Of a stretch of 64,000 nucleotides of DNA, positions 1-64,000 are shown in pieces. Made by a program: the position numbers and the translations under genes. Where the stretch lies: positions 434,001 through 498,000 of the forward strand of contig VLTN01000018.1 of assembly GCA_008330645.1 (NCBI GenBank), read 5' to 3'. The notes beneath the pieces were generated by a model that searched no databases, was not told the origin of the DNA, and saw only the letters and a list, made by a program, of their open reading frames with translations. The DNA is from Cafeteria roenbergensis (Eukaryota; Sar; Bigyra; Bicosoecida; Cafeteriaceae). The stretch's first letter is position 1, and each line of letters begins with the position of its first letter.

Positions 1-1
1 C

Positions 2-145
2 GGCAGCGCCTTCATGGTCCACACCAAGCTCAGCGGGGACTTTGTCATCCGCATGGCCGTCGGCAACCCGCGCACCGAGATCCGCCACGTTGACCGGGTG
101 TGGGAGGAGGTTCGCCGCTGCGCTGACGTGGCCCTGGCCGAGTAG
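2..145 (+). CDS. C-terminal end of a group II PLP-dependent amino-acid decarboxylase (partial)
   Basis: Only the last 47 codons are inside the window; the gene enters from the left edge and ends at TAG 143-145. The tail reads HTKLSGDFVIRMAVGNPRT followed by a helical end with a conserved Trp-Glu. That is the usual closing strand and helix of aromatic-L-amino-acid, tyrosine and tryptophan decarboxylases (the '(L/V)R.A.GNP.T...HV...W' signature). Family members are cytosolic dimers that remove the carboxyl group of Tyr, Trp or DOPA using pyridoxal phosphate. The catalytic lysine and substrate loop lie outside the window, so substrate cannot be judged. It converges on the OTU gene across a 316-base spacer. 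Confidence 0.75.
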   Translation, partial: GSAFMVHTKLSGDFVIRMAVGNPRTEIRHVDRVWEEVRRCADVALAE

Positions 146-461
146 GCGCTGCGTGCCGCACCGAGCGCCCAAAAACCGTTCAACGGCGCGTTGCAGCCCC
201 CCCATCTAGCGCTCATCATGCATTCGATTTGGCAGCCTTGCGCCAAGCGAGTTCGCGCTGCGCCTGCCTCTGCTCCAAGGCGCGCTTCGGGCGGCCCCCG
301 GTGAGCAAGCGCGGCCGCGGAGCTGGCGAGCGCAGTGTTGGGGCACTCACTCGGCGCAACACGGCGGGCACACCGGAGCACACAGCAGCGACACCCGGAG
401 TCGCAAGCGCAAGGCGCGCGCCTGACCCACGTGCGCCCGCACACCGCGCGAAGCCTTCAGT
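146..461. other. Convergent intergenic spacer
   Basis: The spacer separates the 3' ends of the decarboxylase (+) and the OTU gene (-). Open frames here are short and compositionally driven. I see no RNA gene, repeat or recognisable terminator. Confidence 0.5.
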
Positions 462-2866
462 CTACCCCACGTCCGCATCGCCTTGGCCGGCGTCAGGCTG
501 CCCTGCGCCGTCAGCGGCGCAGGAGATGGCCATCGCGATTTGAACGGCCAGGTCTTCGTCTGTCGGCTGGTGCGAGTGCCCCAGGCCGAACGCAGCAGCG
601 CTGCCGGCGGACGACGACCGAGCCAGCTGCCCGGCCGCGCCGCCGGCCGCTGCCTCTTGGCTGCTGGCCTGCAGAGCTGCTTGCAGGTCCGCCTCCTCCA
701 GGGCGTCAGCGGCGTTGCCCCGCCCCACCGCGGCGCTCAGCTGCGATCGACGAATGGCCTCTTGCATGAGCTCATCGGCGTCGCTCTCCGGCGGCGCGCT
801 GTCGCCCACTGACGCTGCAAGCGCGGCCGCCAGCGCGGCTTGGTCGTCCTCTTGGTGACTGGCGAGCGCAGCAGACTCCGCCAGAGCAGCAGCCATGAGG
901 GCGTCCTCGTCCGACGCGGCGGCAGTACTCGCCGCAGAGCTGGAGCCCCCCTCCCCCACTGAGGCAGCAAGGGCCGCCGCCACCAGGGCGTCCTCGTCGT
1001 CCTTCGACTGCGCCGCCACCCTGGACCGTTCCAGCGCCTCCTGGAGCGATCGCTCCTCGGCCTCGGCAGCCGTCGCAGCCTGCACCCGCATCAACAGCTC
1101 CGCCTCGGTCTGGCCCGCTGGGGCGCCAGATCCGCCCGAAACACCTTCCCCGCCGCCCGCGCTACCAGCGCCAGCCCCTGCAACGGGCGCCGCCCCGGCA
1201 GCGCCGCCGGCGGCGCCCATCGACAGCGCCAGGGCCTGGTCGAGCATCAGGCCCTCCTCGAACGACTGTCGGCTGGCCTGCAGCGCAGCGACGAGCTCTG
1301 CATCGCTGTCTGCACCAGCCGCGCCCGCCGCGGCCGAAGACGACGAGGACGACGACGAGGACGACGACGAAGGGGCGCCGCCGGCGCCCGCCGAACCGGT
1401 TCCGATGCCGCCGGCGCCCATGGTGCGCGCCACAATGCCAGCGGCGCCCGCGCGTGCGGCAGCGATGGCGGCCTCCTCCGTCCTTCCGGCCGTCGCCGGG
1501 TCCAGCAGCGCGCCGGCGGAGCGAGCCCCCACGATGGAGTCGTAGTGCCCCCCCCCGTAGTATGACAGCCGCACCGGCTCCATCCCCGGGAGCGCCGCTC
1601 CTGCGTACCGCATGATGACCCGGGCGCCCTCCGCCCCGGGCGCGCCGCTCCACACCTCGATGGGCCGGCGGTAGAGCTCGTGAAAGGCGACGAGCTCGGG
1701 CTCCCCGCCCCACACGGCGTTGCGGGCCATCGACCGGAGGTAGGCCGCAACGCCCTCGTCGCCGTCCTCCACGAACCCGCGCAGCCACTCGCTGTTGGCC
1801 GCCAGGTAGTCCACGGCGGCCTGCCGGCAGCGCGCGTGCAGCTCCGGCGCGCCGTACACCTGGTGGGCGATGGAGCGGAACAGGCAGTTGCCGTCGCCCT
1901 CCTGGGGCGCGATGCGCAGCCCGGAACGGGCCAGGCCGGCCTCGAAACGGTCAAAGTCCGTGGTTCCGGACTGCAGCGCTGGCTGGTGCTGCGGCTGCCG
2001 AACGGTCTCAGCGCCCTCTGCGCCAGAGGCCGCCCCAGACGCCCCCGCGGCGCCGGCGCTGGCTGCTCCAGCGCCCGGGCGAACGGTTCCGGCCCGGATC
2101 TTGACGCGGAAGGGGTAGCGCTTGCGCGTGATGGAGCCGTGGGGCCGTACAAGCCCCGACGTCGCCGGCAGCCACTTGTCGAACTTGGGGGCGAAGCCGC
2201 GGTAGTGAACGAGCACGTTGTCCGCCGCGTCCACGTCGATGATGGTGGCCGGGATGAACTTGCGCATCGTCGGGTAGTCGTCCCAAGCATCCACGAGCAT
2301 GCCCGGCCGCGGCGGCACTCCAGGCCGGAACACGTGCCCGCCCTCGCCCGCCTTGAACACGCGCTTCGGTGCCGACGGGTCCACACTGATCCACTCGTCA
2401 TGCGCCGACGACCAGTACGTGAAATGCACCAGAACCGCCGGGACGGGGGAGGTGCTCACGTCGCACACGGTGCCCTCATACCACTTGCCCAGCCGGTCTT
2501 GTGCGTCCACCGGCTGTCCCTGGCAGAACGGCACTGTCTTGGGAGTCGCGGCAGGGGGCGCCGGGACGCCCTTTCCGTCCGCATCATCGCCGCCTGCGCC
2601 ACCCGGCCGGCCACGCGGCGGCGTCCCTGCAAAGCACAGGCCGCAGTGGTCGTCCAAGCAGTTGCTTGCAAGCCATTCGCCCTCTTCCCCGCCGCCGGCA
2701 AGGCCGGCGTTGATCACAGGCCTGCGCGCTGGCGTCCTGACGCCGCGCCTTTGGACCCGGGGCTGGCCGCGGGCGAAAGGCCACGCCAGCACTCGAGTTT
2801 TCCCTCGCGCGCGTGGCACTCACCTCCGCGCGCCGCCGCGGCCGCGCTCCTGTTCACGCCAGACAT
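462..2866 (-). CDS. OTU-family deubiquitinase with two Tudor/agenet-like modules and C-terminal ubiquitin-interacting motifs
   Basis: Proposed as two exons: 2866-2824 (starts MSGVNRS) and 2626-462. A GTGAGT donor and a TTTGCAG acceptor bound a 197-nt intron and the phases match, giving about 735 residues. An unspliced start at 2819 is possible but encodes an unconvincing basic N-terminus. Residues about 49-102 and 112-174 are two small beta-barrel-like modules (WYEGTVCDV, DEWI; then FIPATIIDVD, KFDKWLP) resembling agenet/Tudor-knot readers. Residues about 240-380 are an OTU protease with the GDGNCLFRS loop carrying the catalytic Cys, and GGHYDSI carrying the His. The last 280 residues hold about five UIM-like helices (D/E-rich start, then A-A-L-x-x-S). 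OTU enzymes cleave ubiquitin chains; UIMs hold the chain. A Ser run near 1340-1370 is encoded by a simple repeat. It shares a divergent promoter region (2867-3101) with the GH5 gene. Confidence 0.85.
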
Positions 2867-3101
2867 GAGGGTCCTGGAATAGCCCTGGCGTGCGCTGGGC
2901 TGCTCGCACGGGGCGCGCCTCCTTGGCGGCGAGGGCCGCGGAGTGCAGGGCGGAACTTGCCTCCGCTCGCTGCCGAGTTGCAAGAATTGCCAGAGTGCCG
3001 ATGCTTGAGTTCCACCAACTCGGCCGCCACTCCGCGACGCGCCTGCACCCTCCAGGCCGAGCCGGAAGGAAGGAACGCCCTACCCCAGCTACCGCACGAC
3101 C

Positions 3102-4849
3102 ATGCCACGCCTCGCGGGCCCCGCCGTGCGCCTGGCTCTGTCTCTGGCACTGTCTCTGGCCGGCTGCGCCCTCTCGGCTCCAGCGGTTGCAGATTCGGCC
3201 GAGGACCCGTCTTGCCCTCGACTTGCCCCCATCCCGGGGCGCGGCGTCTTCCGCGACGTGTGCACTGGAAGGCAGATCATTGTGCACGGCGTCAATGCCG
3301 TTCGCAAGGCGGCGCCGTGGCTGCCATCGGCCGGCGCGTTTCAGGCGCAGTACTCGCTCGGCCCAGAGGACGCCGAGATCCTGCAGTCGTGGGGCATGAA
3401 CGGCGTGCGCCTTGGGGTCATGTGGCCAGGGGCTATGCCACAGCCTGGCGTGATCGACGCCGGCTATGTGCAGCGGGCTGTTGAACTTACCGGCATTCTG
3501 TCAAACCGCAGCATTTTCACGCTCCTGGACGCGCACCAAGACCTCCTCAGCTCCAAGTTCTGCGGCGAGGGCGCGCCTGACTGGGCCGTGGAGCAGATCT
3601 CCACCGGGCCGGACGCCTTCCCGGCCCCCATCAGCGCACCCTTTAAGCTCAACGCCAGCGGGCACCCTGCCAAGGCGGACTGCGACCGGTTCCCCTGGGC
3701 CGACTTCCAGCTCACTGTAGCGAGCGCCCGAGCGTACCAGGCGCTGTACAAGGACCACAACGCGACGGCCGCGCGCTTCGCGCAGTTCTGGAGCGCTGTG
3801 GTCAAGGCCTTCCGCGACGCGCCGCACATCATTGGAGCCGAGCTCGTGAGGTGGCCTGGCCACACGCACAGCGCCTTGGCCCCCGCCGCGCGCGTCCTTT
3901 GACATTGGATGCTTGCTCTGTGTATCTCTGCCTGTCTCTCTGTCTGTCTTGTGGCACCTGTTTTTTGAATCCGTACTTGTGTCAACTCTCACTCTCTCTC
4001 CCCCTTCTGGTGTCTGGACCGCTCTCCTTCGCGCAGCTGAACGAGCCCTTCGCCGGAGCCGTGTTCGACGACCCGCTGCTGCTGCTCCCCGGGGTGGCGG
4101 ACCGCGAGAACCTGCAGCCCTTCTACTCGGCGCTCGGCAGCGCAGTCGTCGCCGCGGACCCGCGGATGCCTGTCTTCTTCGAGAGCGTTACCTGGGACGA
4201 CTTCGTTCCCGTCGGCTTCAACACCACCCCGACGGCCGACCCCGCCAAGTCCGGCTTGTCCTTCCACTACTACGACCTGCCAAACTTCAACGCCGACCTC
4301 CAGGTGGCCTCTCGGCTCGACGACGCCCGGCGGCTCGGCGTGGGCGCAGTCCTCACCGAGTTCAACATCGGGGATGGCGCCATGAAGCCGGGGAGCCTGA
4401 ACGAGACGCTGGCAGTCGCCGACGCCCACACAATGTCCTGGCTCGGGTGGGAGTACAAGCCCATGGTCGAGATCACCGGCTGGGGCTGGGGCCCCATCTT
4501 CCCCAACGGCACGCGGAACGACGCCGAGGTGTCCCTGCTGGCGCGGCCCTACCCGCAGGCGGTGTGTGGAAACGTGACGTCCTACGCTTTCGATGACGCA
4601 ACGCGCGTCTTCACGATGGCGTTTGCTCCTGCGGCCGGCTGCGACACCGAGGTGTACCTCAACTGCCAGCTTCACTTCCCCGGGTGCTCGCCCACGGTGA
4701 CTGTCAGCACGCCCGACGCCGTCGCCTCTCGCGTGGAGCCCGCCCCTGCGCCGGTGTCAACTCGAGCCACGCAGTTCGCCACGCTGCGACTGAGCCTTCG
4801 GCCGGGAGCCACGCCTCCCGCCGAAACGACGGTCACTATGTCCCCTTGA
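3102..4849 (+). CDS. Secreted GH5 glycosidase, endoglycoceramidase-like
   Basis: Two exons, 3102-3845 and 4037-4849, are joined across a 191-nt GTGAGG...CAG intron in phase 0, giving 518 residues. The first 30 or so form a signal peptide (basic start, Leu/Ala core, ALSAPAVA). The catalytic core shows WGMNGVRLGVMWPG, LLDAHQDLLSSKFCGEGAPDW, the acid/base motif LLNEPFAG (Glu about 251, formed right after the splice junction) and the nucleophile in VLTEFNIGDG (Glu about 356), followed by WLGWEYKP. The HQD...FCGEGAP block and the LLNEP box are typical of endoglycoceramidases and related glucosylceramidases, which release the glycan from glycosphingolipids. Probable role: extracellular or lysosomal glycolipid breakdown, useful to a predator of membrane-rich prey. 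The exact substrate is inference. Confidence 0.88.
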
Positions 4850-5165
4850 GGGCGTTTGGCTTGCGCTGAGCGGCACTGAGCTTGCGTGGGCGCGCCGTGG
4901 TGTGCAAAAGCGAGACAGCTGCAAGAGCGGAGCCAGCCGCCCCGCAAGCCGCGGTCGGCACACACCCTTGACTGAAATTCACCTTGTTGCTGTTGCATTG
5001 CAAAATCCGCCACCCAGCCCGCGCTCGCGAGCCCGGCGCGGCAGACTCGTCCGGTGGCCTGCGAAGTGCCGCGGCCATTTCAACGTCGTGGGCAAGGGCG
5101 CCCGGACGGGGGAGGGCGCTGCTGCTGCCGCATGTTGCTGGCGCCTGGACGGAGCGGACCGCTGC
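4850..5165. other. Convergent intergenic spacer
   Basis: The spacer lies between the 3' ends of the GH5 gene (+) and tryptophan 2,3-dioxygenase (-). Long frames that run across it on the + strand are GC-driven antisense shadows. Nothing else is recognisable. Confidence 0.5.
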
Positions 5166-6981
5166 TCATGCGTCGGCGCTGGCAGCCTCAGCCGCCGCGG
5201 CAGCGGAGGCGGCGGCGGCCGAGGCGTCCGAGCCGAGCTCCAGCACGTAGCCGAGGCGGTGCATGATGTCGTGGGGGAGCGGGGGCAGGTTGGCGTCCGG
5301 CACGAGGTAGGTCGCGATGTCGAAGAGGTCGCTGAAGACGCGGTGCTTGCCAGTCGTGGCCTTGAGATAGTGAAAGCCGCTGGAGCCGCCGGTGCCCATC
5401 TTGGCGCCGAGCATGCGGTGCACCATGAGGCTGTGGTTGTGGCGCCAGAGGGTGAGGAGCTCGTCCACGTCGCGCACGAGCTTGAGGAGGCGGGCGGGGC
5501 CTTGGAGGATGGGCTCCTCCGCGTACAGCTCGATGAAGATGACGGCCTTGAAGGCGGCGTAGGAAAGGCGGCGCTCCCCGCGCTTGACGGCGGCGGCGTA
5601 CGCCTCCTCGTCGAAGAGCTGGTCGAAGGTGGCAAGCCAGCTGTCCACGTCCTCGTGGAGCTTGAGCTTGTTGGCGGGGCCGACGGACTCGTTGGCATCG
5701 ATGGAGGCGTGGTCCATGCGCGCGTGGGCGTTGACGGCCTCGCGGTAGTGCGCCCAGAAGTCAAAGTCACCCAGCTCCACGAAGGGAGTGCGCTCCAGCC
5801 ACATGTTGAGGACCTCGAGCAGGGTGGGGGAGTCCTCGGCCTCCTTCACGATGGCCGCGTCCTTGTCGGCCAGGAAGCTGCAGTAGCCGGTCTTGCCGTA
5901 GCGGATGCGGCTGTCGGACTTGAGGCCAAGCATGTTCTCCACGACGCGGAACTGGGTGGACTGGAACCCGGATGCCGGGAACAGGAGATCGCGGAACTCG
6001 AGGAATCCCATGGGACTGCGAGGCGCGACAAACAGACGGGCGGAGGCCTGACGACTCTCGCTGACAACAGCCGGCCGAGCGCGGCTCGGCCCGGCGGACG
6101 AATCCATCGCCGGGCCCTGGCACGAGGAGACAGCGCCGCTCTGGATTCCTGTCCATCCATAGCTAGGGCAATCGCATTGCTCTCACGACATGGTCTCCAG
6201 GATGGACAGCTGCTGCAGCAGCAGGGCCTGGATCTTGCTAACGCGCTCCATGCGGTCCGCGGCGACGATGACAAGCTTGGCCGGAACAGTGGGGAATGCG
6301 AAGATGTCTGCGGGGCGGCGGGGCGCGGGAGCCCGAGAGGATTGAGCTGGTCAGCGAGGCGCGGCTCGGATCGAAGAGTCGCGCTGCACGCGCACGCGCG
6401 CCTCACCGATGACAGAGCGCAGCTCGTGGATGATCTGCTGGAACCAGATCTCGTAAGCCTGGTGGGTCGAGATGAAAAGGTGCTCGTCGTGCGCCTCCTT
6501 CCCGAGAGACCGTGAGACGGGGTGCACAGAGCCAAGAACGCGGTCCAGGCCCAAGTACGAGCCTGCGAGGCGCAAAAGGCGGGCACGGAGCCGGCGCGGA
6601 ATAGAGAAGCCCCAGCCCGCGCAGTGGCAGTTGCCGCTGCCGGCGGCGCGGGGGAGGGCGGGCGGGGCGGAACATTGGCTCACCATAGTACAGTGGCTTG
6701 TCCGACTTGCGGCTATGGACGAAGCGCATGCGCTCCTCGCGAGTCATCTCGCGCACAGGTCCGCCGTCCGCCCCGGAGGTCATCGAGCGAACATTGATCG
6801 GATTGCCCGTCAGCGAGGCGGTCCTCGCCACGGGCGGGCTGCCGCCCGCCTTGCCTGCCGCGGCCGCCGCCCCGGCCCCGCCAGAGGCCCCAGCGGGCGC
6901 GCCGGCGCTCGTGGCATGGGTTGCGCCAGTCACGGGGCACACAACGGCGCGGGGCTCCGAGGCACTGGAAGCGTCAGCCAT
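5166..6981 (-). CDS. TDO2: Tryptophan 2,3-dioxygenase (four exons)
   Basis: Exons are 6981-6684, 6562-6407, 6307-6187 and 6015-5166. Every junction has a GTGAG donor and a CAG acceptor, and phases agree throughout, giving 474 residues. The enzyme is a haem-dependent cytosolic tetramer that opens the indole ring of Trp to N-formylkynurenine, the first step of the kynurenine path. Signatures: YYGSYLGLD, DEHLFISTHQAYEIWFQQI (substrate-side Phe and His), LSILETMSPMGFLEFRD, PASGFQSTQFR (carboxylate-binding Arg), GTGGSSGFHYL, and HDIMHRLGY near the end with the likely axial haem His. An N-terminal extension of about 90 residues, Ala/Gly-rich and with a CPVTGA motif, precedes the usual start, and an Ala-rich tail of about 25 residues follows. 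The catalytic part is of normal family length. Confidence 0.95.
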
Positions 6982-7500
6982 GGTTCTCGTGTGAGACTTG
7001 CGCCTGACCCGACCGGCAACCCAAGTGAAGCAGAGCGTCGTCGGCTCTGCGAACGCCTCGGCCGAGCCGGCGCCGGCGAGCAACCCGAGGCGGTGCAGCC
7101 CCCCCAACGCGGCATGTTATTCCCGTAGCCGGAGAGCGGGGGCGCTTGCCGGGCAGCTGCCCTCGCTGCACTGTTCGGCACTGTTCCCACGTGCGCGGAA
7201 CTGCAACCAATGCACCCAAAACACAGGGCGCCAGGAACCCACCCCTTGGGGACACGCAGGCCCAGCCCCGTTCAAGGGCGCACCGAACGGATGTGTGGCC
7301 ATGGGGAGGGCGGGGAGGGGGGTGCAGGGCCAGGTTGATTGCCTCGGCTGCGGCGCCCTGCCACGAGCGTTTGGCAACATTGTTCGCAGGCGCCCAGCAC
7401 GCATCACTCGCAAGGCACTCTATGAACTTTCCAAGAGGGCTTCTGGCTTGCCGCGCTCGCAGAAGAGCGGCCGTGCCGCTGGGACGAAGCGCGTTGCAGA
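6982..7500. other. Intergenic region upstream of TDO
   Basis: The region holds the promoter side of TDO and the 3' flank of the CHD gene, both on the minus strand. No convincing coding segment, RNA gene or core-promoter motif is visible. Confidence 0.4.
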
Positions 7501-10500
7501 TCACGCGGAGAGTGGCTTCGCCTCGCTGTCTGCCTCTGGCTTCGCGGAGGCCACAGCCGGATTGCCCTCGCTCTTGGACACTTTGGCCTCCTCCCTGACC
7601 GGCGCCGCATCGCCCATGCCCCGCCACGGAAGGGGGAACGGGAAGGACGGCACCCGCAAAACCGGGTCGCGCCGCGACGACGCCGCGACGCGCATCTGGT
7701 GCCTCGCGAAGCGGCCAAGTTGCGCGGTGGCTTCCCGCGCGTCGACCTCGAACTTGCTCCTCGCCCTCCCCGTGAGAAGTGCCAAAGTTTTGGCCTCAAT
7801 CGACCCCTGGCCCAGTGGTAGCCAGCTGTGGTCTCCGTCCGCTGGGCTGTTTCCCCACGGCGGCGGCACGACGGCTCCACTGGGCGCCGCCGCCGCCGCC
7901 GCCGCCGAGCTGGAGCTGGAGCTGGAGCTGGAGCTGGAGCTGGAGCTGGAGCTGGAGCTGGAGCCGGAGCCGGAGCTGGAGCCGGGCTTGGCGTCACCAG
8001 AGGGTCGCGCAATAGACTTGAGGTAGACTTGGATCGGGAGGCCGAACGAGAGGATGGAGCCAGCAGCGACCTGCCTCGCGATGGCAACGCTCGGCCCGTC
8101 TGCGCTGCGGTCCGCTCTGACGAAGCCGAGGGTGAAAGGGACGGAGCACGCGCGGATGCGAGCCACGAGCTGCGCTGGGGTCAGGCCAAGGGCAGGCTCC
8201 TTGTTCACGCGCACCAGGACGTCGCCAACGTGAACCTGTGAGGCGATGGGAGACGTCGCCGCCACCTCGGCCACGGCCAGTCCCCAGGGGGCGTCGGACG
8301 CGCTCCGGGTGCGGAGCTTCACGGCAGCCGGCCCTGGGAAGCAGTGCTGGCCGAACAGGTGCTTGCTGCCCGCAAGCAATGCTTGGCGCGACCCCGCCAG
8401 CCGGCAGTGAAGCGGGCCGAGGCTCAGGCCCTCGGTGCTGGACAGGCCGTCGTGCTCCGTGGTGGACGACTTCACGCCGCTGTAGCAGCTCCGATGGATT
8501 GGTGCCAGGGCGGGCTCCCACGCAGCGGGGTGGGTTTCGGGCGTGCCCGGTGGCGGAGGCACGGTGTAGAGGGGCTGGAATCGCAGGCCGAGCGGAAGCG
8601 ACGTCACCCTGATCGTCGTCCTGTCGGTCTCGTCGCCATCTTCGCTGGCCGCCAGCATGGCTCCTGCAACGGCAGAGGAGCGCGCGTGTGCCGTCTCCAG
8701 CGTTTCGGTGCCTGGAAGGGTCGACCCGTCCGAGTTCGGCTCCACGATGGGAAGCAGACCGTGCAACACCGACCACGCCAGCGTCCTGCGAGTGGAGCTC
8801 AGGGTCTGGCAGCACGAGTCCAGCGCCGCGAGGGCGGCCTTGCGCACACGAGGGCACTTGCCCCCCTCCACCTTGACGGGAGTGAGACCCTGGGTGAGGG
8901 CCATGAGGCGGCCGACGGTTTCGCGGAGGTTCTGAACCGCGCGGCCATGGGCGAGACGCGAGTCGGCCGCAAGCGCCCTCCCTGCCTCTGCCATGCGCTC
9001 CGTCGTCGCGCGCGCCTGCTTGGCCAGGTCCACCAGCTTGGGATCGGCGATCTTGGGAAGCGGCGGCTTTTCCGGGTCCCGCACGGCGTTGGCAGGCGGC
9101 ACCACGGCGGCGCTGCTGGCTGCTGCAGCCCCCGCTCCGGTGTTGTAGACGGACTGAAGGGCTCGGCGCTCAACATCGGGCTGGCTGGCGACATCCGCCG
9201 AGTCGACGGACGAGTCGTCTGCTCCGGCCTTTGCACCGTCATCGTCGTCGTCGTCGTCGTCGTCATCGTCATCATCGTCGTCATCGTCGTCTCCGTCATC
9301 GTCATCGCCTTCCTCGTCACTGTCTCCCTCAAGTGCCGCCTCCTCGAGGCCCTGGAAGTAGGACACCTTGGTGCGGCGACGCTTTGGCCGGACAATGGCC
9401 TCCGCCCACTCGGACAGGCGAGCACGCATTGACGACAATGTGACCCGCTCGCCAAGCAGCGGCTTGAGCGTCTCGGGCAGGGCGTCGAACAAGTCGCGCC
9501 TCGACCTGCGGACCTGGTCGATCGCTCGCTCCGCGAGGGAAGGCAGGGCGTCCGGTCGAGGGGAGCTTAGGCAGGGGAAGCCGAGGGCGTCGTGCAGCAA
9601 CAGCACCATGGCCTCAGCGTCCGCGGGGGCTGCTTGGTCGCGAGCCTGTTCCACGCAGTCCGTGGCATCGGCCCCGAGGGCCGTGAATGCGTCCAGCGCT
9701 GGCAGCGTGGGAATTCCGAGCAGCAGCGGCAGCGGTGCCGACGGGGTGCCCGCGCGGATGCTGGCCAGAGCGTTGTCGTAAAACGCCTGCACCGAGGCAC
9801 GCCCCTCTGGGGGCAGCGAGCCCGCGTGCAGCTGCTGCATTGCCTCAGTCACCGCGATGGCAAAGTTTTGCAGAGCTGTCCGCGCGTCCGGCTCGAGGGC
9901 CGCCAGGGCGGCAGCGCGCTTCTCGGACATGGCGCCATCGAGCTTGCGAAGCTCGGCCGCCTGCGTCTCGGCCATTGCCTGCATGGCCTGCAACTTCACG
10001 GCGAGAGAATTCAGCTCCTCGTCAGAGACGAGGCGCAGCTCGCCCCGCTGCACTGCTGCCGCGGCGGCCTCCGGGCCCAGCTCTGCGGCACGCTTGCGGG
10101 ACACGGCCGCCGCCTGAATGACCGCCTGGGTCTGCTCGATGGCCGCGCGGGATCCAGCTGCGCCCTTGGCCAGCTCGCCGAGGCGGCTCAGGTCCTCGGC
10201 GTCGACGCCCTTGGCGATCATGGCCAGATCCCCGAACATGCCGCCGAAGGGGGGGCGGCCAGGCGCCCGCTGCATGCGGTCGCGCAGCCGCTCGCAGCGA
10301 GAGCCGCCCTGCTTCTCCAGCACCCGCTCCCAAAAGTCTTCCGCGTCAAAGTCGACGTCGAGGCGGTCGTCGGCCTCCCACGCCTTTCCATCCTCGCGCA
10401 TCATCGCCACGCCGCCGTCGGAGCGCGAGCGCTTAGCCTTGGCTTCCTCGGGTGCCCCCTCTGATCCGCGGGTCGCGTCATCGTCAAGGTTGTCGCGCTC

Positions 10501-13500
10501 TCGCTTTTGCGCCCGCTGGCCTGCGTCAACATCGCCATCCTTGCCCTCGCTAGTCACCTTATCCCCCTCGGTGACTCCGTCTTCGCGAGCTCCACACACC
10601 TCTCCGCCGCTTGCGCCTGGCGCGTCGGTGTCGCTGTCGCCTTGGGGCTCGCCGGACGCGCCTGCTGCCTCGAGGCGCTCGGCGCGCTTCAAGGCCTGCT
10701 CTTGGCGCTTCATGCGCTCCTGCTGCTGCAGCTTGCGGCGCGCTGCACCCGCGGCCTCGTCCTGCTCCTTGGCCTTGATGGCCTCAGCCACGGCCTGCGT
10801 CACGCCAGCCTCCTCGTACCGCCGAGAGGACTCCTTTGCCTCCTCGTCGCCTTCCACGAGCATAGCGTAGGAGCCCTCCCGGAGCAGGCGCTCGATCTCC
10901 TGCGAGGTCATCTTGTTCAGAGACGACAGCCCGGCCTCGTCCCCGTCTCCGCCCTCCTCCTCGTCGGACTCCTCTGCGTCCTGTGTCGCGTCCTCCCCGC
11001 TGAACGCGCCGCCGAGCACCGCCTTGCCCATCCCCAGCTTGCGGGAGGCGCGGCGGAAGATGACGTCCTCGACGGTGCCCTTGCACATGAGGCGGTAGAC
11101 CGTGACAGCCCGAGTCTGGCCGATGCGGTGCGAGCGGGCCATGGCCTGGAGGTCGTTCTGCGGGTTCCAGTCGCTGTCAAACAGGATGACTGTGTCCGCA
11201 GCCTGCAGGTTGAGCCCGAGGCCACCCGCCCTGGTAGACAGAAGGAACAAGAACGGCTTCGCAGCCGCCACTTCAGCCCTGTCGCTGTCGGCTGAGCCGG
11301 TGCGGGAGGAGTCGTGAGTGTCCGCCTGCATGAACCTCGTCACGGCCGCCTCGCGCTCGTCACCCGTAATGCTGCCGTCGAGCCGCTCGAACGGGAAGCC
11401 GCGAACTGCGCAGTACTCTTCGAGAAGCGTGAGCATGGACGTCATCTGGCTGAAAATAAGGACGCGAGAGCCTCTTGCGCGCAGGCGAGGCAGCATCCTG
11501 TCCAGGAAGAGCATCTTGCCGCTTGACCGCACCAGCTGCTCGTACTGCGCAGCCAGCCGATCGCGCTCCTCCTCAGCGGCCGCAGCCGCAGTCTCCGCGC
11601 GGGAAGTCCCGTCCGGGCCGTCCAGCATGCGAGCTAGGGCGCGAGCGCGCTGCCGGGCGCGCGTGTCGTCGTCGAGCTCCAGGTGCTGGTCAATGATGCG
11701 CTCCTCGGACCCAGTCACCAGGAACGGGTGATCGCAGCACTTGCGCAGCTGCATGAGCGTGTTGACGAGGCGCGGCGCAGGCGCGTCAGACTTGGCGCCA
11801 GCGCCGCCGCCCTTGGCACCGCGCCTGAGCTTGCCAGCCGCGGCGGTGGCAGCCGCGGCATTGCGGTACGACTTGACCGCATCCACGCCCGTGGCCACAG
11901 TGCCGCCCAAGAAGTCGCGGTTCCTGTCGAAGATGGCGCGATACCACTGCTTCTGGAAGTACGTGAGCTCCACGTTCACGATGTGCTCGGTTTTGAGCGG
12001 CAGCGAAGCCGCGACTTGGTCCTTCACGCGCCTGAGCAGAAACGGCCGAAGGATGGCCTGCAGGTCCGCCACCTGCGCCGCCGTCTTGAGCTCTCCGAAG
12101 CGCTCCATAAACGACTTGACAGAGAACGCCTCCGAAGCATCACGTGGAGCGGAGACGGCCTTGGCCCCCGCGTCAGCACTGCTGCTGCTGCTGCTGCTCT
12201 TGCTGCTGCTTCCGTCGGGCTGGTCCGCAATGGCAGCGGGCTCCTTGGACTTGGCAAGCCGCTTGGCCTCGCGGCGAATGGCCGCCCCGCCGGCGCCCTT
12301 GACGAGGAAGCTCATGACGCACTGCAGCTCCATGATGTTGTTCTGCAGCGGGGTGCCCGTGAGGAGGACGGTGTGGTGGCCGCGGACGCGCAGGCTGCGG
12401 GAGAGCATGCCCAGCAGCTGCGAGTCCGGGCTGCGGAGCCGGTGCGCTTCGTCGACGATCAGGGCCTCCCAGCGAACGCGCGACAAGTACGCACCGTCCG
12501 TAAGCAGCATCTCGTACGATGTCAGCACCACTTCAGGCGCTGGCGGTGGGCTCGCGGGGTCGAACCCGCCCACCTCCTTTGCGACAAACCGGACGCCACC
12601 TCCAACCTTGCCGAGGCCGGCCAGCGCTCCCGGGAGCCCGGCCAGACGGTGCGCACGGAGGAAGGAGCGGGCAGCCTGGTCGCCGTGGTACAGCACCACG
12701 TCGAAGTCGGTCCACGCCAGCGCCTCCCGTCGCCACTGCCTCAGCGTGGAGAGCGGCGCCACCACTAAGAAAGGCCCACGGTTGCCCCGCGCTGCCAGCG
12801 TCTGCAGCAGGGCAAGCGACTGGATCGTCTTGCCGAGCCCCATCTCGTCGGCCAGCAGCGCTCCCCGGCCCTCGCGGTAGAGCCGGAGCAGGAATTCCAG
12901 CCCGCGACGCTGGTAGTCACGCAACGACATGAGGGAGGATCCCGCCACGCGTGGTGCGCCGTGGGCCGCGGCGGCCTTCCGGGCGGCCGCGTAGAGCTCC
13001 GCGACCGAGAGCGGCTTCCGGGCTGGCAGGAGCGCCCGCAGGTCTGGGGACCCCTTCTTCGCAGCGCCGCTCGGCGCGGCAGCCCCTCGAGGCATCTCGC
13101 CCGCGGCAGCCGCGAGGGCGTCTGCTGCCTCCCGGGACAGGGTGCCGGGCGGGCCCTCCGCGTCCTCCGCCCCAGCGTCCGACGCGCCGCCCTTGGCCTT
13201 CTTGGACTTCGAAGCTGCTGCGGAGGAGGCCTGGGCTGGCGAGCTGGAGGCGCCACCATTGGTCTCGCCGCTGTCGTCGTCGTCGTCGTCGTCAGCGTCG
13301 CCGTCCTTTGCCCCGGCCGACCCGGCAGTCTTGGCAGACGGCACCTTCTGTGCTACAGCCGCTGTCGCTTCGAGCGCGGTTTCCTCCTCCTGCTCCAGCC
13401 TGAGCCGTGCGCGGGCGACAGCCGCAAGCATCGCAGGCGGTGGGTCGAGGGTGCAGCCCTGCGCGGAAAAGAGCGGCCCGTCGGCGGACGCAACGGGACA

Positions 13501-15504
13501 AGCGAGCGTGGCGTCGTCGGGTCTCCCCTTGCCGTCCGCGGCGCGGTGGCGGCCATCGAAGCCCTTGGGCGGGCGGGCGACGGCGGCCGCGCTGCCACCG
13601 ACCCCGGGACGCTGCCCCCAAGGCAGGGCCAGGCCCCTGCGGCCCGCAAGGCCTGCCCTGCGGCGGTGGTACACGGCGATTGCCTCGCAGTCGTCGGGCT
13701 CGTCCAGGAACGCCGCGGGCTCCCAGGTGCAGCTGGCGGGCGGCAAGTCCTTCCAAGCCACGAGGTACCAAACGACGGGCTTGGTCGGGTCCACGGGGTT
13801 TCCACACATGTCGGGCTCTGTGTTGAGCGCCTCGTCGTCGGGCTCCATGCCGTGGATCATGCCGCGCTTGCCCCGGCCGACGGGGCTCTTGATGCTGCGC
13901 TTGCCCGGCCCGCCAGCGTCCTTTGTGCCGGCAGGCAGGCCGTCTTCGACGTAGTGCGACAAGACACAGTCGATGTCCTCCCAGCGGGGCGGGTAGCAGA
14001 GCCCCATCGACACCGGGAGGGCCGCCAGGTCCGCGGCTCTGCCGCCCCCGCGGCCGCGCGCCTGCTGCCGCTTCTTCCTGCGTCGCTCCGCCGCGTCGCT
14101 CTCGCGCTCCGCGGACCGCTGCGCCGCAACTGTGTTGGCCGCCAGCATGGCCACGCGGCGGAGCGGGAGCATGCCGTCGCCGTGGTTGGCATCGGCCGTT
14201 GCGCGACGGTGGGCCTCTGCTGCAGACGCGTACTTCTTCTCGGCGGCAGTTGCAGCTGGTGACTTCGCCGGGGACAGCATGGAAGTCGCCGCGGCGGCAG
14301 CGCCCCTGGTCGGCGTGGAGGGCGGAGCTGCCTCGCCTGCCTCTGACGCCTGCTCAGCCCTCCGCTCCGCCTCCATCACCTCCCGGCGCTTCCGGCGCTC
14401 GCGTGCCGCGGCGAGCACTGCGGCATTCGTCTCAGCAAAGCGCCGCAGCTTCACCTTGAGCGATGGGAACTTCTCCACCTCGGCGCGCTCCCACCACACC
14501 GCCCGGCGCAGGCCGCGCCCCTGGAAGCTGACAAGCACCTGCTCCTCGCAGTCCTCGCCCCCGTTGGGGGGCTCCATCCCCGCCGGCACGGGCTCGCCCT
14601 CCGCGTCCACCCACTGGTGGCCCACGACCCACGTGGCGTCCTCGAGCGCCGGGGAGCCAAAGTAGAGCTGGCGGAGCTCCCCGCGGGGAATCTTCCAGGG
14701 CAGATGGAGGCCGCACCCATCAGTCAGGTCGGCTGCGCCGGAAATTTCCACAATTTCGGCCTGCTCGCGCGACGACTCGGCAGCCTTGCGCCCGGCCGCA
14801 GCCCCCCGCGACTTTGCAGCAGGCCCCGCATCGCTGTCGCTGTCATCTTCATCATCATCGTCGTCGTCGTCGTCGTCTCCGTCCTCTTCGCTGTCGTCCC
14901 CCGGCGCCACGACACTGCTGTCGTCATCATCGTCGCTGGCTGCGCGAGCGATGGCATCGTCATCCTCAGTCTCATTTTCAGTGTCTTCGTCGTCGCCATC
15001 CGATGATGCTTCGTCACTGGAGGCTGGCTTGCGACGGACTGCGCGGCGCGTGGGCGGGACGCGGCCCTTGGCGCGAGCTCCCCTGCGCTTGCGCGCTGGA
15101 CGACCGCTGCCTGATTTGAACTCCTCTGACGCATCGCTGACATCGCCATCGCCCTCCGAGGCATCCGAGTCCCCAGAAGTGCTGACACCGTCGGTATCAC
15201 TGGCATCGCCTTGGTCCTGGGGCTCCTCGCTCGTTGTGGCCGCCGCAGTACCGCGCTTGGCATGTGCAGAGTTTGAGCTGGGCGCAGCGTCCGAATCGTC
15301 TGCCTCGGAATCGCTCGGAGCTGCGGCCGCGGCCGCGCGCGCCCTCCGGCCAGGCGCCCGCGTCCCCTCCTTGCCCTTGGTGCGGGAGCCTGCCTTGCCC
15401 TCTTGCCCGTGGCTGGAGCCGCGGGCGGGGCTCAGCAGAGCTGTGTTTGTGGCTGCTGACAGCTCGGCGGCCTTGCGTTTGCTGCGGCCGAGCCTCGTTG
15501 GCAT
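7501..15504 (-). CDS. CHD-type SNF2 chromatin remodeller with a C-terminal PDZ-like segment
   Basis: A single exon of about 2,667 residues. I chose the Met at 15504 (MPTRLGRSKRK, a basic nuclear-type start); the frame stays open to 15666. The first 450 residues are acidic and Ser-rich. Chromodomain-like segments lie near residues 270-340 and 505-600, the second with VVWYLVAWKDL and TWEP. The SNF2 ATPase follows: LRDYQRRGLEF about 859, Walker A DEMGLGKT about 886, DEAH about 1017, TGTPLQNN, then the second lobe with LIFSQM, RAGGLGLNLQ about 1425 and ARSHRIGQ about 1455. Such ATPases slide or evict nucleosomes. Beyond it are charged and helical stretches, several poly-Asp and poly-Ser runs, and near residues 2395-2455 a PDZ-like block (APWGLAVAEV, GDVLVRVNKEP). 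No PHD finger is apparent. The CHD assignment rests on the paired chromodomains plus ATPase; the subfamily is not resolved. Confidence 0.92.
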   Translation of the reverse strand: MPTRLGRSKRKAAELSAATNTALLSPARGSSHGQEGKAGSRTKGKEGTRAPGRRARAAAAAAPSDSEADDSDAAPSSNSAHAKRGTAAATTSEEPQDQGDASDTDGVSTSGDSDASEGDGDVSDASEEFKSGSGRPARKRRGARAKGRVPPTRRAVRRKPASSDEASSDGDDEDTENETEDDDAIARAASDDDDDSSVVAPGDDSEEDGDDDDDDDDDEDDSDSDAGPAAKSRGAAAGRKAAESSREQAEIVEISGAADLTDGCGLHLPWKIPRGELRQLYFGSPALEDATWVVGHQWVDAEGEPVPAGMEPPNGGEDCEEQVLVSFQGRGLRRAVWWERAEVEKFPSLKVKLRRFAETNAAVLAAARERRKRREVMEAERRAEQASEAGEAAPPSTPTRGAAAAATSMLSPAKSPAATAAEKKYASAAEAHRRATADANHGDGMLPLRRVAMLAANTVAAQRSAERESDAAERRRKKRQQARGRGGGRAADLAALPVSMGLCYPPRWEDIDCVLSHYVEDGLPAGTKDAGGPGKRSIKSPVGRGKRGMIHGMEPDDEALNTEPDMCGNPVDPTKPVVWYLVAWKDLPPASCTWEPAAFLDEPDDCEAIAVYHRRRAGLAGRRGLALPWGQRPGVGGSAAAVARPPKGFDGRHRAADGKGRPDDATLACPVASADGPLFSAQGCTLDPPPAMLAAVARARLRLEQEEETALEATAAVAQKVPSAKTAGSAGAKDGDADDDDDDDSGETNGGASSSPAQASSAAASKSKKAKGGASDAGAEDAEGPPGTLSREAADALAAAAGEMPRGAAAPSGAAKKGSPDLRALLPARKPLSVAELYAAARKAAAAHGAPRVAGSSLMSLRDYQRRGLEFLLRLYREGRGALLADEMGLGKTIQSLALLQTLAARGNRGPFLVVAPLSTLRQWRREALAWTDFDVVLYHGDQAARSFLRAHRLAGLPGALAGLGKVGGGVRFVAKEVGGFDPASPPPAPEVVLTSYEMLLTDGAYLSRVRWEALIVDEAHRLRSPDSQLLGMLSRSLRVRGHHTVLLTGTPLQNNIMELQCVMSFLVKGAGGAAIRREAKRLAKSKEPAAIADQPDGSSSKSSSSSSSADAGAKAVSAPRDASEAFSVKSFMERFGELKTAAQVADLQAILRPFLLRRVKDQVAASLPLKTEHIVNVELTYFQKQWYRAIFDRNRDFLGGTVATGVDAVKSYRNAAAATAAAGKLRRGAKGGGAGAKSDAPAPRLVNTLMQLRKCCDHPFLVTGSEERIIDQHLELDDDTRARQRARALARMLDGPDGTSRAETAAAAAEEERDRLAAQYEQLVRSSGKMLFLDRMLPRLRARGSRVLIFSQMTSMLTLLEEYCAVRGFPFERLDGSITGDEREAAVTRFMQADTHDSSRTGSADSDRAEVAAAKPFLFLLSTRAGGLGLNLQAADTVILFDSDWNPQNDLQAMARSHRIGQTRAVTVYRLMCKGTVEDVIFRRASRKLGMGKAVLGGAFSGEDATQDAEESDEEEGGDGDEAGLSSLNKMTSQEIERLLREGSYAMLVEGDEEAKESSRRYEEAGVTQAVAEAIKAKEQDEAAGAARRKLQQQERMKRQEQALKRAERLEAAGASGEPQGDSDTDAPGASGGEVCGAREDGVTEGDKVTSEGKDGDVDAGQRAQKRERDNLDDDATRGSEGAPEEAKAKRSRSDGGVAMMREDGKAWEADDRLDVDFDAEDFWERVLEKQGGSRCERLRDRMQRAPGRPPFGGMFGDLAMIAKGVDAEDLSRLGELAKGAAGSRAAIEQTQAVIQAAAVSRKRAAELGPEAAAAAVQRGELRLVSDEELNSLAVKLQAMQAMAETQAAELRKLDGAMSEKRAAALAALEPDARTALQNFAIAVTEAMQQLHAGSLPPEGRASVQAFYDNALASIRAGTPSAPLPLLLGIPTLPALDAFTALGADATDCVEQARDQAAPADAEAMVLLLHDALGFPCLSSPRPDALPSLAERAIDQVRRSRRDLFDALPETLKPLLGERVTLSSMRARLSEWAEAIVRPKRRRTKVSYFQGLEEAALEGDSDEEGDDDDGDDDDDDDDDDDDDDDDDDGAKAGADDSSVDSADVASQPDVERRALQSVYNTGAGAAAASSAAVVPPANAVRDPEKPPLPKIADPKLVDLAKQARATTERMAEAGRALAADSRLAHGRAVQNLRETVGRLMALTQGLTPVKVEGGKCPRVRKAALAALDSCCQTLSSTRRTLAWSVLHGLLPIVEPNSDGSTLPGTETLETAHARSSAVAGAMLAASEDGDETDRTTIRVTSLPLGLRFQPLYTVPPPPGTPETHPAAWEPALAPIHRSCYSGVKSSTTEHDGLSSTEGLSLGPLHCRLAGSRQALLAGSKHLFGQHCFPGPAAVKLRTRSASDAPWGLAVAEVAATSPIASQVHVGDVLVRVNKEPALGLTPAQLVARIRACSVPFTLGFVRADRSADGPSVAIARQVAAGSILSFGLPIQVYLKSIARPSGDAKPGSSSGSGSSSSSSSSSSSSSSSSSSSAAAAAAAPSGAVVPPPWGNSPADGDHSWLPLGQGSIEAKTLALLTGRARSKFEVDAREATAQLGRFARHQMRVAASSRRDPVLRVPSFPFPLPWRGMGDAAPVREEAKVSKSEGNPAVASAKPEADSEAKPLSA
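7907..7982. repeat. GAGCTG hexanucleotide microsatellite (coding)
   Basis: About twelve units of GAGCTG, the last few degenerated to GAGCCG. On the coding (minus) strand it gives a Ser run in the C-terminal tail of the chromatin remodeller, and a GCC run beside it gives poly-Ala. Confidence 0.9.
9238..9306. repeat. GTC/ATC trinucleotide run encoding poly-Asp
   Basis: An imperfect GTC/ATC repeat is read on the minus strand as a long Asp run in the remodeller. Similar shorter runs lie near 13268-13290 and 14850-14880 in the same gene. Confidence 0.85.
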
Positions 15505-16273
15505 GGTCGGGCAGCTATTGACGGGCACACGCTCCGAGCGGCCGGCAGCGGCGCCCGGGCAGCAGGCCGCAGCTCGGCCAGGGTGATGGATCGGCCTGGG
15601 GCCAGGCAGTTGCGCCGCATGAGCGACGCAGGCCCGGCAGAGCCAAGAAAGTTGTGAGCCGCCCACCCGTCGATCGTTTCGAGGTTTCGAAAATTCAGCC
15701 CGAGCATTGCTGGCTCGTGCACACGCTCAAGCTCGCAGGCTGAGCGCACGCAGCTCGCGGACGGTCCCTGTGGGCCGTCCCTGCAGTGGCTCCCGCAGCC
15801 CTGCAGCGTGGGAGGGGACCCGACGCCACTGGCAGAGCAGCAGACGGGAAGCCGACGTCGCGGAGCAGGTGACCGCGAAACCAGACCCCCGCTGTGTGCA
15901 AAGCCATCGAGCGTGCCGCTTTCATGCCCGGCCTGTCGGGCCCAGGCTTGCGCAAGCTGGAGTGGCGGTCGCGGGCTGCGCTCGTCGGCCGGCCGTCTGC
16001 CGCGCCTGCCGTGGCGCGGGCGCGAAAGCGTACCCCGCACCGACTGCGAAGTGGCCCAACCAGGATAGAGACCGCCGCGTGAGCGCGCACACAGAACACA
16101 CGCACATCAAGACACACTGGGCTCAGCAACCCCGCATTGCAGCGGCGCCATGCGGCTCCCGCCTCCAGGCGTTGGTGGCTTGTGAGCGCCGCGCGCGAGC
16201 CCGCTGGAATGCCGGCGCCGCGGACTCCGGAGAGCGATCTCGCGGTCGGGCTGCCCGGCGTGCCTGCCCCGCG
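15505..16273. other. 5' flank of the CHD gene
   Basis: The flank separates the CHD start from the 3' end of the coiled-coil gene; both are on the minus strand. The CHD frame remains open to 15666, so part may be coding. No other gene, repeat or promoter motif could be recognised. Confidence 0.4.
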
Positions 16274-17341
16274 TCAGCGGTCGCTGGCCTCGGCAGCGCT
16301 GTCCGAATCGCTATCCGACCCCACCTCCGTGTCCTTGGCGCCGCGGGCCGACTGCTGCTTCTCGATGATGCCCTCCGCGCGGTCCAGCGCGCGCTGGCGC
16401 TCCACTTGGGCGCTCAGCTCCTGCATCTCCTGGTCGCGGACCTTGGCCCGCATGGCGAGCAGTCTGTCCTCGATTGAGGCCTTTTCCTTGACCTCCTTGC
16501 TGGCAGACGCAGCGATGGATGGCATTGCCGGGACCCCCTTTCCGACCGCGGCCACGGCCTCCTCGTGCATGCGCCTGCGCTCTGGGTCCTTGAGCCTGGA
16601 GGCAGCGACGCCGGCCTGCTCCGCAGCGCGCTGCTTGTCCAGCTCCTCCTTCGAGATGCGGCCTTCCTCGTACGCCTTGGTGAGCAGCGCCAGCCGCAGG
16701 TTGGACATGCCGGCGTCGAGCTCCGACGTCTGGAAGGGCTGCAGCTCCATCGCGTCGTCCTCGTCCAGCGACATGCCCGTGGCCTCGAGCTCCTGGAACT
16801 CGCGACGCATCTTGTCGCGCTCCTTGGAGGTCATCGACAGAAACAGCTTGTTCGCCGCCTTTTCAGCGGCACGCTCCATGATCGTCATCTGCAGCTTGCG
16901 GTGGTGCGCCTGAAACTGGGCCGTGCGCTGCGGCGTCATGGGCTCGCCCGACTGAGAGTACCGACTGCGCAAAACGTCAAGCTCAAACTCCACCTCCCCC
17001 TTGTACTCCTGCCACTCCTCCGTCTCCTCCACGGCCTTGAGCTGCTCCGCCAGCACCACCTGCGCCTCGGCCTGCTGCTTCAGCAAGGTCTCCAAATCGG
17101 CAGGCGCTCCCAGCGCCTCCTGGTCGGCCCCCGACGGAACCCGCTGGCGCTGCGCAGCAGGCAGAGCGTCTTTCACGGCCTGCAGGTCCCCGCGCTTCAG
17201 TGCCTCCACCATGGCCTCCGGGGACATGGGGCTTGTGGAAGCGAGGCGCTTCGCGACCTCTGACAGCAGCGGGCTCCACGCCACAGGTGCGGTCGCTGCC
17301 CGGCGTGCCACGCGGCGCAGCATGAGTCCGGCCATTGCCAT
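16274..17341 (-). CDS. Coiled-coil protein with a mitochondrial-type presequence, function unknown
   Basis: About 355 residues. The Met at 17341 (MAMAGLMLRRVARRAATAPV) begins an amphipathic Arg/Ala stretch without acids, the usual form of a mitochondrial targeting peptide; the frame is open upstream to 17416. The body is helical and highly charged, with probable coiled coils (ETLLKQQAEAQVVLAEQL; later KERDKMRREFQELEATG, SKEELDKQRAAEQ, EDRLLAMRAKVRDQEMQ). The C-terminus is a short Ser/Asp acidic tail. I recognise no enzyme motif. The start region faces the helicase gene across about 200 bases, so the two may share a divergent promoter. Mitochondrial location is inference from the N-terminus only. 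Confidence 0.65.
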   Translation of the reverse strand: MAMAGLMLRRVARRAATAPVAWSPLLSEVAKRLASTSPMSPEAMVEALKRGDLQAVKDALPAAQRQRVPSGADQEALGAPADLETLLKQQAEAQVVLAEQLKAVEETEEWQEYKGEVEFELDVLRSRYSQSGEPMTPQRTAQFQAHHRKLQMTIMERAAEKAANKLFLSMTSKERDKMRREFQELEATGMSLDEDDAMELQPFQTSELDAGMSNLRLALLTKAYEEGRISKEELDKQRAAEQAGVAASRLKDPERRRMHEEAVAAVGKGVPAMPSIAASASKEVKEKASIEDRLLAMRAKVRDQEMQELSAQVERQRALDRAEGIIEKQQSARGAKDTEVGSDSDSDSAAEASDR

Positions 17342-17539
17342 CGCAGCTGGCCCCTGCCCTGGGCCTCCCTGCGTGCGAGCCGGGCCAGGCGCGAGGGCGT
17401 CCCCGCAGAGGAACACTGCAACCGGGCGGCTCTGCCAGCCTAGGGAATACTTGCGCCTGCGCGAATAACACGCACCGCTGCGCGAGAGGGGCGGCCCCTG
17501 CCGGGCGGCAGGCGCGCGCGAAGGCGCTGTGCCGCCACG

Positions 17540-20500
17540 ATGAGCGCGTTTCTAAAGCCCACCGTCGGCAGCGCGAGCTGGGGCCTGGCTTCGGCAGAGG
17601 CCGCAGTCGGCGAGGGCGCGGACGGCGGCGAGCCCTCCGCCACGCTCGCCGTGTTCAACCCTGTCGCGCACTTGGAGCTCTCACGCCAAAGGCGCGTGCT
17701 GCCTGTGTTCGGGGCACGCGCACGGTTCCTGTATGCAGTGGAGACCCACGGCGTTGTGATCGTCACTGCAGAAACCGGCAGCGGAAAGAGCACGCAGCTG
17801 CCGCAGTACCTTGCCGAGGCTGGATGGGCGCAGCATGGGCGGGCCGTGTGTTGCACGCAGCCCAGGCGAATCGCTGCAACGATGCTTGCCGCGCGCGTGG
17901 CGGACGAGCGCGGATGCGCTCTTGGGACGGAGGTTGGCTTCGCCGTCCGGTTCGAGGAGCAGTTCCGTCGCGGCGAGACGAAGATCAAGTTCGTCACCGA
18001 CGGCCTGCTGCTCCGAGAGGCCATGTCGGACCCCTTGTTGAGCGCCTACTCTGTGGTGATGGTCGACGAGGCGCACGAGCGAAGCCTCCAGACGGACGTC
18101 CTGCTCGGCCTCCTCAGGCGGGTGCGCGCCGCCCGCCCCGCGCTGCGGGTCGTTGTTGCGTCCGCAACCATTGACGCGGACCGCTTCGCGCGGTTCTTCG
18201 CGGCCAGCCCTGTTCCCCCGCCGCCCCCGGTTGTCCTTGGGGCCCGGGCGCCTTCGAGGTGGGGTGTCGCCCCAGCCCGCCCGGAGCAGCGGCCGGTGCC
18301 GGTGCCGCCGCCACAGCACCTGCCCCAGCCGGTGCGAGCGGAGCCAGCACAGTTGCAGCAACCGGCCGCTGTGCCGCCTCTAGCAGCAGCGGGAGCGGCT
18401 GCAAGCGAACCGGCTGGAGAGCCAGCCGCCCCCCAGCCACCGCGAACGGCGCCGCCGCAGACTTGGCGGCAGCGGCTGGCGGCGCGAGCGTCGGCATCCT
18501 CTGCCAGACAGGGCCCTGCCGACGCGCCCCTGCCTCCCTCCCCCGTCGCTGCGGCTGCTGCGGAAGGGGGCGCGGCCGGGCCGGCATCAGATCGCGCTGG
18601 GCCCAGCAGCAGCAGCAGCTCAAGCAGCAGCTCAAGCAGCAGCTCAAGCAGCAGCTCAAGCAGCAGCTCAAGCAGCAGCTCAGGCGACGGTATCCAGGCT
18701 CGCGGGACCGAGAAAGGACTCTCGTCAGCATCGACCTCGCGCGCAGACTCTGCCGCTGGTGGGTTCATTGGTGCTGCGCCGCCCCGCAGGCCATTTGCTA
18801 GCGCGTCGTGCGTGCTGTCCATCAGCGGGAGGTCGCACCCCGTCGACATCCAGCATCTCCTGACCCCGCAGGCGGACTACGTGGCGGCTGCCGCTGATGC
18901 TGCTCTCCTTGCGCACCGACGCGAGCCCCCCGGCGACGTCTTGGTGTTCCTTCCGGGGGCCGAGGAGGTGGAGGAGGTTTGCCGGCTCATCAGGCGAGGA
19001 GCCCCTCCGCCAGAGGACGGAGGGCCCGCGCTGCCCAGCTCTCGCCGGGGGTCCGCTGGGACTGCGGCGTTTGTGTCCCGGGCCGCCACCGCTGCTGCTG
19101 CCACTGCCACTGCGGCTGGCAGGGCGCGCGTTTCGGGGTCCTCGGGCGCGGCCCAGGCGCCGAACGATGACGACTGGCCGTGCGGGCGGCAACTGGACGT
19201 GTGCCCGTTGCACGCACGACTGCCGTGGCGCGACCAGCTGCGCGCGCTGCAGCCGGGAAGGCTCGCCCGGGGCAGCCGGCGAGTCCGCAAGGTCATCGTT
19301 GCGACAAGCGTGGCTGAGACGTCCGTGACGCTTCCTGGCGTCACCGTTGTCGTTGACTCGGGCTTCACCCGGGGGCCTGCGTACGACGCCGCCTCGGGAC
19401 TGACCGGGCTGGTCACTCGACCCGTGTCGCTGGCGCAGGCCCAGCAGCGGGCCGGCCGCGCGGGCCGCGTCCGCGCGGGCAAGTGCCTTCGGCTCTACCC
19501 GGAGTCTGCGATGCGCGATCTTGCGCCGTCGGCCGCCCCGGACATCCACTGCGCTCCGCTTGCGCCGCTGGCCTTGCAGTTGCTGGGCCTGGGAGTGGAG
19601 TCTCTGGCACGATTTCGGTACTTTGAACCGCCGCCAGCCACGAACATGCTGCGCGCCGTGGAGGACCTGGCTGCTGTGGGGGCGCTGCGCAGCGGCGCGG
19701 AGGAGGCAGCGGGCGCGCTTGGCGCGGGGGGGGAGGCCGGCGGAGGAGTCAGGCTGTCGTGGCGGGGCAGGTGGCTCGCACAACTCCCTGTGTCCCCAGC
19801 GCTGGGGGCAATGCTGCTCGCGAGCCTCGACCCGGCACTTCACTGCGCAGAGGAGTGCCTGAGCTTGGCCGCCGTGCTGTCTGCAGGCGACCCAGTGTTA
19901 CCGCCCGCCGAGGCCTCTCGGCAGCTGGACGACGCGGCTGCCAAGTCAAAGAGACGAGGCCAGGGCGGACGGGCGGGCAGTGGCGATGACAGCGAAGGCG
20001 ACGACGGCGAGGCGGGGCTGATGTCCTTTCACCGGTTTCTGGCCGCAGAGGGCGACCACTTGACGCTGGTCAACATGTACTCGGCCTGGGACGCGAACGG
20101 AAGGAGAGACGACTGGTGCCGCGGCTTCGGGCTTCGTCCCCACGTGATGAGGAGGGCAGGGGACGTGCGGGCCCTGCTGCACAGGTCGCTTCGACGGCTG
20201 CTGGACCAAGCCGCGACCAGCCGAGCTGACGCCGCCGGGCGCAACCCAGCCACAGCCGCAGCCTCCAAGGCGCATGCCGCGGACGAGCCCCCGGCCTCGC
20301 TTTGCATTGGCAGCTGCGGCGGCGACGGCAGCCTCGTCCTGCAAGCAGCGGTGCGAGGCTCGCCAACGAACCTGGCTTCGTTGGGGCGGGACGGCGCGTA
20401 CGTGACCGTCAGGGGCGGTAGAGCTGCCAAGCTGCGCGCGCACTGCGTGTTGTCCCAGCTGACGGGCGACGCGAGCGTGCCGCCGTGGGTGCTCTACGAC

Positions 20501-21100
20501 AGCGTGGCGCTCTCACCGTCGGGGCAGCTGATGCTCGGAGCGTGCAGCGCAGTGGACCCCAGGTGGGCGGTGGGGGCCGCAGGCCGCGCCGGGCTGCGGC
20601 TCCAAGAGCAGGACCCGACCAGAGCCAGGCTCGCGGCGACCATTGCCGAGGAAGCGGGCGATGAAGGGGGCGAGCTTGAACTCGACGAGGCCAAGCTAAA
20701 TGCAGCCGTCGGTGCGATCCTGCGGCGGGGTGGAAGCACGGGGGACGCCGAAGCGGTCCTTGGGGGGGGGCTAGGGCGAGAGGCGGCCACAAGCGCTCGT
20801 TCGGAAGGTGCCGCCAGGGCCAGGAGCGCAGGACTGGACGGCGTGGCGCCGCTCGCGAAGCGAGGCCGGAAAGTTGGCCCAGAAGTCGGCGCTTCGGGCG
20901 CTTCCGACCAAGCTGGAGCGCCGGGCGTGGCCGAAGGAGCGAGGGAGTGGAGGAGGCGGTCTGAGGCTCTGGGGCTCAGGCAATCGGGAATCCTGGCTCG
21001 CTTGGCTGCGCAGTCCAAATCGGAGCGCAAGCGGGGCGCATCGCGAAAGCCCCAGCTACTGTCATTCGCTGATTCAGACGGAGGGGACGACGACATTTGA
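17540..21100 (+). CDS. DHX35: DEAH-box RNA helicase, DHX35-like
   Basis: 1,186 residues in one exon. The N-terminus VFNPVAHLELSRQRRVLPVF just before the ATPase closely resembles the DHX35 lead-in. Motifs: I AETGSGKST (about 78), Ia TQPRR, II DEAHERS (about 175), III SAT (about 208), V SVAETSVTLPG (about 590), VI QRAGRAGRV (about 636). The winged-helix, ratchet and OB-like regions typical of spliceosomal DEAH helicases follow. DHX35 is found in spliceosomes and unwinds or remodels RNP using ATP. It is far longer than the usual 700 or so residues because about 210 low-complexity residues (about 217-430, Pro/Ala then a Ser run) sit between motif III and the second RecA lobe, and a further charged tail follows the OB region. 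Another Prp22/Prp43 relative is possible but less likely. Confidence 0.87.
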   Translation: MSAFLKPTVGSASWGLASAEAAVGEGADGGEPSATLAVFNPVAHLELSRQRRVLPVFGARARFLYAVETHGVVIVTAETGSGKSTQLPQYLAEAGWAQHGRAVCCTQPRRIAATMLAARVADERGCALGTEVGFAVRFEEQFRRGETKIKFVTDGLLLREAMSDPLLSAYSVVMVDEAHERSLQTDVLLGLLRRVRAARPALRVVVASATIDADRFARFFAASPVPPPPPVVLGARAPSRWGVAPARPEQRPVPVPPPQHLPQPVRAEPAQLQQPAAVPPLAAAGAAASEPAGEPAAPQPPRTAPPQTWRQRLAARASASSARQGPADAPLPPSPVAAAAAEGGAAGPASDRAGPSSSSSSSSSSSSSSSSSSSSSSSSSSGDGIQARGTEKGLSSASTSRADSAAGGFIGAAPPRRPFASASCVLSISGRSHPVDIQHLLTPQADYVAAAADAALLAHRREPPGDVLVFLPGAEEVEEVCRLIRRGAPPPEDGGPALPSSRRGSAGTAAFVSRAATAAAATATAAGRARVSGSSGAAQAPNDDDWPCGRQLDVCPLHARLPWRDQLRALQPGRLARGSRRVRKVIVATSVAETSVTLPGVTVVVDSGFTRGPAYDAASGLTGLVTRPVSLAQAQQRAGRAGRVRAGKCLRLYPESAMRDLAPSAAPDIHCAPLAPLALQLLGLGVESLARFRYFEPPPATNMLRAVEDLAAVGALRSGAEEAAGALGAGGEAGGGVRLSWRGRWLAQLPVSPALGAMLLASLDPALHCAEECLSLAAVLSAGDPVLPPAEASRQLDDAAAKSKRRGQGGRAGSGDDSEGDDGEAGLMSFHRFLAAEGDHLTLVNMYSAWDANGRRDDWCRGFGLRPHVMRRAGDVRALLHRSLRRLLDQAATSRADAAGRNPATAAASKAHAADEPPASLCIGSCGGDGSLVLQAAVRGSPTNLASLGRDGAYVTVRGGRAAKLRAHCVLSQLTGDASVPPWVLYDSVALSPSGQLMLGACSAVDPRWAVGAAGRAGLRLQEQDPTRARLAATIAEEAGDEGGELELDEAKLNAAVGAILRRGGSTGDAEAVLGGGLGREAATSARSEGAARARSAGLDGVAPLAKRGRKVGPEVGASGASDQAGAPGVAEGAREWRRRSEALGLRQSGILARLAAQSKSERKRGASRKPQLLSFADSDGGDDDI
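18601..18686. repeat. 12-base AGC/TCA minisatellite encoding poly-Ser
   Basis: About six or seven units of a 12-base motif built from AGC AGC AGC TCA encode a Ser-only run inside the helicase insertion. The regular period suggests slippage or unequal exchange. Confidence 0.88.
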
Positions 21101-21638
21101 GTGGCCAGCGAAGCGGCGCCCGGCGTGCCGTTGGAAGGGGCGTTGCGCGCCTCCCGTCTGCAAGCGGCTCGCATCGCTCGGGGCTGCCCACCCGGCTGCT
21201 GCTGCTGCTGCTGCTGCTGCTTCTGCCGCCGCTGCTGCAAGCGTGCGCGCATGTTGGAGCGAGGCAGACTATTCGCGTCGCAGTGCCACGCCGCGTCTTG
21301 GACCCAAATTTGCCCCCACACATCACCCACACAAGCTGCCACGAATAGCGCCGCGTCAAAAGTCCTGGGAAGAGAGGTCGTCGCTGCCACCTGGTACGGC
21401 CTCGGCGCCGCAGCAACAGAGTGTTGGATTTGCCGAGTGCTGCCGCTGGACTCTGATATTTACAATTTGATGAATATATGAGACCGTTTGCCGGATGCTG
21501 CAGCCTCACTTGCCAGGCGCCGCGGAAACTCGCTTGTCGCCTTTAGACAGGCTTCAGCCAGTTTCTCGCGCCAGCTCTCAAGGAGCGTGCCGCGGAAGCC
21601 GGCTGGGCCCTTCCCCTTCTGCACGCAAAAGCGCCGCA
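21101..21638. other. Intergenic region between the helicase and the WD-repeat gene
   Basis: It contains a CTG trinucleotide run (see separate entry) and, at about 21450-21480, an AT-rich patch (GATATTTACAATTTGATGAA and following bases) that stands out in this GC-rich window. The patch lies about 160 bases before the preferred start of the next gene, so it could be a promoter element or the 3' end of the helicase transcript. Neither can be decided from sequence. Confidence 0.4.
21196..21220. repeat. CTG trinucleotide microsatellite
   Basis: About eight pure CTG units, followed by CTT CTG CCG CCG CTG CTG. It is apparently non-coding. Confidence 0.85.
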
Positions 21639-24600
21639 ATGTCGTCGGAGGCCGTTGCCGGCCGGCGGGCTGGGCTGCGCAGGCTCCGCGAGACGTGCCG
21701 TTCGCTTGTGCTGGACAAGAGAGTGGACCTCCGCGCAGCGTTTGCAGCAGTTGACGACGACGGGTCGGGCCAGGTTCCCATCGGCGACTTTTTGGCGGCC
21801 CTGGAGATGGCTGGCGCCGGGCAACTCTCCGACCTGCAGGTGCTTGCCGTGCTCGGTCGCTTTGGCGACAGCATGAAGAAGGGCCTGATCGATATGGCTC
21901 GATTTTACGCGACGCTGGGGGTGGAGGCCCCTCCCGGGCACGTGGACCCCGCGGCCCAGTTCGACGAGCTGCCAGAGCCGTTCCGCACCATCGACGGCGC
22001 CGTTCAGGACATTTTCCACGCGGCCTGGGCGCAGATCCAGCGCCGTGAGCGCCTCCCCACGCTCCGGCAGCATCTGCGCTCGCTGCCTTCGCTAGAGGCC
22101 TCGTGCGTGCTCTCGCCCGCGGAGTGCGACGGCCCCGACGCCGGAGGCGAAGATGAGGGTCCTCATGACCCTGCCAGCGCGGCCGCCATGTCGCCCCGCA
22201 CAGCTGCTGCCAGCACCGAGGCTCCCCCCGCGCCGGATGCGGTGGCGCTGGACTGCATGGGGCGCTTCGCCGTGGCAGCCATGCGGGACGGCCGCCTCAT
22301 CGTCGCCTCACTCTCGGCAGCCGCCTCTGGCCACCAGCAGGGCGACGCGCTGGCCGTCGGCGCAGCTGCGGAGGGCGAGCAGGACGCGCTGGCCGCTGCT
22401 GTGGCGGCCAGGGCTGGGCCCGGCCTCGCTGGTCTGGCTGGCGCGGACGGGCTCGGGGCCCAAGCGGGGGGGGCCGGGGCCAGCGTGCCGCGCGTCAGCG
22501 TGACCATGGTGACGCGGGTGTTTGCGCCCGGGGAGCGGGTGCTCCGGGTGGTCCTGCCCCCGGTGGTGTGCCCCCCTGCCGCGGACTCGGCCGGCGACGT
22601 GCCTCTTCCCCCTCAGCCCGAACCGGAGCCCTCACCCGTGGAAGCGGCTTCGGCGGCGGCCTCCCCCAAGGCTGCCGCCGCCCAGGAGGATAAGGCCCAA
22701 CCCGCTCGCAAGGGCAGAGCCGTCGCCTTCGCGCCCGGCACGCGCTCAGGCCACGACGGCGGCCCCAGCAAGCAGCCGGCAGCGCCGGACACCGCCCAGG
22801 GCGCCCCCGCTTGGCCCGCGGCGCCGACGGCGCGGGGTCTGCTGGTGCCGGTGCTGGCGCTGCTGGCCCCGCCAGAGGGCGCCCGAGCGCCTGGCCCCGC
22901 TGGCGCCCCTTCCGCGCCTCCCGGCGAGGCAGAAGACGCAGCCGCAAGCGATCCGGCCGCTGGGGCGCGCTGGGAGCTCCGGTGGGTGCACCTCAGCACG
23001 GAGGCGCTGACCGGGGCGGCGGGGCCCGATGGCGAGGCCTGCGACGACGGCGCGCCCGCCGCAGACCCGGGCTCGGGGCCGCTGAGCGGAAGAGAAGCGG
23101 ACGGCGGGCCCGGCGCCGAGACCAAGGACGCGGACGAGGAGGGCGGACGCGGGGGCGATGGCGATGACGGCTCAGAGGACGGGGCCGCCGCGGCGGGCCG
23201 GCCCCGGCCGGAGGGACACGTTGCTCCCGCCTGGGCGCGGCTGGGCCGGCCTCCGGGGTCGTGGGGGCACTCGGGCGTGCGCACGCTGGCGCTGACGCCT
23301 GCGGCGCTGCCGTCCGACAGCACTCCAGCGTCGGTCGTCGTCTCCCCAGATGGGCGCGCTCTGGCCGTCACCACCTCGTCGGGCTCTGCAACGGTGTTCC
23401 TGCACCCCGCCAGGGTCTTCTCGCCGCAGCTTCCCGCGCCGCAGCGGGATTTGAAGCGGGAAGCTGTGCTCCTGAGCCAGCTTGACATGAGCATGGACGA
23501 CCCGGACGACGCCGCGGAGCGCGCGCGCCGAGAGGCCGACATCCGGAAGCCGCCCGACGGAGTGTGGGTCCCCTCGCGCGCGCTTGCCCCTTGCCTTCGA
23601 GTGAGCGCTCCCGACGCCGAGCCGCACGAGCGGTGGGCTGGGACGCTGGCGGCGGTGGGGGCCGCCGGCGCGCCTGTCCTGCGCTTCGTGCTGGCGCTGC
23701 CTGCGGGCCAGCAGGCTTCTCGGGGGCCAGACGCAGCCGATGACGCTGCTGCCGCGGGGGGCGGGGCCGGGCCTGGGGCCGGGCCGAGCGTGGCCAGGTC
23801 CGCAATCGCTGGCGGCTCCGTTCGCGGCGGGGGCAGCAGCAGCGGCGGGTCCGTGCTGGGAGGCAGGTCTGCTGCTGGCGGGTCTGTGCTGGGGGGGCGG
23901 TCGGCAACCTCGGGGATGACCAGCATGACCAAGACGACCGGTGCAGCGCTGCGCGCGGCTGGCGGGGCTGCTGCGGACGCTGCGGCCGCAGCGCTGGGCC
24001 TGGCCGAGGGAGGGGGCAGCGGCGGCCAGGTGGGCGCGGACTGCCGCCCGGTGGTCAGCGGAGTCGTCGTGGCGTGGCGAGGGAGAGGCTCGCTCGTGTC
24101 CTACCGGCTTCCCGCCGAATGGCTCTCAGCCGGCGCTTGGGCGCCGCCTGTCGTGCCGGTGAAGCGTGCCGCGGCGGCGGCCGCGGCAGCTGCAGCTGCA
24201 GCTGCGGCGGCAGCAGGAGCGGAAGCGGGCGGCCGTGGGCCAAGCCTGGCTCGCGTCGCGACGGCCGTTGCTTGGTGTGCTGCCTCCGCACAGGCGCTAC
24301 TGGAGCCGTGGGTTCTGCCTCTGCTTCCGGCCAGCGCACCTCCAGCCCTGCAGGCGTGGGCTGCGGCCCAGCCTGCAGCCGGGGCCCTGAGCGCCAGCCG
24401 CGACGCTGGGCGCGGCAGCGCCAGCTCGTTCGAGGACGACAGGAAGGATCTCATCGGCAGGACTGCCGAGAGCGCCCTGGCAGCGTGTGCTGGCTTCGTG
24501 ACGGACCCGCTGAGTGCGGACTCGGTGGCCAGCTCTGCGCTGAGCTTGCTGGAGGCCAGGGAGGCGGCTTCGAGCAGCCCCGCGCTGGAGCGGCTGCGTG

Positions 24601-26261
24601 CGCCGCAGGGCTGGGATGGCAGTGCCGGCTGCGCTGAAGCCGGCGCTGCCGCTCGGCCAAGCAGCGTGCTGGTCAGCCCCGTGGGGCCCGTCACAGCGCT
24701 GTCAGACCCGCGCACGCTTGCCGGCCCCCCCTCCCCGATGGCTCGGCTGGAGGTGGCTGCTGCGGCAACGCACGGGGCAGGGCAGGGCGCGGCTCTGGAC
24801 GCACCCGGGGCGGCCGCGCAGCATGACGCATCGGGCTCCGCGCCCGGCCTCGAGGCGGCCGAGGCACTGCGTGTCACGGAGCGCCTGCTGCTGGGCGGGC
24901 GTTTCGGTGGCTCAGTGGAGGTGGTGGTGGAGCCCGGGGCAGCGCTCGCGCTGGGCCGCTCGCTGCCTGTGCACGCCTCGCCTGTGGCTGCGGCGGCAGT
25001 GGCGTTCGTGGGGGCAGGGCGGCTGCCTGGGTCGAGCCGCTGGGCGGCCCTGACAGCGTCAGCTGATGGCGAGGTCCATGTGTGCACCTGGCAGTCTGGC
25101 GGGCATCACGCGTCCATCGCGGCGGATTGCGGTGGCGGCACTGCCGGAGCAGCCGGGCGGCGCCTCCCAGACTGCTCGCAAGGCGGCCAGCTTGCGCCGG
25201 GCTTGGCGGCTGCTGCCGGCCAGCTTCCAGCATGGCTGCAGCCCCGAGCCCCGTCGCGGGGACAGTGGGGACTGCGTGGGGGCGCAGCAGCCTGGGGCTC
25301 CGCCGGCACTGCGGGCACAGTCCTGCTCGCGCAGCGTCATGACGGCGCCGCTGCGCCGCTGCTAGCATGCCCTGTGGCGCTGCCTGACTCGAACTGCGTG
25401 GCGTTCGCGCTGGCCTTTGACGACGTGGACTTGGAATTGGCAGAGGCAGGCCCCGCGGCGGGTGGGGGGGCATCTGCGCCGCCCGTGGGCCCGGCGCTGC
25501 CTTCGGCTGGGGGCTCGCGGCCTCGCGGTGTGCTGCTCTTCGACAGCTCGACTGGAGGCGTGTTTGCTGCTGCACGGGCTGGCGACATGCCGGCCACGCT
25601 GTCAAGCCCCCCTGTAGGACCCAGTGCCGGCGCCCAGCGCGAGAGGGGCGCGGGCGGGGCGAGCAGCGACGCTGGCAGCGGCGCCAGCGCCTGGACGGCG
25701 GGGGAAGCGGCGGCGTGGGAGGCGGCCTCTGCGCCCCTGCATTGCCGCCCGCAGCTGCTGCAGGCAGGACCTGTGCTTGCGTCCGCGTCGAGCGCCTTGG
25801 CCACCATGCAGGGAGGCGCAGCAACGTTTGCCGGATCCGACGCGGATCCAGCGGCGCTGTTGTCGCGGCGCGCGAGCACCGCAGGCGGGGCGGCCGCGCA
25901 AGGGGCGCTCGCCGCGGTCTCCGCGGGGTCGGACTGTGTCGTGGGGTTCGTGGGTTCCGCAGCCCTGGCGAAGCTTGCGATTTCAGCCAAGGCCGCGCAG
26001 CGGGGAGCCGCGACGGCGAGCCCAGAGGTTGCCGAGCTGCTCGGCGCTCTGGCCGCGGGAGCCGACGCCGCAATGGCGGACCTGCCGGCAATTGCCACAT
26101 CCGCGGCTGCGGCTTCGGCGGGCGGCCTTGAGGGCTCGGTGGCGACAGCTCTCATCGCTGCGGCGCGCGAGCCACAAGCGGACGGGGCGGCCGAGGCAGA
26201 TTTTGCGGCCAAGCGCAACGCGTTCGGCTCGCTGCTTGCGGCCTCGGCGCTCGGCGACTGA
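21639..26261 (+). CDS. Large EF-hand/WD-repeat-like protein, probable ciliary WDR93-type
   Basis: About 1,540 residues from the preferred Met at 21639 (MSSEAVAGRRAG); the frame is open upstream to 21495. Near residue 40 an EF-hand loop is visible (VDDDGSGQVPIGDF). It is followed by a block around residues 105-135 (LPEPFRTIDGAVQDIFHAAW) resembling the N-terminal signature of WDR93, a ciliary central-apparatus protein. The rest contains scattered beta-propeller-like strands (LDCMGRFAVAAMRDGRLIVA, VVSPDGRALAVTTSSGSATV, WAALTASADGEVHVCTWQ) separated by long Ala/Gly/Pro-rich linkers, about twice the length of animal WDR93. No transmembrane segment or catalytic motif is seen. The ciliary role is inference from one conserved block plus the propeller strands. 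Confidence 0.6.
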   Translation: MSSEAVAGRRAGLRRLRETCRSLVLDKRVDLRAAFAAVDDDGSGQVPIGDFLAALEMAGAGQLSDLQVLAVLGRFGDSMKKGLIDMARFYATLGVEAPPGHVDPAAQFDELPEPFRTIDGAVQDIFHAAWAQIQRRERLPTLRQHLRSLPSLEASCVLSPAECDGPDAGGEDEGPHDPASAAAMSPRTAAASTEAPPAPDAVALDCMGRFAVAAMRDGRLIVASLSAAASGHQQGDALAVGAAAEGEQDALAAAVAARAGPGLAGLAGADGLGAQAGGAGASVPRVSVTMVTRVFAPGERVLRVVLPPVVCPPAADSAGDVPLPPQPEPEPSPVEAASAAASPKAAAAQEDKAQPARKGRAVAFAPGTRSGHDGGPSKQPAAPDTAQGAPAWPAAPTARGLLVPVLALLAPPEGARAPGPAGAPSAPPGEAEDAAASDPAAGARWELRWVHLSTEALTGAAGPDGEACDDGAPAADPGSGPLSGREADGGPGAETKDADEEGGRGGDGDDGSEDGAAAAGRPRPEGHVAPAWARLGRPPGSWGHSGVRTLALTPAALPSDSTPASVVVSPDGRALAVTTSSGSATVFLHPARVFSPQLPAPQRDLKREAVLLSQLDMSMDDPDDAAERARREADIRKPPDGVWVPSRALAPCLRVSAPDAEPHERWAGTLAAVGAAGAPVLRFVLALPAGQQASRGPDAADDAAAAGGGAGPGAGPSVARSAIAGGSVRGGGSSSGGSVLGGRSAAGGSVLGGRSATSGMTSMTKTTGAALRAAGGAAADAAAAALGLAEGGGSGGQVGADCRPVVSGVVVAWRGRGSLVSYRLPAEWLSAGAWAPPVVPVKRAAAAAAAAAAAAAAAAGAEAGGRGPSLARVATAVAWCAASAQALLEPWVLPLLPASAPPALQAWAAAQPAAGALSASRDAGRGSASSFEDDRKDLIGRTAESALAACAGFVTDPLSADSVASSALSLLEAREAASSSPALERLRAPQGWDGSAGCAEAGAAARPSSVLVSPVGPVTALSDPRTLAGPPSPMARLEVAAAATHGAGQGAALDAPGAAAQHDASGSAPGLEAAEALRVTERLLLGGRFGGSVEVVVEPGAALALGRSLPVHASPVAAAAVAFVGAGRLPGSSRWAALTASADGEVHVCTWQSGGHHASIAADCGGGTAGAAGRRLPDCSQGGQLAPGLAAAAGQLPAWLQPRAPSRGQWGLRGGAAAWGSAGTAGTVLLAQRHDGAAAPLLACPVALPDSNCVAFALAFDDVDLELAEAGPAAGGGASAPPVGPALPSAGGSRPRGVLLFDSSTGGVFAAARAGDMPATLSSPPVGPSAGAQRERGAGGASSDAGSGASAWTAGEAAAWEAASAPLHCRPQLLQAGPVLASASSALATMQGGAATFAGSDADPAALLSRRASTAGGAAAQGALAAVSAGSDCVVGFVGSAALAKLAISAKAAQRGAATASPEVAELLGALAAGADAAMADLPAIATSAAAASAGGLEGSVATALIAAAREPQADGAAEADFAAKRNAFGSLLAASALGD

Positions 26262-26426
26262 TGCGCCGTCGCGTCGCGCTGGACGTGCTGCATGCGGGCG
26301 CGCCAATCGAAGCACAACCCAGCGCTGTTTCCGCGACCTTTCCAGCGCAGCGACAGACATGCAACTTCAACCTGCCTCTGCCGGAGGGGAAAAACTAAAA
26401 GCAAAACGCAAAAGCAAAGCTCACGG

Positions 26427-27887
26427 ATGCTTCCACTCCGCGCGCTGCAGCGCGTCAGCGCACCCGGGCTCCGCCCCCCGATGCAGCGACTCGGTGCCGC
26501 GCTGCTCCTGGCAGCAGCATTGGCGAGCGGCGCTGCGGCCCGGCGCTGGCGGCTCCACGAGATCACCGCGCCAGCAGTCAACCAACAGGACGACGCCTTC
26601 GGCATCGTCATCGATGCCGGCAGCACCGGCTCACGGCTCCACATCTTCACGTGGAAGGCAGCGGGAGCCGACGAGCGGCTACCCGCCAACCTCTCGCTCC
26701 CAGTCGAGCTCGCTGCTGACACGTTTGCGGTGACTCCCGGCATCAGCGACCCTGCGGGGCTCGCTGCCCTCGACGAGATCATCAGCCACGCGCAATCAGA
26801 CCTGGCTGCTCACAAGAAGAACTGGAGCGACATCCCCATCTTCCTCAAGGCCACGGCCGGCATGCGAATTCTGCCCGCGTCGCAGCGGCAGGACGTCATG
26901 GTTGCCGTTCGCGCCAAGCTGGCGGCCTCCGGCTTCCAGTACCTCTGCGACTCCCAGGCGCGGGTTATGAGCGGGGAAGAAGAAGGCGTCTTCGGCTGGC
27001 TGACCGTGAACAAGGACCTGGGCCGGCTCAAGCAGGGAGAGATCCACAACCTGCACGATACCGTCGGCGCCCTCGATTTGGGCGGCGCCTCGACGCAGAT
27101 CACATTCAAGCCCCTGGCCAGCCCCGACCTGCTTGCCAACCTTTTCCCCGTCAACCTTGGGCAGCAGGTGGCGGAAGACGTGTACACGCACTCCTTCCTG
27201 CACTTTGGCGAAAACGAGGCCCAGCGCCGAGCCAACCGGCTGGTCGCGCTCAAAGCAGCCGCTGCGCCCGGCCAAACCGTGGCAAACCCTTGCTACCTGG
27301 CTGGATACACGTTTCAGTACGAAGACCTGGCAAGCGGGATCGTCTACAACATGGCTGGCTCCGGAAACTTCTCGGGCTGCGCCCAGGTAATGGAGGCGCT
27401 CATGGATCGCAAGGCCATTTGCCTGACAGACCCGAACCCGACGCCCCCAAGCGAAGCCGCGCTTTCTGCCACTGGCGGCAGCGCTCTTCCTCCCATTGAC
27501 CCGGCCTCGCCTCTGACCTGCTCGATTGGGGGCGTCTACCAGCCGCCAGTCAACGTCACAAAGTTCGTTGCCTTTTCCGGGTTCAGCTACATCTGGGACT
27601 TCCTGAAGCTTGCACCAGCTGGAACCACGCCGGCGCAGCTTGCTGCGGCAGCCACGACATTTTGCGGCACCTCTTGGGAGCACGCAAAGCAGCAAAACCC
27701 GTCGGAACCGGAGAAGTACCTGGCTGCCTTCTGCGCAACGGCCACGCTGAGCCACACGCTGCTCACCACGGGGTACGGCATCCCGGCGCAGAGCACCGCC
27801 GTCACCGTGGCTCTTCCCTCTGCCGGCTACGACTGGGCCTTGGGCTCCATGCTCTGGGACGCCAACCAGGCCTTCCGCCTTCGCTAG
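26427..27887 (+). CDS. Apyrase / nucleoside triphosphate diphosphohydrolase (GDA1/CD39 family)
   Basis: About 486 residues from the Met at 26427; a second candidate, 26481, begins directly at a hydrophobic segment (LGAALLLAAALASGAAA) that looks like a signal peptide or anchor. All apyrase conserved regions appear in order: ACR1 VIDAGSTGSR (about 61), ACR2 LKATAGMR, ACR3 VMSGEEEGVFGW with the catalytic Glu, ACR4 GALDLGGASTQI, and ACR5-like FSYIWDF with a late GYDWALGSMLWD. The enzyme hydrolyses nucleoside di- and triphosphates with Ca or Mg, at the cell surface or in the ER/Golgi lumen. There is no clear second membrane span at the C-terminus, so a soluble secreted or single-anchored form is likely. 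Five or more Cys fit a lumenal fold. Confidence 0.93.
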   Translation: MLPLRALQRVSAPGLRPPMQRLGAALLLAAALASGAAARRWRLHEITAPAVNQQDDAFGIVIDAGSTGSRLHIFTWKAAGADERLPANLSLPVELAADTFAVTPGISDPAGLAALDEIISHAQSDLAAHKKNWSDIPIFLKATAGMRILPASQRQDVMVAVRAKLAASGFQYLCDSQARVMSGEEEGVFGWLTVNKDLGRLKQGEIHNLHDTVGALDLGGASTQITFKPLASPDLLANLFPVNLGQQVAEDVYTHSFLHFGENEAQRRANRLVALKAAAAPGQTVANPCYLAGYTFQYEDLASGIVYNMAGSGNFSGCAQVMEALMDRKAICLTDPNPTPPSEAALSATGGSALPPIDPASPLTCSIGGVYQPPVNVTKFVAFSGFSYIWDFLKLAPAGTTPAQLAAAATTFCGTSWEHAKQQNPSEPEKYLAAFCATATLSHTLLTTGYGIPAQSTAVTVALPSAGYDWALGSMLWDANQAFRLR

Positions 27888-28336
27888 CGCCCGCAAGCCC
27901 CCCCCCCCCCCCCCCTTTCCCCTTCGTCTTGCCCTCGGGACGCCTCTCGAAAGACCTTGGCGGACCCCTGCGCAACGGGGCACGCGCCGGGAGCCCGGCC
28001 AGACCGCAATTTGGAGCTTCAGGTGACTCGGTGGTTTGGAGCGAGTGAATGGGGTGCCGAGCTCGTGCTGGGGGGAAGAATGTCCAATTGGCGAATGTTG
28101 AATCCAGTTCAATGTCGCCCGAGGTGGACCAGCACGCGCTGCCGGGCAGAAGCACACGCGCGGCGCTCACGCCCCCGATAGCACAACAAGGCCTCCACGC
28201 AAGGCGCCCTGGGAATCGACTGGGGCAGCCCCGATCATGCACGCTGCCAACGAACACAGGCTCTGAATTCGCCGATTGCTGTTTGCTGACGTCGTGGCAC
28301 TGCACAGCCGAGAGCCTGCCGACGCGGCGGACTGCG
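27888..28336. other. Convergent spacer with a poly-C run
   Basis: The spacer lies between the 3' ends of the apyrase (+) and LOG (-) genes. A run of about 17 Cs sits near 27898-27915, only a few bases past the apyrase stop. Nothing else is recognisable. Confidence 0.6.
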
Positions 28337-29299
28337 TCACCAGTCGTCCTCAGGCCGAGAGCTCGCGGCCGAGATGAGACCAACCGCGCCGAGAAGCGAC
28401 TTGGAGGCCCGCCCATGGCTTGCCGCAGCGGCAGGCGTGCCGCTGTCATCCTCAGACTGGTGCCACGCCTCTTCTACCCGCAGCAGGCCCGCTACCACGG
28501 CGTCGAATGCCTCGTCCACGGTGTCTGCGATGACCATTCGGTCCAGGTCTGCCTTGCAGATCGTGCCAAGCTCCACCAGCGCGTCCAGGTTCATCACCTT
28601 TCGCCAGAAGGCCGTGCCCCCCAGCAACACGATGGGCATGAACGCCTTCCACGGGTCCCGTCGCCCGCCCACTTTGCCGGTCTGCACCAGCGTGGCCAGC
28701 TCGAACAGCTCGTCGAATGTGCCGAGGCCGCCTGGCGTGGCCACGATGCCGCAGGCTCTGTCGGCCAGCACCATCTTCCTCGTGGAGAAGTAGTGCATCC
28801 GAAACGCCAGCCGCTCGTCGACGAAGCGATTCATGCAGTCCTCGAACGGCAGCGTCACGGCGACCCCCATGGAGCGCGCGCCGCCCTCCCTTGCCCCGCG
28901 GTTTGCCGCCTCCATCAGCCCTGGCCCGCCGCCCGTTGCGACAACGTACTCCGGCCCCGTCCGGCTGGAGCACCGCTCGAGCTGCCACTCTCCAATGCGA
29001 CGGGCAAGCTCTCGCGTGTGCGAGTACCACTCGCACATCCACTCGATGGAGTGGAGGCGCGCAAGCTCGTCCGCGTCCCCGCTCTCCGTCGCTTTGGCAA
29101 CGCTGGCCTCCCAGTCTTCCCTGCTCATGGACCTGGCTGACCCGAAAAAGAGGACCGTGCGGTGCACTCGCTCCTCCGCCAGACGCTCGAGTGGCTGCGA
29201 GTGCTCGGCAAGCAGCCGCACAACTCGAGCTGCATCGCTGCCCTTGGACGTGAGCCACTCCGTGTCCAGGAACGGAACCTTGGGGTTGGGAGCCGCCAT
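28337..29299 (-). CDS. LOG-family nucleotide phosphoribohydrolase (lysine-decarboxylase-like fold)
   Basis: 320 residues. The Rossmann-like core has VLFFGSAR near residue 50, VATGGGPGLMEAANRGA near 120, and the diagnostic PGGLGTFDE near 190. Family members release the free base from AMP- or cytokinin-type 5'-monophosphates. In plants and many microbes this makes active cytokinins; elsewhere it may be nucleotide turnover. The lysine decarboxylase name often given to this family is historic. It is longer than bacterial LOG (about 190) because of an N-terminal extension, an insert after the first strand and a C-terminal tail of about 50 residues. It is transcribed towards the apyrase and divergently from the next gene; I see no functional link to the neighbours. 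Confidence 0.9.
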   Translation of the reverse strand: MAAPNPKVPFLDTEWLTSKGSDAARVVRLLAEHSQPLERLAEERVHRTVLFFGSARSMSREDWEASVAKATESGDADELARLHSIEWMCEWYSHTRELARRIGEWQLERCSSRTGPEYVVATGGGPGLMEAANRGAREGGARSMGVAVTLPFEDCMNRFVDERLAFRMHYFSTRKMVLADRACGIVATPGGLGTFDELFELATLVQTGKVGGRRDPWKAFMPIVLLGGTAFWRKVMNLDALVELGTICKADLDRMVIADTVDEAFDAVVAGLLRVEEAWHQSEDDSGTPAAAASHGRASKSLLGAVGLISAASSRPEDDW

Positions 29300-29583
29300 G
29301 AGAGCCTAGCTGGGGACGCTGCTGCACAAGTGCGGCTCGCTCGCGGACACCAGGCGCCGAGGCAGCGCGCTGGCAGCGGCGGAGGCGGCAGGCGATCGAA
29401 GCAGAGCTCTCGGTCGCGGTGCCAATCGCCGTCGGAGCTTTCGCGGGACTGGCACCCGCGGCCTTGCGCTGTTGACCCGAGTCTCCCGAAGCAGGCTGGC
29501 GGGCATGGCACATGTGGCCGTGCACCCGAGGTTCGCGGAAGCCCCCCTGATGTTCCTGCACTCGCTGCCCTACGTGAGGCAGG

Positions 29584-31815
29584 ATGCGCGAGGGCGCGCT
29601 GACATTTTCCGCTCATTCACCGCTCGGCTCTCGCACCGCACAGCCAGCCTCCCTCTCCCCCCCCTCCACCGCACGCTGCCCTGTGGCTGTTCGCAGTCTC
29701 CCTCGTGTGACATTTGCGGAAACTCTGCGTGTGAGCCTTGCCCCGGCTGGCTTGCCGGAGCCGCCGACCGGGATCAGCGCAAACGCCAGGCAGCGCAAAT
29801 CCTTTTCATTTGGCACCTCTCTGCTCCTCGCAGCTGGGACCCCCTTCTGGCACGACATCACCCAGCGAGATGCTGGGTCTAGCGTTGACGTGTGCACCCG
29901 GTGCTTCCCTGCGCCTCCGGGCGACAGCAGCGCGGCGTCTACCGAGGGAGTCACCGTGGCAAGCGCCACGAGTCTGCTGCTCGACAGCAAAGCCTCCTCG
30001 GCACAAGAGGCGGGCAGCCTTGGCCACCTGGTCCGAGAGCTTCTGCAGGGCGTCAAGGCCGATGAGGCCGCGAGCACTGCGCCTCGGCGCAAGACTGCGA
30101 TTCCGAAGCCCAAGGCCAAGAGCCCGGAAGTCGGCGCGGCACTGTGGGCAGCACCGCCTGCGCGTTTCCGAAACCCGCTCATTGGAACCGACACTGTGAT
30201 CGCTTCCTCCGACGCGCTGAAGCGAGCAAGCCTGGCCATGGGGCCCGACGGCACCTCAGATGGCGCAAGCCGCGTGCTGGCCGCGCTTGGCCTGCTTATG
30301 CCGGAAGGTGAGGCAGCAGCGCTCCTGGAGGCCAGCGACCAGCAGCAAAGCAAGCAGCGTGCGACCATTTCTGGAATTGGCCCGTTCGCAAGCACCGGCT
30401 CAAGCGAGGACGGCATGCCGCACTTCCCCATGCCGGACGGAATGTCCCGGCAAGGGTCCGACCTGGTCACCATCGCTGCGTCGGGCGGCTCCGTGTTTTC
30501 ACTCGCGCCCCGCACCTCGTCGCCTCTGCCTGATCTGGACACTGAGGCCGATTCTGCGGGACCGGAGCTCGATGAGAAGGCTGGTCCTGTGGAGGCGGAG
30601 CTGAGCCTCGACCCCGAACCCATCCTTGCCGCCTGCCCCACCAGCCCGGCAGCAGCAGCCGCTGGCGCAGCCGGCCAACATGTCTGCGACCAAGACGGCG
30701 ATGCTGCTCCCGACCTCGGACAAGGCGCGGACGAGGTGCCTGAGACGGCTTCCCCCGTCGGCGCAACGGCCTGGTGGCATGTCGACGCGCCTGCCTGGAG
30801 CGACGGCTCCACTCCTTCCGCTGCCATGGCTCCTGCCGGTGCCGCTGCTGCCGCTGCTGCTTCTGCTGCGGAGGGCGCTGAAGGCAGGCTGGAAGCGCAG
30901 TTCGCGCGCGTCCTTGCCACGGCGCTGTGTGAGCCTGCTGCAAGCTGTCGACTGCTCTTCCGGCCGACGCTGGCTCTCCGGGCGCTGGTGAGGAAGGCTG
31001 CGGCGCTGTCGCAGCGAGTGGCCGCCGTCGCCCTCGCCTCTCCGGCAGAGGCTTGCGAAAGCCTGACAGATGTCGTGTACCCAGCGCTGCTCAGCGCGTT
31101 CGAGGCCGATGATGAGCTGCGCGCGTCTGGCGCGGAAGGCGATGCCATGACTGAGGTTGCGGCGATGCGCGAGTTCGCTCAAGCGCTCGGCTCCGACCCC
31201 GACGAGGCTGCCAAACTGCTCCAAGCTGCTCTGGCAACTTCTGCGGCGTCTGGCAGGAGCGGCGCAGGAAGTGCTCCCTCCAGCCGAAGGCAGGCGCTTC
31301 GGGTTGCGGAGGCGTTGCTGTCTCCGGCTCCGCTTGACAACACTGGCACCGACGACGGCGACCTCCCTGCTGGCTCACAAAAGGAGCTCAAGGCAGCTTT
31401 TGAAGCCGCGGGGGCTTGCTCTGGCAGCCGAAACGGTGCCGTTGCTCACTTCTGCGCTGGCCTCGCCAACACGCTTGCGCTTCGCCTAGCGATTCTTGGC
31501 GCCGTGGCGAGGTTCGACGAGATGGACCCCGCGCTCGAGGCCAAGGCTCTCGATGGCGCACAAACGGTTGCAGCCGCATGGGCCGAGTCGCGCCCCAGCA
31601 TGGAGGCAGAGCTCGAGGGGCTGCCCAGCGAAGTGCGGGGCCGAATCGAAAGGCTTGATGCTGACCTCAAGGCAGCTGCTGCAAAGTTCGGCGCAACCTC
31701 CAAAGCCAACACGCTTGCATGGAGCACAGGGACGACGATTCCTTCCAAGATCCTTCTTGGCACCTGGTACCCTGAAGCAGCTTCGGATGCGGCTTCGGGG
31801 GTGCCATCAATGTAG
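29584..31815 (+). CDS. Unrecognised Ala/Ser/Glu-rich protein
   Basis: A 743-codon open frame. The first 80 residues look compositional. A strong acceptor-like site (CTCTGCTCCTCGCAG, ending about 29831) suggests the real coding part begins there, at about GTPFWHDITQRD, after a 5' exon I could not place. A candidate exon starting at 29505 does not match in phase. From residue 130 it is low complexity with short helical islands (GSLGHLVRELLQGVK; LLFRPTLALRALVRKAA; ALRVAEALLSPAPLD; LPSEVRGRIERLDADLKAAA). It has no signal peptide, membrane span or motif I know. The sustained frame and the ordered helical C-terminal third favour a real gene. Confidence 0.55.
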   Translation: MREGALTFSAHSPLGSRTAQPASLSPPSTARCPVAVRSLPRVTFAETLRVSLAPAGLPEPPTGISANARQRKSFSFGTSLLLAAGTPFWHDITQRDAGSSVDVCTRCFPAPPGDSSAASTEGVTVASATSLLLDSKASSAQEAGSLGHLVRELLQGVKADEAASTAPRRKTAIPKPKAKSPEVGAALWAAPPARFRNPLIGTDTVIASSDALKRASLAMGPDGTSDGASRVLAALGLLMPEGEAAALLEASDQQQSKQRATISGIGPFASTGSSEDGMPHFPMPDGMSRQGSDLVTIAASGGSVFSLAPRTSSPLPDLDTEADSAGPELDEKAGPVEAELSLDPEPILAACPTSPAAAAAGAAGQHVCDQDGDAAPDLGQGADEVPETASPVGATAWWHVDAPAWSDGSTPSAAMAPAGAAAAAAASAAEGAEGRLEAQFARVLATALCEPAASCRLLFRPTLALRALVRKAAALSQRVAAVALASPAEACESLTDVVYPALLSAFEADDELRASGAEGDAMTEVAAMREFAQALGSDPDEAAKLLQAALATSAASGRSGAGSAPSSRRQALRVAEALLSPAPLDNTGTDDGDLPAGSQKELKAAFEAAGACSGSRNGAVAHFCAGLANTLALRLAILGAVARFDEMDPALEAKALDGAQTVAAAWAESRPSMEAELEGLPSEVRGRIERLDADLKAAAAKFGATSKANTLAWSTGTTIPSKILLGTWYPEAASDAASGVPSM

Positions 31816-32115
31816 CTGTGTGCGAGACAACGACTCCACAGAGTTGGTGCGCAACGACGCGCAACGCTTGCCCCGCTGTCAAGGGCACCCTGCATCGCCA
31901 AAGTATGTTACAGTCATGCAGCGTCAGCAAAGGTCAGGTGAGCGCGCTCGCGTAGGTCGGCCGGCTCCTGGATCAAGAAAGCCGCAACGAAGCACCGACA
32001 CGCAGAGCAGAGCTGCGGCGGCGCTGGTGAATTCGACAGCCGCCCGCGCAAGCGGGAAGCACCAGAACTGTTGGAAGAGGCTCGCTCCTTGAGGGAGACA
32101 GGGTCTAAACTGCGA
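31816..32115. other. Unique 5' flank of the tandem array
   Basis: About 300 bases upstream of copy 1. They do not resemble the 140-base spacers ahead of copies 2 and 3, so copy 1 probably has its own promoter. No motif is recognised. Confidence 0.5.
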
Positions 32116-35100
32116 ATGCACCCATCAGCGGTGCTGGCACTGGCTGCCGCGGGTCTCTGGGCCGCCTGCCCGCCGAGCGCTGCAGCAGCAACCAGCGCGC
32201 AGCGCACCCAGCCCCCCACGGTCCGGGAGCTGTGCGTGGGGGGGCTGTCCTCCGCCATGGCCCCCGGCATCACGCTTGCGGACGACGCGGCGACGATGGG
32301 TGAGCCCATCAACCGCGGGCTGGCTGCCGGCGCGCTGAGCGCGCGCCTCGAAGGCGGGCAGTCGCTCAGCTTGGCTAGTTGCCAGGGGGCGGAGGCCCGA
32401 TGTCCACGCCATGCGCGCTTTGCTCCCGCCCCGCCGCAGTGGACATCGCGCGTCTGTGCTCGCTGCCGTGGGCGAATGCGAGCCGAGGCGGCGCTTGCGA
32501 GGAGGACTTCCGCATTCTGACCGAGCGATTCTCGGACCGCTTCGCGCCGGCAGCATGGCCGCAGCTTGTGGCGCCCGGGAGCGCGCTGGCTGCGCAGGCG
32601 CCCACCGCGCATGCGAGCGGGCGGCGGGGCATGCCGGGTCTGCCCATGTCGGTGAGGCCCGACGCGGGGGCCGCGGCGAGCCCGTCGCTGCTGAGGCTTG
32701 TGCTGGAGTCGCTGCTGCTGCGGGGACGTGGCGTGGGCTCGGGCTCGGCCCAGTGGCGCTGGCCGGGCGGCTGCGGGGGCATGTGCGGGGGTGGCCCTGT
32801 TGCGGCTGGCTGGCTTGGATGCGACACGCCCGTGCCGCTGCCCGCTCAATTCCGCTCTGCGCGCGCAGCAATCTCTTGTGACTTCGATGCGATGGTCTGA
32901 CGCCCCGCGTCCGGGGACGGTGCGGCGGAGCGGCGGGGCGCAGTCGTCGCCTGGCCGGTGCGAGTCGTCGGGGAATCACAGCCGCGGGCGAGCGCTGCTG
33001 TTGGAGGGGGAGCGAGTGCTGATCGCGGAGGGGTGGTTCGTGCCTTCGTCGCCGACACCGCCTTGCTGCGGTGGACTATCAAACACATTCACCCAGCTGA
33101 CGTCCATTCCTAACGCAAAGCAGGGACTGGAGTGTTCGTATGTCGCAAGGAGAAGCCACGGGGCGCTTCACAGCGGTGCGTTTCTTTCGAACGACTATGC
33201 TGCGCAGTCGGCAGCAACGCTGTTCGACGCTTACTTTCACAACCGGACAGGGGCGACGACTCCTACCAGGCAAGGCGCCACTGACCCCCGCCTCGGCCAC
33301 AGAACCTTCCTGGGGAGGCCCCACCAGATGCTGATCGTCTTCGCGGCCGGCCTCGACCAGTGGGGCGCCCTCCGCATCCCAGGACTGCCTCCCCCAGCGC
33401 CCGTCGACCAGGGCCTCTCTGCCAGCCTGCTGCTGGGCCACTCCACGTGGAACGCCACAAGCATGCTGCCTGCGGCGAGGGCGATGTCGGCGTCCGCGCT
33501 CTTCTGGGACGGGGACGGGACGGGCAACGGGTGCCGGATCACGGGCGATGCTGCGACGGGGTCCATTCGGCCGCCATGGCAAGCGTTTCGCGAGGTCGAC
33601 ATGTCGTACGCCGAGTCGGTCTCGATGTGCTTCGGAGGGCACGCCTCGGAATGCAGCATCCGTGGAGGCGCGTGCGGTGCCGCTGCCGCTCCGAAGCTGC
33701 CTCCGGTGCCCCGGTCGGATGCGGAGGCGTCATGCCTGCCCTCCGAGGTCATTGGGTCCGAAATGCAGGAGCAACCCCCGCAAAAGCCGGATCCATGGTG
33801 GCAGTGGGGTTCGCTGTCCTCCGTGGCCTGGTTCAAGCCTTGCGCCCCCGAGGCATGCGGGGGCAGGCCCTGCTCGGCGGAGGAGTGCAGGTCGAACACG
33901 GCCGACGTGGTCCAGCGACGGGCCGTGCAGCCCGCCCGCGTGCCCTCGCCCGCCCTGCTGGGCGTGCTGCGGCTTGCCGACGGGGGCGCGTTCGATTGGT
34001 ACTCGTGCCAGCCGACGGCGGCGTCATCCTTTCTGGGAGGGCTGCCCTCGTGCAGCGCCGTGTGCCGCGAGTCGAAGGGGGGCGGCGGCGCCGCGTGGCA
34101 GCGTCTGCAGATGGGCGTGGTCCGGCGCTCGGCGGGGAGCCCGCCCTCGCTGGCGAGCCGGGCGTGGCTGGGGGCGTGGTCGGGGCAGTGGTCCGCGGAC
34201 GGCTCGGAGCTGGGCTGCGAGGCGGGCTGGCCGATGCTGACGGCAGCTGCGAGTGAGGGGAGGCTGAGGGTGGCGTCGTCGGACGGGGTGCTTGGAGTGG
34301 CGGGGCACCTGGGCCAGCACGACGGGGGCGGGTGGGTCGCTGCGGCCCTGCTGAGCCCGCTGCTCTCCGGCGCGGAGGTGCGGGTGCAGCTTGACGTGCC
34401 GCTCAACGCGCTCGTGGGCGTGAGTCGTCAGCAGCTTCTGGCGGGCGTGGTGGGCGAGGCGCTCGTGGCTGCGGGCGGGCGGTCGAACGGGTGCGTGCGC
34501 GCGGTGTGCCGCGAGTGTCCGGGAGCGGAGAATCGGTCGGTGTGGGGCTGGGCGGGGCCTGTGCGGCCCGAGGGCGTGGGCGGGACATCGCTAGCCGTGC
34601 GGCTGATCGTCGGCGTGACCTTCATGCGGGCCGGGGACGCCGAGTGCGGGACGGCCACAGCTCCGTCATCGCTGGGCGCGTGGCTGGTGGACGCGAGGGC
34701 CTTGGGGCGGGCGCACCCCGTGGCCTTCACGGGCGAGGGGTCCAACTTGTCGTGGGCGAGCGATCACGCGGAGGCTCGGCGGCTGGGCGGGTGGCTCGAG
34801 CAGGTCGGGCCGTCGCTTCCCGAGCTGTCGCCGGCGGTGCTGGCGCTGTCGCTTGCGGCGTCCGTGTCGGGCTCGTCGCCGGACCGGCTGCTTGGCCGGT
34901 GGCTGGTGTGGGCGGCGCCGCAGTCTCAGCCGCCGGAGCCGCGCGTGACGGCCGTGGTGGCTGGCCTTCCGGCGGCAGGGCTCTCCCCGTGGTCTCCCCA
35001 GCTGTGCTCGGGCGGGCTGGGTGTGGACTGGGCCCAGGGCACGTGCTGGGGCAGCCGGGTGACCATGTCGCTGCTGGGTGTGGGGGTGTGCGTCGTGCTG

Positions 35101-36783
35101 GCCGGATGCTTCGCGCTGGTGCTGGCGGTGATGCCGGCTCCTGAGGTCGCGGGTCGGTGCGCGTGCGTGCGCAGCTGCTGCTGGTGCTGCGAGTGCGCGC
35201 GGTGCAGCTCGGCGGATGCTGGTCGCTTCGGCGGCGACGTTGGTCCGCTGGCGCGTCCGCTCGGCCGCGAGGCGTGGCGGCTGCGAGTGTCTGCGGCTCT
35301 CACGCTCGCTCCGTCCATGTGTCGGGGCGTTGAGCTGTGTCTGCTGCTGCTTCTGGCAGTATCGATGCGCCCGCTGTGGGGCGAGCCGGACGGGCTGGTG
35401 GTGGGCTGCATCGGCGTGCTGGTGTTGTGGGGCGTGTGGTCGGCCGGCCGGCTGTGCTTGCTGGCCCGGCGACGACGGGGCGGCTCTCGCAGCGACGGCG
35501 GGGACGACGTTGCGCGGGCCAGCGCCGGCTTCGGACCATCGCTGGCGCGTGCGGCGCCTGAGGGGTGGTCCCTCTTTCCGATCGAGGGTGCGCGGGCGGC
35601 TGGGATGGGAGCGGGGCCTGGTCGCGGGCAGCACGCCGAGGCGATGCTGTCTCCGGGCTGTCTCCGGTCCGGGGGAGCGGCGCTGTGCGCGTTTGGCGAC
35701 GCTTGGCAGGCGTTCGGCGCTGTGGACGTGCTGGCGGACGCGGATCGGGCGACCCGGCGCTTCCACCAGCTGCGCTCGGTCCCCGGGCTCGATCTGGGGA
35801 CACGACTCATTTCGCCAGTCAGATCGCCGGACAGCGACGTCGGCCTGCGACCAGCCTTGCAAGCGCTCACGACCGAGGCAGCAAGGCCGGAACCAGCAGT
35901 GCCTGTGTCACTCGCCGTCTGGGGCGGCAATCGCTTCAAGCCTGTCGCCTCGGCTGCTGCTGGGAGCACGTCGCCCGTCGCGGGGGGAGCCACTGTCGCC
36001 GGGTCGTCGTCTGCGGAGGGAAGTTCTGGGGGCGCGATGCAAGGGACGCGGCGGAACCAGGTGTTCGACGAGCCAGCACCGTCGATGCGTCATGCACACT
36101 CGCCTTCCGACCAAGGAGGTCCAAGGTCTGATGGCTGCTTCGTCGAGGCAAGCTGCGACCCCTCTCATGCGCCATCGGACAGCTCGGGCCCGCGGCCTGC
36201 ATTCGGCCACCCAGCCGATGCGCGCGATCAATTGGCACATCAGCAGCTTGACGACAATGGAGCAGATGTTCGAGTCTCTCTGCCGCCCCTCCGAACCTCA
36301 GACCGTCAGGCCGACGGCGCGGATGAGCCCACCAGCGTGACCCCAAGCGTTGGAAGCCCGTGCCTCCAGCGAGGTGCAGACGTCGGGTGGGCGGCTGATG
36401 CCCCGCGACTGCAGCGGCAGGCAGCGCACTTGGATCCTCCCGGTTCGGCGCCTGCGCTCCCTGCTGCCAGCGCGTGCCGGCGCTGCTCGTGGCAGCGGGC
36501 TTTGGCGGTGCTGCCCGACGTGCTGGTGGTCGCGCTCTTGCTGCGGAGCGCTGTCTTGGTGTTGTCGCCTCGGCTGTTCGCCGCGCACATCGCGAGTGCG
36601 CTGGCTCGGGCCGCGATCGCCTGGGGAGAGAATGCGACATCTGCCTCCGCCCTCTCCTCGGAGGTGTTCGAGTCCGAGCAGCTGTCCATGTGGGCCATGC
36701 CGCTCGGGCAGGGGCCTGTGCTTGTATCATGTTTGTTGTGTGTGGCGTCTGCAGTGGGCTCTCTCTTGCGCGTCGCCCTGTGA
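32116..36783 (+). CDS. Tandem-array protein copy 1: putative multi-pass surface protein with hypervariable ectodomain segment
   Basis: Proposed exons are 32116-32299, 32386-32894 and 32944-36783 (about 1,510 residues). Intron 1 is a clean 86-nt GTGAGC...CAG. The second junction is uncertain (see finding). Layout: signal peptide (VLALAAAGLWAACPPSAAAA), a Cys-rich predicted ectodomain to about residue 935, TM1 about 937-962 (LLGVGVCVVLAGCFALVLAV), a juxtamembrane Cys cluster (CCWCCECARCS), TM2 about 1017-1041, TM3 about 1047-1071, a long Ser/Pro-rich loop, TM4 about 1420-1441 and TM5 about 1488-1507. N-glycosylation sequons (NHS, NRT, NAT) support an extracellular N-terminal half. Residues about 274-340 are unlike those of the other copies. 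Copy 1 also differs at 33588-33605 and 33745-33790. I recognise no known domain; a receptor or self/non-self surface molecule is speculation. Confidence 0.75.
33072..33267 (+). other. Hypervariable cassette, copy 1
   Basis: 196 nt encoding a segment such as GLSNTFTQLTSIP...LFDAYFHNRTGA, flanked by near-identical sequence in all copies. It is exactly as long as the copy 2 cassette but shares little beyond spaced positions (TQ.TS, NDY..QSA, FDA.F). It contains an NRT sequon. Confidence 0.9.
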
Positions 36784-36923
36784 CAGCCCGCGACTATTGC
36801 TGCCTCGTCACCCAGTGCACCGCGACGGAAACCCAGATGCCTCTCCCGTGGCCAGCAGCTCTGCTTGCTCATCGGCCTCGAGTCCGCTCGTCCGCCACCG
36901 CCGGCGCCACGGCTTGCTCGGTC

Positions 36924-39900
36924 ATGCGCGCAAGGCCGGGCAGGGGGTGCCTTGCCGCGGTGGGGCGCGCCCCGGCGGTGCTGGCACTGGCTGCCGCGGG
37001 TCTCTGGGCCGCCTGCCCGCCGAGCGCTGCAGCAGCAACCAGCGCGCAGCGCACCCAGCCCCCCACGGTCCGGGAGCTGTGCGTGGGGGGGCTGTCCTCC
37101 GCCATGGCCCCCGGCATCACGCTTGCGGACGACGCGGCGACGATGGGTGAGCCCATCAACCGCGGGCTGGCTGCCGGCGCGCTGAGCGCGCGCCTCGAAG
37201 GCGGGCAGTCGCTCAGCTTGGCTAGTTGCCAGGGGGCGGAGGCCCGATGTCCACGCCATGCGCGCTTTGCTCCCGCCCCGCCGCAGTGGACATCGCGCGT
37301 CTGTGCTCGCTGCCGTGGGCGAATGCGAGCCGAGGCGGCGCTTGCGAGGAGGACTTCCGCATTCTGACCGAGCGATTCTCGGACCGCTTCACGCCAGCAG
37401 CATGGCCGCAGCTTGTGGCGCCCGGGAGCGCGCTGGCTGCGCAGGCGCCCACCGCGCATGCGAGCGGGCGGCGGGGCATGCCGGGTCTGCCCATGTCGGT
37501 GAGGCCCGACGCGGGGGCCACGGCGAGCCCGTCGCTGCTGAGGCTTGTGCTGGAGTCGCTGCTGCTGCGGGGGCGTGGCGTGGGCTCGGGCTCGGCCCAG
37601 TGGCGCTGGCCGGGCGGCTGCGGGGGCGTGTGCGGGGGTGGCCCTGTTGCGGCTGGCTGGCTTGGATGCGACACGCCCGTGCCGCTGCCCGCTCAATTCC
37701 GCTCTGCGCGCGCAGCAATCTCTTGTGACTTCGATGCGATGGTCTGACGCCCCGCGTCCGGGGACGGTGCGGCGGAGCGGCAGGGCGCAGTCGCCGCCTG
37801 GCCGGTGCGAGTCGTCCGGGAATCACAGCCGCGGGCGAGCGCTGCTGTTGGAGGGGGAGCGAGTGCTGATCGCGGAGGGGTGGTTCGTGCCTTCGTCGCC
37901 GACACCGCCTTGCTGCGGAGCGGACTCAAGTGCGTATACTCAAATGACATCGTCCTTGATGACTTTGGTGCCTCCAAATTGTTCGACCAGCGCCTGGAAA
38001 CGAAGAAGCTTCACAAACCAAGGCCTGTTCATGGCGAACGACTACGTGTCTCACTCGGCTGTTTGTGTTTTCGACGCTGAATTCATTGATACCAAGGGCG
38101 CCTCCGTCGCCACGAGGCAAGGCGCCACTGTCCCCCGCCTCGGCCACAGAACCTTCCTGGGGAGGCCCCACCAGATGCTGATCGTCTTCGCGGCCGGCCT
38201 CGACCAGTGGGGCGCCCTCCGCATCCCAGGACTGCCTCCCCCAGCGCCCGTCGACCAGGGCCTCTCTGCCAGCCTGCTGCTGGGCCATTCCACGTGGAAC
38301 GCCACAAGCATGCTGCCTGCGGCGAGGGCGATGTCGGCGTCCGCGCTCTTCTGGGACGGGGACGGGACGGGCAACGGGTGCCGGATCACGGGCGATGCTG
38401 CGACGGGGTCCATTCGGCCGCCATGGCAAGCGTTTGACCGCGTGGACGGGCTGTACGCCGAGTCGGTCTCGATGTGCTTCGGAGGGCACGCCTCGGAATG
38501 CAGCATCCGTGGAGGCGCGTGCGGTGCCGCTGCCGCTCCGAAGCTGCCTCCGGTGCCCCGGTCGGATGCGGAGGCGTCATGCCTGCCCTCCGCAGTGATC
38601 GGGTCGCGAGCAAGTTCACAGCCACCTGGCATCCCCAAGCCATGGTGGCAGTGGGGTTCGCTGTCCTCCGTGGCCTGGTTCAAGCCTTGCGCCCCCGAGG
38701 CATGCGGGGGCAGGCCCTGCTCGGCGGAGGAGTGCAGGTCGAACACGGCCGACGTGGTCCAGCGACGGGCCGTGCAGCCCGCCCGCGTGCCCTCGCCCGC
38801 CCTGCTGGGCGTGCTGCGGCTTGCCGACGGGGGCGCGTTCGATTGGTACTCGTGCCAGCCGACGGCGGCGTCATCCTTTCTGGGAGGGCTGCCCTCGTGC
38901 AGCGCCGTGTGCCGCGAGTCGGAGGGGGGCGGCGGCGCCGCGTGGCAGCGTCTGCAGATGGGCGTGGTCCGGCGCTCGGCGGGGAGCCCGCCCTCGCTGG
39001 CGAGCCGGGCGTGGCTGGGGGCGTGGTCGGGGCAGTGGTCCGCGGACGGCTTGGAGCTGGGCTGCGAGGCGGGCTGGCCGATGCTGACGGCAGCTGCGAG
39101 TGAGGGGAGGCTGAGGGTGGCGTCGTCGGACGGGGTGCTTGGAGTGGCGGGGCACCTGGGCCAGCACGACGGGGGCGGGTGGGTCGCTGCGGCCCTGCTG
39201 AGCCCGCTGCTCTCCGGCGCGGAGGTGCGGGTGCAGCTTGACGTGCCGCTCAACGCGCTCGTGGGCGTGAGTCGTCAGCAGCTTCTGGCGGGCGTGGTGG
39301 GCGAGGCGCTCGTGGCTGCGGGCGGGCGGTCGAACGGGTGCGTGCGCGCGGTGTGCCGCGAGTGTCCGGGAGCGGAGAATCGGTCGGTGTGGGGCTGGGC
39401 GGGGCCTGTGCGGCCCGAGGGCGTGGGCGGGACATCGCTAGCCGTGCGGCTGATCGTCGGCGTGACCTTCATGCGGGCCGGGGACGCCGAGTGCGGGACG
39501 GCCACAGCTCCGTCATCGCTGGGCGCGTGGCTGGTGGACGCGAGGGCCTTGGGGCGGGCGCACCCCGTGGCCTTCACGGGCGAGGGGTCCAACTTGTCGT
39601 GGGCGAGCGATCACGCGGAGGCTCGGCGGCTGGGCGGGTGGCTCGAGCAGGTCGGGCCGTCGCTTCCCGAGCTGTCGCCGGCGGTGCTGGCGCTGTCGCT
39701 TGCGGCGTCCGTGTCGGGCTCGTCGCCGGACCGGCTGCTTGGCCGGTGGCTGGTGTGGGCGGCGCCGCAGTCTCAGCCGCCGGAGCCGCGCGTGACGGCC
39801 GTGGTGGCTGGCCTTCCGGCGGCAGGGCTCTCCCCGTGGTCTCCCCAGCTGTGCTCGGGCGGGCTGGGTGTGGACTGGGCCCAGGGCACGTGCTGGGGCA

Positions 39901-41582
39901 GCCGGGTGACCATGTCGCTGCTGGGTGTGGGGGTGTGCGTCGTGCTGGCCGGATGCTTCGCGCTGGTGCTGGCGGTGATGCCGGCCCCTGAGGTCGCGGG
40001 TCGGTGCGCGTGCGTGCGCAGCTGCTGCTGGTGCTGCGAGTGCGCGCGGTGCAGCTCGGCCGATGCTGGTCGCTTCGGCGGCGACGTTGGTCCGCTGGCG
40101 CGTCCGCTCGGCCGCGAGGCGTGGCGGCTGCGAGTGTCTGCGGCTCTCACGCTCGCTCCGTCCATGTGTCGGGGCGTTGAGCTGTGTCTGCTGCTGCTTC
40201 TGGCAGCATCGATGCGCCCGCTGTGGGGCGAGCCGGACGGGCTGGTGGTGGGCTGCATCGGCGTGCTGGTGTTGTGGGGCGTGTGGTCGGCCGGCCGGCT
40301 GTGCTTGCTGGCCCGGCGACGACGGGGCGGCTCTCGCAGCGACGGCGGGGACGACGTTGCGCGGGCCAGCGCCGGCTTCGGACCATCGCTGGCGCGTGCG
40401 GCGCCTGAGGGGTGGTCCCTCTTTCCGATCGAGGGTGCGCGGGCGGCTGGGATGGGAGCGGGGCCTGGTCGCGGGCAGCACGCCGAGGCGATGCTGTCTC
40501 CGGGCTGTCTCCGGTCCGGGGGAGCGGCGCTGTGCGCGTTTGGCGACGCTTGGCAGGCGTTCGGCGCTGTGGACGTGCTGGCGGACGCGGATCGGGCGAC
40601 CCGGCGCTTCCACCAGCTGCGCTCGGTCCCCGGGCTCGATCTGGGGACACGACTCATTTCGCCAGTCAGATCGCCGGACAGCGACGTCGGCCTGCGACCA
40701 GCCTTGCAAGCGCTCACGACCGAGGCAGCAAGGCCGGAACCAGCAGTGCCTGTGTCACTCGCCGTCTGGGGCGGCAATCGCTTCAAGCCTGTCGCCTCGG
40801 CTGCTGCTGGGAGTGCGTCGCCCGTCGCGGGGGGAGCCACTGTCGCCGGGTCGTCGTCTGCGGAGGGAAGTTCTGGGGGCGCGATGCAAGGGACGCGGCG
40901 GAACCAGGTGTTCGACGAGCCAGCACCGTCGATGCGTCATGCACACTCGCCTTCCGACCAAGGAGGTCCAAGGTCTGATGGCTGCTTCGTCGAGGCAAGC
41001 TGCGACCCCTCTCATGCGCCATCGGACAGCTCGGGCCCGCGGCCTGCATTCGGCCACCCAGCCGATGCGAGCGTGCCTTTGCCGCCCCTCCGAACCTCAG
41101 ACCGTCAGGCCGACGGCGCGGATGAGCCCACGAGCGTGACCCCAAGCGTTGGAAGCCCGTGCCTCCAGCGAGGTGCAGACGTCGGGTGGGCGGCTGATGC
41201 CCCGCGACTGCAGCAGCAGGCAGCGCACTTGGATCCTCCCGGTTCGGCGCCTGCGCTCCCTGCTGCCAGCGCGTGCCGGCGCTGCTCGTGGCAGCGGGCT
41301 TTGGCGGTGCTGCCCGACGTGCTGGTGGTCGCGCTCTTGCTGCGGAGCGCTGTCTTGGTGTTGTCGCCTCGGCTGTTCGCCGCGCACATCGCGAGTGCGC
41401 TGGCTCGGGCCGCGATCGCCTGGGGAGAGAATGCGACATCTGCCTCCGCCCTCTCCTCGGAGGTGTTCGAGTCCGAGCAGCTGTCCATGTGGGCCATGCC
41501 GCTCGGGCAGGGGCCTGTGCTTGTATCATGTTTGTTGTGTGTGGCGTCTGCAGTGGGCTCTCTCTTGCGCGTCGCCCTGTGA
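36924..41582 (+). CDS. Tandem-array protein copy 2: putative multi-pass surface protein
   Basis: Proposed exons are 36924-37146, 37233-37741 and 37791-41582 (about 1,507 residues), with the same intron sites and five membrane spans as copy 1. The N-terminus differs: MRARPGRGCLAAVGRAPA precedes the shared signal-peptide core, because its 5' end derives from the repeat-unit end rather than from the unique flank. Only about 140 bases separate it from the copy 1 stop, so transcription may read through or start from a very compact promoter. The cytoplasmic loop lacks 16 codons present in copy 1. Apart from the cassette and short blocks, it is nearly identical to copy 1 through the last membrane span and the spacer. 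No domain is recognised. Confidence 0.75.
37919..38114 (+). other. Hypervariable cassette, copy 2
   Basis: 196 nt encoding a segment beginning ADSSAYTQMTSSLMTLVPP and running to FDAEFIDTKGASVATRQ. Its local AT content is visibly higher than that of the flanks, which are otherwise virtually the same in copies 1 and 3. Confidence 0.9.
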
Positions 41583-41722
41583 CAGCCCGCGACTATTGCT
41601 GCCTCGTCACCCAGTGCACCGCGACGGAAACCCAGATGCCTCTCCCGTGGCCAGCAGCTCTGCTTGCTCATCGGCCTCGAGTCCGCTCGTCCGCCACCGC
41701 CGGCGCCACGGCTTGCTCGGTC

Positions 41723-44700
41723 ATGCGCGCAAGGCCGGGCAGGGGGTGCCTTGCCGCGGTGGGGCGCGCCCCGGCGGTGCTGGCACTGGCTGCCGCGGGT
41801 CTCTGGGCCGCCTGCCCGCCGAGCGCTGCAGCAGCAACCAGCGCGCAGCGCACCCAGCCCCCCACGGTCCGGGAGCTGTGCGTGGGGGGGCTGTCCTCCG
41901 CCATGGCCCCCGGCATCACGCTTGCGGACGACGCGGCGACGATGGGTGAGCCCATCAACCGCGGGCTGGCTGCCGGCGCGCTGAGCGCGCGCCTCGAAGG
42001 CGGGCAGTCGCTCAGCTTGGCTAGTTGCCAGGGGGCGGAGGCCCGATGTCCACGCCATGCGCGCTTTGCTCCCGCCCCGCCGCAGTGGACATCGCGCGTC
42101 TGTGCTCGCTGCCGTGGGCGAATGCGAGCCGAGGCGGCGCTTGCGAGGAGGACTTCCGCATTCTGACCGAGCGATTCTCGGACCGCTTCGCGCCGGCAGC
42201 ATGGCCGCAGCTTGTGGCGCCCGGGAGCGCGCTGGCTGCGCAGGCGCCCACCGCGCATGCGAGCGGGCGGCGGGGCATGCCGGGTCTGCCCATGTCGGTG
42301 AGGCCCGACGCGGGGGCCGCGGCGAGCCCGTCGCTGCTGAGGCTTGTGCTGGAGTCGCTGCTGCTGCGGGGGCGTGGCGTGGGCTCGGGCTCGGCCCAGT
42401 GGCGCTGGCCGGGCGGCTGCGGGGGCGTGTGCGGGGGTGGCCCTGTTGCGGCTGGCTGGCTTGGATGCGACACGCCCGTGCCGCTGCCCGCTCAATTCCG
42501 CTCTGCGCGCGCAGCAATCTCTTGTGACTTCGATGCGATGGTCTGACGCCCCGCGTCCGGGGACGGTGCGGCGGAGCGGCGGGGCGCAGTCGTCGCCTGG
42601 CCGGTGCGAGTCGTCGGGGAATTACAGCCGCGGGCGAGCGCTGCTGTTGGAGGGGGAGCGAGTGCTGATCGCGGAGGGGTGGTTCGTGCCTTCGTCGCCG
42701 ACACCGCCTTGCTGCGGAGCGGACTCGAGTGCCTACACGCAGCTCATCTCGCAGTTGCAACTCAGCGATCGCCAGTGCATGGGATCATCGGCCCAACAAA
42801 GCCTGAGTGTTGCTCTGGGCGTGTTCTTGGAGAGCGCATTCACTGCACAGTCAGCTGTTCTGTCCGTTAACTGCACGTGGAGAGCCCGTGAAAAGTCCAA
42901 CGACTGGCAGGCGGCTGAGGGTCAGACGACAATGGTGAGGGAAGGAGCGACACGAAACTCTGACCTGCACAGACCCGGCCTGACAAGAACCTTCCTGGGG
43001 AGGCCCCACCAGATGCTGATCGTCTTCGCGGCCGGCCTCGACCAGTGGGGCGCCCTCCGCATCCCAGGACTGCCTCCCCCAGCGCCCGTCGACCAGGGCC
43101 TCTCTGCCAGCCTGCTGCTGGGCCATTCCACGTGGAACGCCACAAGCATGCTGCCTGCGGCGAGGGCGATGTCGGCGTCCGCGCTCTTCTGGGACGGGGA
43201 CGGGACGGGCAACGGGTGCCGGATCACGGGCGATGCTGCGACGGGGTCCATTCGGCCGCCATGGCAAGCGTTTGACCGCGTGGACGGGCTGTACGCCGAG
43301 TCGGTCTCGATGTGCTTCGGAGGGCACGCCTCGGAATGCAGCATCCGTGGAGGCGCGTGCGGTGCCGCTGCCGCTCCGAAGCTGCCTCCGGTGCCCCGGT
43401 CGGATGCGGAGGCGTCATGCCTGCCCTCCGCAGTGATCGGGTCGCGAGCAAGTTCACAGCCACCTGGCATCCCCAAGCCATGGTGGCAGTGGGGTTCGCT
43501 GTCCTCCGTGGCCTGGTTCAAGCCTTGCGCCCCCGAGGCATGCGGGGGCAGGCCCTGCTCGGCGGAGGAGTGCAGGTCGAACACGGCCGACGTGGTCCAG
43601 CGACGGGCCGTGCAGCCCGCCCGCGTGCCCTCGCCCGCCCTGCTGGGCGTGCTGCGGCTTGCCGACGGGGGGCGCGTTCGATTGGTACTCGTGCCAGCCG
43701 ACGGCGGCGTCATCCTTTCTGGGAGGGCTGCCCTCGTGCAGCGCCGTGTGCCGCGAGTCGGAGGGGGGCGGCGGCGCCGCGTGGCAGCGTCTGCAGATGG
43801 GCGTGGTCCGGCGCTCGGCGGGGAGCCCGCCCTCGCTGGCGAGCCGGGCGTGGCTGGGGGCGTGGTCGGGGCAGTGGTCCGCGGACGGCTCGGAGCTGGG
43901 CTGCGAGGCGGGCTGGCCGATGCTGACGGCAGCTGCGAGTGAGGGGAGGCTGAGGGTGGCGTCGTCGGACGGGGTGCTTGGAGTGGCGGGGCACCTGGGC
44001 CAGCACGACGGGGGCGGGTGGGTCGCTGCGGCCCTGCTGAGCCCGCTGCTCTCCGGCGCGGAGGTGCGGGTGCAGCTTGACGTGCCGCTCAACGCGCTCG
44101 TGGGCGTGAGTCGTCAGCAGCTTCTGGCGGGCGTGGTGGGCGAGGCGCTCGTGGCTGCGGGCGGGCGGTCGAACGGGTGCGTGCGTGCGGTGTGCCGCGA
44201 GTGTCCGGGAGCGGAGAATCGGTCGGTGTGGGGCTGGGCGGGGCCTGTGCGGCCCGAGGGCGTGGGCGGGACATCGCCAGCCGTGCGGCTGGTCGTCGGC
44301 GTGACCTTCATGCGGGCCGGGGACGCCGAGTGCGGGACGGCCACGGCTCCGTCATCGCTGGGCGCGTGGCTGGTGGACGCGAGGGCCTCGGGGCGGGCGC
44401 ACCCCGTGGCCTTCACGGGCGAGGGGTCCAACTTGTCGTGGGCGAGCGATCACGCGGAGGCTCGGCGGCTGGGCGGGTGGCTCGAGCAGGTCGGGCCGTC
44501 GCTTCCCGAGCTGTCGCCGGCGGTGCTGGCGCTGTCGCTTGCGGCGTCCGTGTCGGGCTCGTCGCCGGACCGGCTGCTTGGCCGGTGGCTGGTGTGGGCG
44601 GCGCCGCAGTCTCAGCCGCCGGAGCCGCGCGTGACGGCCGTGGTGGCTGGCCTTCCGGCGGCAGGGCTCTCCCCGTGGTCTCCCCAGCTGTGCTCGGGCG

Positions 44701-46460
44701 GGCTGGGTGTGGACTGGGCCCAGGGCACGTGCTGGGGCAGCCGGGTGACCATGTCGCTGCTGGGTGTGGGGGTGTGCGTCGTGCTGGCCGGATGCTTCGC
44801 GCTGGTGCTGGCGGTGATGCCGGCTCCTGAGGTCGCGGGTCGGTGCGCGTGCGTGCGCAGCTGCTGCTGGTGCTGCGAGTGCGCGCGGTGCAGCTCGGCC
44901 GATGCTGGTCGCTTCGGCGGCGACGTTGGTCCGCTGGCGCGTCCGCTCGGCCGCGAGGCGTGGCGGCTGCGAGTGTCTGCGGCTCTCACGCTCGCTCCGT
45001 CCATGTGTCGGGGCGTTGAGCTGTGTCTGCTGCTGCTTCTGGCAGCATCGATGCGCCCGCTGTGGGGCGAGCCGGACGGGCTGGTGGTGGGCTGCATCGG
45101 CGTGCTGGTGTTGTGGGGCGTGTGGTCGGCCGGCCGGCTGTGCTTGCTGGCCCGGCGACGACGGGGCGGCTCTCGCAGCGACGGCGGGGACGACGTTGCG
45201 CGGGCCAGCGCCGGCTTCGGACCATCGCTGGCGCGTGCGGCGCCTGAGGGGTGGTCCCTCTTTCCGATCGAGGGTGCGCGGGCGGCTGGGATGGGAGCGG
45301 GGCCTGGTCGCGGGCAGCACGCCGAGCCGATGCTGTCTCCGGGCTGTCTCCGGTCCGGGGGAGCGGCGCTGTGCGCGTTTGGCGACGCTTGGCAGGCGTT
45401 CGGCGCTGTGGACGTGCTGGCGGACGCGGATCGGGCGACCCGGCGCTTCCACCAGCTGCGCTCGGTGCCAACCTTGGCAGTTACTACACTGGCGCATGTG
45501 GAGCGTGCCGCCGCCGCCAACGCCTCGCTTGGCTTGGCAGAAGGTGCCCTTGAGAACGAGCAAGCAAGGGTTCAACTCAGACCTGTTGGCGAGTCGTCGC
45601 CCGTGTGCGCAAGAGCTACGACTTCAGAAGCCGCTGACGCGTTCTGGTCGGCTTCCCGAAGCCAGCAGCGTAGCGACGCCCCCGCTGGCGCAGGCGATGG
45701 TCGCATCAGTGAGCGTGGCTCCGAAGGTCAAGTCCGCGGAGGCGCGGACGTCGACGTCCCAGAGACCTTGCACTGGCAATTGGCTGCTGGGAATCCTCCT
45801 CTTCGCTCCTCGACAGCTGGTGTCTCGGCGGAGCCGCTCAGCTGCTCCGCTCCTGCCTCTCGAGGAGCGTCTGGCTCACACTCCCCCGTCCCCGCTGCAA
45901 CGGCGGAACCCGAGTATCCCCCCGTTCCGTTCTCCCAGCGCGGCGATTCGGATCGTGCCCGGCACGCCTGCGGCCCCGTGGCGCCCCTGTGCAGTGACAG
46001 CGTCGGAGAGCTGCTGCGCGGCTCGTCGGATTCGCTGGGCCACGACGCCCTTAGCGATAGGCAAGCGAGCCAAGCCGGCCGCAGTCAGCAATCGGAGACT
46101 CGGGCCCCTGTGTTTTCGTTGGCGGACCGCATCTGTGGTTTCGTGCCTCTATGTATTGTATTTCCGGACGTTGCTGTCCTTGCTTTGGCGCTCCGCTGTT
46201 TCGTTCTCGTGGCCTCTGTTGGCCTGTTCGAAGAAGAAATTGCACGTCCCTTGCTGCTTCAGTTGATTGGACCAAGTGCTGCTGGATCCGTGTCGCTCAT
46301 TCCTAGGACGCAGAGCAGTGTTGCTGCACAGGTTGGAGCGTGGGCTCGACCTCTTGGCAGCGCCCAGGTTTTGTGCGCATGTGCCCTGTGCGCTATGGCG
46401 TCTCTCGGATCGATTTCTCGCCTGGTTGCAGGTCGAGCTGCCCGCCAAGCCAGCTCCTAG
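41723..46460 (+). CDS. Tandem-array protein copy 3: divergent C-terminus, one-base G-run difference
   Basis: Proposed exons are 41723-41945, 42032-42540 and 42590-46460. The start and first kilobases match copy 2. A G run at about 43667-43672 has six Gs where copies 1 and 2 have five, which shifts the frame once; the downstream frame is otherwise fully open to 46460, so this is a sequencing slip or a very recent lesion. From 45467 the DNA is unrelated to copies 1 and 2, yet the protein end is recognisably homologous: FPDVAVLALALRCFVLVASV against LPDVLVVALLLRSAVLVLSP, and a shared W.(M/R)PLG then a final membrane span. Copy 3 therefore keeps an older paralogue's tail. The cassette is 13 codons longer than in copies 1 and 2. 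Confidence 0.7.
42718..42985 (+). other. Hypervariable cassette, copy 3
   Basis: 268 nt. The first 20 or so bases resemble copy 2; the remainder encodes an unrelated segment (LISQLQLSDRQCMGSSAQ ... NCTWRAREKSNDW) containing an NCT sequon and two Cys. Homology resumes abruptly at AGAACCTTCC. Confidence 0.9.
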
Positions 46461-46688
46461 CCATGTTATTGTTGTGGACAGAGTGCGTTGGGCACATGGG
46501 TTTGCCACCTGTGGGGCACGCGTGCTTGCAGTCCTGCGGAGGCGCGTGCGCTGCGTGCTGCTCAGCTCGGTGAGTGAAGCTCGTCGCTCCCTTGCGCATT
46601 CGCACGCTTTTGCGAGGTGCTAGTGATGACGGGGCAAGTTCTGACGACGCTAGTTCTCCCGCGCGCGCATGGGTTGCTGCAGTGCTGT

Positions 46689-49305
46689 TCACACGCGCAT
46701 CGTCCTTCCGAGCTGCACTCCTGGCTCACTGATGAAAGCCTGTCCTTCGCCGACGACTTCGGGCGCCCACGAGCGCACCCCGCGCTCAGCAAACACGGCA
46801 CCGGGGGGCATGCCGAGTTCGGCGGCGGCCCTGTCGTGGGCTTCCGTCTGCGTACGAGCCTCTTCCTGCGTGTCAGGCAAGTCGCCTGCAGCTTTTCGGT
46901 CAAGAGACTCGCGCGCCGAGAGCCCTTCCAGCGGCTTGGTGGTGAAGGTGTGGGCCTCGACGGTCCTCTCGAGGAGGTCCCGGCAGGGGAACTTTGCGCC
47001 CATGCGAATGCACAGGAGGTAGGCCCCAGCGAGCTTTCTGTGCAGCGAGTACACCTGGTCGGGCGGCGGTGTCAGGCGCTGCCGCGCGAACGTGGCGGTG
47101 TGGTCGCTCACCCGGCGAGTAATGCGCGCCGCCTTGAAATCGTACGGCTCGGTCTGTGCGAATGGCTCGCCGATGACAAGACCGGAGTTGACGTGCGCCC
47201 GCACCATGGACGCGTTCTCGTGGCCCGTAAAGAACCCCATGCGGCAGCTTGCCTCCACGATCGCGTCTTCGTCCCTTGCCGCCGCAGCCCACACGAGGCG
47301 CAAGTAGTCGTCCACGAAGGCAGGAGGGAACTCCTTGGCGGCCCCGAAGTCTAGCAGGCCCAGGGAGTCCGTCTCCGGGTCGTAGAAGAAGTTTCCCCAG
47401 TTGGGGTCCGTCTGCATCAAGCGGGCCTCGAACAGCTCCCACAGCGTGAGTCGGAGCATTCGCCGGGCGATGCCACTGCGCACCTCGTCCGTCGACGTGC
47501 CGAACACGCGGTCGATCGGCACGCCGTCCAGCCACTCGGTCGTCAGCACCCGCTGACTCGAGAGCTCGGGCACGACTGCAGGCACTTTCAGCCCAGCCAG
47601 GAGAGAGGGCCGGCCTGTTCGCCGGGTCTCTGCCTCCGCCGCTTCTTGCAGCTCGCGCCGGAATCGCTCTTGCGCCCGTGCCTCGTGCTCGTAGTCGCAC
47701 TCGAGCCGCAACTCTGCCCGGGCAACGCGCACAACCGAATCCAGATACAGCCCGGCTGGGAGCGCTGAGCCCATGCCAACCTTGAGCAGCCTCGTCACGT
47801 TGGTCAGGTCGCTGTCGATGCTGTCTGCCACTCCGGGATACTGGACCTTGACTGCGACGCGGCGGCCGTCGCCCAGCACGCCACGATGCACCTGACCGAT
47901 GCTGGCGGCTGCAACAGGGTGCGAGTCGAACCCGACCATTCCGGGGTGGGCTGGCAGAGAGTCGCCCGTCCCGCTCGACAGGTCCGTCATGCCGCCTTCG
48001 CTAGGCCTTGAGACCTCGCGCTCGCGTGCAGCGTCGGCATCCTCCCCCTCTTGGCGCCACGTGCCCCCGAGCAGCTCCAGCCAATCGTCGCCCAGCTCCG
48101 CCACCAGGGACTGCTCCAGCTGCCACCGTGGCATCACGTTTGCCTGCGTTCGAACCCGCTCCATTATGGCTGCAACGTCCGAGCCCAGCGCCTCCTCGTC
48201 TTGCAGGCTGATGATTTGGCCGATCTTGAGCGCGGCGCCCCTCATGCGGCACAGCCCGTCTGCGAGCGTCTCTGCTGCCGCGCCACTGAGCATGCCGCCT
48301 GCAGACCCGGCAGGGCGCGAAGTGCTGCCTCCCATGGCACGGCTCACCCAGTCCGAGGCCAGGCCCGCGGCCATTCGGGCGCCAAGTGAGCCGAAGCCGA
48401 CGGCGCGACCAAACGAACCCGAGGGAACAGCTGCTTCCTTGAATTCGCGTCGGGGCTCATTGCCCGTCCAAGCCCGACGGCGGGGGGGGGCGACCGGGCG
48501 ATGAGGCCCGTCCGCCGGCACGGAGGCGGCCGCCTTGGCCTCGCTGCTGTCGGCTGCGGCCGGCGGCGCTCCCGGCCTTGGGGTCGCCGCTGGGTCACTG
48601 GCGCTTGCCCCTGCGGGGCCTCCAGGCTCCGCGCTGTCGGCAGCCGCAGCGTTGGTCCCTCTTCGCGGAGGCGGCCACTGCGGCTCACCCTTCGCGGGAG
48701 TCCGCGATGACGACGGTCCCGTTCCGTGTGCACGCCGTGGTGGCGGCCAAGTTGGGTCCCGAGCCGGCGGGGCCTTGCTGGTTTGGGGGCGGGAAGGCTC
48801 GCCGGTGCGGGGCGGCGGCCAATCCGGGTCGGCTGCCGATTCGCGGCCCTCGTGCAACGCTGCGCCGTCCCCAAACACAAGCGGGATCGACCGCGCAAGG
48901 TCTGCCGCGTGTTTTACAATGACCTCTGACCGCTGCCGCGCAGCCGGGGCCTGCGCTCGTTGGCAGGCGCGTGCAGCAAAGAAGCGAGGTGGCGTCCTCG
49001 GAAGCAGCCGAGCGCGCGCCCGCGAGGGGCCTCGGTTGGCCAGAACCGGCCACCTGGCCACCTCCTGCTCGCTGGCTTTCGCAGGGGCGGTGCAGGTGGG
49101 CGGCTTCCCGGCTGGCACGCACGTCTTGCAAGCCACGTCATTGCGCGTGTTCGCACGATTGCCCGAGCCGCTGCGCGGGAGAGCGCGGCGGCCAAGCCGC
49201 ATGGCTCACCTGAAGCTTGTACGCCTCGCGAGCCACCATTGCCCCGCCCTGCAGCAGCCGCATGACGTCGCGTCTCGCAGTCTCGCCGCCTCGTCGAGCT
49301 GCCAT
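46689..49305 (-). CDS. COQ8: COQ8/ADCK-type atypical kinase (UbiB family)
   Basis: Two exons, 49305-49210 and 48950-46689, meet at a CAG|GTGAGC donor and a GCGCAG acceptor in phase 0 (about 785 residues; a second acceptor at CGGCAG about 18 bases on is possible). The short first exon (RDVMRLLQGGAMVAREAYKLQ) resembles the N-terminal helix of ADCK3. The family core follows: KIGQ (about 275), the Ala-rich loop AAASIGQV (about 378), VAVKVQYPG with the ATP Lys (about 398), QTDPNWGNF (about 548) and DFGAAKEF (about 565). COQ8 is a mitochondrial matrix ATPase/kinase that supports the coenzyme Q biosynthetic complex. Unusual is a Pro-rich linker (about residues 55-130) with three WPPPR repeats and an Ala/Ser-rich insert before the core. 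The frame upstream of the first Met stays open, so the targeting sequence may start earlier. Confidence 0.9.
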
Positions 49306-50075
49306 GGGCCCAGCCACGAGTGTTCGCGCAAGGGCGCCCCGAATGGCAGAGCTCTGACCCGCGCCGTCGGACACAGGCGCGACGCCGGGCGCAGGGACCC
49401 CGAGTCCCCGTCCTCTGCAGCAAAGCTGGCACCACCGACTTTGCCTCGGCCCCACTCGCTTGCTCTCGCCCTGACTCCGTCATGGACAGGACAGTGCAGC
49501 CGCTTGCTCTCACAGCTGAGATCGGACCCGCATGCGACCGCCACCAGGAGTCTGGAGACGCCCGCTCCACTATCACAGGCCGTCAGGAAGACTCCGTCTT
49601 TTAGCCTTGCTATGTCGAGGCAACACTTGACGACGACCGCCACAACCATCAACGTTGTGGCCCCCTATGGGGCGCTTCCGAGGAAGGCTGGCGCCTGGCA
49701 AGCAATTCGCTGCATTGCCAGTAGAAAAGCGCTTCGCATAAGGCTGCGATCGTGCCTTGTGAACGCGCGGAGGTCCAAAAGCAGAACAGGACAAGGGCAG
49801 TTTGGCCAGAAACAGAGTGTATGAAGAAGCAGAACAAGAGTAGCATTACTTTAGGTTGCCTTGAGACAAGGGAGCTTGGTGTCAATGTGTCTGTTCTATG
49901 GTATCAACAAGTCAAGCGCAAGCATCGGGGTCCATGTTGCGCCTTGTGTTCGCGGCGCCGACTTGAACACGAAGCGCATTCGCACCAAGCCAGGAAACCA
50001 AGTGACTGCGAAATAGGAAAGCGCCATGGCAAATTTTAGAGTTCGTATTGCAAAGATTCTAAGTGTTCGTCATCT
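49306..50075. other. Intergenic region with a lower-GC stretch before the tRNA
   Basis: From about 49640 to 50075 base composition drops clearly below the rest of the window. No protein-coding frame, repeat or RNA other than the following tRNA is recognised. It could serve as the Pol III upstream region or be an old insertion. Confidence 0.45.
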
Positions 50076-50149
50076 GTCTGGCTGGCGCAATTGGATAGCG
50101 CGTCCGACTACGGATCGGGAGGTTGCAGGTTCGAGTCCTGCGTCAGATG
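50076..50149 (+). tRNA. tRNA-Arg (anticodon ACG)
   Basis: A full cloverleaf can be drawn. The acceptor stem GTCTGGC/GTCAGAT has G-U pairs at 1-72 and 6-67. The D stem is GCGC/GCGC with an AATTGGATA loop, and the anticodon stem is TCCGA/TCGGG with loop CTACGGA (ACG, reading CGU and by inosine CGC/CGA). The variable loop is AGGTT, and the T arm is GCAGG-TTCGAGT-CCTGC; the discriminator is G. No intron. Box A (TGGCGCAATTGG) and box B (GGTTCGAGTCC) are intact. CCA is not encoded, as usual in eukaryotes. Confidence 0.95.
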
Positions 50150-50151
50150 AC

Positions 50152-50156
50152 TTTTT
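50152..50156 (+). terminator. Pol III terminator (T5)
   Basis: A TTTTT run begins three bases after the tRNA discriminator, followed by GCTTTTG. This is the standard Pol III stop signal. Confidence 0.85.
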
Positions 50157-50350
50157 GCTTTTGTTTGCCTCCAAGGCAGCCACGTTCGTCTCGCACATTC
50201 AGGGCAAGTGCGTTTCCCCCGCCACTCGTTTGGCAAGTGCGCCTGTGGTCAGCCATGGCGGGCTGGTCTCACCCTTGCCCCCCGCTCTCAGCTGCTGAAC
50301 CACTCGGGTGTATGCGTTGCCTCTATTTTGGGTTGCATGATCTGCTCTTC

Positions 50351-50390
50351 GCCTCGCCTCGCCTCGCCTCGCCTCGCCTCGCCTCGCCTC
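50351..50390. repeat. GCCTC pentanucleotide microsatellite
   Basis: About eight perfect GCCTC units lie in the spacer between the tRNA and the esterase-like gene. The 50150-50464 spacer contains nothing else I can name. Confidence 0.92.
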
Positions 50391-50464
50391 CCGCAGCAGG
50401 AGGCGAATCAGGGCCGAAGCGGCACGCTGTTTGGAAGGCAGAGCCCACGGACACGCAGCAGAGG

Positions 50465-52611
50465 CTACCCGCTGTGCACTGGCCAATGCTGAGCATCCCA
50501 GAGCGCAGCGCACGCGTCCGGGTCGTCCCTGACGGACCCGACAGTCGAGACAGGCACGTCAAGGCGAGCAAGAGCTTCTCCCCGACCCACAGACGGGTCT
50601 GCAAACGCAGGCCACCCCCTGACAGTGTCACCACTGGGCGCAGCGGCTGCGCTACCAGGAGACGCTCCGCGCGCGAACGCTGCGAACGAGTCCATCAAAC
50701 GGTTGCTGAGCTGCCTCTCGACAGGCAAGAAGTTGCCTTCGTAGTTCTCGCAAGTAATGAAGCACGGCTGGCCGAATGCCAAGCTGACGTCTTGGAAGTG
50801 GCTGGCTCCCAGCCGAGGGTCCACAAAGCTGAGCGCGTGCTGCAGCTGGTACATGTAGGTGGGCAGCCCGGACCCGTTGACAACGCCCAGCATTCGCCGC
50901 TGTGGGCACATGAGCGCACCGTCGCTCGCCGCCTGTGCGACCGCCTGAAAGGCCCGAACGTCGGGGTCACTGCCGGCAGCCGGCACGTTGAACTCGGCGC
51001 GGTAAAAGTCGGCGATGGCAGACGCGCTGGCAGCACCCGGGAAGAGCGCGGAAACATGCCCCTCGAGCGAGGATGGCGTGATTGCGGCGACTGGGCCTGC
51101 ATGCGCCCCACCTGTTTCGCCGTTGCCCCTGCCAGAGGTGGAGGTGCTGTTGTCGAAGAGGAAGGAGAGGATGGCAGTGGAGTCGTTGGCTCCCATTCCA
51201 GCTAGGATGCCGCCGGGCACGGCGGCAGTGGCAAAGAGCGGGTCGGACAGCAGCGCACGCAGCTGATGCTTGATGTGCGTCCCGTCAAGCACAGGCGACC
51301 AGCGTCTCCACAGCGCCGGGGTCATGCTTGCCGCCACGGCTTCTTCCACGGGCTTGCTCCGCATGCACGCCAGCGTTGCCTCGTCGGAGCCGGCGCCAGA
51401 GCAGCCGAGCGCACCTGCAAAGGCGGCGCCGTCCTTTTCAGCATCGACCCGCATGGGCAGCGCGTCCCACGCCGCCGACTGCACCAGCACGCGACGGAAG
51501 AAGTCTGTCGAGCTCGGCATTGCAATGTGTTGCAGGGCGCTGATGCCTCCGGCGCCGTGCCCCCACAGGGTGACTTGTCCGGCATCACCGCCGAAGGAGC
51601 CCACGTTCTTGTACAACCACTGCAGCGCAGCCTGTTGGTCAAGCATGCCGTAGTTGCCCGACGTTCCGTCTTGTGCAGTCAGTGCCGAGTGAGCCAGGAA
51701 CCCGAGCGCACCCAGGCGGTACTGCACCACCACGACGATGGCGTCCGCTCGCCTCGCCAGCAGCGACGCGTTGTACAGGCTCTGAGACCCGGACCCGACC
51801 ACAAACCCGCCGCCGTGGAGGAACACCATCACGGGGCGCATCGCGACGCCCTGGGAGCCGTCGGACACAGCCTTGGCGGCCCCATGCGGCGCGAACACGT
51901 TCAATACGAGGCAGTCGGTCTCGGAGGACTCCTGCGCCGTCAGGTCGTACCCTGCAAAACGGGCGGGCAGGTGCGAGGAGCGGCAGCTGGGTCGCCACCG
52001 CAATTGCGCGAGACCCAGGCGGGCGGCGCCGCGCGGAACCGATTCGTCCGGCTCGGCCGCAAGCCCCCACCAACAGGCAGCGCAGGGCGTGCCTACACCG
52101 CCCCGGCCTGCTGCCAACGCCGTCGAGGCGTGCCGGGCAGAAGCAAACAGACCGACGCATCCTGATAGCAAGCTGCCGAGTGCTCACCAAAGGCCTTTCC
52201 CTGCGGGCACACCGGTCCTGGGCGCGTCGCATCCTTCATCTCGTCCCATTTCGTCTCCACAGGAGCTCCCCACCGCACCGGAGCTCGTCCATAGGGCACG
52301 CCCATCCACGAGTCTGCCACTCCGTCGTAAAAGCCATTGATAACGCCAGCGGACGTTCTGACCCGAAGCACGCCCGCCACATCACCCCCCACTTTGATAA
52401 GCACCGCCGCTAAAATGCCCACAGTGAAGAGCGACACGATTGGGACGACACAGCGCGCAACCTTGCGGTTGGGGATCGGCGAGACGTCTGCGTCGCCGAC
52501 CTTGACGTGCGCCCCTGGGCCCAGCGTGAGCAGAGTTCCAGGCCCTGCCGCGTCTGCAATGAGATCCACCTTGCCGAGACCTGCGGCGGCTGGCCGCCGC
52601 GTGGCAGCCAT
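50465..52611 (-). CDS. Membrane-anchored cholinesterase-like protein lacking the catalytic Ser
   Basis: Two exons, 52611-52188 and 51951-50465, are joined by a GTGAGC...TTTTGCAG intron (236 nt, phase 1), giving 636 residues. Residues 1-54 are cytosolic; 55-74 (VVPIVSLFTVGILAAVLIKV) form a signal anchor; the rest is a carboxylesterase/cholinesterase fold on the lumenal or outer side. Clear landmarks: GVPYGRAPV, TDCLVLNVFAP, the oxyanion loop HGGGFVVG, NYGMLDQQAALQW and FGGDAGQVTL. The nucleophile elbow, GESAG in enzymes, reads GHGAG here, so Gly (about 274) replaces Ser. The segment that normally carries the acid (DEG) reads DST. A His in GASHFQDVSLAFG is present. Loss of Ser is known from neuroligin- and glutactin-type adhesion proteins, so a binding role is likely. 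It cannot be a Ser hydrolase as written. Confidence 0.88.
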
Positions 52612-52933
52612 GCCGGGTCGCGGGCAATGGTGCACGTGCGGACAAGTTGAGGTCCGGCGACGGTCAGTGTTTGACTGATTGCAGCTGGCTCTGCCGTTCG
52701 TGTGAGGCTGCACGCGCGGCATCCTTTGCGACGGAGCGGCAGCCGCCCATTTGAGCGCGCGCAGAAGCTGTACAGGGGCAGCCGAGAGCCAGGCTAGCTG
52801 CCTCGAGGCCCGCAGACACTCGCGCCGGACAACACTCCAATCCAAACGCCTGCGCGGTTCGCCTGGCGCCTCCTCGAAAGGAGCCCACCAGCACGGCAAG
52901 CACCGCACTGCCGACCAAACACACTTCGCCGTT
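52612..52933. other. Intergenic spacer between two minus-strand genes
   Basis: It holds the 5' flank of the esterase-like gene and the 3' flank of the coiled-coil gene. Nothing recognisable was seen. Confidence 0.4.
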
Positions 52934-55840
52934 CTACCACGGCATGCGCGGCTGGCCCTGCGCCGCAAAGCGCGAAGCTGGCGCGTTGGCCGCGCTGTGC
53001 AGCTCTGCCGAGCGCTGCATCACGCGTGCGCGCAGCATGGCCAGCTCGTCGGCCGGAGACGTCTCTTGGTGATGGGGGGCGGCAGGTGCCGGCTTCCCTG
53101 GCACGAACGGCGTCGAAGGCGCCAAGGCGAGCGCGTTCGCCGCGGGGCTGGCAAAGGCCGCGAGCTGCCGCGACAGCGACGCGAGGGGGGGGTGTGCGAC
53201 TGACGCGCCACCGAAGCGAGCGGCTGCCGTGGGGGGCAGAGGGGCGGGACCCGCGGGAACGGGGCGCCGGGAGAGGGAGAGGGCGGCGGTGGCTGCCGAG
53301 GTGGGCGGGCGAGGCGGGGGCCGGCGGCCCTTCCGCGACGGTATGGGCGGGGGCGCACGACCGCTGGCGGAGGCCCCGGTGGTGGTGAGCGGGGGTGGCG
53401 CTGCTCCCCCTCTGCCAGCTACCGTGGGCCGGTGCGCTGGCACTGCTGCCTGGCTTGTGCTTGCAGGGGCGGCCGCTCCAACGGCAGCAGCCTCCAGGCG
53501 GGTGACGGAGGATGCGCCGGGCCCGGTGGAGGGCGACGGGGCGGCGAGCCGGCCCGCACGCTCGCCCTCGCTCGAGGCGGACCCGGTCTCAGCAGCATGC
53601 GGCTGGAGCGAAGCAGCGCCGGTGCCAGCAGCGGCCACCGACTCGCGGCTGGCCGGAGCAGGAGCTGGTGCCGGAGCCGGAGCCGGAGTTGCGGCAACAT
53701 CAGCTGGTGCCGGAGCAGGAGCTGGTGCCGGGTCAGCCTCGGGCGAAGCCACAGCCGAAGGGCCGGCAGAGCTCGTAGTCGGGGATTCGGGCGGAAGCGG
53801 CAGCGCCGACGATGGCGGCATGGGTTCCATCCCCTGGCCGGCAGGGCCCCCGAGAGCCGGCTGGGGCTGTGTGCCGCGAGGAGGGCCGTCCGCTCCTTGC
53901 TCGGCGGGCGAGTGGGCTTGGACGGACGCAGACGCAGAAGGAGCGGAGGCGCAGGCGGAGGCGGAGCGCGAGGTGTCGCTGTCGGGCGCCGTCCTCTCCG
54001 GCGCCGGCACCGGCACCGGCGCGTGCAGCTGCTGTGGACGGGAAGGTCCCGTCTCTGGGCGGCTTGGCACAGCCTGGGCACTGGGTTCGTCCTCGGCCGT
54101 CGCATGGCCGGCCTGCGGCGCCGAGGCCTGGGCCGGGGGCGAGGCTGGGCTCCTGACGAGGTGCCCCGCGGAGTGTGCCCGGAAGGACATGCGGCGGAGA
54201 AGGCCCGCCTTGGGGCTGCCGCCGGGGCTCAGGACGCCGCTGGTGGTGGCGGCAGCGGCTTCGGCGTCCTCCTCGTCGCTGTGGGCGGGGCCGTCTGTGC
54301 GGCCCGGCCTCTGGCCTGCTCCGGCACGAAGACTGCCCCCGGCCTCCGCATCCGCGGCCCTAGCCTCGGCATCCGCGGCCCTAGCCTCGTCATCCGCGGC
54401 CCTAGCCTCGGCATCCGCGGCCCTAGCCTCGTCATCCGCGGCCCTGGCCTCGGCATCCGCGGCCCTAGCCTCGGCATCCGCGGCCCTAGCCTCGGCATCC
54501 GCGGCCCTAGCCTCGGCATCCGCGGCCCTAGCCTCGGCATCCGCGGCCTTGGCTCGCAGCCCCGCGCTCTCGGCCTCTGCCGCCTCCAGCCGGCTGAGCA
54601 GCTCTGCTGCTCGGGCCTCTGCCGCGGCTGCCTTATTGCCCACAGCGGCCTCGCGTCTCTCAGCGTCGCTCAGTTTGCCTCTCAGCTCCGCCGCCTCTCT
54701 CCGGGCTGCCTCCGCCTCTTGGGCCTGGGTCTCACGCTCTGCCGCAGTGGCGTCCAGCTCCTCGCGCATGTCCCCCAGCACGCGCTGCCACAAGCCCTTT
54801 GCCTCGGCGAGCTGGGACGCCTTGCCGCGGTAGGCCTCCCGCTCCGCCTCCACGGCCGCCCGCGCGTCCGCGAGTCGCTTCTCAGCTGCGAGGCGGCGTT
54901 CTGCCTCTGCCGCCGTGGCGGCCTGCGCGCGGGCCAGCGCCGCCGAGGCAGCGGCTTCCCTCTCCTCCAGCTCCTGCTCGTGAGCGGATCGCTCCGACGA
55001 CAGCGCTGCCACCGCCCGCTCCTGCTCCTCCCGCAGCCGCGCTGCCTCGGCCTCGAGCCGCACCACTGTCGCCACCGCCGCCGCAGCCCGCGCCTCTGCC
55101 TCCCTCGCAGCGGCGCTGCCGCTTCCAGAGCCCGGGCTCGCCCCCCCTGAGCGCACCTGCGCCTCCAGTTCTGCCAACCTGCTCTGCAGAGCCATCTGCT
55201 CCTTGCGGCTCTGCTTGACGATGTCGCGCATGCGGCGCTGGGCGGCCTTGAGCGAGCGCCGCAGACGATCCTCCTCCACGCCGTCGGAGGCCGGGGCGGG
55301 CGCCGGGCCGGGGGACGTGGCGCTCTCGGCGTCGGCGTCCGTCTCGGTGCTAGGAGGCGGGTGTGCCGCAGCGGGGAGGGTGGGGGGCTTCCCAGCCGCT
55401 GCGGTCGTGGGGCTGGCCCCGCGCCCGGCGGCCAGCACGCCTGCCAACGGCGCGGGAATCTTGCCCTTGCGAGGCCGCGGCTCTCCGGCATCAGCCCTCG
55501 ACCGGGGCCGCGATGACTTGGCCCTCGGGACCTTTGACGACTTTGGGGTGCGGCCGGTGCGGGCCTTGGGCGCAGCGCGGGCGCGGCTTGGCGCGGGAGC
55601 CGGGGGCGCCTCGTCGCGAACCCCTTCGGACGCATCCAGCTCCATGGCGTCGTCCATCTGGTCGAAGTGTGAGTCTGGGCGATACCCAGCCTCGGACGCG
55701 AGCTCCGCAAGCGACGAGGCCAGGCCCGATCCCGCGCCGTTTTCGATGCCAAGTTGCGCGCCTTCCGCCTTGGCGTCGGCAATCATCGCGTCCAGATCAG
55801 CCAGCTCGGACGCCCGGTTCCTCCGCGGCACAGACGCCAT
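52934..55840 (-). CDS. Coiled-coil and Pro-rich low-complexity protein
   Basis: About 968 residues (Met at 55840, MASVPRRNRASELADLD; the frame is open to 55855). Residues 1-60 contain an acidic helical block, followed by a basic Pro/Arg segment with SPR/KSSR-like stretches. From about 195 to 520 a long coiled coil runs (RSLKAAQRRMRDIVKQSRKE, then many E/A/R heptads), ending in perfect seven-residue repeats AEARAAD from a 21-base minisatellite. The C-terminal 450 residues are Pro/Ala/Ser-rich, with PPPIPSRKGRRPPPRPP resembling an SH3 ligand. No catalytic domain was found. It could be a cytoskeletal or trafficking scaffold, which is speculation. It is divergent from the ArfGAP gene and might be co-expressed with it. 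Confidence 0.7.
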   Translation of the reverse strand: MASVPRRNRASELADLDAMIADAKAEGAQLGIENGAGSGLASSLAELASEAGYRPDSHFDQMDDAMELDASEGVRDEAPPAPAPSRARAAPKARTGRTPKSSKVPRAKSSRPRSRADAGEPRPRKGKIPAPLAGVLAAGRGASPTTAAAGKPPTLPAAAHPPPSTETDADAESATSPGPAPAPASDGVEEDRLRRSLKAAQRRMRDIVKQSRKEQMALQSRLAELEAQVRSGGASPGSGSGSAAAREAEARAAAAVATVVRLEAEAARLREEQERAVAALSSERSAHEQELEEREAAASAALARAQAATAAEAERRLAAEKRLADARAAVEAEREAYRGKASQLAEAKGLWQRVLGDMREELDATAAERETQAQEAEAARREAAELRGKLSDAERREAAVGNKAAAAEARAAELLSRLEAAEAESAGLRAKAADAEARAADAEARAADAEARAADAEARAADAEARAADDEARAADAEARAADDEARAADAEARAADAEAGGSLRAGAGQRPGRTDGPAHSDEEDAEAAAATTSGVLSPGGSPKAGLLRRMSFRAHSAGHLVRSPASPPAQASAPQAGHATAEDEPSAQAVPSRPETGPSRPQQLHAPVPVPAPERTAPDSDTSRSASACASAPSASASVQAHSPAEQGADGPPRGTQPQPALGGPAGQGMEPMPPSSALPLPPESPTTSSAGPSAVASPEADPAPAPAPAPADVAATPAPAPAPAPAPASRESVAAAGTGAASLQPHAAETGSASSEGERAGRLAAPSPSTGPGASSVTRLEAAAVGAAAPASTSQAAVPAHRPTVAGRGGAAPPPLTTTGASASGRAPPPIPSRKGRRPPPRPPTSAATAALSLSRRPVPAGPAPLPPTAAARFGGASVAHPPLASLSRQLAAFASPAANALALAPSTPFVPGKPAPAAPHHQETSPADELAMLRARVMQRSAELHSAANAPASRFAAQGQPRMPW
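54351..54561. repeat. 21-base coding minisatellite, about nine to ten units
   Basis: Unit CCGCGGCCCTAGCCTCGGCAT, with variants CTCGTCAT and GGCCTCGG. Read on the minus strand each unit is exactly one heptad, AEARAAD or DEARAAD, so copy-number change lengthens the coiled coil without a frameshift. Confidence 0.93.
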
Positions 55841-55855
55841 CGCGTTGCGACGCAA

Positions 55856-56246
55856 GGCGTGGCACAGTCAGCGCCTTGAGCTGCTTCAGCGGTGCTGCCG
55901 CTCCAGAACACGGTCCGCGAGGCGCACAGCCTCGGGGCTGCAAGTTTCCGCGCAACCGCAGACTCGTTCGCCCCACGAGCGCTCTCGCCTGAGGACTGCA
56001 GACGGGCCTCGGAGCGGCGGAGCGCCTGTGCGTTGGCGCAGAGGACTCCTGGATGACGCTGGCCCGAGACGTTGCTCCGCAGGCGCGCCATCAACTCTGC
56101 CCTGACTCTCCGGCCCGCCGACCCCGAACTGGCCCGCTCCGAGCACTGCCGCCCACCGAGAGCTCCCCGCCGCCGCGTCCCTTGCGGCGCCGCCGGGCCG
56201 CAGCTTCGCCGCCCCCTCCCCTCCCAGCACCCCCGAAGTCTTTCCG
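55856..56246. other. Divergent promoter region, coiled-coil gene / ArfGAP
   Basis: 391 bases between the starts of two divergently transcribed genes. No TATA-like or other core motif is evident. Confidence 0.5.
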
Positions 56247-57970
56247 ATGTCGTCGAAGCTCAGTGAGTCATGCGCCGAAGGCCTGCAGCGGCTCAGCGAG
56301 GCGCGGCCGCGGATCGGGAGGCGGCCGCGCGCCGCTTCCCGCGAGAATTGCGCTCGAGGCTGCAGCCCGGGCTGTGGCTCCGTGCAAGCGGCCGCAGCAA
56401 TGCGAGGTCGCGTCCTTGCCACCCCTCGGCGCTGAGCTCTTGCCCGCAGGTCGCGAGCAATGCGCCGAGTTCTTCAGGAAGGCCACTGTGGCTCCGGCCA
56501 ACAAGGTGGGCAACCACGACCGCCCGCGCTTGCGCCTCTCGCCCGGGCTGCGCTGGCCGCGCCGCTGAGCGGGTCGCGCCCCTCCCGCCGAGCGCCAGCT
56601 GCGCAAGCCATCACTGTTCTTGTCAGCGCGCTTTCCCGGGCTGCTCAGCCGCGCGGCCCCTTGCAATTGCATGTCAGCGCGTTGAAGCTGCCGCTTGTTC
56701 GCTGTGCCGCTCGCAGGTTTGCTTTGACTGCCCCACGCGCAACCCGCGGTGGGCAACAGTGACCTACGGCGTGTACCTGTGCATGGACTGCTCCGCCGTG
56801 CACCGCAAGATGGGCACGCACATCACATTCGTGCGCTCGCTGGACCTGGACCAGTGGTCCGAGGCGCAGCTCATGCAGATGGCCGTCGGCGGCAATGGCC
56901 GCGCCAAGGCGGGCTTCATCGCCAACGGCTACCACGATATGCGTGGCAAGGCGACTACCAAGTACGCCAGCGGTGCTGCGGCGGCCTACAAGGCCAAGCT
57001 GCGCGCCACGGCGGACGCACAGCTTCGCGCCGGCCGCAAGGCCATCGACCTTGCCGGAAGCTCCAGGGACATGGCATCCTCGCCCTCGGCATCGCCCACG
57101 CCTCTGGACAGCGTAGGCAGCGCGGACGACGCCCCGCTGGGCAGCGCCTGGGTGGACATGCGCTCAGCCGAGGCGGAGGCCACGGCCGATGACGCGCGCC
57201 GCCGCGCGGACGAGGACTCTCGCAAGCCCATCGTCATGCGGCCCGTCGTCGCGCCCAAGGGATCCCTCTCCGTCGCCGCCATCGCCGGCGGCCCCTCGAT
57301 CACGCTTGGCCGCAAGCCCGCTGCCGCTGCCTCCGGCGACGAGCCTGCTCCTGCCGCCCCCGCCGCCTCCGCGGCCGCCTCGTCTGCTGTCGCTTCCAAG
57401 CCCAAGGGAGACGACCCGTTCGGTGACGACTGGGGCTTTGACGCGGGTGCAAGCCCCGCCGGCAACGACGCCGACGCCCGGGCCTCCCAGGAGAAGGACG
57501 ACGCCGCGCTCGCCGCGGCGATGCAGGCGGCAGAGCTCGGCGGCGGCGCAGGTGCGGGCAGCGCCGCGTCGCGGGCCCTCGCGGCCGCAGAGGCGCCCTC
57601 ACTCTACCAGAAGTCGGGAGCCGCCGGCTCTGCGGGCCTCGCCTCCGGCTCCGCCGCGCCCGGCTCGGCGCGCAGCCCCGCTGCGCGGGCTGGCCTCTCC
57701 CGCAAGGGCCCTGGCGTGGCCCGGCCGGCCGTTAAGCGTCCCGGCCTGGGCTCCGTCGGCGCTGTGAGCGGCGCGGCGCGGGCGGACAAATCGACCACCG
57801 TGGACCGCTCGCGCCTCAAGAGCGTGGGCGTGGGCAAGCCTGGCCTGGGCGGCATGCCTGTCGCAGCGCGGCCCACCCCCCCCGGCCTCGGGTCTGGTGC
57901 CCCCGTTCGCGGCGGCACCACGTCTGGCGTGGGCGCTGCCACTCGCGATGACTTCTTCGACCAGTGGTAG
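56247..57970 (+). CDS. ArfGAP2/3 (Glo3)-type Arf GTPase-activating protein
   Basis: Three exons: 56247-56262, 56450-56505 and 56717-57970 (441 residues). The first exon codes for only five residues and one base; donors are GTGAGT and GTGGGC, and all phases match. The spliced N-terminus [19 protein letters not shown] runs straight into the zinc finger CFDC...CMDC with [15 protein letters not shown], which fits the ArfGAP2/3 pattern. The arginine finger lies in [12 protein letters not shown]. The ArfGAP domain spans about residues 8-125. The tail is Ala/Ser/Pro-rich with [10 protein letters not shown] and a C-terminal DDFFDQW, possible adaptor/coatomer contacts. Such proteins stimulate GTP hydrolysis by Arf1 on COPI vesicles at the Golgi. 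Confidence 0.92.
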
Positions 57971-58625
57971 AACGGACGGACGCCCCGCCGGCATCGGCAG
58001 TCGGCTCTGTCGCCCCTGCCTGCCCAGCCCCTGCGTCTTGCCGCGACTGGGCCGCGTCCGCGCGCGCCCGTCGCGCGCGCTGGCCCTTGTCTGCCCCTCG
58101 CTTGCGTGCTGGTATGGACTGCCGCAGCTCAGTTGCAGCGGCGCCACGCACTCCTGCCAACGACGAACAAACAGCGCGATATGCCCCAGCAGCCGGCACT
58201 CCGCCAAGCGCGCACGCCCGATCGCGCGCACTGCAAGTTGTGCAAGCGCGCTCTGGGACACGTCAGGGCCGCATGGCCCGGCCGCTCACGTGGCCCTGAC
58301 TCCCCAGACACCGACTGCCAGACTGTCCACGCGTGAGTGTGAGCGGGCACGGAGCGGGAGGCACGGTTCAAGCGTGTGGGGGGACATGTGTTAGCGTGAT
58401 TGGGGCATGGTTCAAGCGTGTGGGGGTGCAGTCGCTGCCACCAAGCCGAGCGCTGTGCAACCGTGTCTCCTCGGCGCTTGCAGCACGAACCGGCGGGGAC
58501 GGGGAGGGGGCTGAGCGAAGGAATGACCAAAGGAGGCGACCCCTCCCCACCCTCAACGCAGCACGACCAGTCGATTCACGCAGACAGGGGACAGCACCCC
58601 CCCCCCCCCCACTTTCCCCGCTCAC
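57971..58625. other. Convergent spacer with poly-C run and a short direct repeat
   Basis: The spacer lies between the ArfGAP (+) and NOL11 (-) 3' ends. A direct repeat of GGTTCAAGCGTGTGGGGG occurs near 58364 and 58410. A run of 14 Cs occupies 58597-58610, close to the NOL11 stop. No coding signal was seen. Confidence 0.6.
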
Positions 58626-61600
58626 CTAGGCCTCGACCTTGGGCATCCGCATGACCTCCTCCATATAGCCAGGCAGGGCAGCCTCGGGGTGCGGCAGGCG
58701 TTGCAAGGTGTGGGCGAGGTGACCGCGCAGGTCGGCCATCGCCTGGGCGCCGCTGCTCAGCTCCGACACCACGCCGCGGAGGCGACGCAGCACACCGAGG
58801 GCGTCGCCGACGGCGGGGCCGGTGCCAGCTGCGGCAGAGCTGGCGCTCACGAGCAGGGCAGGGAATGCCGCATCGAGGAGCACACGCACCCAGTCGAGAA
58901 GGCGGCCCAGCGGCGGGAGCGGCGTGTCCGGGAGCGGGGAGCCCCACGCGGGGGTGGAGTCGCTCCGACCCGCGGACGAGTCTCCGCCACGGGACGCAAT
59001 TGTCTTGGCGAGGGCGGCCTCCGTGGCAGGGTCCATGCGGCGGCGGCGGGCGCGGCGGTCGCCGGCCACCCTGACTGCGCTGGCGGCCACAGCAGCGGCC
59101 TGGGCCCGGGCTGCAGCCTCTGCCGGGGACTCCGCACTGGAGGACGACGAGGAAGAGGAGGAAGAGGAGGACGAGGCGGGGGCAGCGCCGTCTGCCTCCG
59201 CCGCGGTGAGGGCGGCTGCGGCTGCGGCAGCTCCCGCGGCCGCTCCGGCGGCCACAGTGTCAGCCAGGACGGCGTTCTCGGCCAGGAGATCCACCACTGC
59301 GCGGGGCAAGGTGCCGGCCTCGCGGGCGAAGCGCTCGGGGAAGGCCACCGCGAATCGGCGGAGGAGGCGGGTGAGACCGGCGAGGGCTGCCGCTGCCTCG
59401 TCGCCCGAGAGGCCGCCGCCGCCGAGCGCGCTCTGGAGGAAGACGTCGTTCCTCTCGCGGCGCGCGCAGAGGACCAGAACGTGCTCCAAGCCGCGGGTGG
59501 CGGCCAGGGCACGCCCGGCAGGGGGCTGCTTCAGCTGGGTCTTGCGCCGGCCGGCTGCGACGGCCGCCGCCCGGGCAGCGGCGTCCTGCTCGTCCAGCTC
59601 GACGATGTCCACGCCCTGCGACTGCCAGCTGCGACGCACCCACTCGACGAAGGCGTGAGGCTTGTCCGAGTCGTCGGCAGCGCCAGAGGCGGCCGCCCTC
59701 ACCGCGGCCCGCAGGATGGACGCGAGCACGCGCTCCGGGAGCCCGCGCACGTGGCGCACTGCAGCGTCCACCACGCGCCAGCGGCCGGCCGCCAGCGCGT
59801 CGCGGACCAGCGTTGGGCAGGCGGCGTGGTCCACGCGGCCCGTGTCCAGCAGGTCGAGCAGCAGGGAGCGCCACTCCGCGGACGGAGAGCGGGACTCCGA
59901 GTCGCGGGCGCGCTTGCCTGCGCGGCGGCCGGCCTTGGCGGCAGAGACGTCAGCTGCGTCCGGGGTGCGGGCGAGGCCTGCTGCGGCGCAGCGTCTAGCG
60001 GCCGCGGCTACGATCTCTGCGGCCACGACCTCGGGGCAGCCGGGGGGCGAGGCGAGCACGTCGACGGCGCTGAGGGCGGCACGGCAGGCGGTGGCGTCGG
60101 GGGCGGCCTCCACGCCGCTGAGAGCAAACTCCTCGGCGGCCACGTCGCCAGCACGGCGCATGGACGCGGCAGCGTTGGACCAGGCCACAAGGCGGAGGGG
60201 GCGGGTGCCGAGGCGAGCGGCCGCGGCGTCGGCAGCCATGACGGCAGGGTCCGACGGGTCAGCTGCGGCCTCCGAGCCGGAGAAGAGCGAGGCGCCGTCC
60301 ATGACGACCGGGAGAGCAGCGCCGGAGGCGGGGGCGCCGACGCCGGGGGGCACGGGGGCGGCGGACGTGGCGGCCGATGCCCGGGCGACGGGGTCGCTGG
60401 GGCGGAGGAGGCGCGAGGTGGCCGCCACCCTGCCGAACGCCGAGGCCAGCGAGGGCGCCCGGAGGGCGAGGCGAGCCAGGGTGACGCAGAACGGGGCGGC
60501 GACGCAAAGCATGCCCCCGTCAGCGGCCACAGTCGCGGTCACGAGCGGGTCGGCGGGCGGGGCGTGCGCGGAGGCCGTCGAAGGCGCCGAGGCCGGCGGG
60601 GCGGAGAGGATGGAGGGATCCACGACGGAGGAGGACCGGCGGCGGCGGACGCGGCCGCCAGAAGCAGCGGGCGGCGGGTTGGAGGCGGCGGGGCGGCTGG
60701 GGGCGGCCGCCTCCGCGTCCGCCTCCGCGGGGAGGGCGGCAGAGGCGTCCCCGTCGTCGCCGGCCACGGTCGTGAGGCGCTGCGCGACAGCGATGCCGTG
60801 GCGCGCGTCCCATACGCTGACGATGAGTCCGGCGGCCTTGCCTGCATCGGCCGCGGCAGCGCTGGCAGCGTCCGCCGAGGGCTTGGGAGCGGCGACCAGC
60901 ACAAGGCAGCCAGGCTCCACCGCGAAGGCGCGCGCGGCGCCGGGCCAGTCGGCGCCTGCGTCGGACGCGGCGGCGGCGGAGGCGGCGGTGGCGGAGGCGT
61001 CCGATCCCTCAGTGCAGCGGAGGATGGCGCGCTGGGGGGCGTCGAGGAGGCGGGTCCAGGCGACCTCGGGGCGCGCTAGGTACCACAGCGGCCTGACGGG
61101 GAAGGCGAGCGACTGGACGGCCCCGCTCTCCCACACGACGGTGAGGCGCAGCAGGGCCTTGTGGAGGCAGGCGGTCACAACGGCGGCGCCAGGCTGGCTG
61201 CCCGGCGGGGTCGGGAGGTCGTGGTCGGCAGAGAGCTCGACTGACACGTCGAGGGTGCCTGGGGCGGCGGCGGCGGGCGCGGCCCCGTCCTTGGCGGACC
61301 GGCCCGCCTCAGCCCTCGCCGCTGCCGCCCGGCGCGACACGATGCGGTACACCACGAGACGCGCGCCGCGCGCGTCGGCACTCGCCGCGAGGGAGGAGGG
61401 GTGCTGCGCCACGGCGATGAGGAGGTATGTGCCCGTCTCGGAGCCCTTGAGGGCGACCAGCCGCGCCCAGCGGAGGCGGCGGCCATCGGGCCGGGCGGGG
61501 GTGCGGGCGAGGCACTCCGGCGCGGAGGCGCTGCTGGTGGGGGCAGTGTAAAGGCCCACGGAGCCGTTCTTGTGGACCACCACCACGGCGTCGAGGAAGC

Positions 61601-62263
61601 GGCTGGAGAGCACCGACAGGGCTGACGAGGGGAGGCGCGCGTGGTTCGCAGCGTCAATCGACGCGTCCTCCTCCGCCCAGGTAACGAGCAGACGGTCGTC
61701 TTGCACCGCCCAAAGGCGGCGAGAGCGCACCTGCTGCACAGCGGCCGACGTGAAGCAGCGCGGCGAGCCGGGAGGCAGCGCCCAGCTGGCTGTGCAGCGC
61801 CGCTCCGAGGCCTGCGGGAGCACAGCAGCAGCACGCGCACCACATGACGCGGTGGCAACACCGCAGGGCCTGCCAAGCCTCAGGGGCGGGAGCGGCGTGC
61901 AGGCGCGCGGGAGGGCTGACGGGGAGAGGAGGGAGCCCCAGCGACAGCCCGGCGCACGCTCTGCCGACGATGGGCGGGCCTATGGCTGCCCCGGCAAGCG
62001 CCGCAGTGCGATTCCCTGGCGGTAGCTCCGTCCGTGGAATGCAAAGCATCACCCGAAACGCAACGCGGGGCCGTCTGACTGGCGAGGGGGCGCCCACCGC
62101 GCGCTGCAGAAGCTCCGGCACTCACGTTAAAGACCTGGACGCGCTGCTCCGTCGTTACCACGGGCAGCACGGCGGCCGAAGCTGCCGACATCGTGGTCCA
62201 GGACGCGCCCACGACGGCCTGGCGCGCGACGATGCGCTCGGACACGTCGATCTCCATGTCCAT
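58626..62263 (-). CDS. NOL11: NOL11-like nucleolar protein (UTP-A/t-UTP component)
   Basis: Two exons, 62263-62126 and 61811-58626, with a 314-nt GTGAGT...CCCGCAG intron in phase 0; about 1,107 residues. The splice joins VVTTEQRVQVFN to ASERRCTASWALPPG, then LLVTWAEEDASID, which parallels the first beta-propeller blades of human NOL11 (VILYKV...GSWSVKQG...LRIWNNED). An N-terminal propeller is followed by an alpha-helical C-terminal region; near the end, LLDWVRVLLDAAFPALLVS resembles the conserved NOL11 C-terminal helix. NOL11 acts in the nucleolus in the t-UTP complex, coupling rDNA transcription with 18S pre-rRNA processing. The protein is longer than animal NOL11 (about 720) owing to Ala-rich and Ser-rich inserts. 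The assignment rests on spaced similarity, so it is firm but not certain. Confidence 0.75.
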
Positions 62264-62566
62264 GGTCCCCAGGCGCGCGGCCCAAAGTGCTGCTGCCAGC
62301 CGCTCGCTGCTCTGCCGGCAAGGAGATGGCACGGCGCCGCATTGCCGGCCAGTTCAGCCAACGGGCGGCCTTCTTCTCCCCAGGCCGCCCTGCCACAGCG
62401 CGAACTTTCGCTCCCTGTGGGCATGCGCAGGGTTGACAGCACGCCAGGAGCTGCTCAGGGCGCGGGGAGCGCCGGGGGCGCCGCACGCCGCGGGTCTGCT
62501 TGCGGCTCTGCAGCATCTGCAACTGCGCGCGCTGCGCCACACGCCAGCGGGAGCCCCGGGCCCGCC
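62264..62566. other. Divergent promoter region, NOL11 / hydrolase
   Basis: About 300 bases between divergent starts. The hydrolase frame is open through it, with a further Met at 62422, so its N-terminus could be longer. No promoter motif is recognised. Confidence 0.45.
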
Positions 62567-63457
62567 ATGGAGCCGAGGCAGGTATGGTCGGGAATGATCC
62601 CCTCCGCGGACGACGGCGTGGAGCTGGACTCGTTCGTCGTTGGCCCCCCGGCGGGCCGCGGCGACCCCGCGCAGCCCATTTTTGTTCTGGCCCACCCGTA
62701 TGGCAAAATGGGCGGCTCCCGAGACCTGATGATCGGCACGGCCGTGCGGCTTGCGCAGCGCGGGGTAACGTCAGTCGTGTTTGACATGCGGGGCGTCGGG
62801 AGGTCCACGGGCTGGTCCACGCTCACGCATGTCAGCGAGGTTCAGGACGCGCGAGGAATTTGCCGGTGGCTGCGCGTGAACGCCGCCGACGCCGCGGGTG
62901 CCGGCGAGGGCGACGTCGTTGACGCAAGCGCCAGCGCCGCCCTGGACGGGGTCGTGTGCCGGCGCGACGAGGAGGGCAGGCCGTTGCTCGCGGTGCTCGG
63001 CTCAAGCGCGGGCAGCTGCGTGGTGGGAAGCGCCATGGACGAGCCGGGCGTGGTTGCGGGGGTCTTCTCCGGCTACGTGTTCGGGTGGTGGGCCAGCATT
63101 CTGTTCGGCTCGCACTTTGCTGCGGTCAAGGCCGCCCCGCAGCCGAAGTGCTTCGTGCAGGGTTCGGACGACGGTTTCACCACGCCGGACCAGCTGCGGC
63201 AGGTGGCCCGCGAGTGCGCCGGGACGGCAGAGCTGGTATTCGTGGACGGGGTGGGCCACTTCGAGCTCGAGTCGCCCGCCTGGAACGACAGGGTGGCAGA
63301 CGTCGCGATCGACTTCGTTCGCCGCAGCCTCGACGGCAAGGGCGGCGATGGCAGCCAAGGCAGCGCTGCCGGCGACGAGGACGAGTCCGGCGCTGACGGT
63401 TCTGGCGACGAGCCGGACGAGGAGGAGGGCGAGGCGGAGGGCCCGGCCGCTGCGTGA
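62567..63457 (+). CDS. Alpha/beta hydrolase
   Basis: 296 residues from the Met at 62567 (MEPRQVWSGMIP), chosen because the family fold starts there. Fold landmarks: FVLAHPYGKMGGSRD (oxyanion strand-loop), VVFDMRGVGRSTGWS, the nucleophile elbow GSSAGS, and the late VDGVGHFELE carrying the catalytic His; a DD pair in VQGSDDGF is the likely acid region. The GVGRS and GSSAGS pattern matches small predicted hydrolases of the COG2945 type; the substrate is unknown. The last 50 residues are an acidic Gly/Asp/Glu tail, unusual for the family. No signal peptide is seen, so probably cytosolic. It diverges from NOL11. Confidence 0.85.
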   Translation: MEPRQVWSGMIPSADDGVELDSFVVGPPAGRGDPAQPIFVLAHPYGKMGGSRDLMIGTAVRLAQRGVTSVVFDMRGVGRSTGWSTLTHVSEVQDARGICRWLRVNAADAAGAGEGDVVDASASAALDGVVCRRDEEGRPLLAVLGSSAGSCVVGSAMDEPGVVAGVFSGYVFGWWASILFGSHFAAVKAAPQPKCFVQGSDDGFTTPDQLRQVARECAGTAELVFVDGVGHFELESPAWNDRVADVAIDFVRRSLDGKGGDGSQGSAAGDEDESGADGSGDEPDEEEGEAEGPAAA

Positions 63458-63753
63458 CCCGTTCGTGAATTCGCGTCGCCCTGGGGCGCTCGCCTTCCAG
63501 GCGCCAGACCGGAGCCAAAAGCGGGTGGGGGCGCTTCTTGCCCGATGTGACTGCGTGCGGCCGTGTTCGGGGCGAGTCTTGCCGAGTTGAGTGCCATGGC
63601 GCAAGAACCGCTGGGGCTGCGGCCGCCGGAAGCGGCAATCGCGCGCCCTGCTCTGCAAGTGCAGCGCCTGCCAGCGACGGCCACTCCGTTGCACTGCCCG
63701 ACGCGAGGCGACCCCACCAGCGGCGGGAGCGAGCCCGCGCGATAGGAGACGGA

Positions 63754-64000
63754 ATGCTGCGCTTGCGGCGGTCGGCGCTGCGCTCTTTCGCAACCGCTGC
63801 GGCCCCTCGCGCAGGGACAGTTGCCGCAATCGGCCCAGCGACCCTGCTATTCGACCCCAAGCAATCGACGCCCAGCGCGCTGGGGTTCAAGCCCAATGTG
63901 GGCATGGCAATGCCCGACGTTTACGAGCTTCGCGTACCGTTCACTTTGGCCAAGCAGGAGGAGCAGGCCGTGGCGTCGGTGTCTGCGTTCATGCGCGAGC
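63754..64000 (+). CDS. Start of a probable mitochondrial protein (partial)
   Basis: The frame from the Met at 63754 is open to the window end (82 codons). The N-terminus MLRLRRSALRSFATAAAPRA is a typical mitochondrial presequence with an Arg-x-Phe-Ala-Thr cleavage context. The following sequence (GFKPNVGMAMPDVYELRVPF) is not one I can assign. Function cannot be judged from the fragment. Confidence 0.6.
   Translation, partial: MLRLRRSALRSFATAAAPRAGTVAAIGPATLLFDPKQSTPSALGFKPNVGMAMPDVYELRVPFTLAKQEEQAVASVSAFMRE

Follow-up and report, generated by a model that had tools for sequence, protein, structure and literature searches.

Trypanosome VSG and Borrelia vlsE are antigenic-variation families with segmental conversion, in which a variable core lies in constant flanks. 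For the mammalian receptors TLR1 and TLR6, gene conversion is described to keep one region, including the transmembrane part, alike, while the N-terminal part differs (PMC2077338). In the ruminant CEACAM1 and CEACAM32 genes, conversion is reported in the leader exon and introns and not in the Ig-like domain exons, and selection is proposed to hinder conversion (PMC7042247). The MTA and MTB genes of Tetrahymena form a tandem array; MTA is given as 1,423-1,494 aa with five transmembrane (TM) helices, and its TM exons are 99.6% identical while the type-specific parts are 38-47% identical (PMC3608545, PMC10901506). Word-based searching of the literature, which does not search by sequence, returned analogues and no paper on the locus described here.

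The locus lies in a 64-kb stretch of Cafeteria roenbergensis DNA (the window) and consists of three neighbouring genes on the + strand, U1, U2 and U3, arranged as direct repeats with a unit of about 4.8 kb, each reaching its own C-terminal tail. U1 (type A, 32116-36783) is predicted to encode 1,526 aa in the exons 32116-32401, 32440-32894 and 32944-36783. The frame is preserved across the two GT-AG introns, which were predicted from the gene model, and GC3 in the chosen frames is mostly 0.7-0.9. Intron 1 (32402-32439, 38 bp) is identical in all three genes, and intron 2 (32895-32943, 49 bp) has one difference in U2. U2 (a B/A chimera, 36924-41582; introns 37249-37286 and 37742-37790) is predicted from the gene model and the alignments to encode 1,523 aa. 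U3 (type B, 41723-46460) has the same introns (42048-42085 and 42541-42589), and its frame is interrupted by one extra G inside a G run at 43667, after which it is open to 46460 in another frame. The window has a GC content of 70.5% and the introns are few and short; for Cafeteria assemblies, 70-71% GC and 1.67-1.89 introns per gene are given in PMC6972860 and PMC8547959.

The first-pass annotation described near-identity over kilobases, introns and spacers included, and our counts bear this out. A self-BLAST of the window gave six blocks within the array, 944 to 2,966 bp long, with 98.27-99.68% identity. Over 3,360 ungapped aligned columns the core differs pairwise by 0.39-0.45%, introns included (14 differences for U1-U2, 13 for U1-U3 and 15 for U2-U3), where the counts exclude the divergent patches HV1, HV2 and HV3, the leader before 32128 and everything past 35780, and gap columns were set aside. 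It contains 21 variable sites and one gap column; only one of the 21 is intronic, and 8 are synonymous among about 910 synonymous sites. The spacer together with the U2 leader (36784-36974) shows 0 differences in 191 positions from 41583-41773 upstream of U3. Neighbouring paralogues are thus near-identical at silent sites in core and spacer, as in partial concerted evolution of the TLR1/TLR6 kind.

The blocks do not all group the genes in the same way. The leader unites U2 with U3, and so do HV2 and HV3; the tail unites U1 with U2; and the left core pairs U1 with U3, with 3 differences in 944 positions versus 8 and 7 in the other pairs. The type A tail of U1, delimited by alignment, covers 35781-36783, and the tail of U2 (40628-41582) differs from it in 8 of 955 aligned bases by pairwise count, apart from an in-frame indel of 48 nt (36226-36273 of U1 is missing from U2). 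The final 1 kb or so of U3 is diverged from both. This type B tail (45466-46460) is homologous to tail A, with 103 of 297 aligned residues identical and synonymous sites saturated. As judged from the alignments, the block pattern is a mosaic, and a single tree cannot produce it.

Because U2 has the leader of U3 and the tail of U1, the array is read as A-(B/A)-B, which a single unequal crossover would produce from A-B, leaving U2 as a hybrid with a B leader and an A tail. Exactly one hybrid unit could also be an assembly product, in which a jump in the near-identical core joined the two A-B haplotypes of a diploid into A-(B/A)-B, U2 and U3 then carrying two alleles of HV1. The near-identical core stretch of about 2.5 kb could mislead an assembler, U3 carries a homopolymer indel, and PMC6972860 describes four Cafeteria assemblies, an apparently diploid organism and redundant contigs from high heterozygosity, which fits this account as well. 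However, the A-spacer-B junction is needed whatever the case, and units of about 4.8 kb are within ordinary long-read reach. We regard an assembly product as improbable.

The reported cassette, HV1, occupies 33072-33300 in U1 (residues 291-366), 37919-38147 in U2 and 42718-42985 in U3. From a map of variable columns the left break was confirmed at 33072, 37919 and 42718. The right edge stands near 33265 for U1 against U2, where 33266-33300 differs in only 2 of 35 positions, whereas against U3 the edge lies at 33300, 38147 and 42985. The frame is kept through HV1 in each gene, as had been claimed, and the U3 version is 13 codons longer. Between genes, 96, 112 and 106 of 223 ungapped columns differ (43-50%) in the three pairs. 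The cassettes had been called unrelated, which proved wrong. They are diverged homologues, since the protein alignment beats all 500 shuffles in each of the three pairs, with z values of 11.0, 5.8 and 8.7 and with 21/64, 22/75 and 27/75 identical residues (U1-U2 was scored over the first 64 codons, without the 12 almost shared ones next to the right edge). With the kept frame, the homology at the protein level and pS above pN (below), the idea that HV1 is an intron or an unrelated insert appears to be ruled out. Each cassette does carry one N-glycosylation sequon, but the total of 3 against 2.19 expected by shuffling (P=0.38) is not notable, and sequons were dropped as a special mark of HV1.

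Four divergent segments were absent from the original observation: HV2, HV3, the indel in the U1/U2 tail and the U3 tail. HV2 of U1 (33589-33605) differs in 10 of 17 columns from U2 and U3, which are identical there (38436-38452 and 43274-43290), and HV3 of U1 (33746-33792) in 27 of 47 columns, U2 and U3 again being identical (38593-38639 and 43431-43477). Together this is 37 of 64 columns (58%).

We then compare the rates of the divergent segments. In HV1, pS is 0.80, 0.74 and 0.68 in the three pairs and pN is 0.46, 0.56 and 0.48, and the bootstrap intervals of pS-pN exclude zero. For HV2 and HV3 together, pS is 0.79 and pN 0.49, with an interval of pS-pN that includes zero (-0.04 to 0.63), and for the tail of U1 versus U3 they are 0.76 and 0.52. 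With pS at 0.68-0.80 in all of them, the unhomogenised segments are all near the same old divergence. With synonymous sites at or close to saturation and pN lower than pS, these rates mark the cassettes as old coding sequence under constraint and give no sign of recent positive selection; such selection was rejected as the origin of the difference in view of the contrast between these synonymous sites and the 8 variable ones in about 910 of the core. The dN of HV1 (0.72-1.05) is similar to that of the U1/U3 tail (0.88), which is mostly a putative cytoplasmic loop, so HV1 is not specially hypervariable, contrary to the first description. Given that the tails are equally diverged, HV1 is, on this evidence, as distant as old paralogues would be, and it is the recently homogenised flanks that are exceptional. 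The edges are also too sharp for point mutation. Of the earlier proposal of cassette exchange or strong diversifying selection, recombination in some form (conversion, crossover or exchange) is required, because a core differing by about 0.4% adjoins cassettes with saturated or nearly saturated synonymous sites, while diversifying selection finds no support with pN below pS in all HV1 pairs.

The explanation we lean towards is that multi-pass surface-receptor paralogues form a small tandem family in concerted evolution, from which specificity patches escape. Gene types A and B, both old and strongly diverged from each other, stand side by side, and their backbone is near-identical even at silent sites and in introns, which calls for recombination in the recent past. 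The old divergence, with synonymous sites at or near saturation, is retained by HV1 in three versions, by HV2 and HV3 as A versus B, and by the A and B tails. The block mosaic, the mosaic HV1 of U2 and the fourfold-site GC of HV1 and the tails, lower than in the core (figures below), also fit. If the patches set binding specificity and the remaining protein is common to the genes, conversions erasing them would be selected against. As U2 is of type B at its leader, HV2 and HV3 but differs from both neighbours in HV1, this cassette probably also varies among alleles of B or was recombined in; the allele reading above can be compatible with this explanation, and the four explanations considered here are not strictly exclusive. 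Selection for retained difference is what we infer from the sequence, and several observations speak against this explanation. As pN is below pS and the tail is equally diverged, part of the pattern could be due simply to incomplete homogenisation; for HV2 with HV3 the interval of pS-pN takes in zero; divergence does not rise in a shoulder next to HV1 (the nearest core differences are 95 and 141 bp off), though decay around a selected site is expected; the common left edge of all three HV1 fits a discrete cassette; and the fourfold-site GC of HV1 is unusually low (below).

Neutral concerted evolution, in which conversion and unequal crossover homogenise most of the array, heterology blocks recombination at diverged segments and the patches have no special role, is rather unlikely in our view. 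In its favour, HV1, HV2 with HV3 and the tails are about equally old in their divergence and all have pN below pS, and most of the tail is outside the putative recognition surface. Recombination junctions naturally leave sharp edges at heterology borders. On the other hand, islands of 17 bp and 47 bp would have to persist with homogenised sequence of 288 and 140 bp next to them, the three patches ahead of the tail are all confined to the N-terminal 530 of about 950 predicted ectodomain residues, and HV1 is distinct in all three genes despite the B-like leader, HV2 and HV3 of U2. Even if the pattern is neutral, it is a clean illustration that a divergent core framed by near-identical flanks is not by itself a sign of hypervariability, which is to be judged by synonymous saturation of that core and equal divergence of other unhomogenised segments. 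For a predicted surface protein with no Pfam match, the locus shows how recombination can keep the scaffold uniform while short patches are as different as old paralogues.

The predicted protein has a signal-peptide-like start, an ectodomain of about 950 residues and five helices. In U1, TM1 is predicted at 35074-35130 and followed by a Cys-rich stretch, TM2 and TM3 at 35305-35448, and TM4 and TM5 at 36508-36774 inside the divergent tail. The earlier multi-pass assignment agrees with these five hydrophobic segments and the start, hydropathy being its sole basis and that of the topology, and the main patches do fall in the putative ectodomain, consistent with the extracellular position first suggested. 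That the protein could not be assigned to a known family was upheld. No Pfam match was found at E up to 10 for the U1 exon-3 product, the U1 N-terminus and the U3 downstream part, with HMMER filters that discard most very weak matches. A profile from four pieces gave no PDB relative by sequence and only a chance-level match (E 1.8), and known-domain identity was set aside on both counts. Contig scans gave 3, 35 and 95 pattern matches, among which tblastn confirmed no viral or prokaryotic relative. Structure prediction was uninformative for the ectodomain part (mean pLDDT 26.4 from an alignment of 4 rows, without exons 1 and 2) and for the membrane part (34.2 from 3 rows).

When compared to TLR1 and TLR6 as described in PMC2077338, the locus likewise holds tandem surface-receptor paralogues that are in part converted and in part divergent; here, however, short internal ectodomain islands and one tail are unconverted and the core is near-identical down to its introns, and with the Pfam search empty there is no LRR or TIR. 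As in the account of CEACAM1 and CEACAM32 in PMC7042247, conversion is confined to some parts, which there spare the domain exons, but the domains there are Ig-like, while here no Pfam domain was found and the escaped islands lie inside one exon. Ig-like domains of the Alr or CEACAM type were found neither by Pfam nor by the PDB profile, a sequence search that may miss a very diverged fold. With Tetrahymena MTA/MTB it shares a tandem array in a protist, a comparable protein length, near-identical parts next to strongly diverged ones, and five TM helices, in U1 by hydropathy only. The Tetrahymena genes are, however, described with head-to-head pairs, incomplete germline copies, a growth-factor-receptor (GFR) domain and an N-terminal type-specific region (PMC3608545, PMC10901506), whereas this array consists of direct repeats with their own tails and of internal patches with identity on both sides. 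Head-to-head pairs with truncated TM exons are absent at the array, each repeat running through to its C-terminal tail, and the Pfam search of the same three products (E up to 10) gave no match to the growth-factor-receptor Cys-rich domain.

The likeness to VSG and vlsE, a variable core in constant flanks, leads to active cassette exchange, in which the HV1 module would be swapped in by segmental gene conversion from donors at other genomic sites to give surface variants, as in antigenic variation, mating or allorecognition. The shared left edge, the exact core flanks, the kept frame and a separate HV1 in each gene all fit, and the edges of HV1 in U2 are mosaic, the first 24 nt matching U3 at 83% and the right end (38113-38147) matching U1 in 33 of 35 positions. 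Against this, no donor copy was found within the 64-kb window by tblastn at E up to 10 (best match beyond the three HV1s, E 0.26), each gene has a start and a stop of its own and is not a silent partial cassette (U3 being frame-broken), and the tails are equally diverged; we consider it very doubtful. With three genes of one assembly, it is indistinguishable from homogenisation around old sequence. A bolder reading, which we hold to be unlikely, is a self/non-self or partner-recognition locus of a free-living protist, in which genes and alleles would exchange a discrete HV1 module of 76 to 89 residues on a constantly re-homogenised five-pass scaffold, with strain-specific HV1 sets. It would open a molecular route to recognition in this lineage, for which no sexual cycle is known according to PMC6972860. 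Should strains prove to differ in HV1, the locus would offer a ready handle on how a little-studied protist recognises prey, a partner or a virus. The composition of HV1 also departs from its surroundings, as exchange would have it. GC at fourfold sites is 65/116 in HV1, 155/228 and 127/219 in the tails and 483/568 in the core, and the pooled HV1 value of 0.56 is lower than that of any of the 119 other coding windows compared, which were cut from the interior of 10 open frames picked by hand, 7 of them with Pfam support.

Three genes lie as direct repeats, all on the + strand, at positions 32,116-46,460: U1 (type A), U2 (a B/A chimera) and U3 (type B). In every gene, a large third exon follows two GT-AG introns of only 38 and 49 bp. 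The frames of U1 and U2 are open for 1,526 and 1,523 residues, respectively. In U3, the frame is lost at an extra G at 43,667 within a G run, which may reflect a sequencing error or a genuine, recent break; past this point another frame is open for more than 900 codons, up to 46,460.

With the divergent blocks left out, the core of the genes was compared over 3,360 aligned columns. It was found that 21 sites vary (8 synonymous, 12 nonsynonymous and 1 intronic), with pairwise counts of 14 for U1-U2, 13 for U1-U3 and 15 for U2-U3. In the leader block at the gene start, and in two small ectodomain patches, HV2 (33589-33605 in U1) and HV3 (33746-33792 in U1), U1 differs from the identical U2 and U3, at 10/17 and 27/47 columns for the two patches. 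The larger patch HV1 (U1 33072-33300, U2 37919-38147, U3 42718-42985) is distinct in all three genes, with 96, 112 and 106 of the 223 ungapped columns differing pairwise and a further 52 columns gapped. In the tail, beyond 35,781, about half of the ungapped sites differ between U3 and U1, while U1 and U2 show 8/955 differences and a single 48-nt gap. The array is a real, clean mosaic in the assembled sequence. An assembler jump between haplotypes could give the same picture, and we keep such an assembly product as a rival reading, although a quite improbable one.

The first-pass annotation described unrelated hypervariable cassettes within near-identical flanks. However, the HV1s are homologous: their global peptide alignments beat 500/500 shuffles in all three pairs (z 11.0, 5.8 and 8.7), and a single cysteine and some short motifs are common to the three. 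Nei-Gojobori counts for U1-U2, U1-U3 and U2-U3 gave pS of 0.80, 0.74 and 0.68 and pN of 0.46, 0.56 and 0.48, with bootstrap intervals on pS-pN of 0.18 to 0.51, 0.02 to 0.34 and 0.04 to 0.34. The corresponding values are 0.76 and 0.52 for the U1-U3 tail (0.18 to 0.31), and 0.79 and 0.49 for HV2 and HV3 together, where the interval of -0.04 to 0.63 includes zero. Coding constraint is thus demonstrated for HV1 and the tail. All the unhomogenised stretches tested, recognition surface or not, lie at much the same old distance, and therefore HV1 is not hypervariable relative to other diverged sequence. The exceptional part is the flanks, which were made alike. The mosaic was partly misread and its emphasis is reversed, but the central inference of recombination at work is upheld.

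U2 groups with U3 by its leader and HV2/HV3, and with U1 by its tail. The spacer and leader ahead of U2 and ahead of U3 show 0/191 differences. One unequal crossover within an A-B pair would produce A-(B/A)-B, matching exactly these ends. The closest pair across the left core is U1 and U3 (3/944 differences, compared with 8/944 for U1-U2 and 7/944 for U2-U3), and earlier or later conversions would account for this shuffling. The start of the U2 HV1 resembles U3 (24 nt, 83%) and its end resembles U1 (33/35), so a junction seems to lie within HV1 or at its borders. Had the crossover involved homologous chromosomes, the HV1s of U2 and U3 would be two alleles of the B type.

Base composition at fourfold sites was also compared. 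G or C occupies 65/116 sites in the pooled HV1s, 155/228 and 127/219 in the tails of U1 and U3, and 483/568 in the U1 core. For HV1 against core the Fisher P is 5e-11, with within-gene sites non-independent and three homologous HV1s pooled. Ten other open frames supplied 119 comparison windows of 70 codons; none is as low as the 0.56 of HV1, and the three at or below 0.60 all come from one frame with no Pfam match. GC-biased conversion of the homogenised parts would yield this contrast, a hint rather than proof because the core value of 0.85 falls inside the 0.66-0.86 range of the ten frames.

From hydropathy, the U1 protein has a signal-peptide-like start and, after some 950 further residues, five hydrophobic segments. 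The first, at residues 958-976, precedes a Cys-rich stretch; two more lie at 1035-1082 and, beyond a long loop, the last two at 1436-1524. Membrane sidedness is predicted from the same profile. The genes form a protein family without known relatives. No Pfam family matched the U1 exon-3 product, the U1 N-terminus or the downstream part of U3 with E up to 10, PDB sequence searches gave only chance-level matches, and no relative was confirmed in the viral and prokaryotic contigs scanned. AlphaFold models were uninformative (mean pLDDT 26.4 and 34.2, from alignments of 4 and 3 rows).

Since a Cys-containing secreted-side ectodomain is combined with a multi-pass anchor, tandem duplication and small ectodomain islands kept different, the product is most likely a surface receptor or adhesion protein with paralogue-specific specificity. 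The recognition role is unproven but testable. The evolutionary pattern itself is of a known kind. Conversion holds the membrane part and most of the signalling part of TLR1/TLR6 alike (PMC2077338), and in CEACAM32 it is seen in the leader exon and introns and is absent from the Ig-domain exons (PMC7042247); both are precedents for the differences retained here. Tetrahymena mating-type genes (PMC3608545, PMC10901506) are a striking analogue: they resemble the array in their size and tandem order, in having five TM helices and in the division into shared and specific parts. However, two of their defining features, the GFR domain and head-to-head truncated copies, were looked for and not found in the array. 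Therefore, we say that the array may work like these genes, not that it is one of them.

Four results count against the recognition reading and leave weight on its rivals; the readings are not strictly exclusive. No signal of positive selection was seen, pN being below pS, and the tail, mostly a predicted cytoplasmic loop, is equally diverged; a purely neutral account is nevertheless unlikely. No divergence shoulder was seen around HV1, with the nearest core differences at 95 and 141 bp, and the left edge common to all HV1s is more cassette-like than expected from independent conversions. Active exchange, to which such an edge would be suited, is as improbable in our assessment as the assembler jump.

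The window spans 64,000 bases and has a GC content of 70.5%. Its DNA is eukaryotic, given the short introns that the array genes require and the neighbouring genes, which encode a chromodomain SNF2 helicase, a DEAH-type helicase, a GDA1/CD39 apyrase, an ABC1-type kinase, an ArfGAP, an OTU protease and a carboxylesterase. Adjoining the array, a 745-codon open frame with no Pfam match (29578-31815) has a fourfold GC of 0.66 in its inner part, the lowest of the ten frames compared. Short repeats, perfect or nearly so, lie in the SNF2 open frame (7907-7982; 6 bp x 12.7, 97%) and the DEAH-helicase open frame (18611-18682; 12 bp x 6.0, 100%). A 21-bp tandem unit (54342-54548; 9.9 copies, 96% matches) lies where long open frames of the two strands overlap. 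The sole RNA gene found by RNA-gene searches is a tRNA-Arg (anticodon ACG) at 50075-50151; some 200 bp downstream of it lies a perfect array of a 5-bp repeat.
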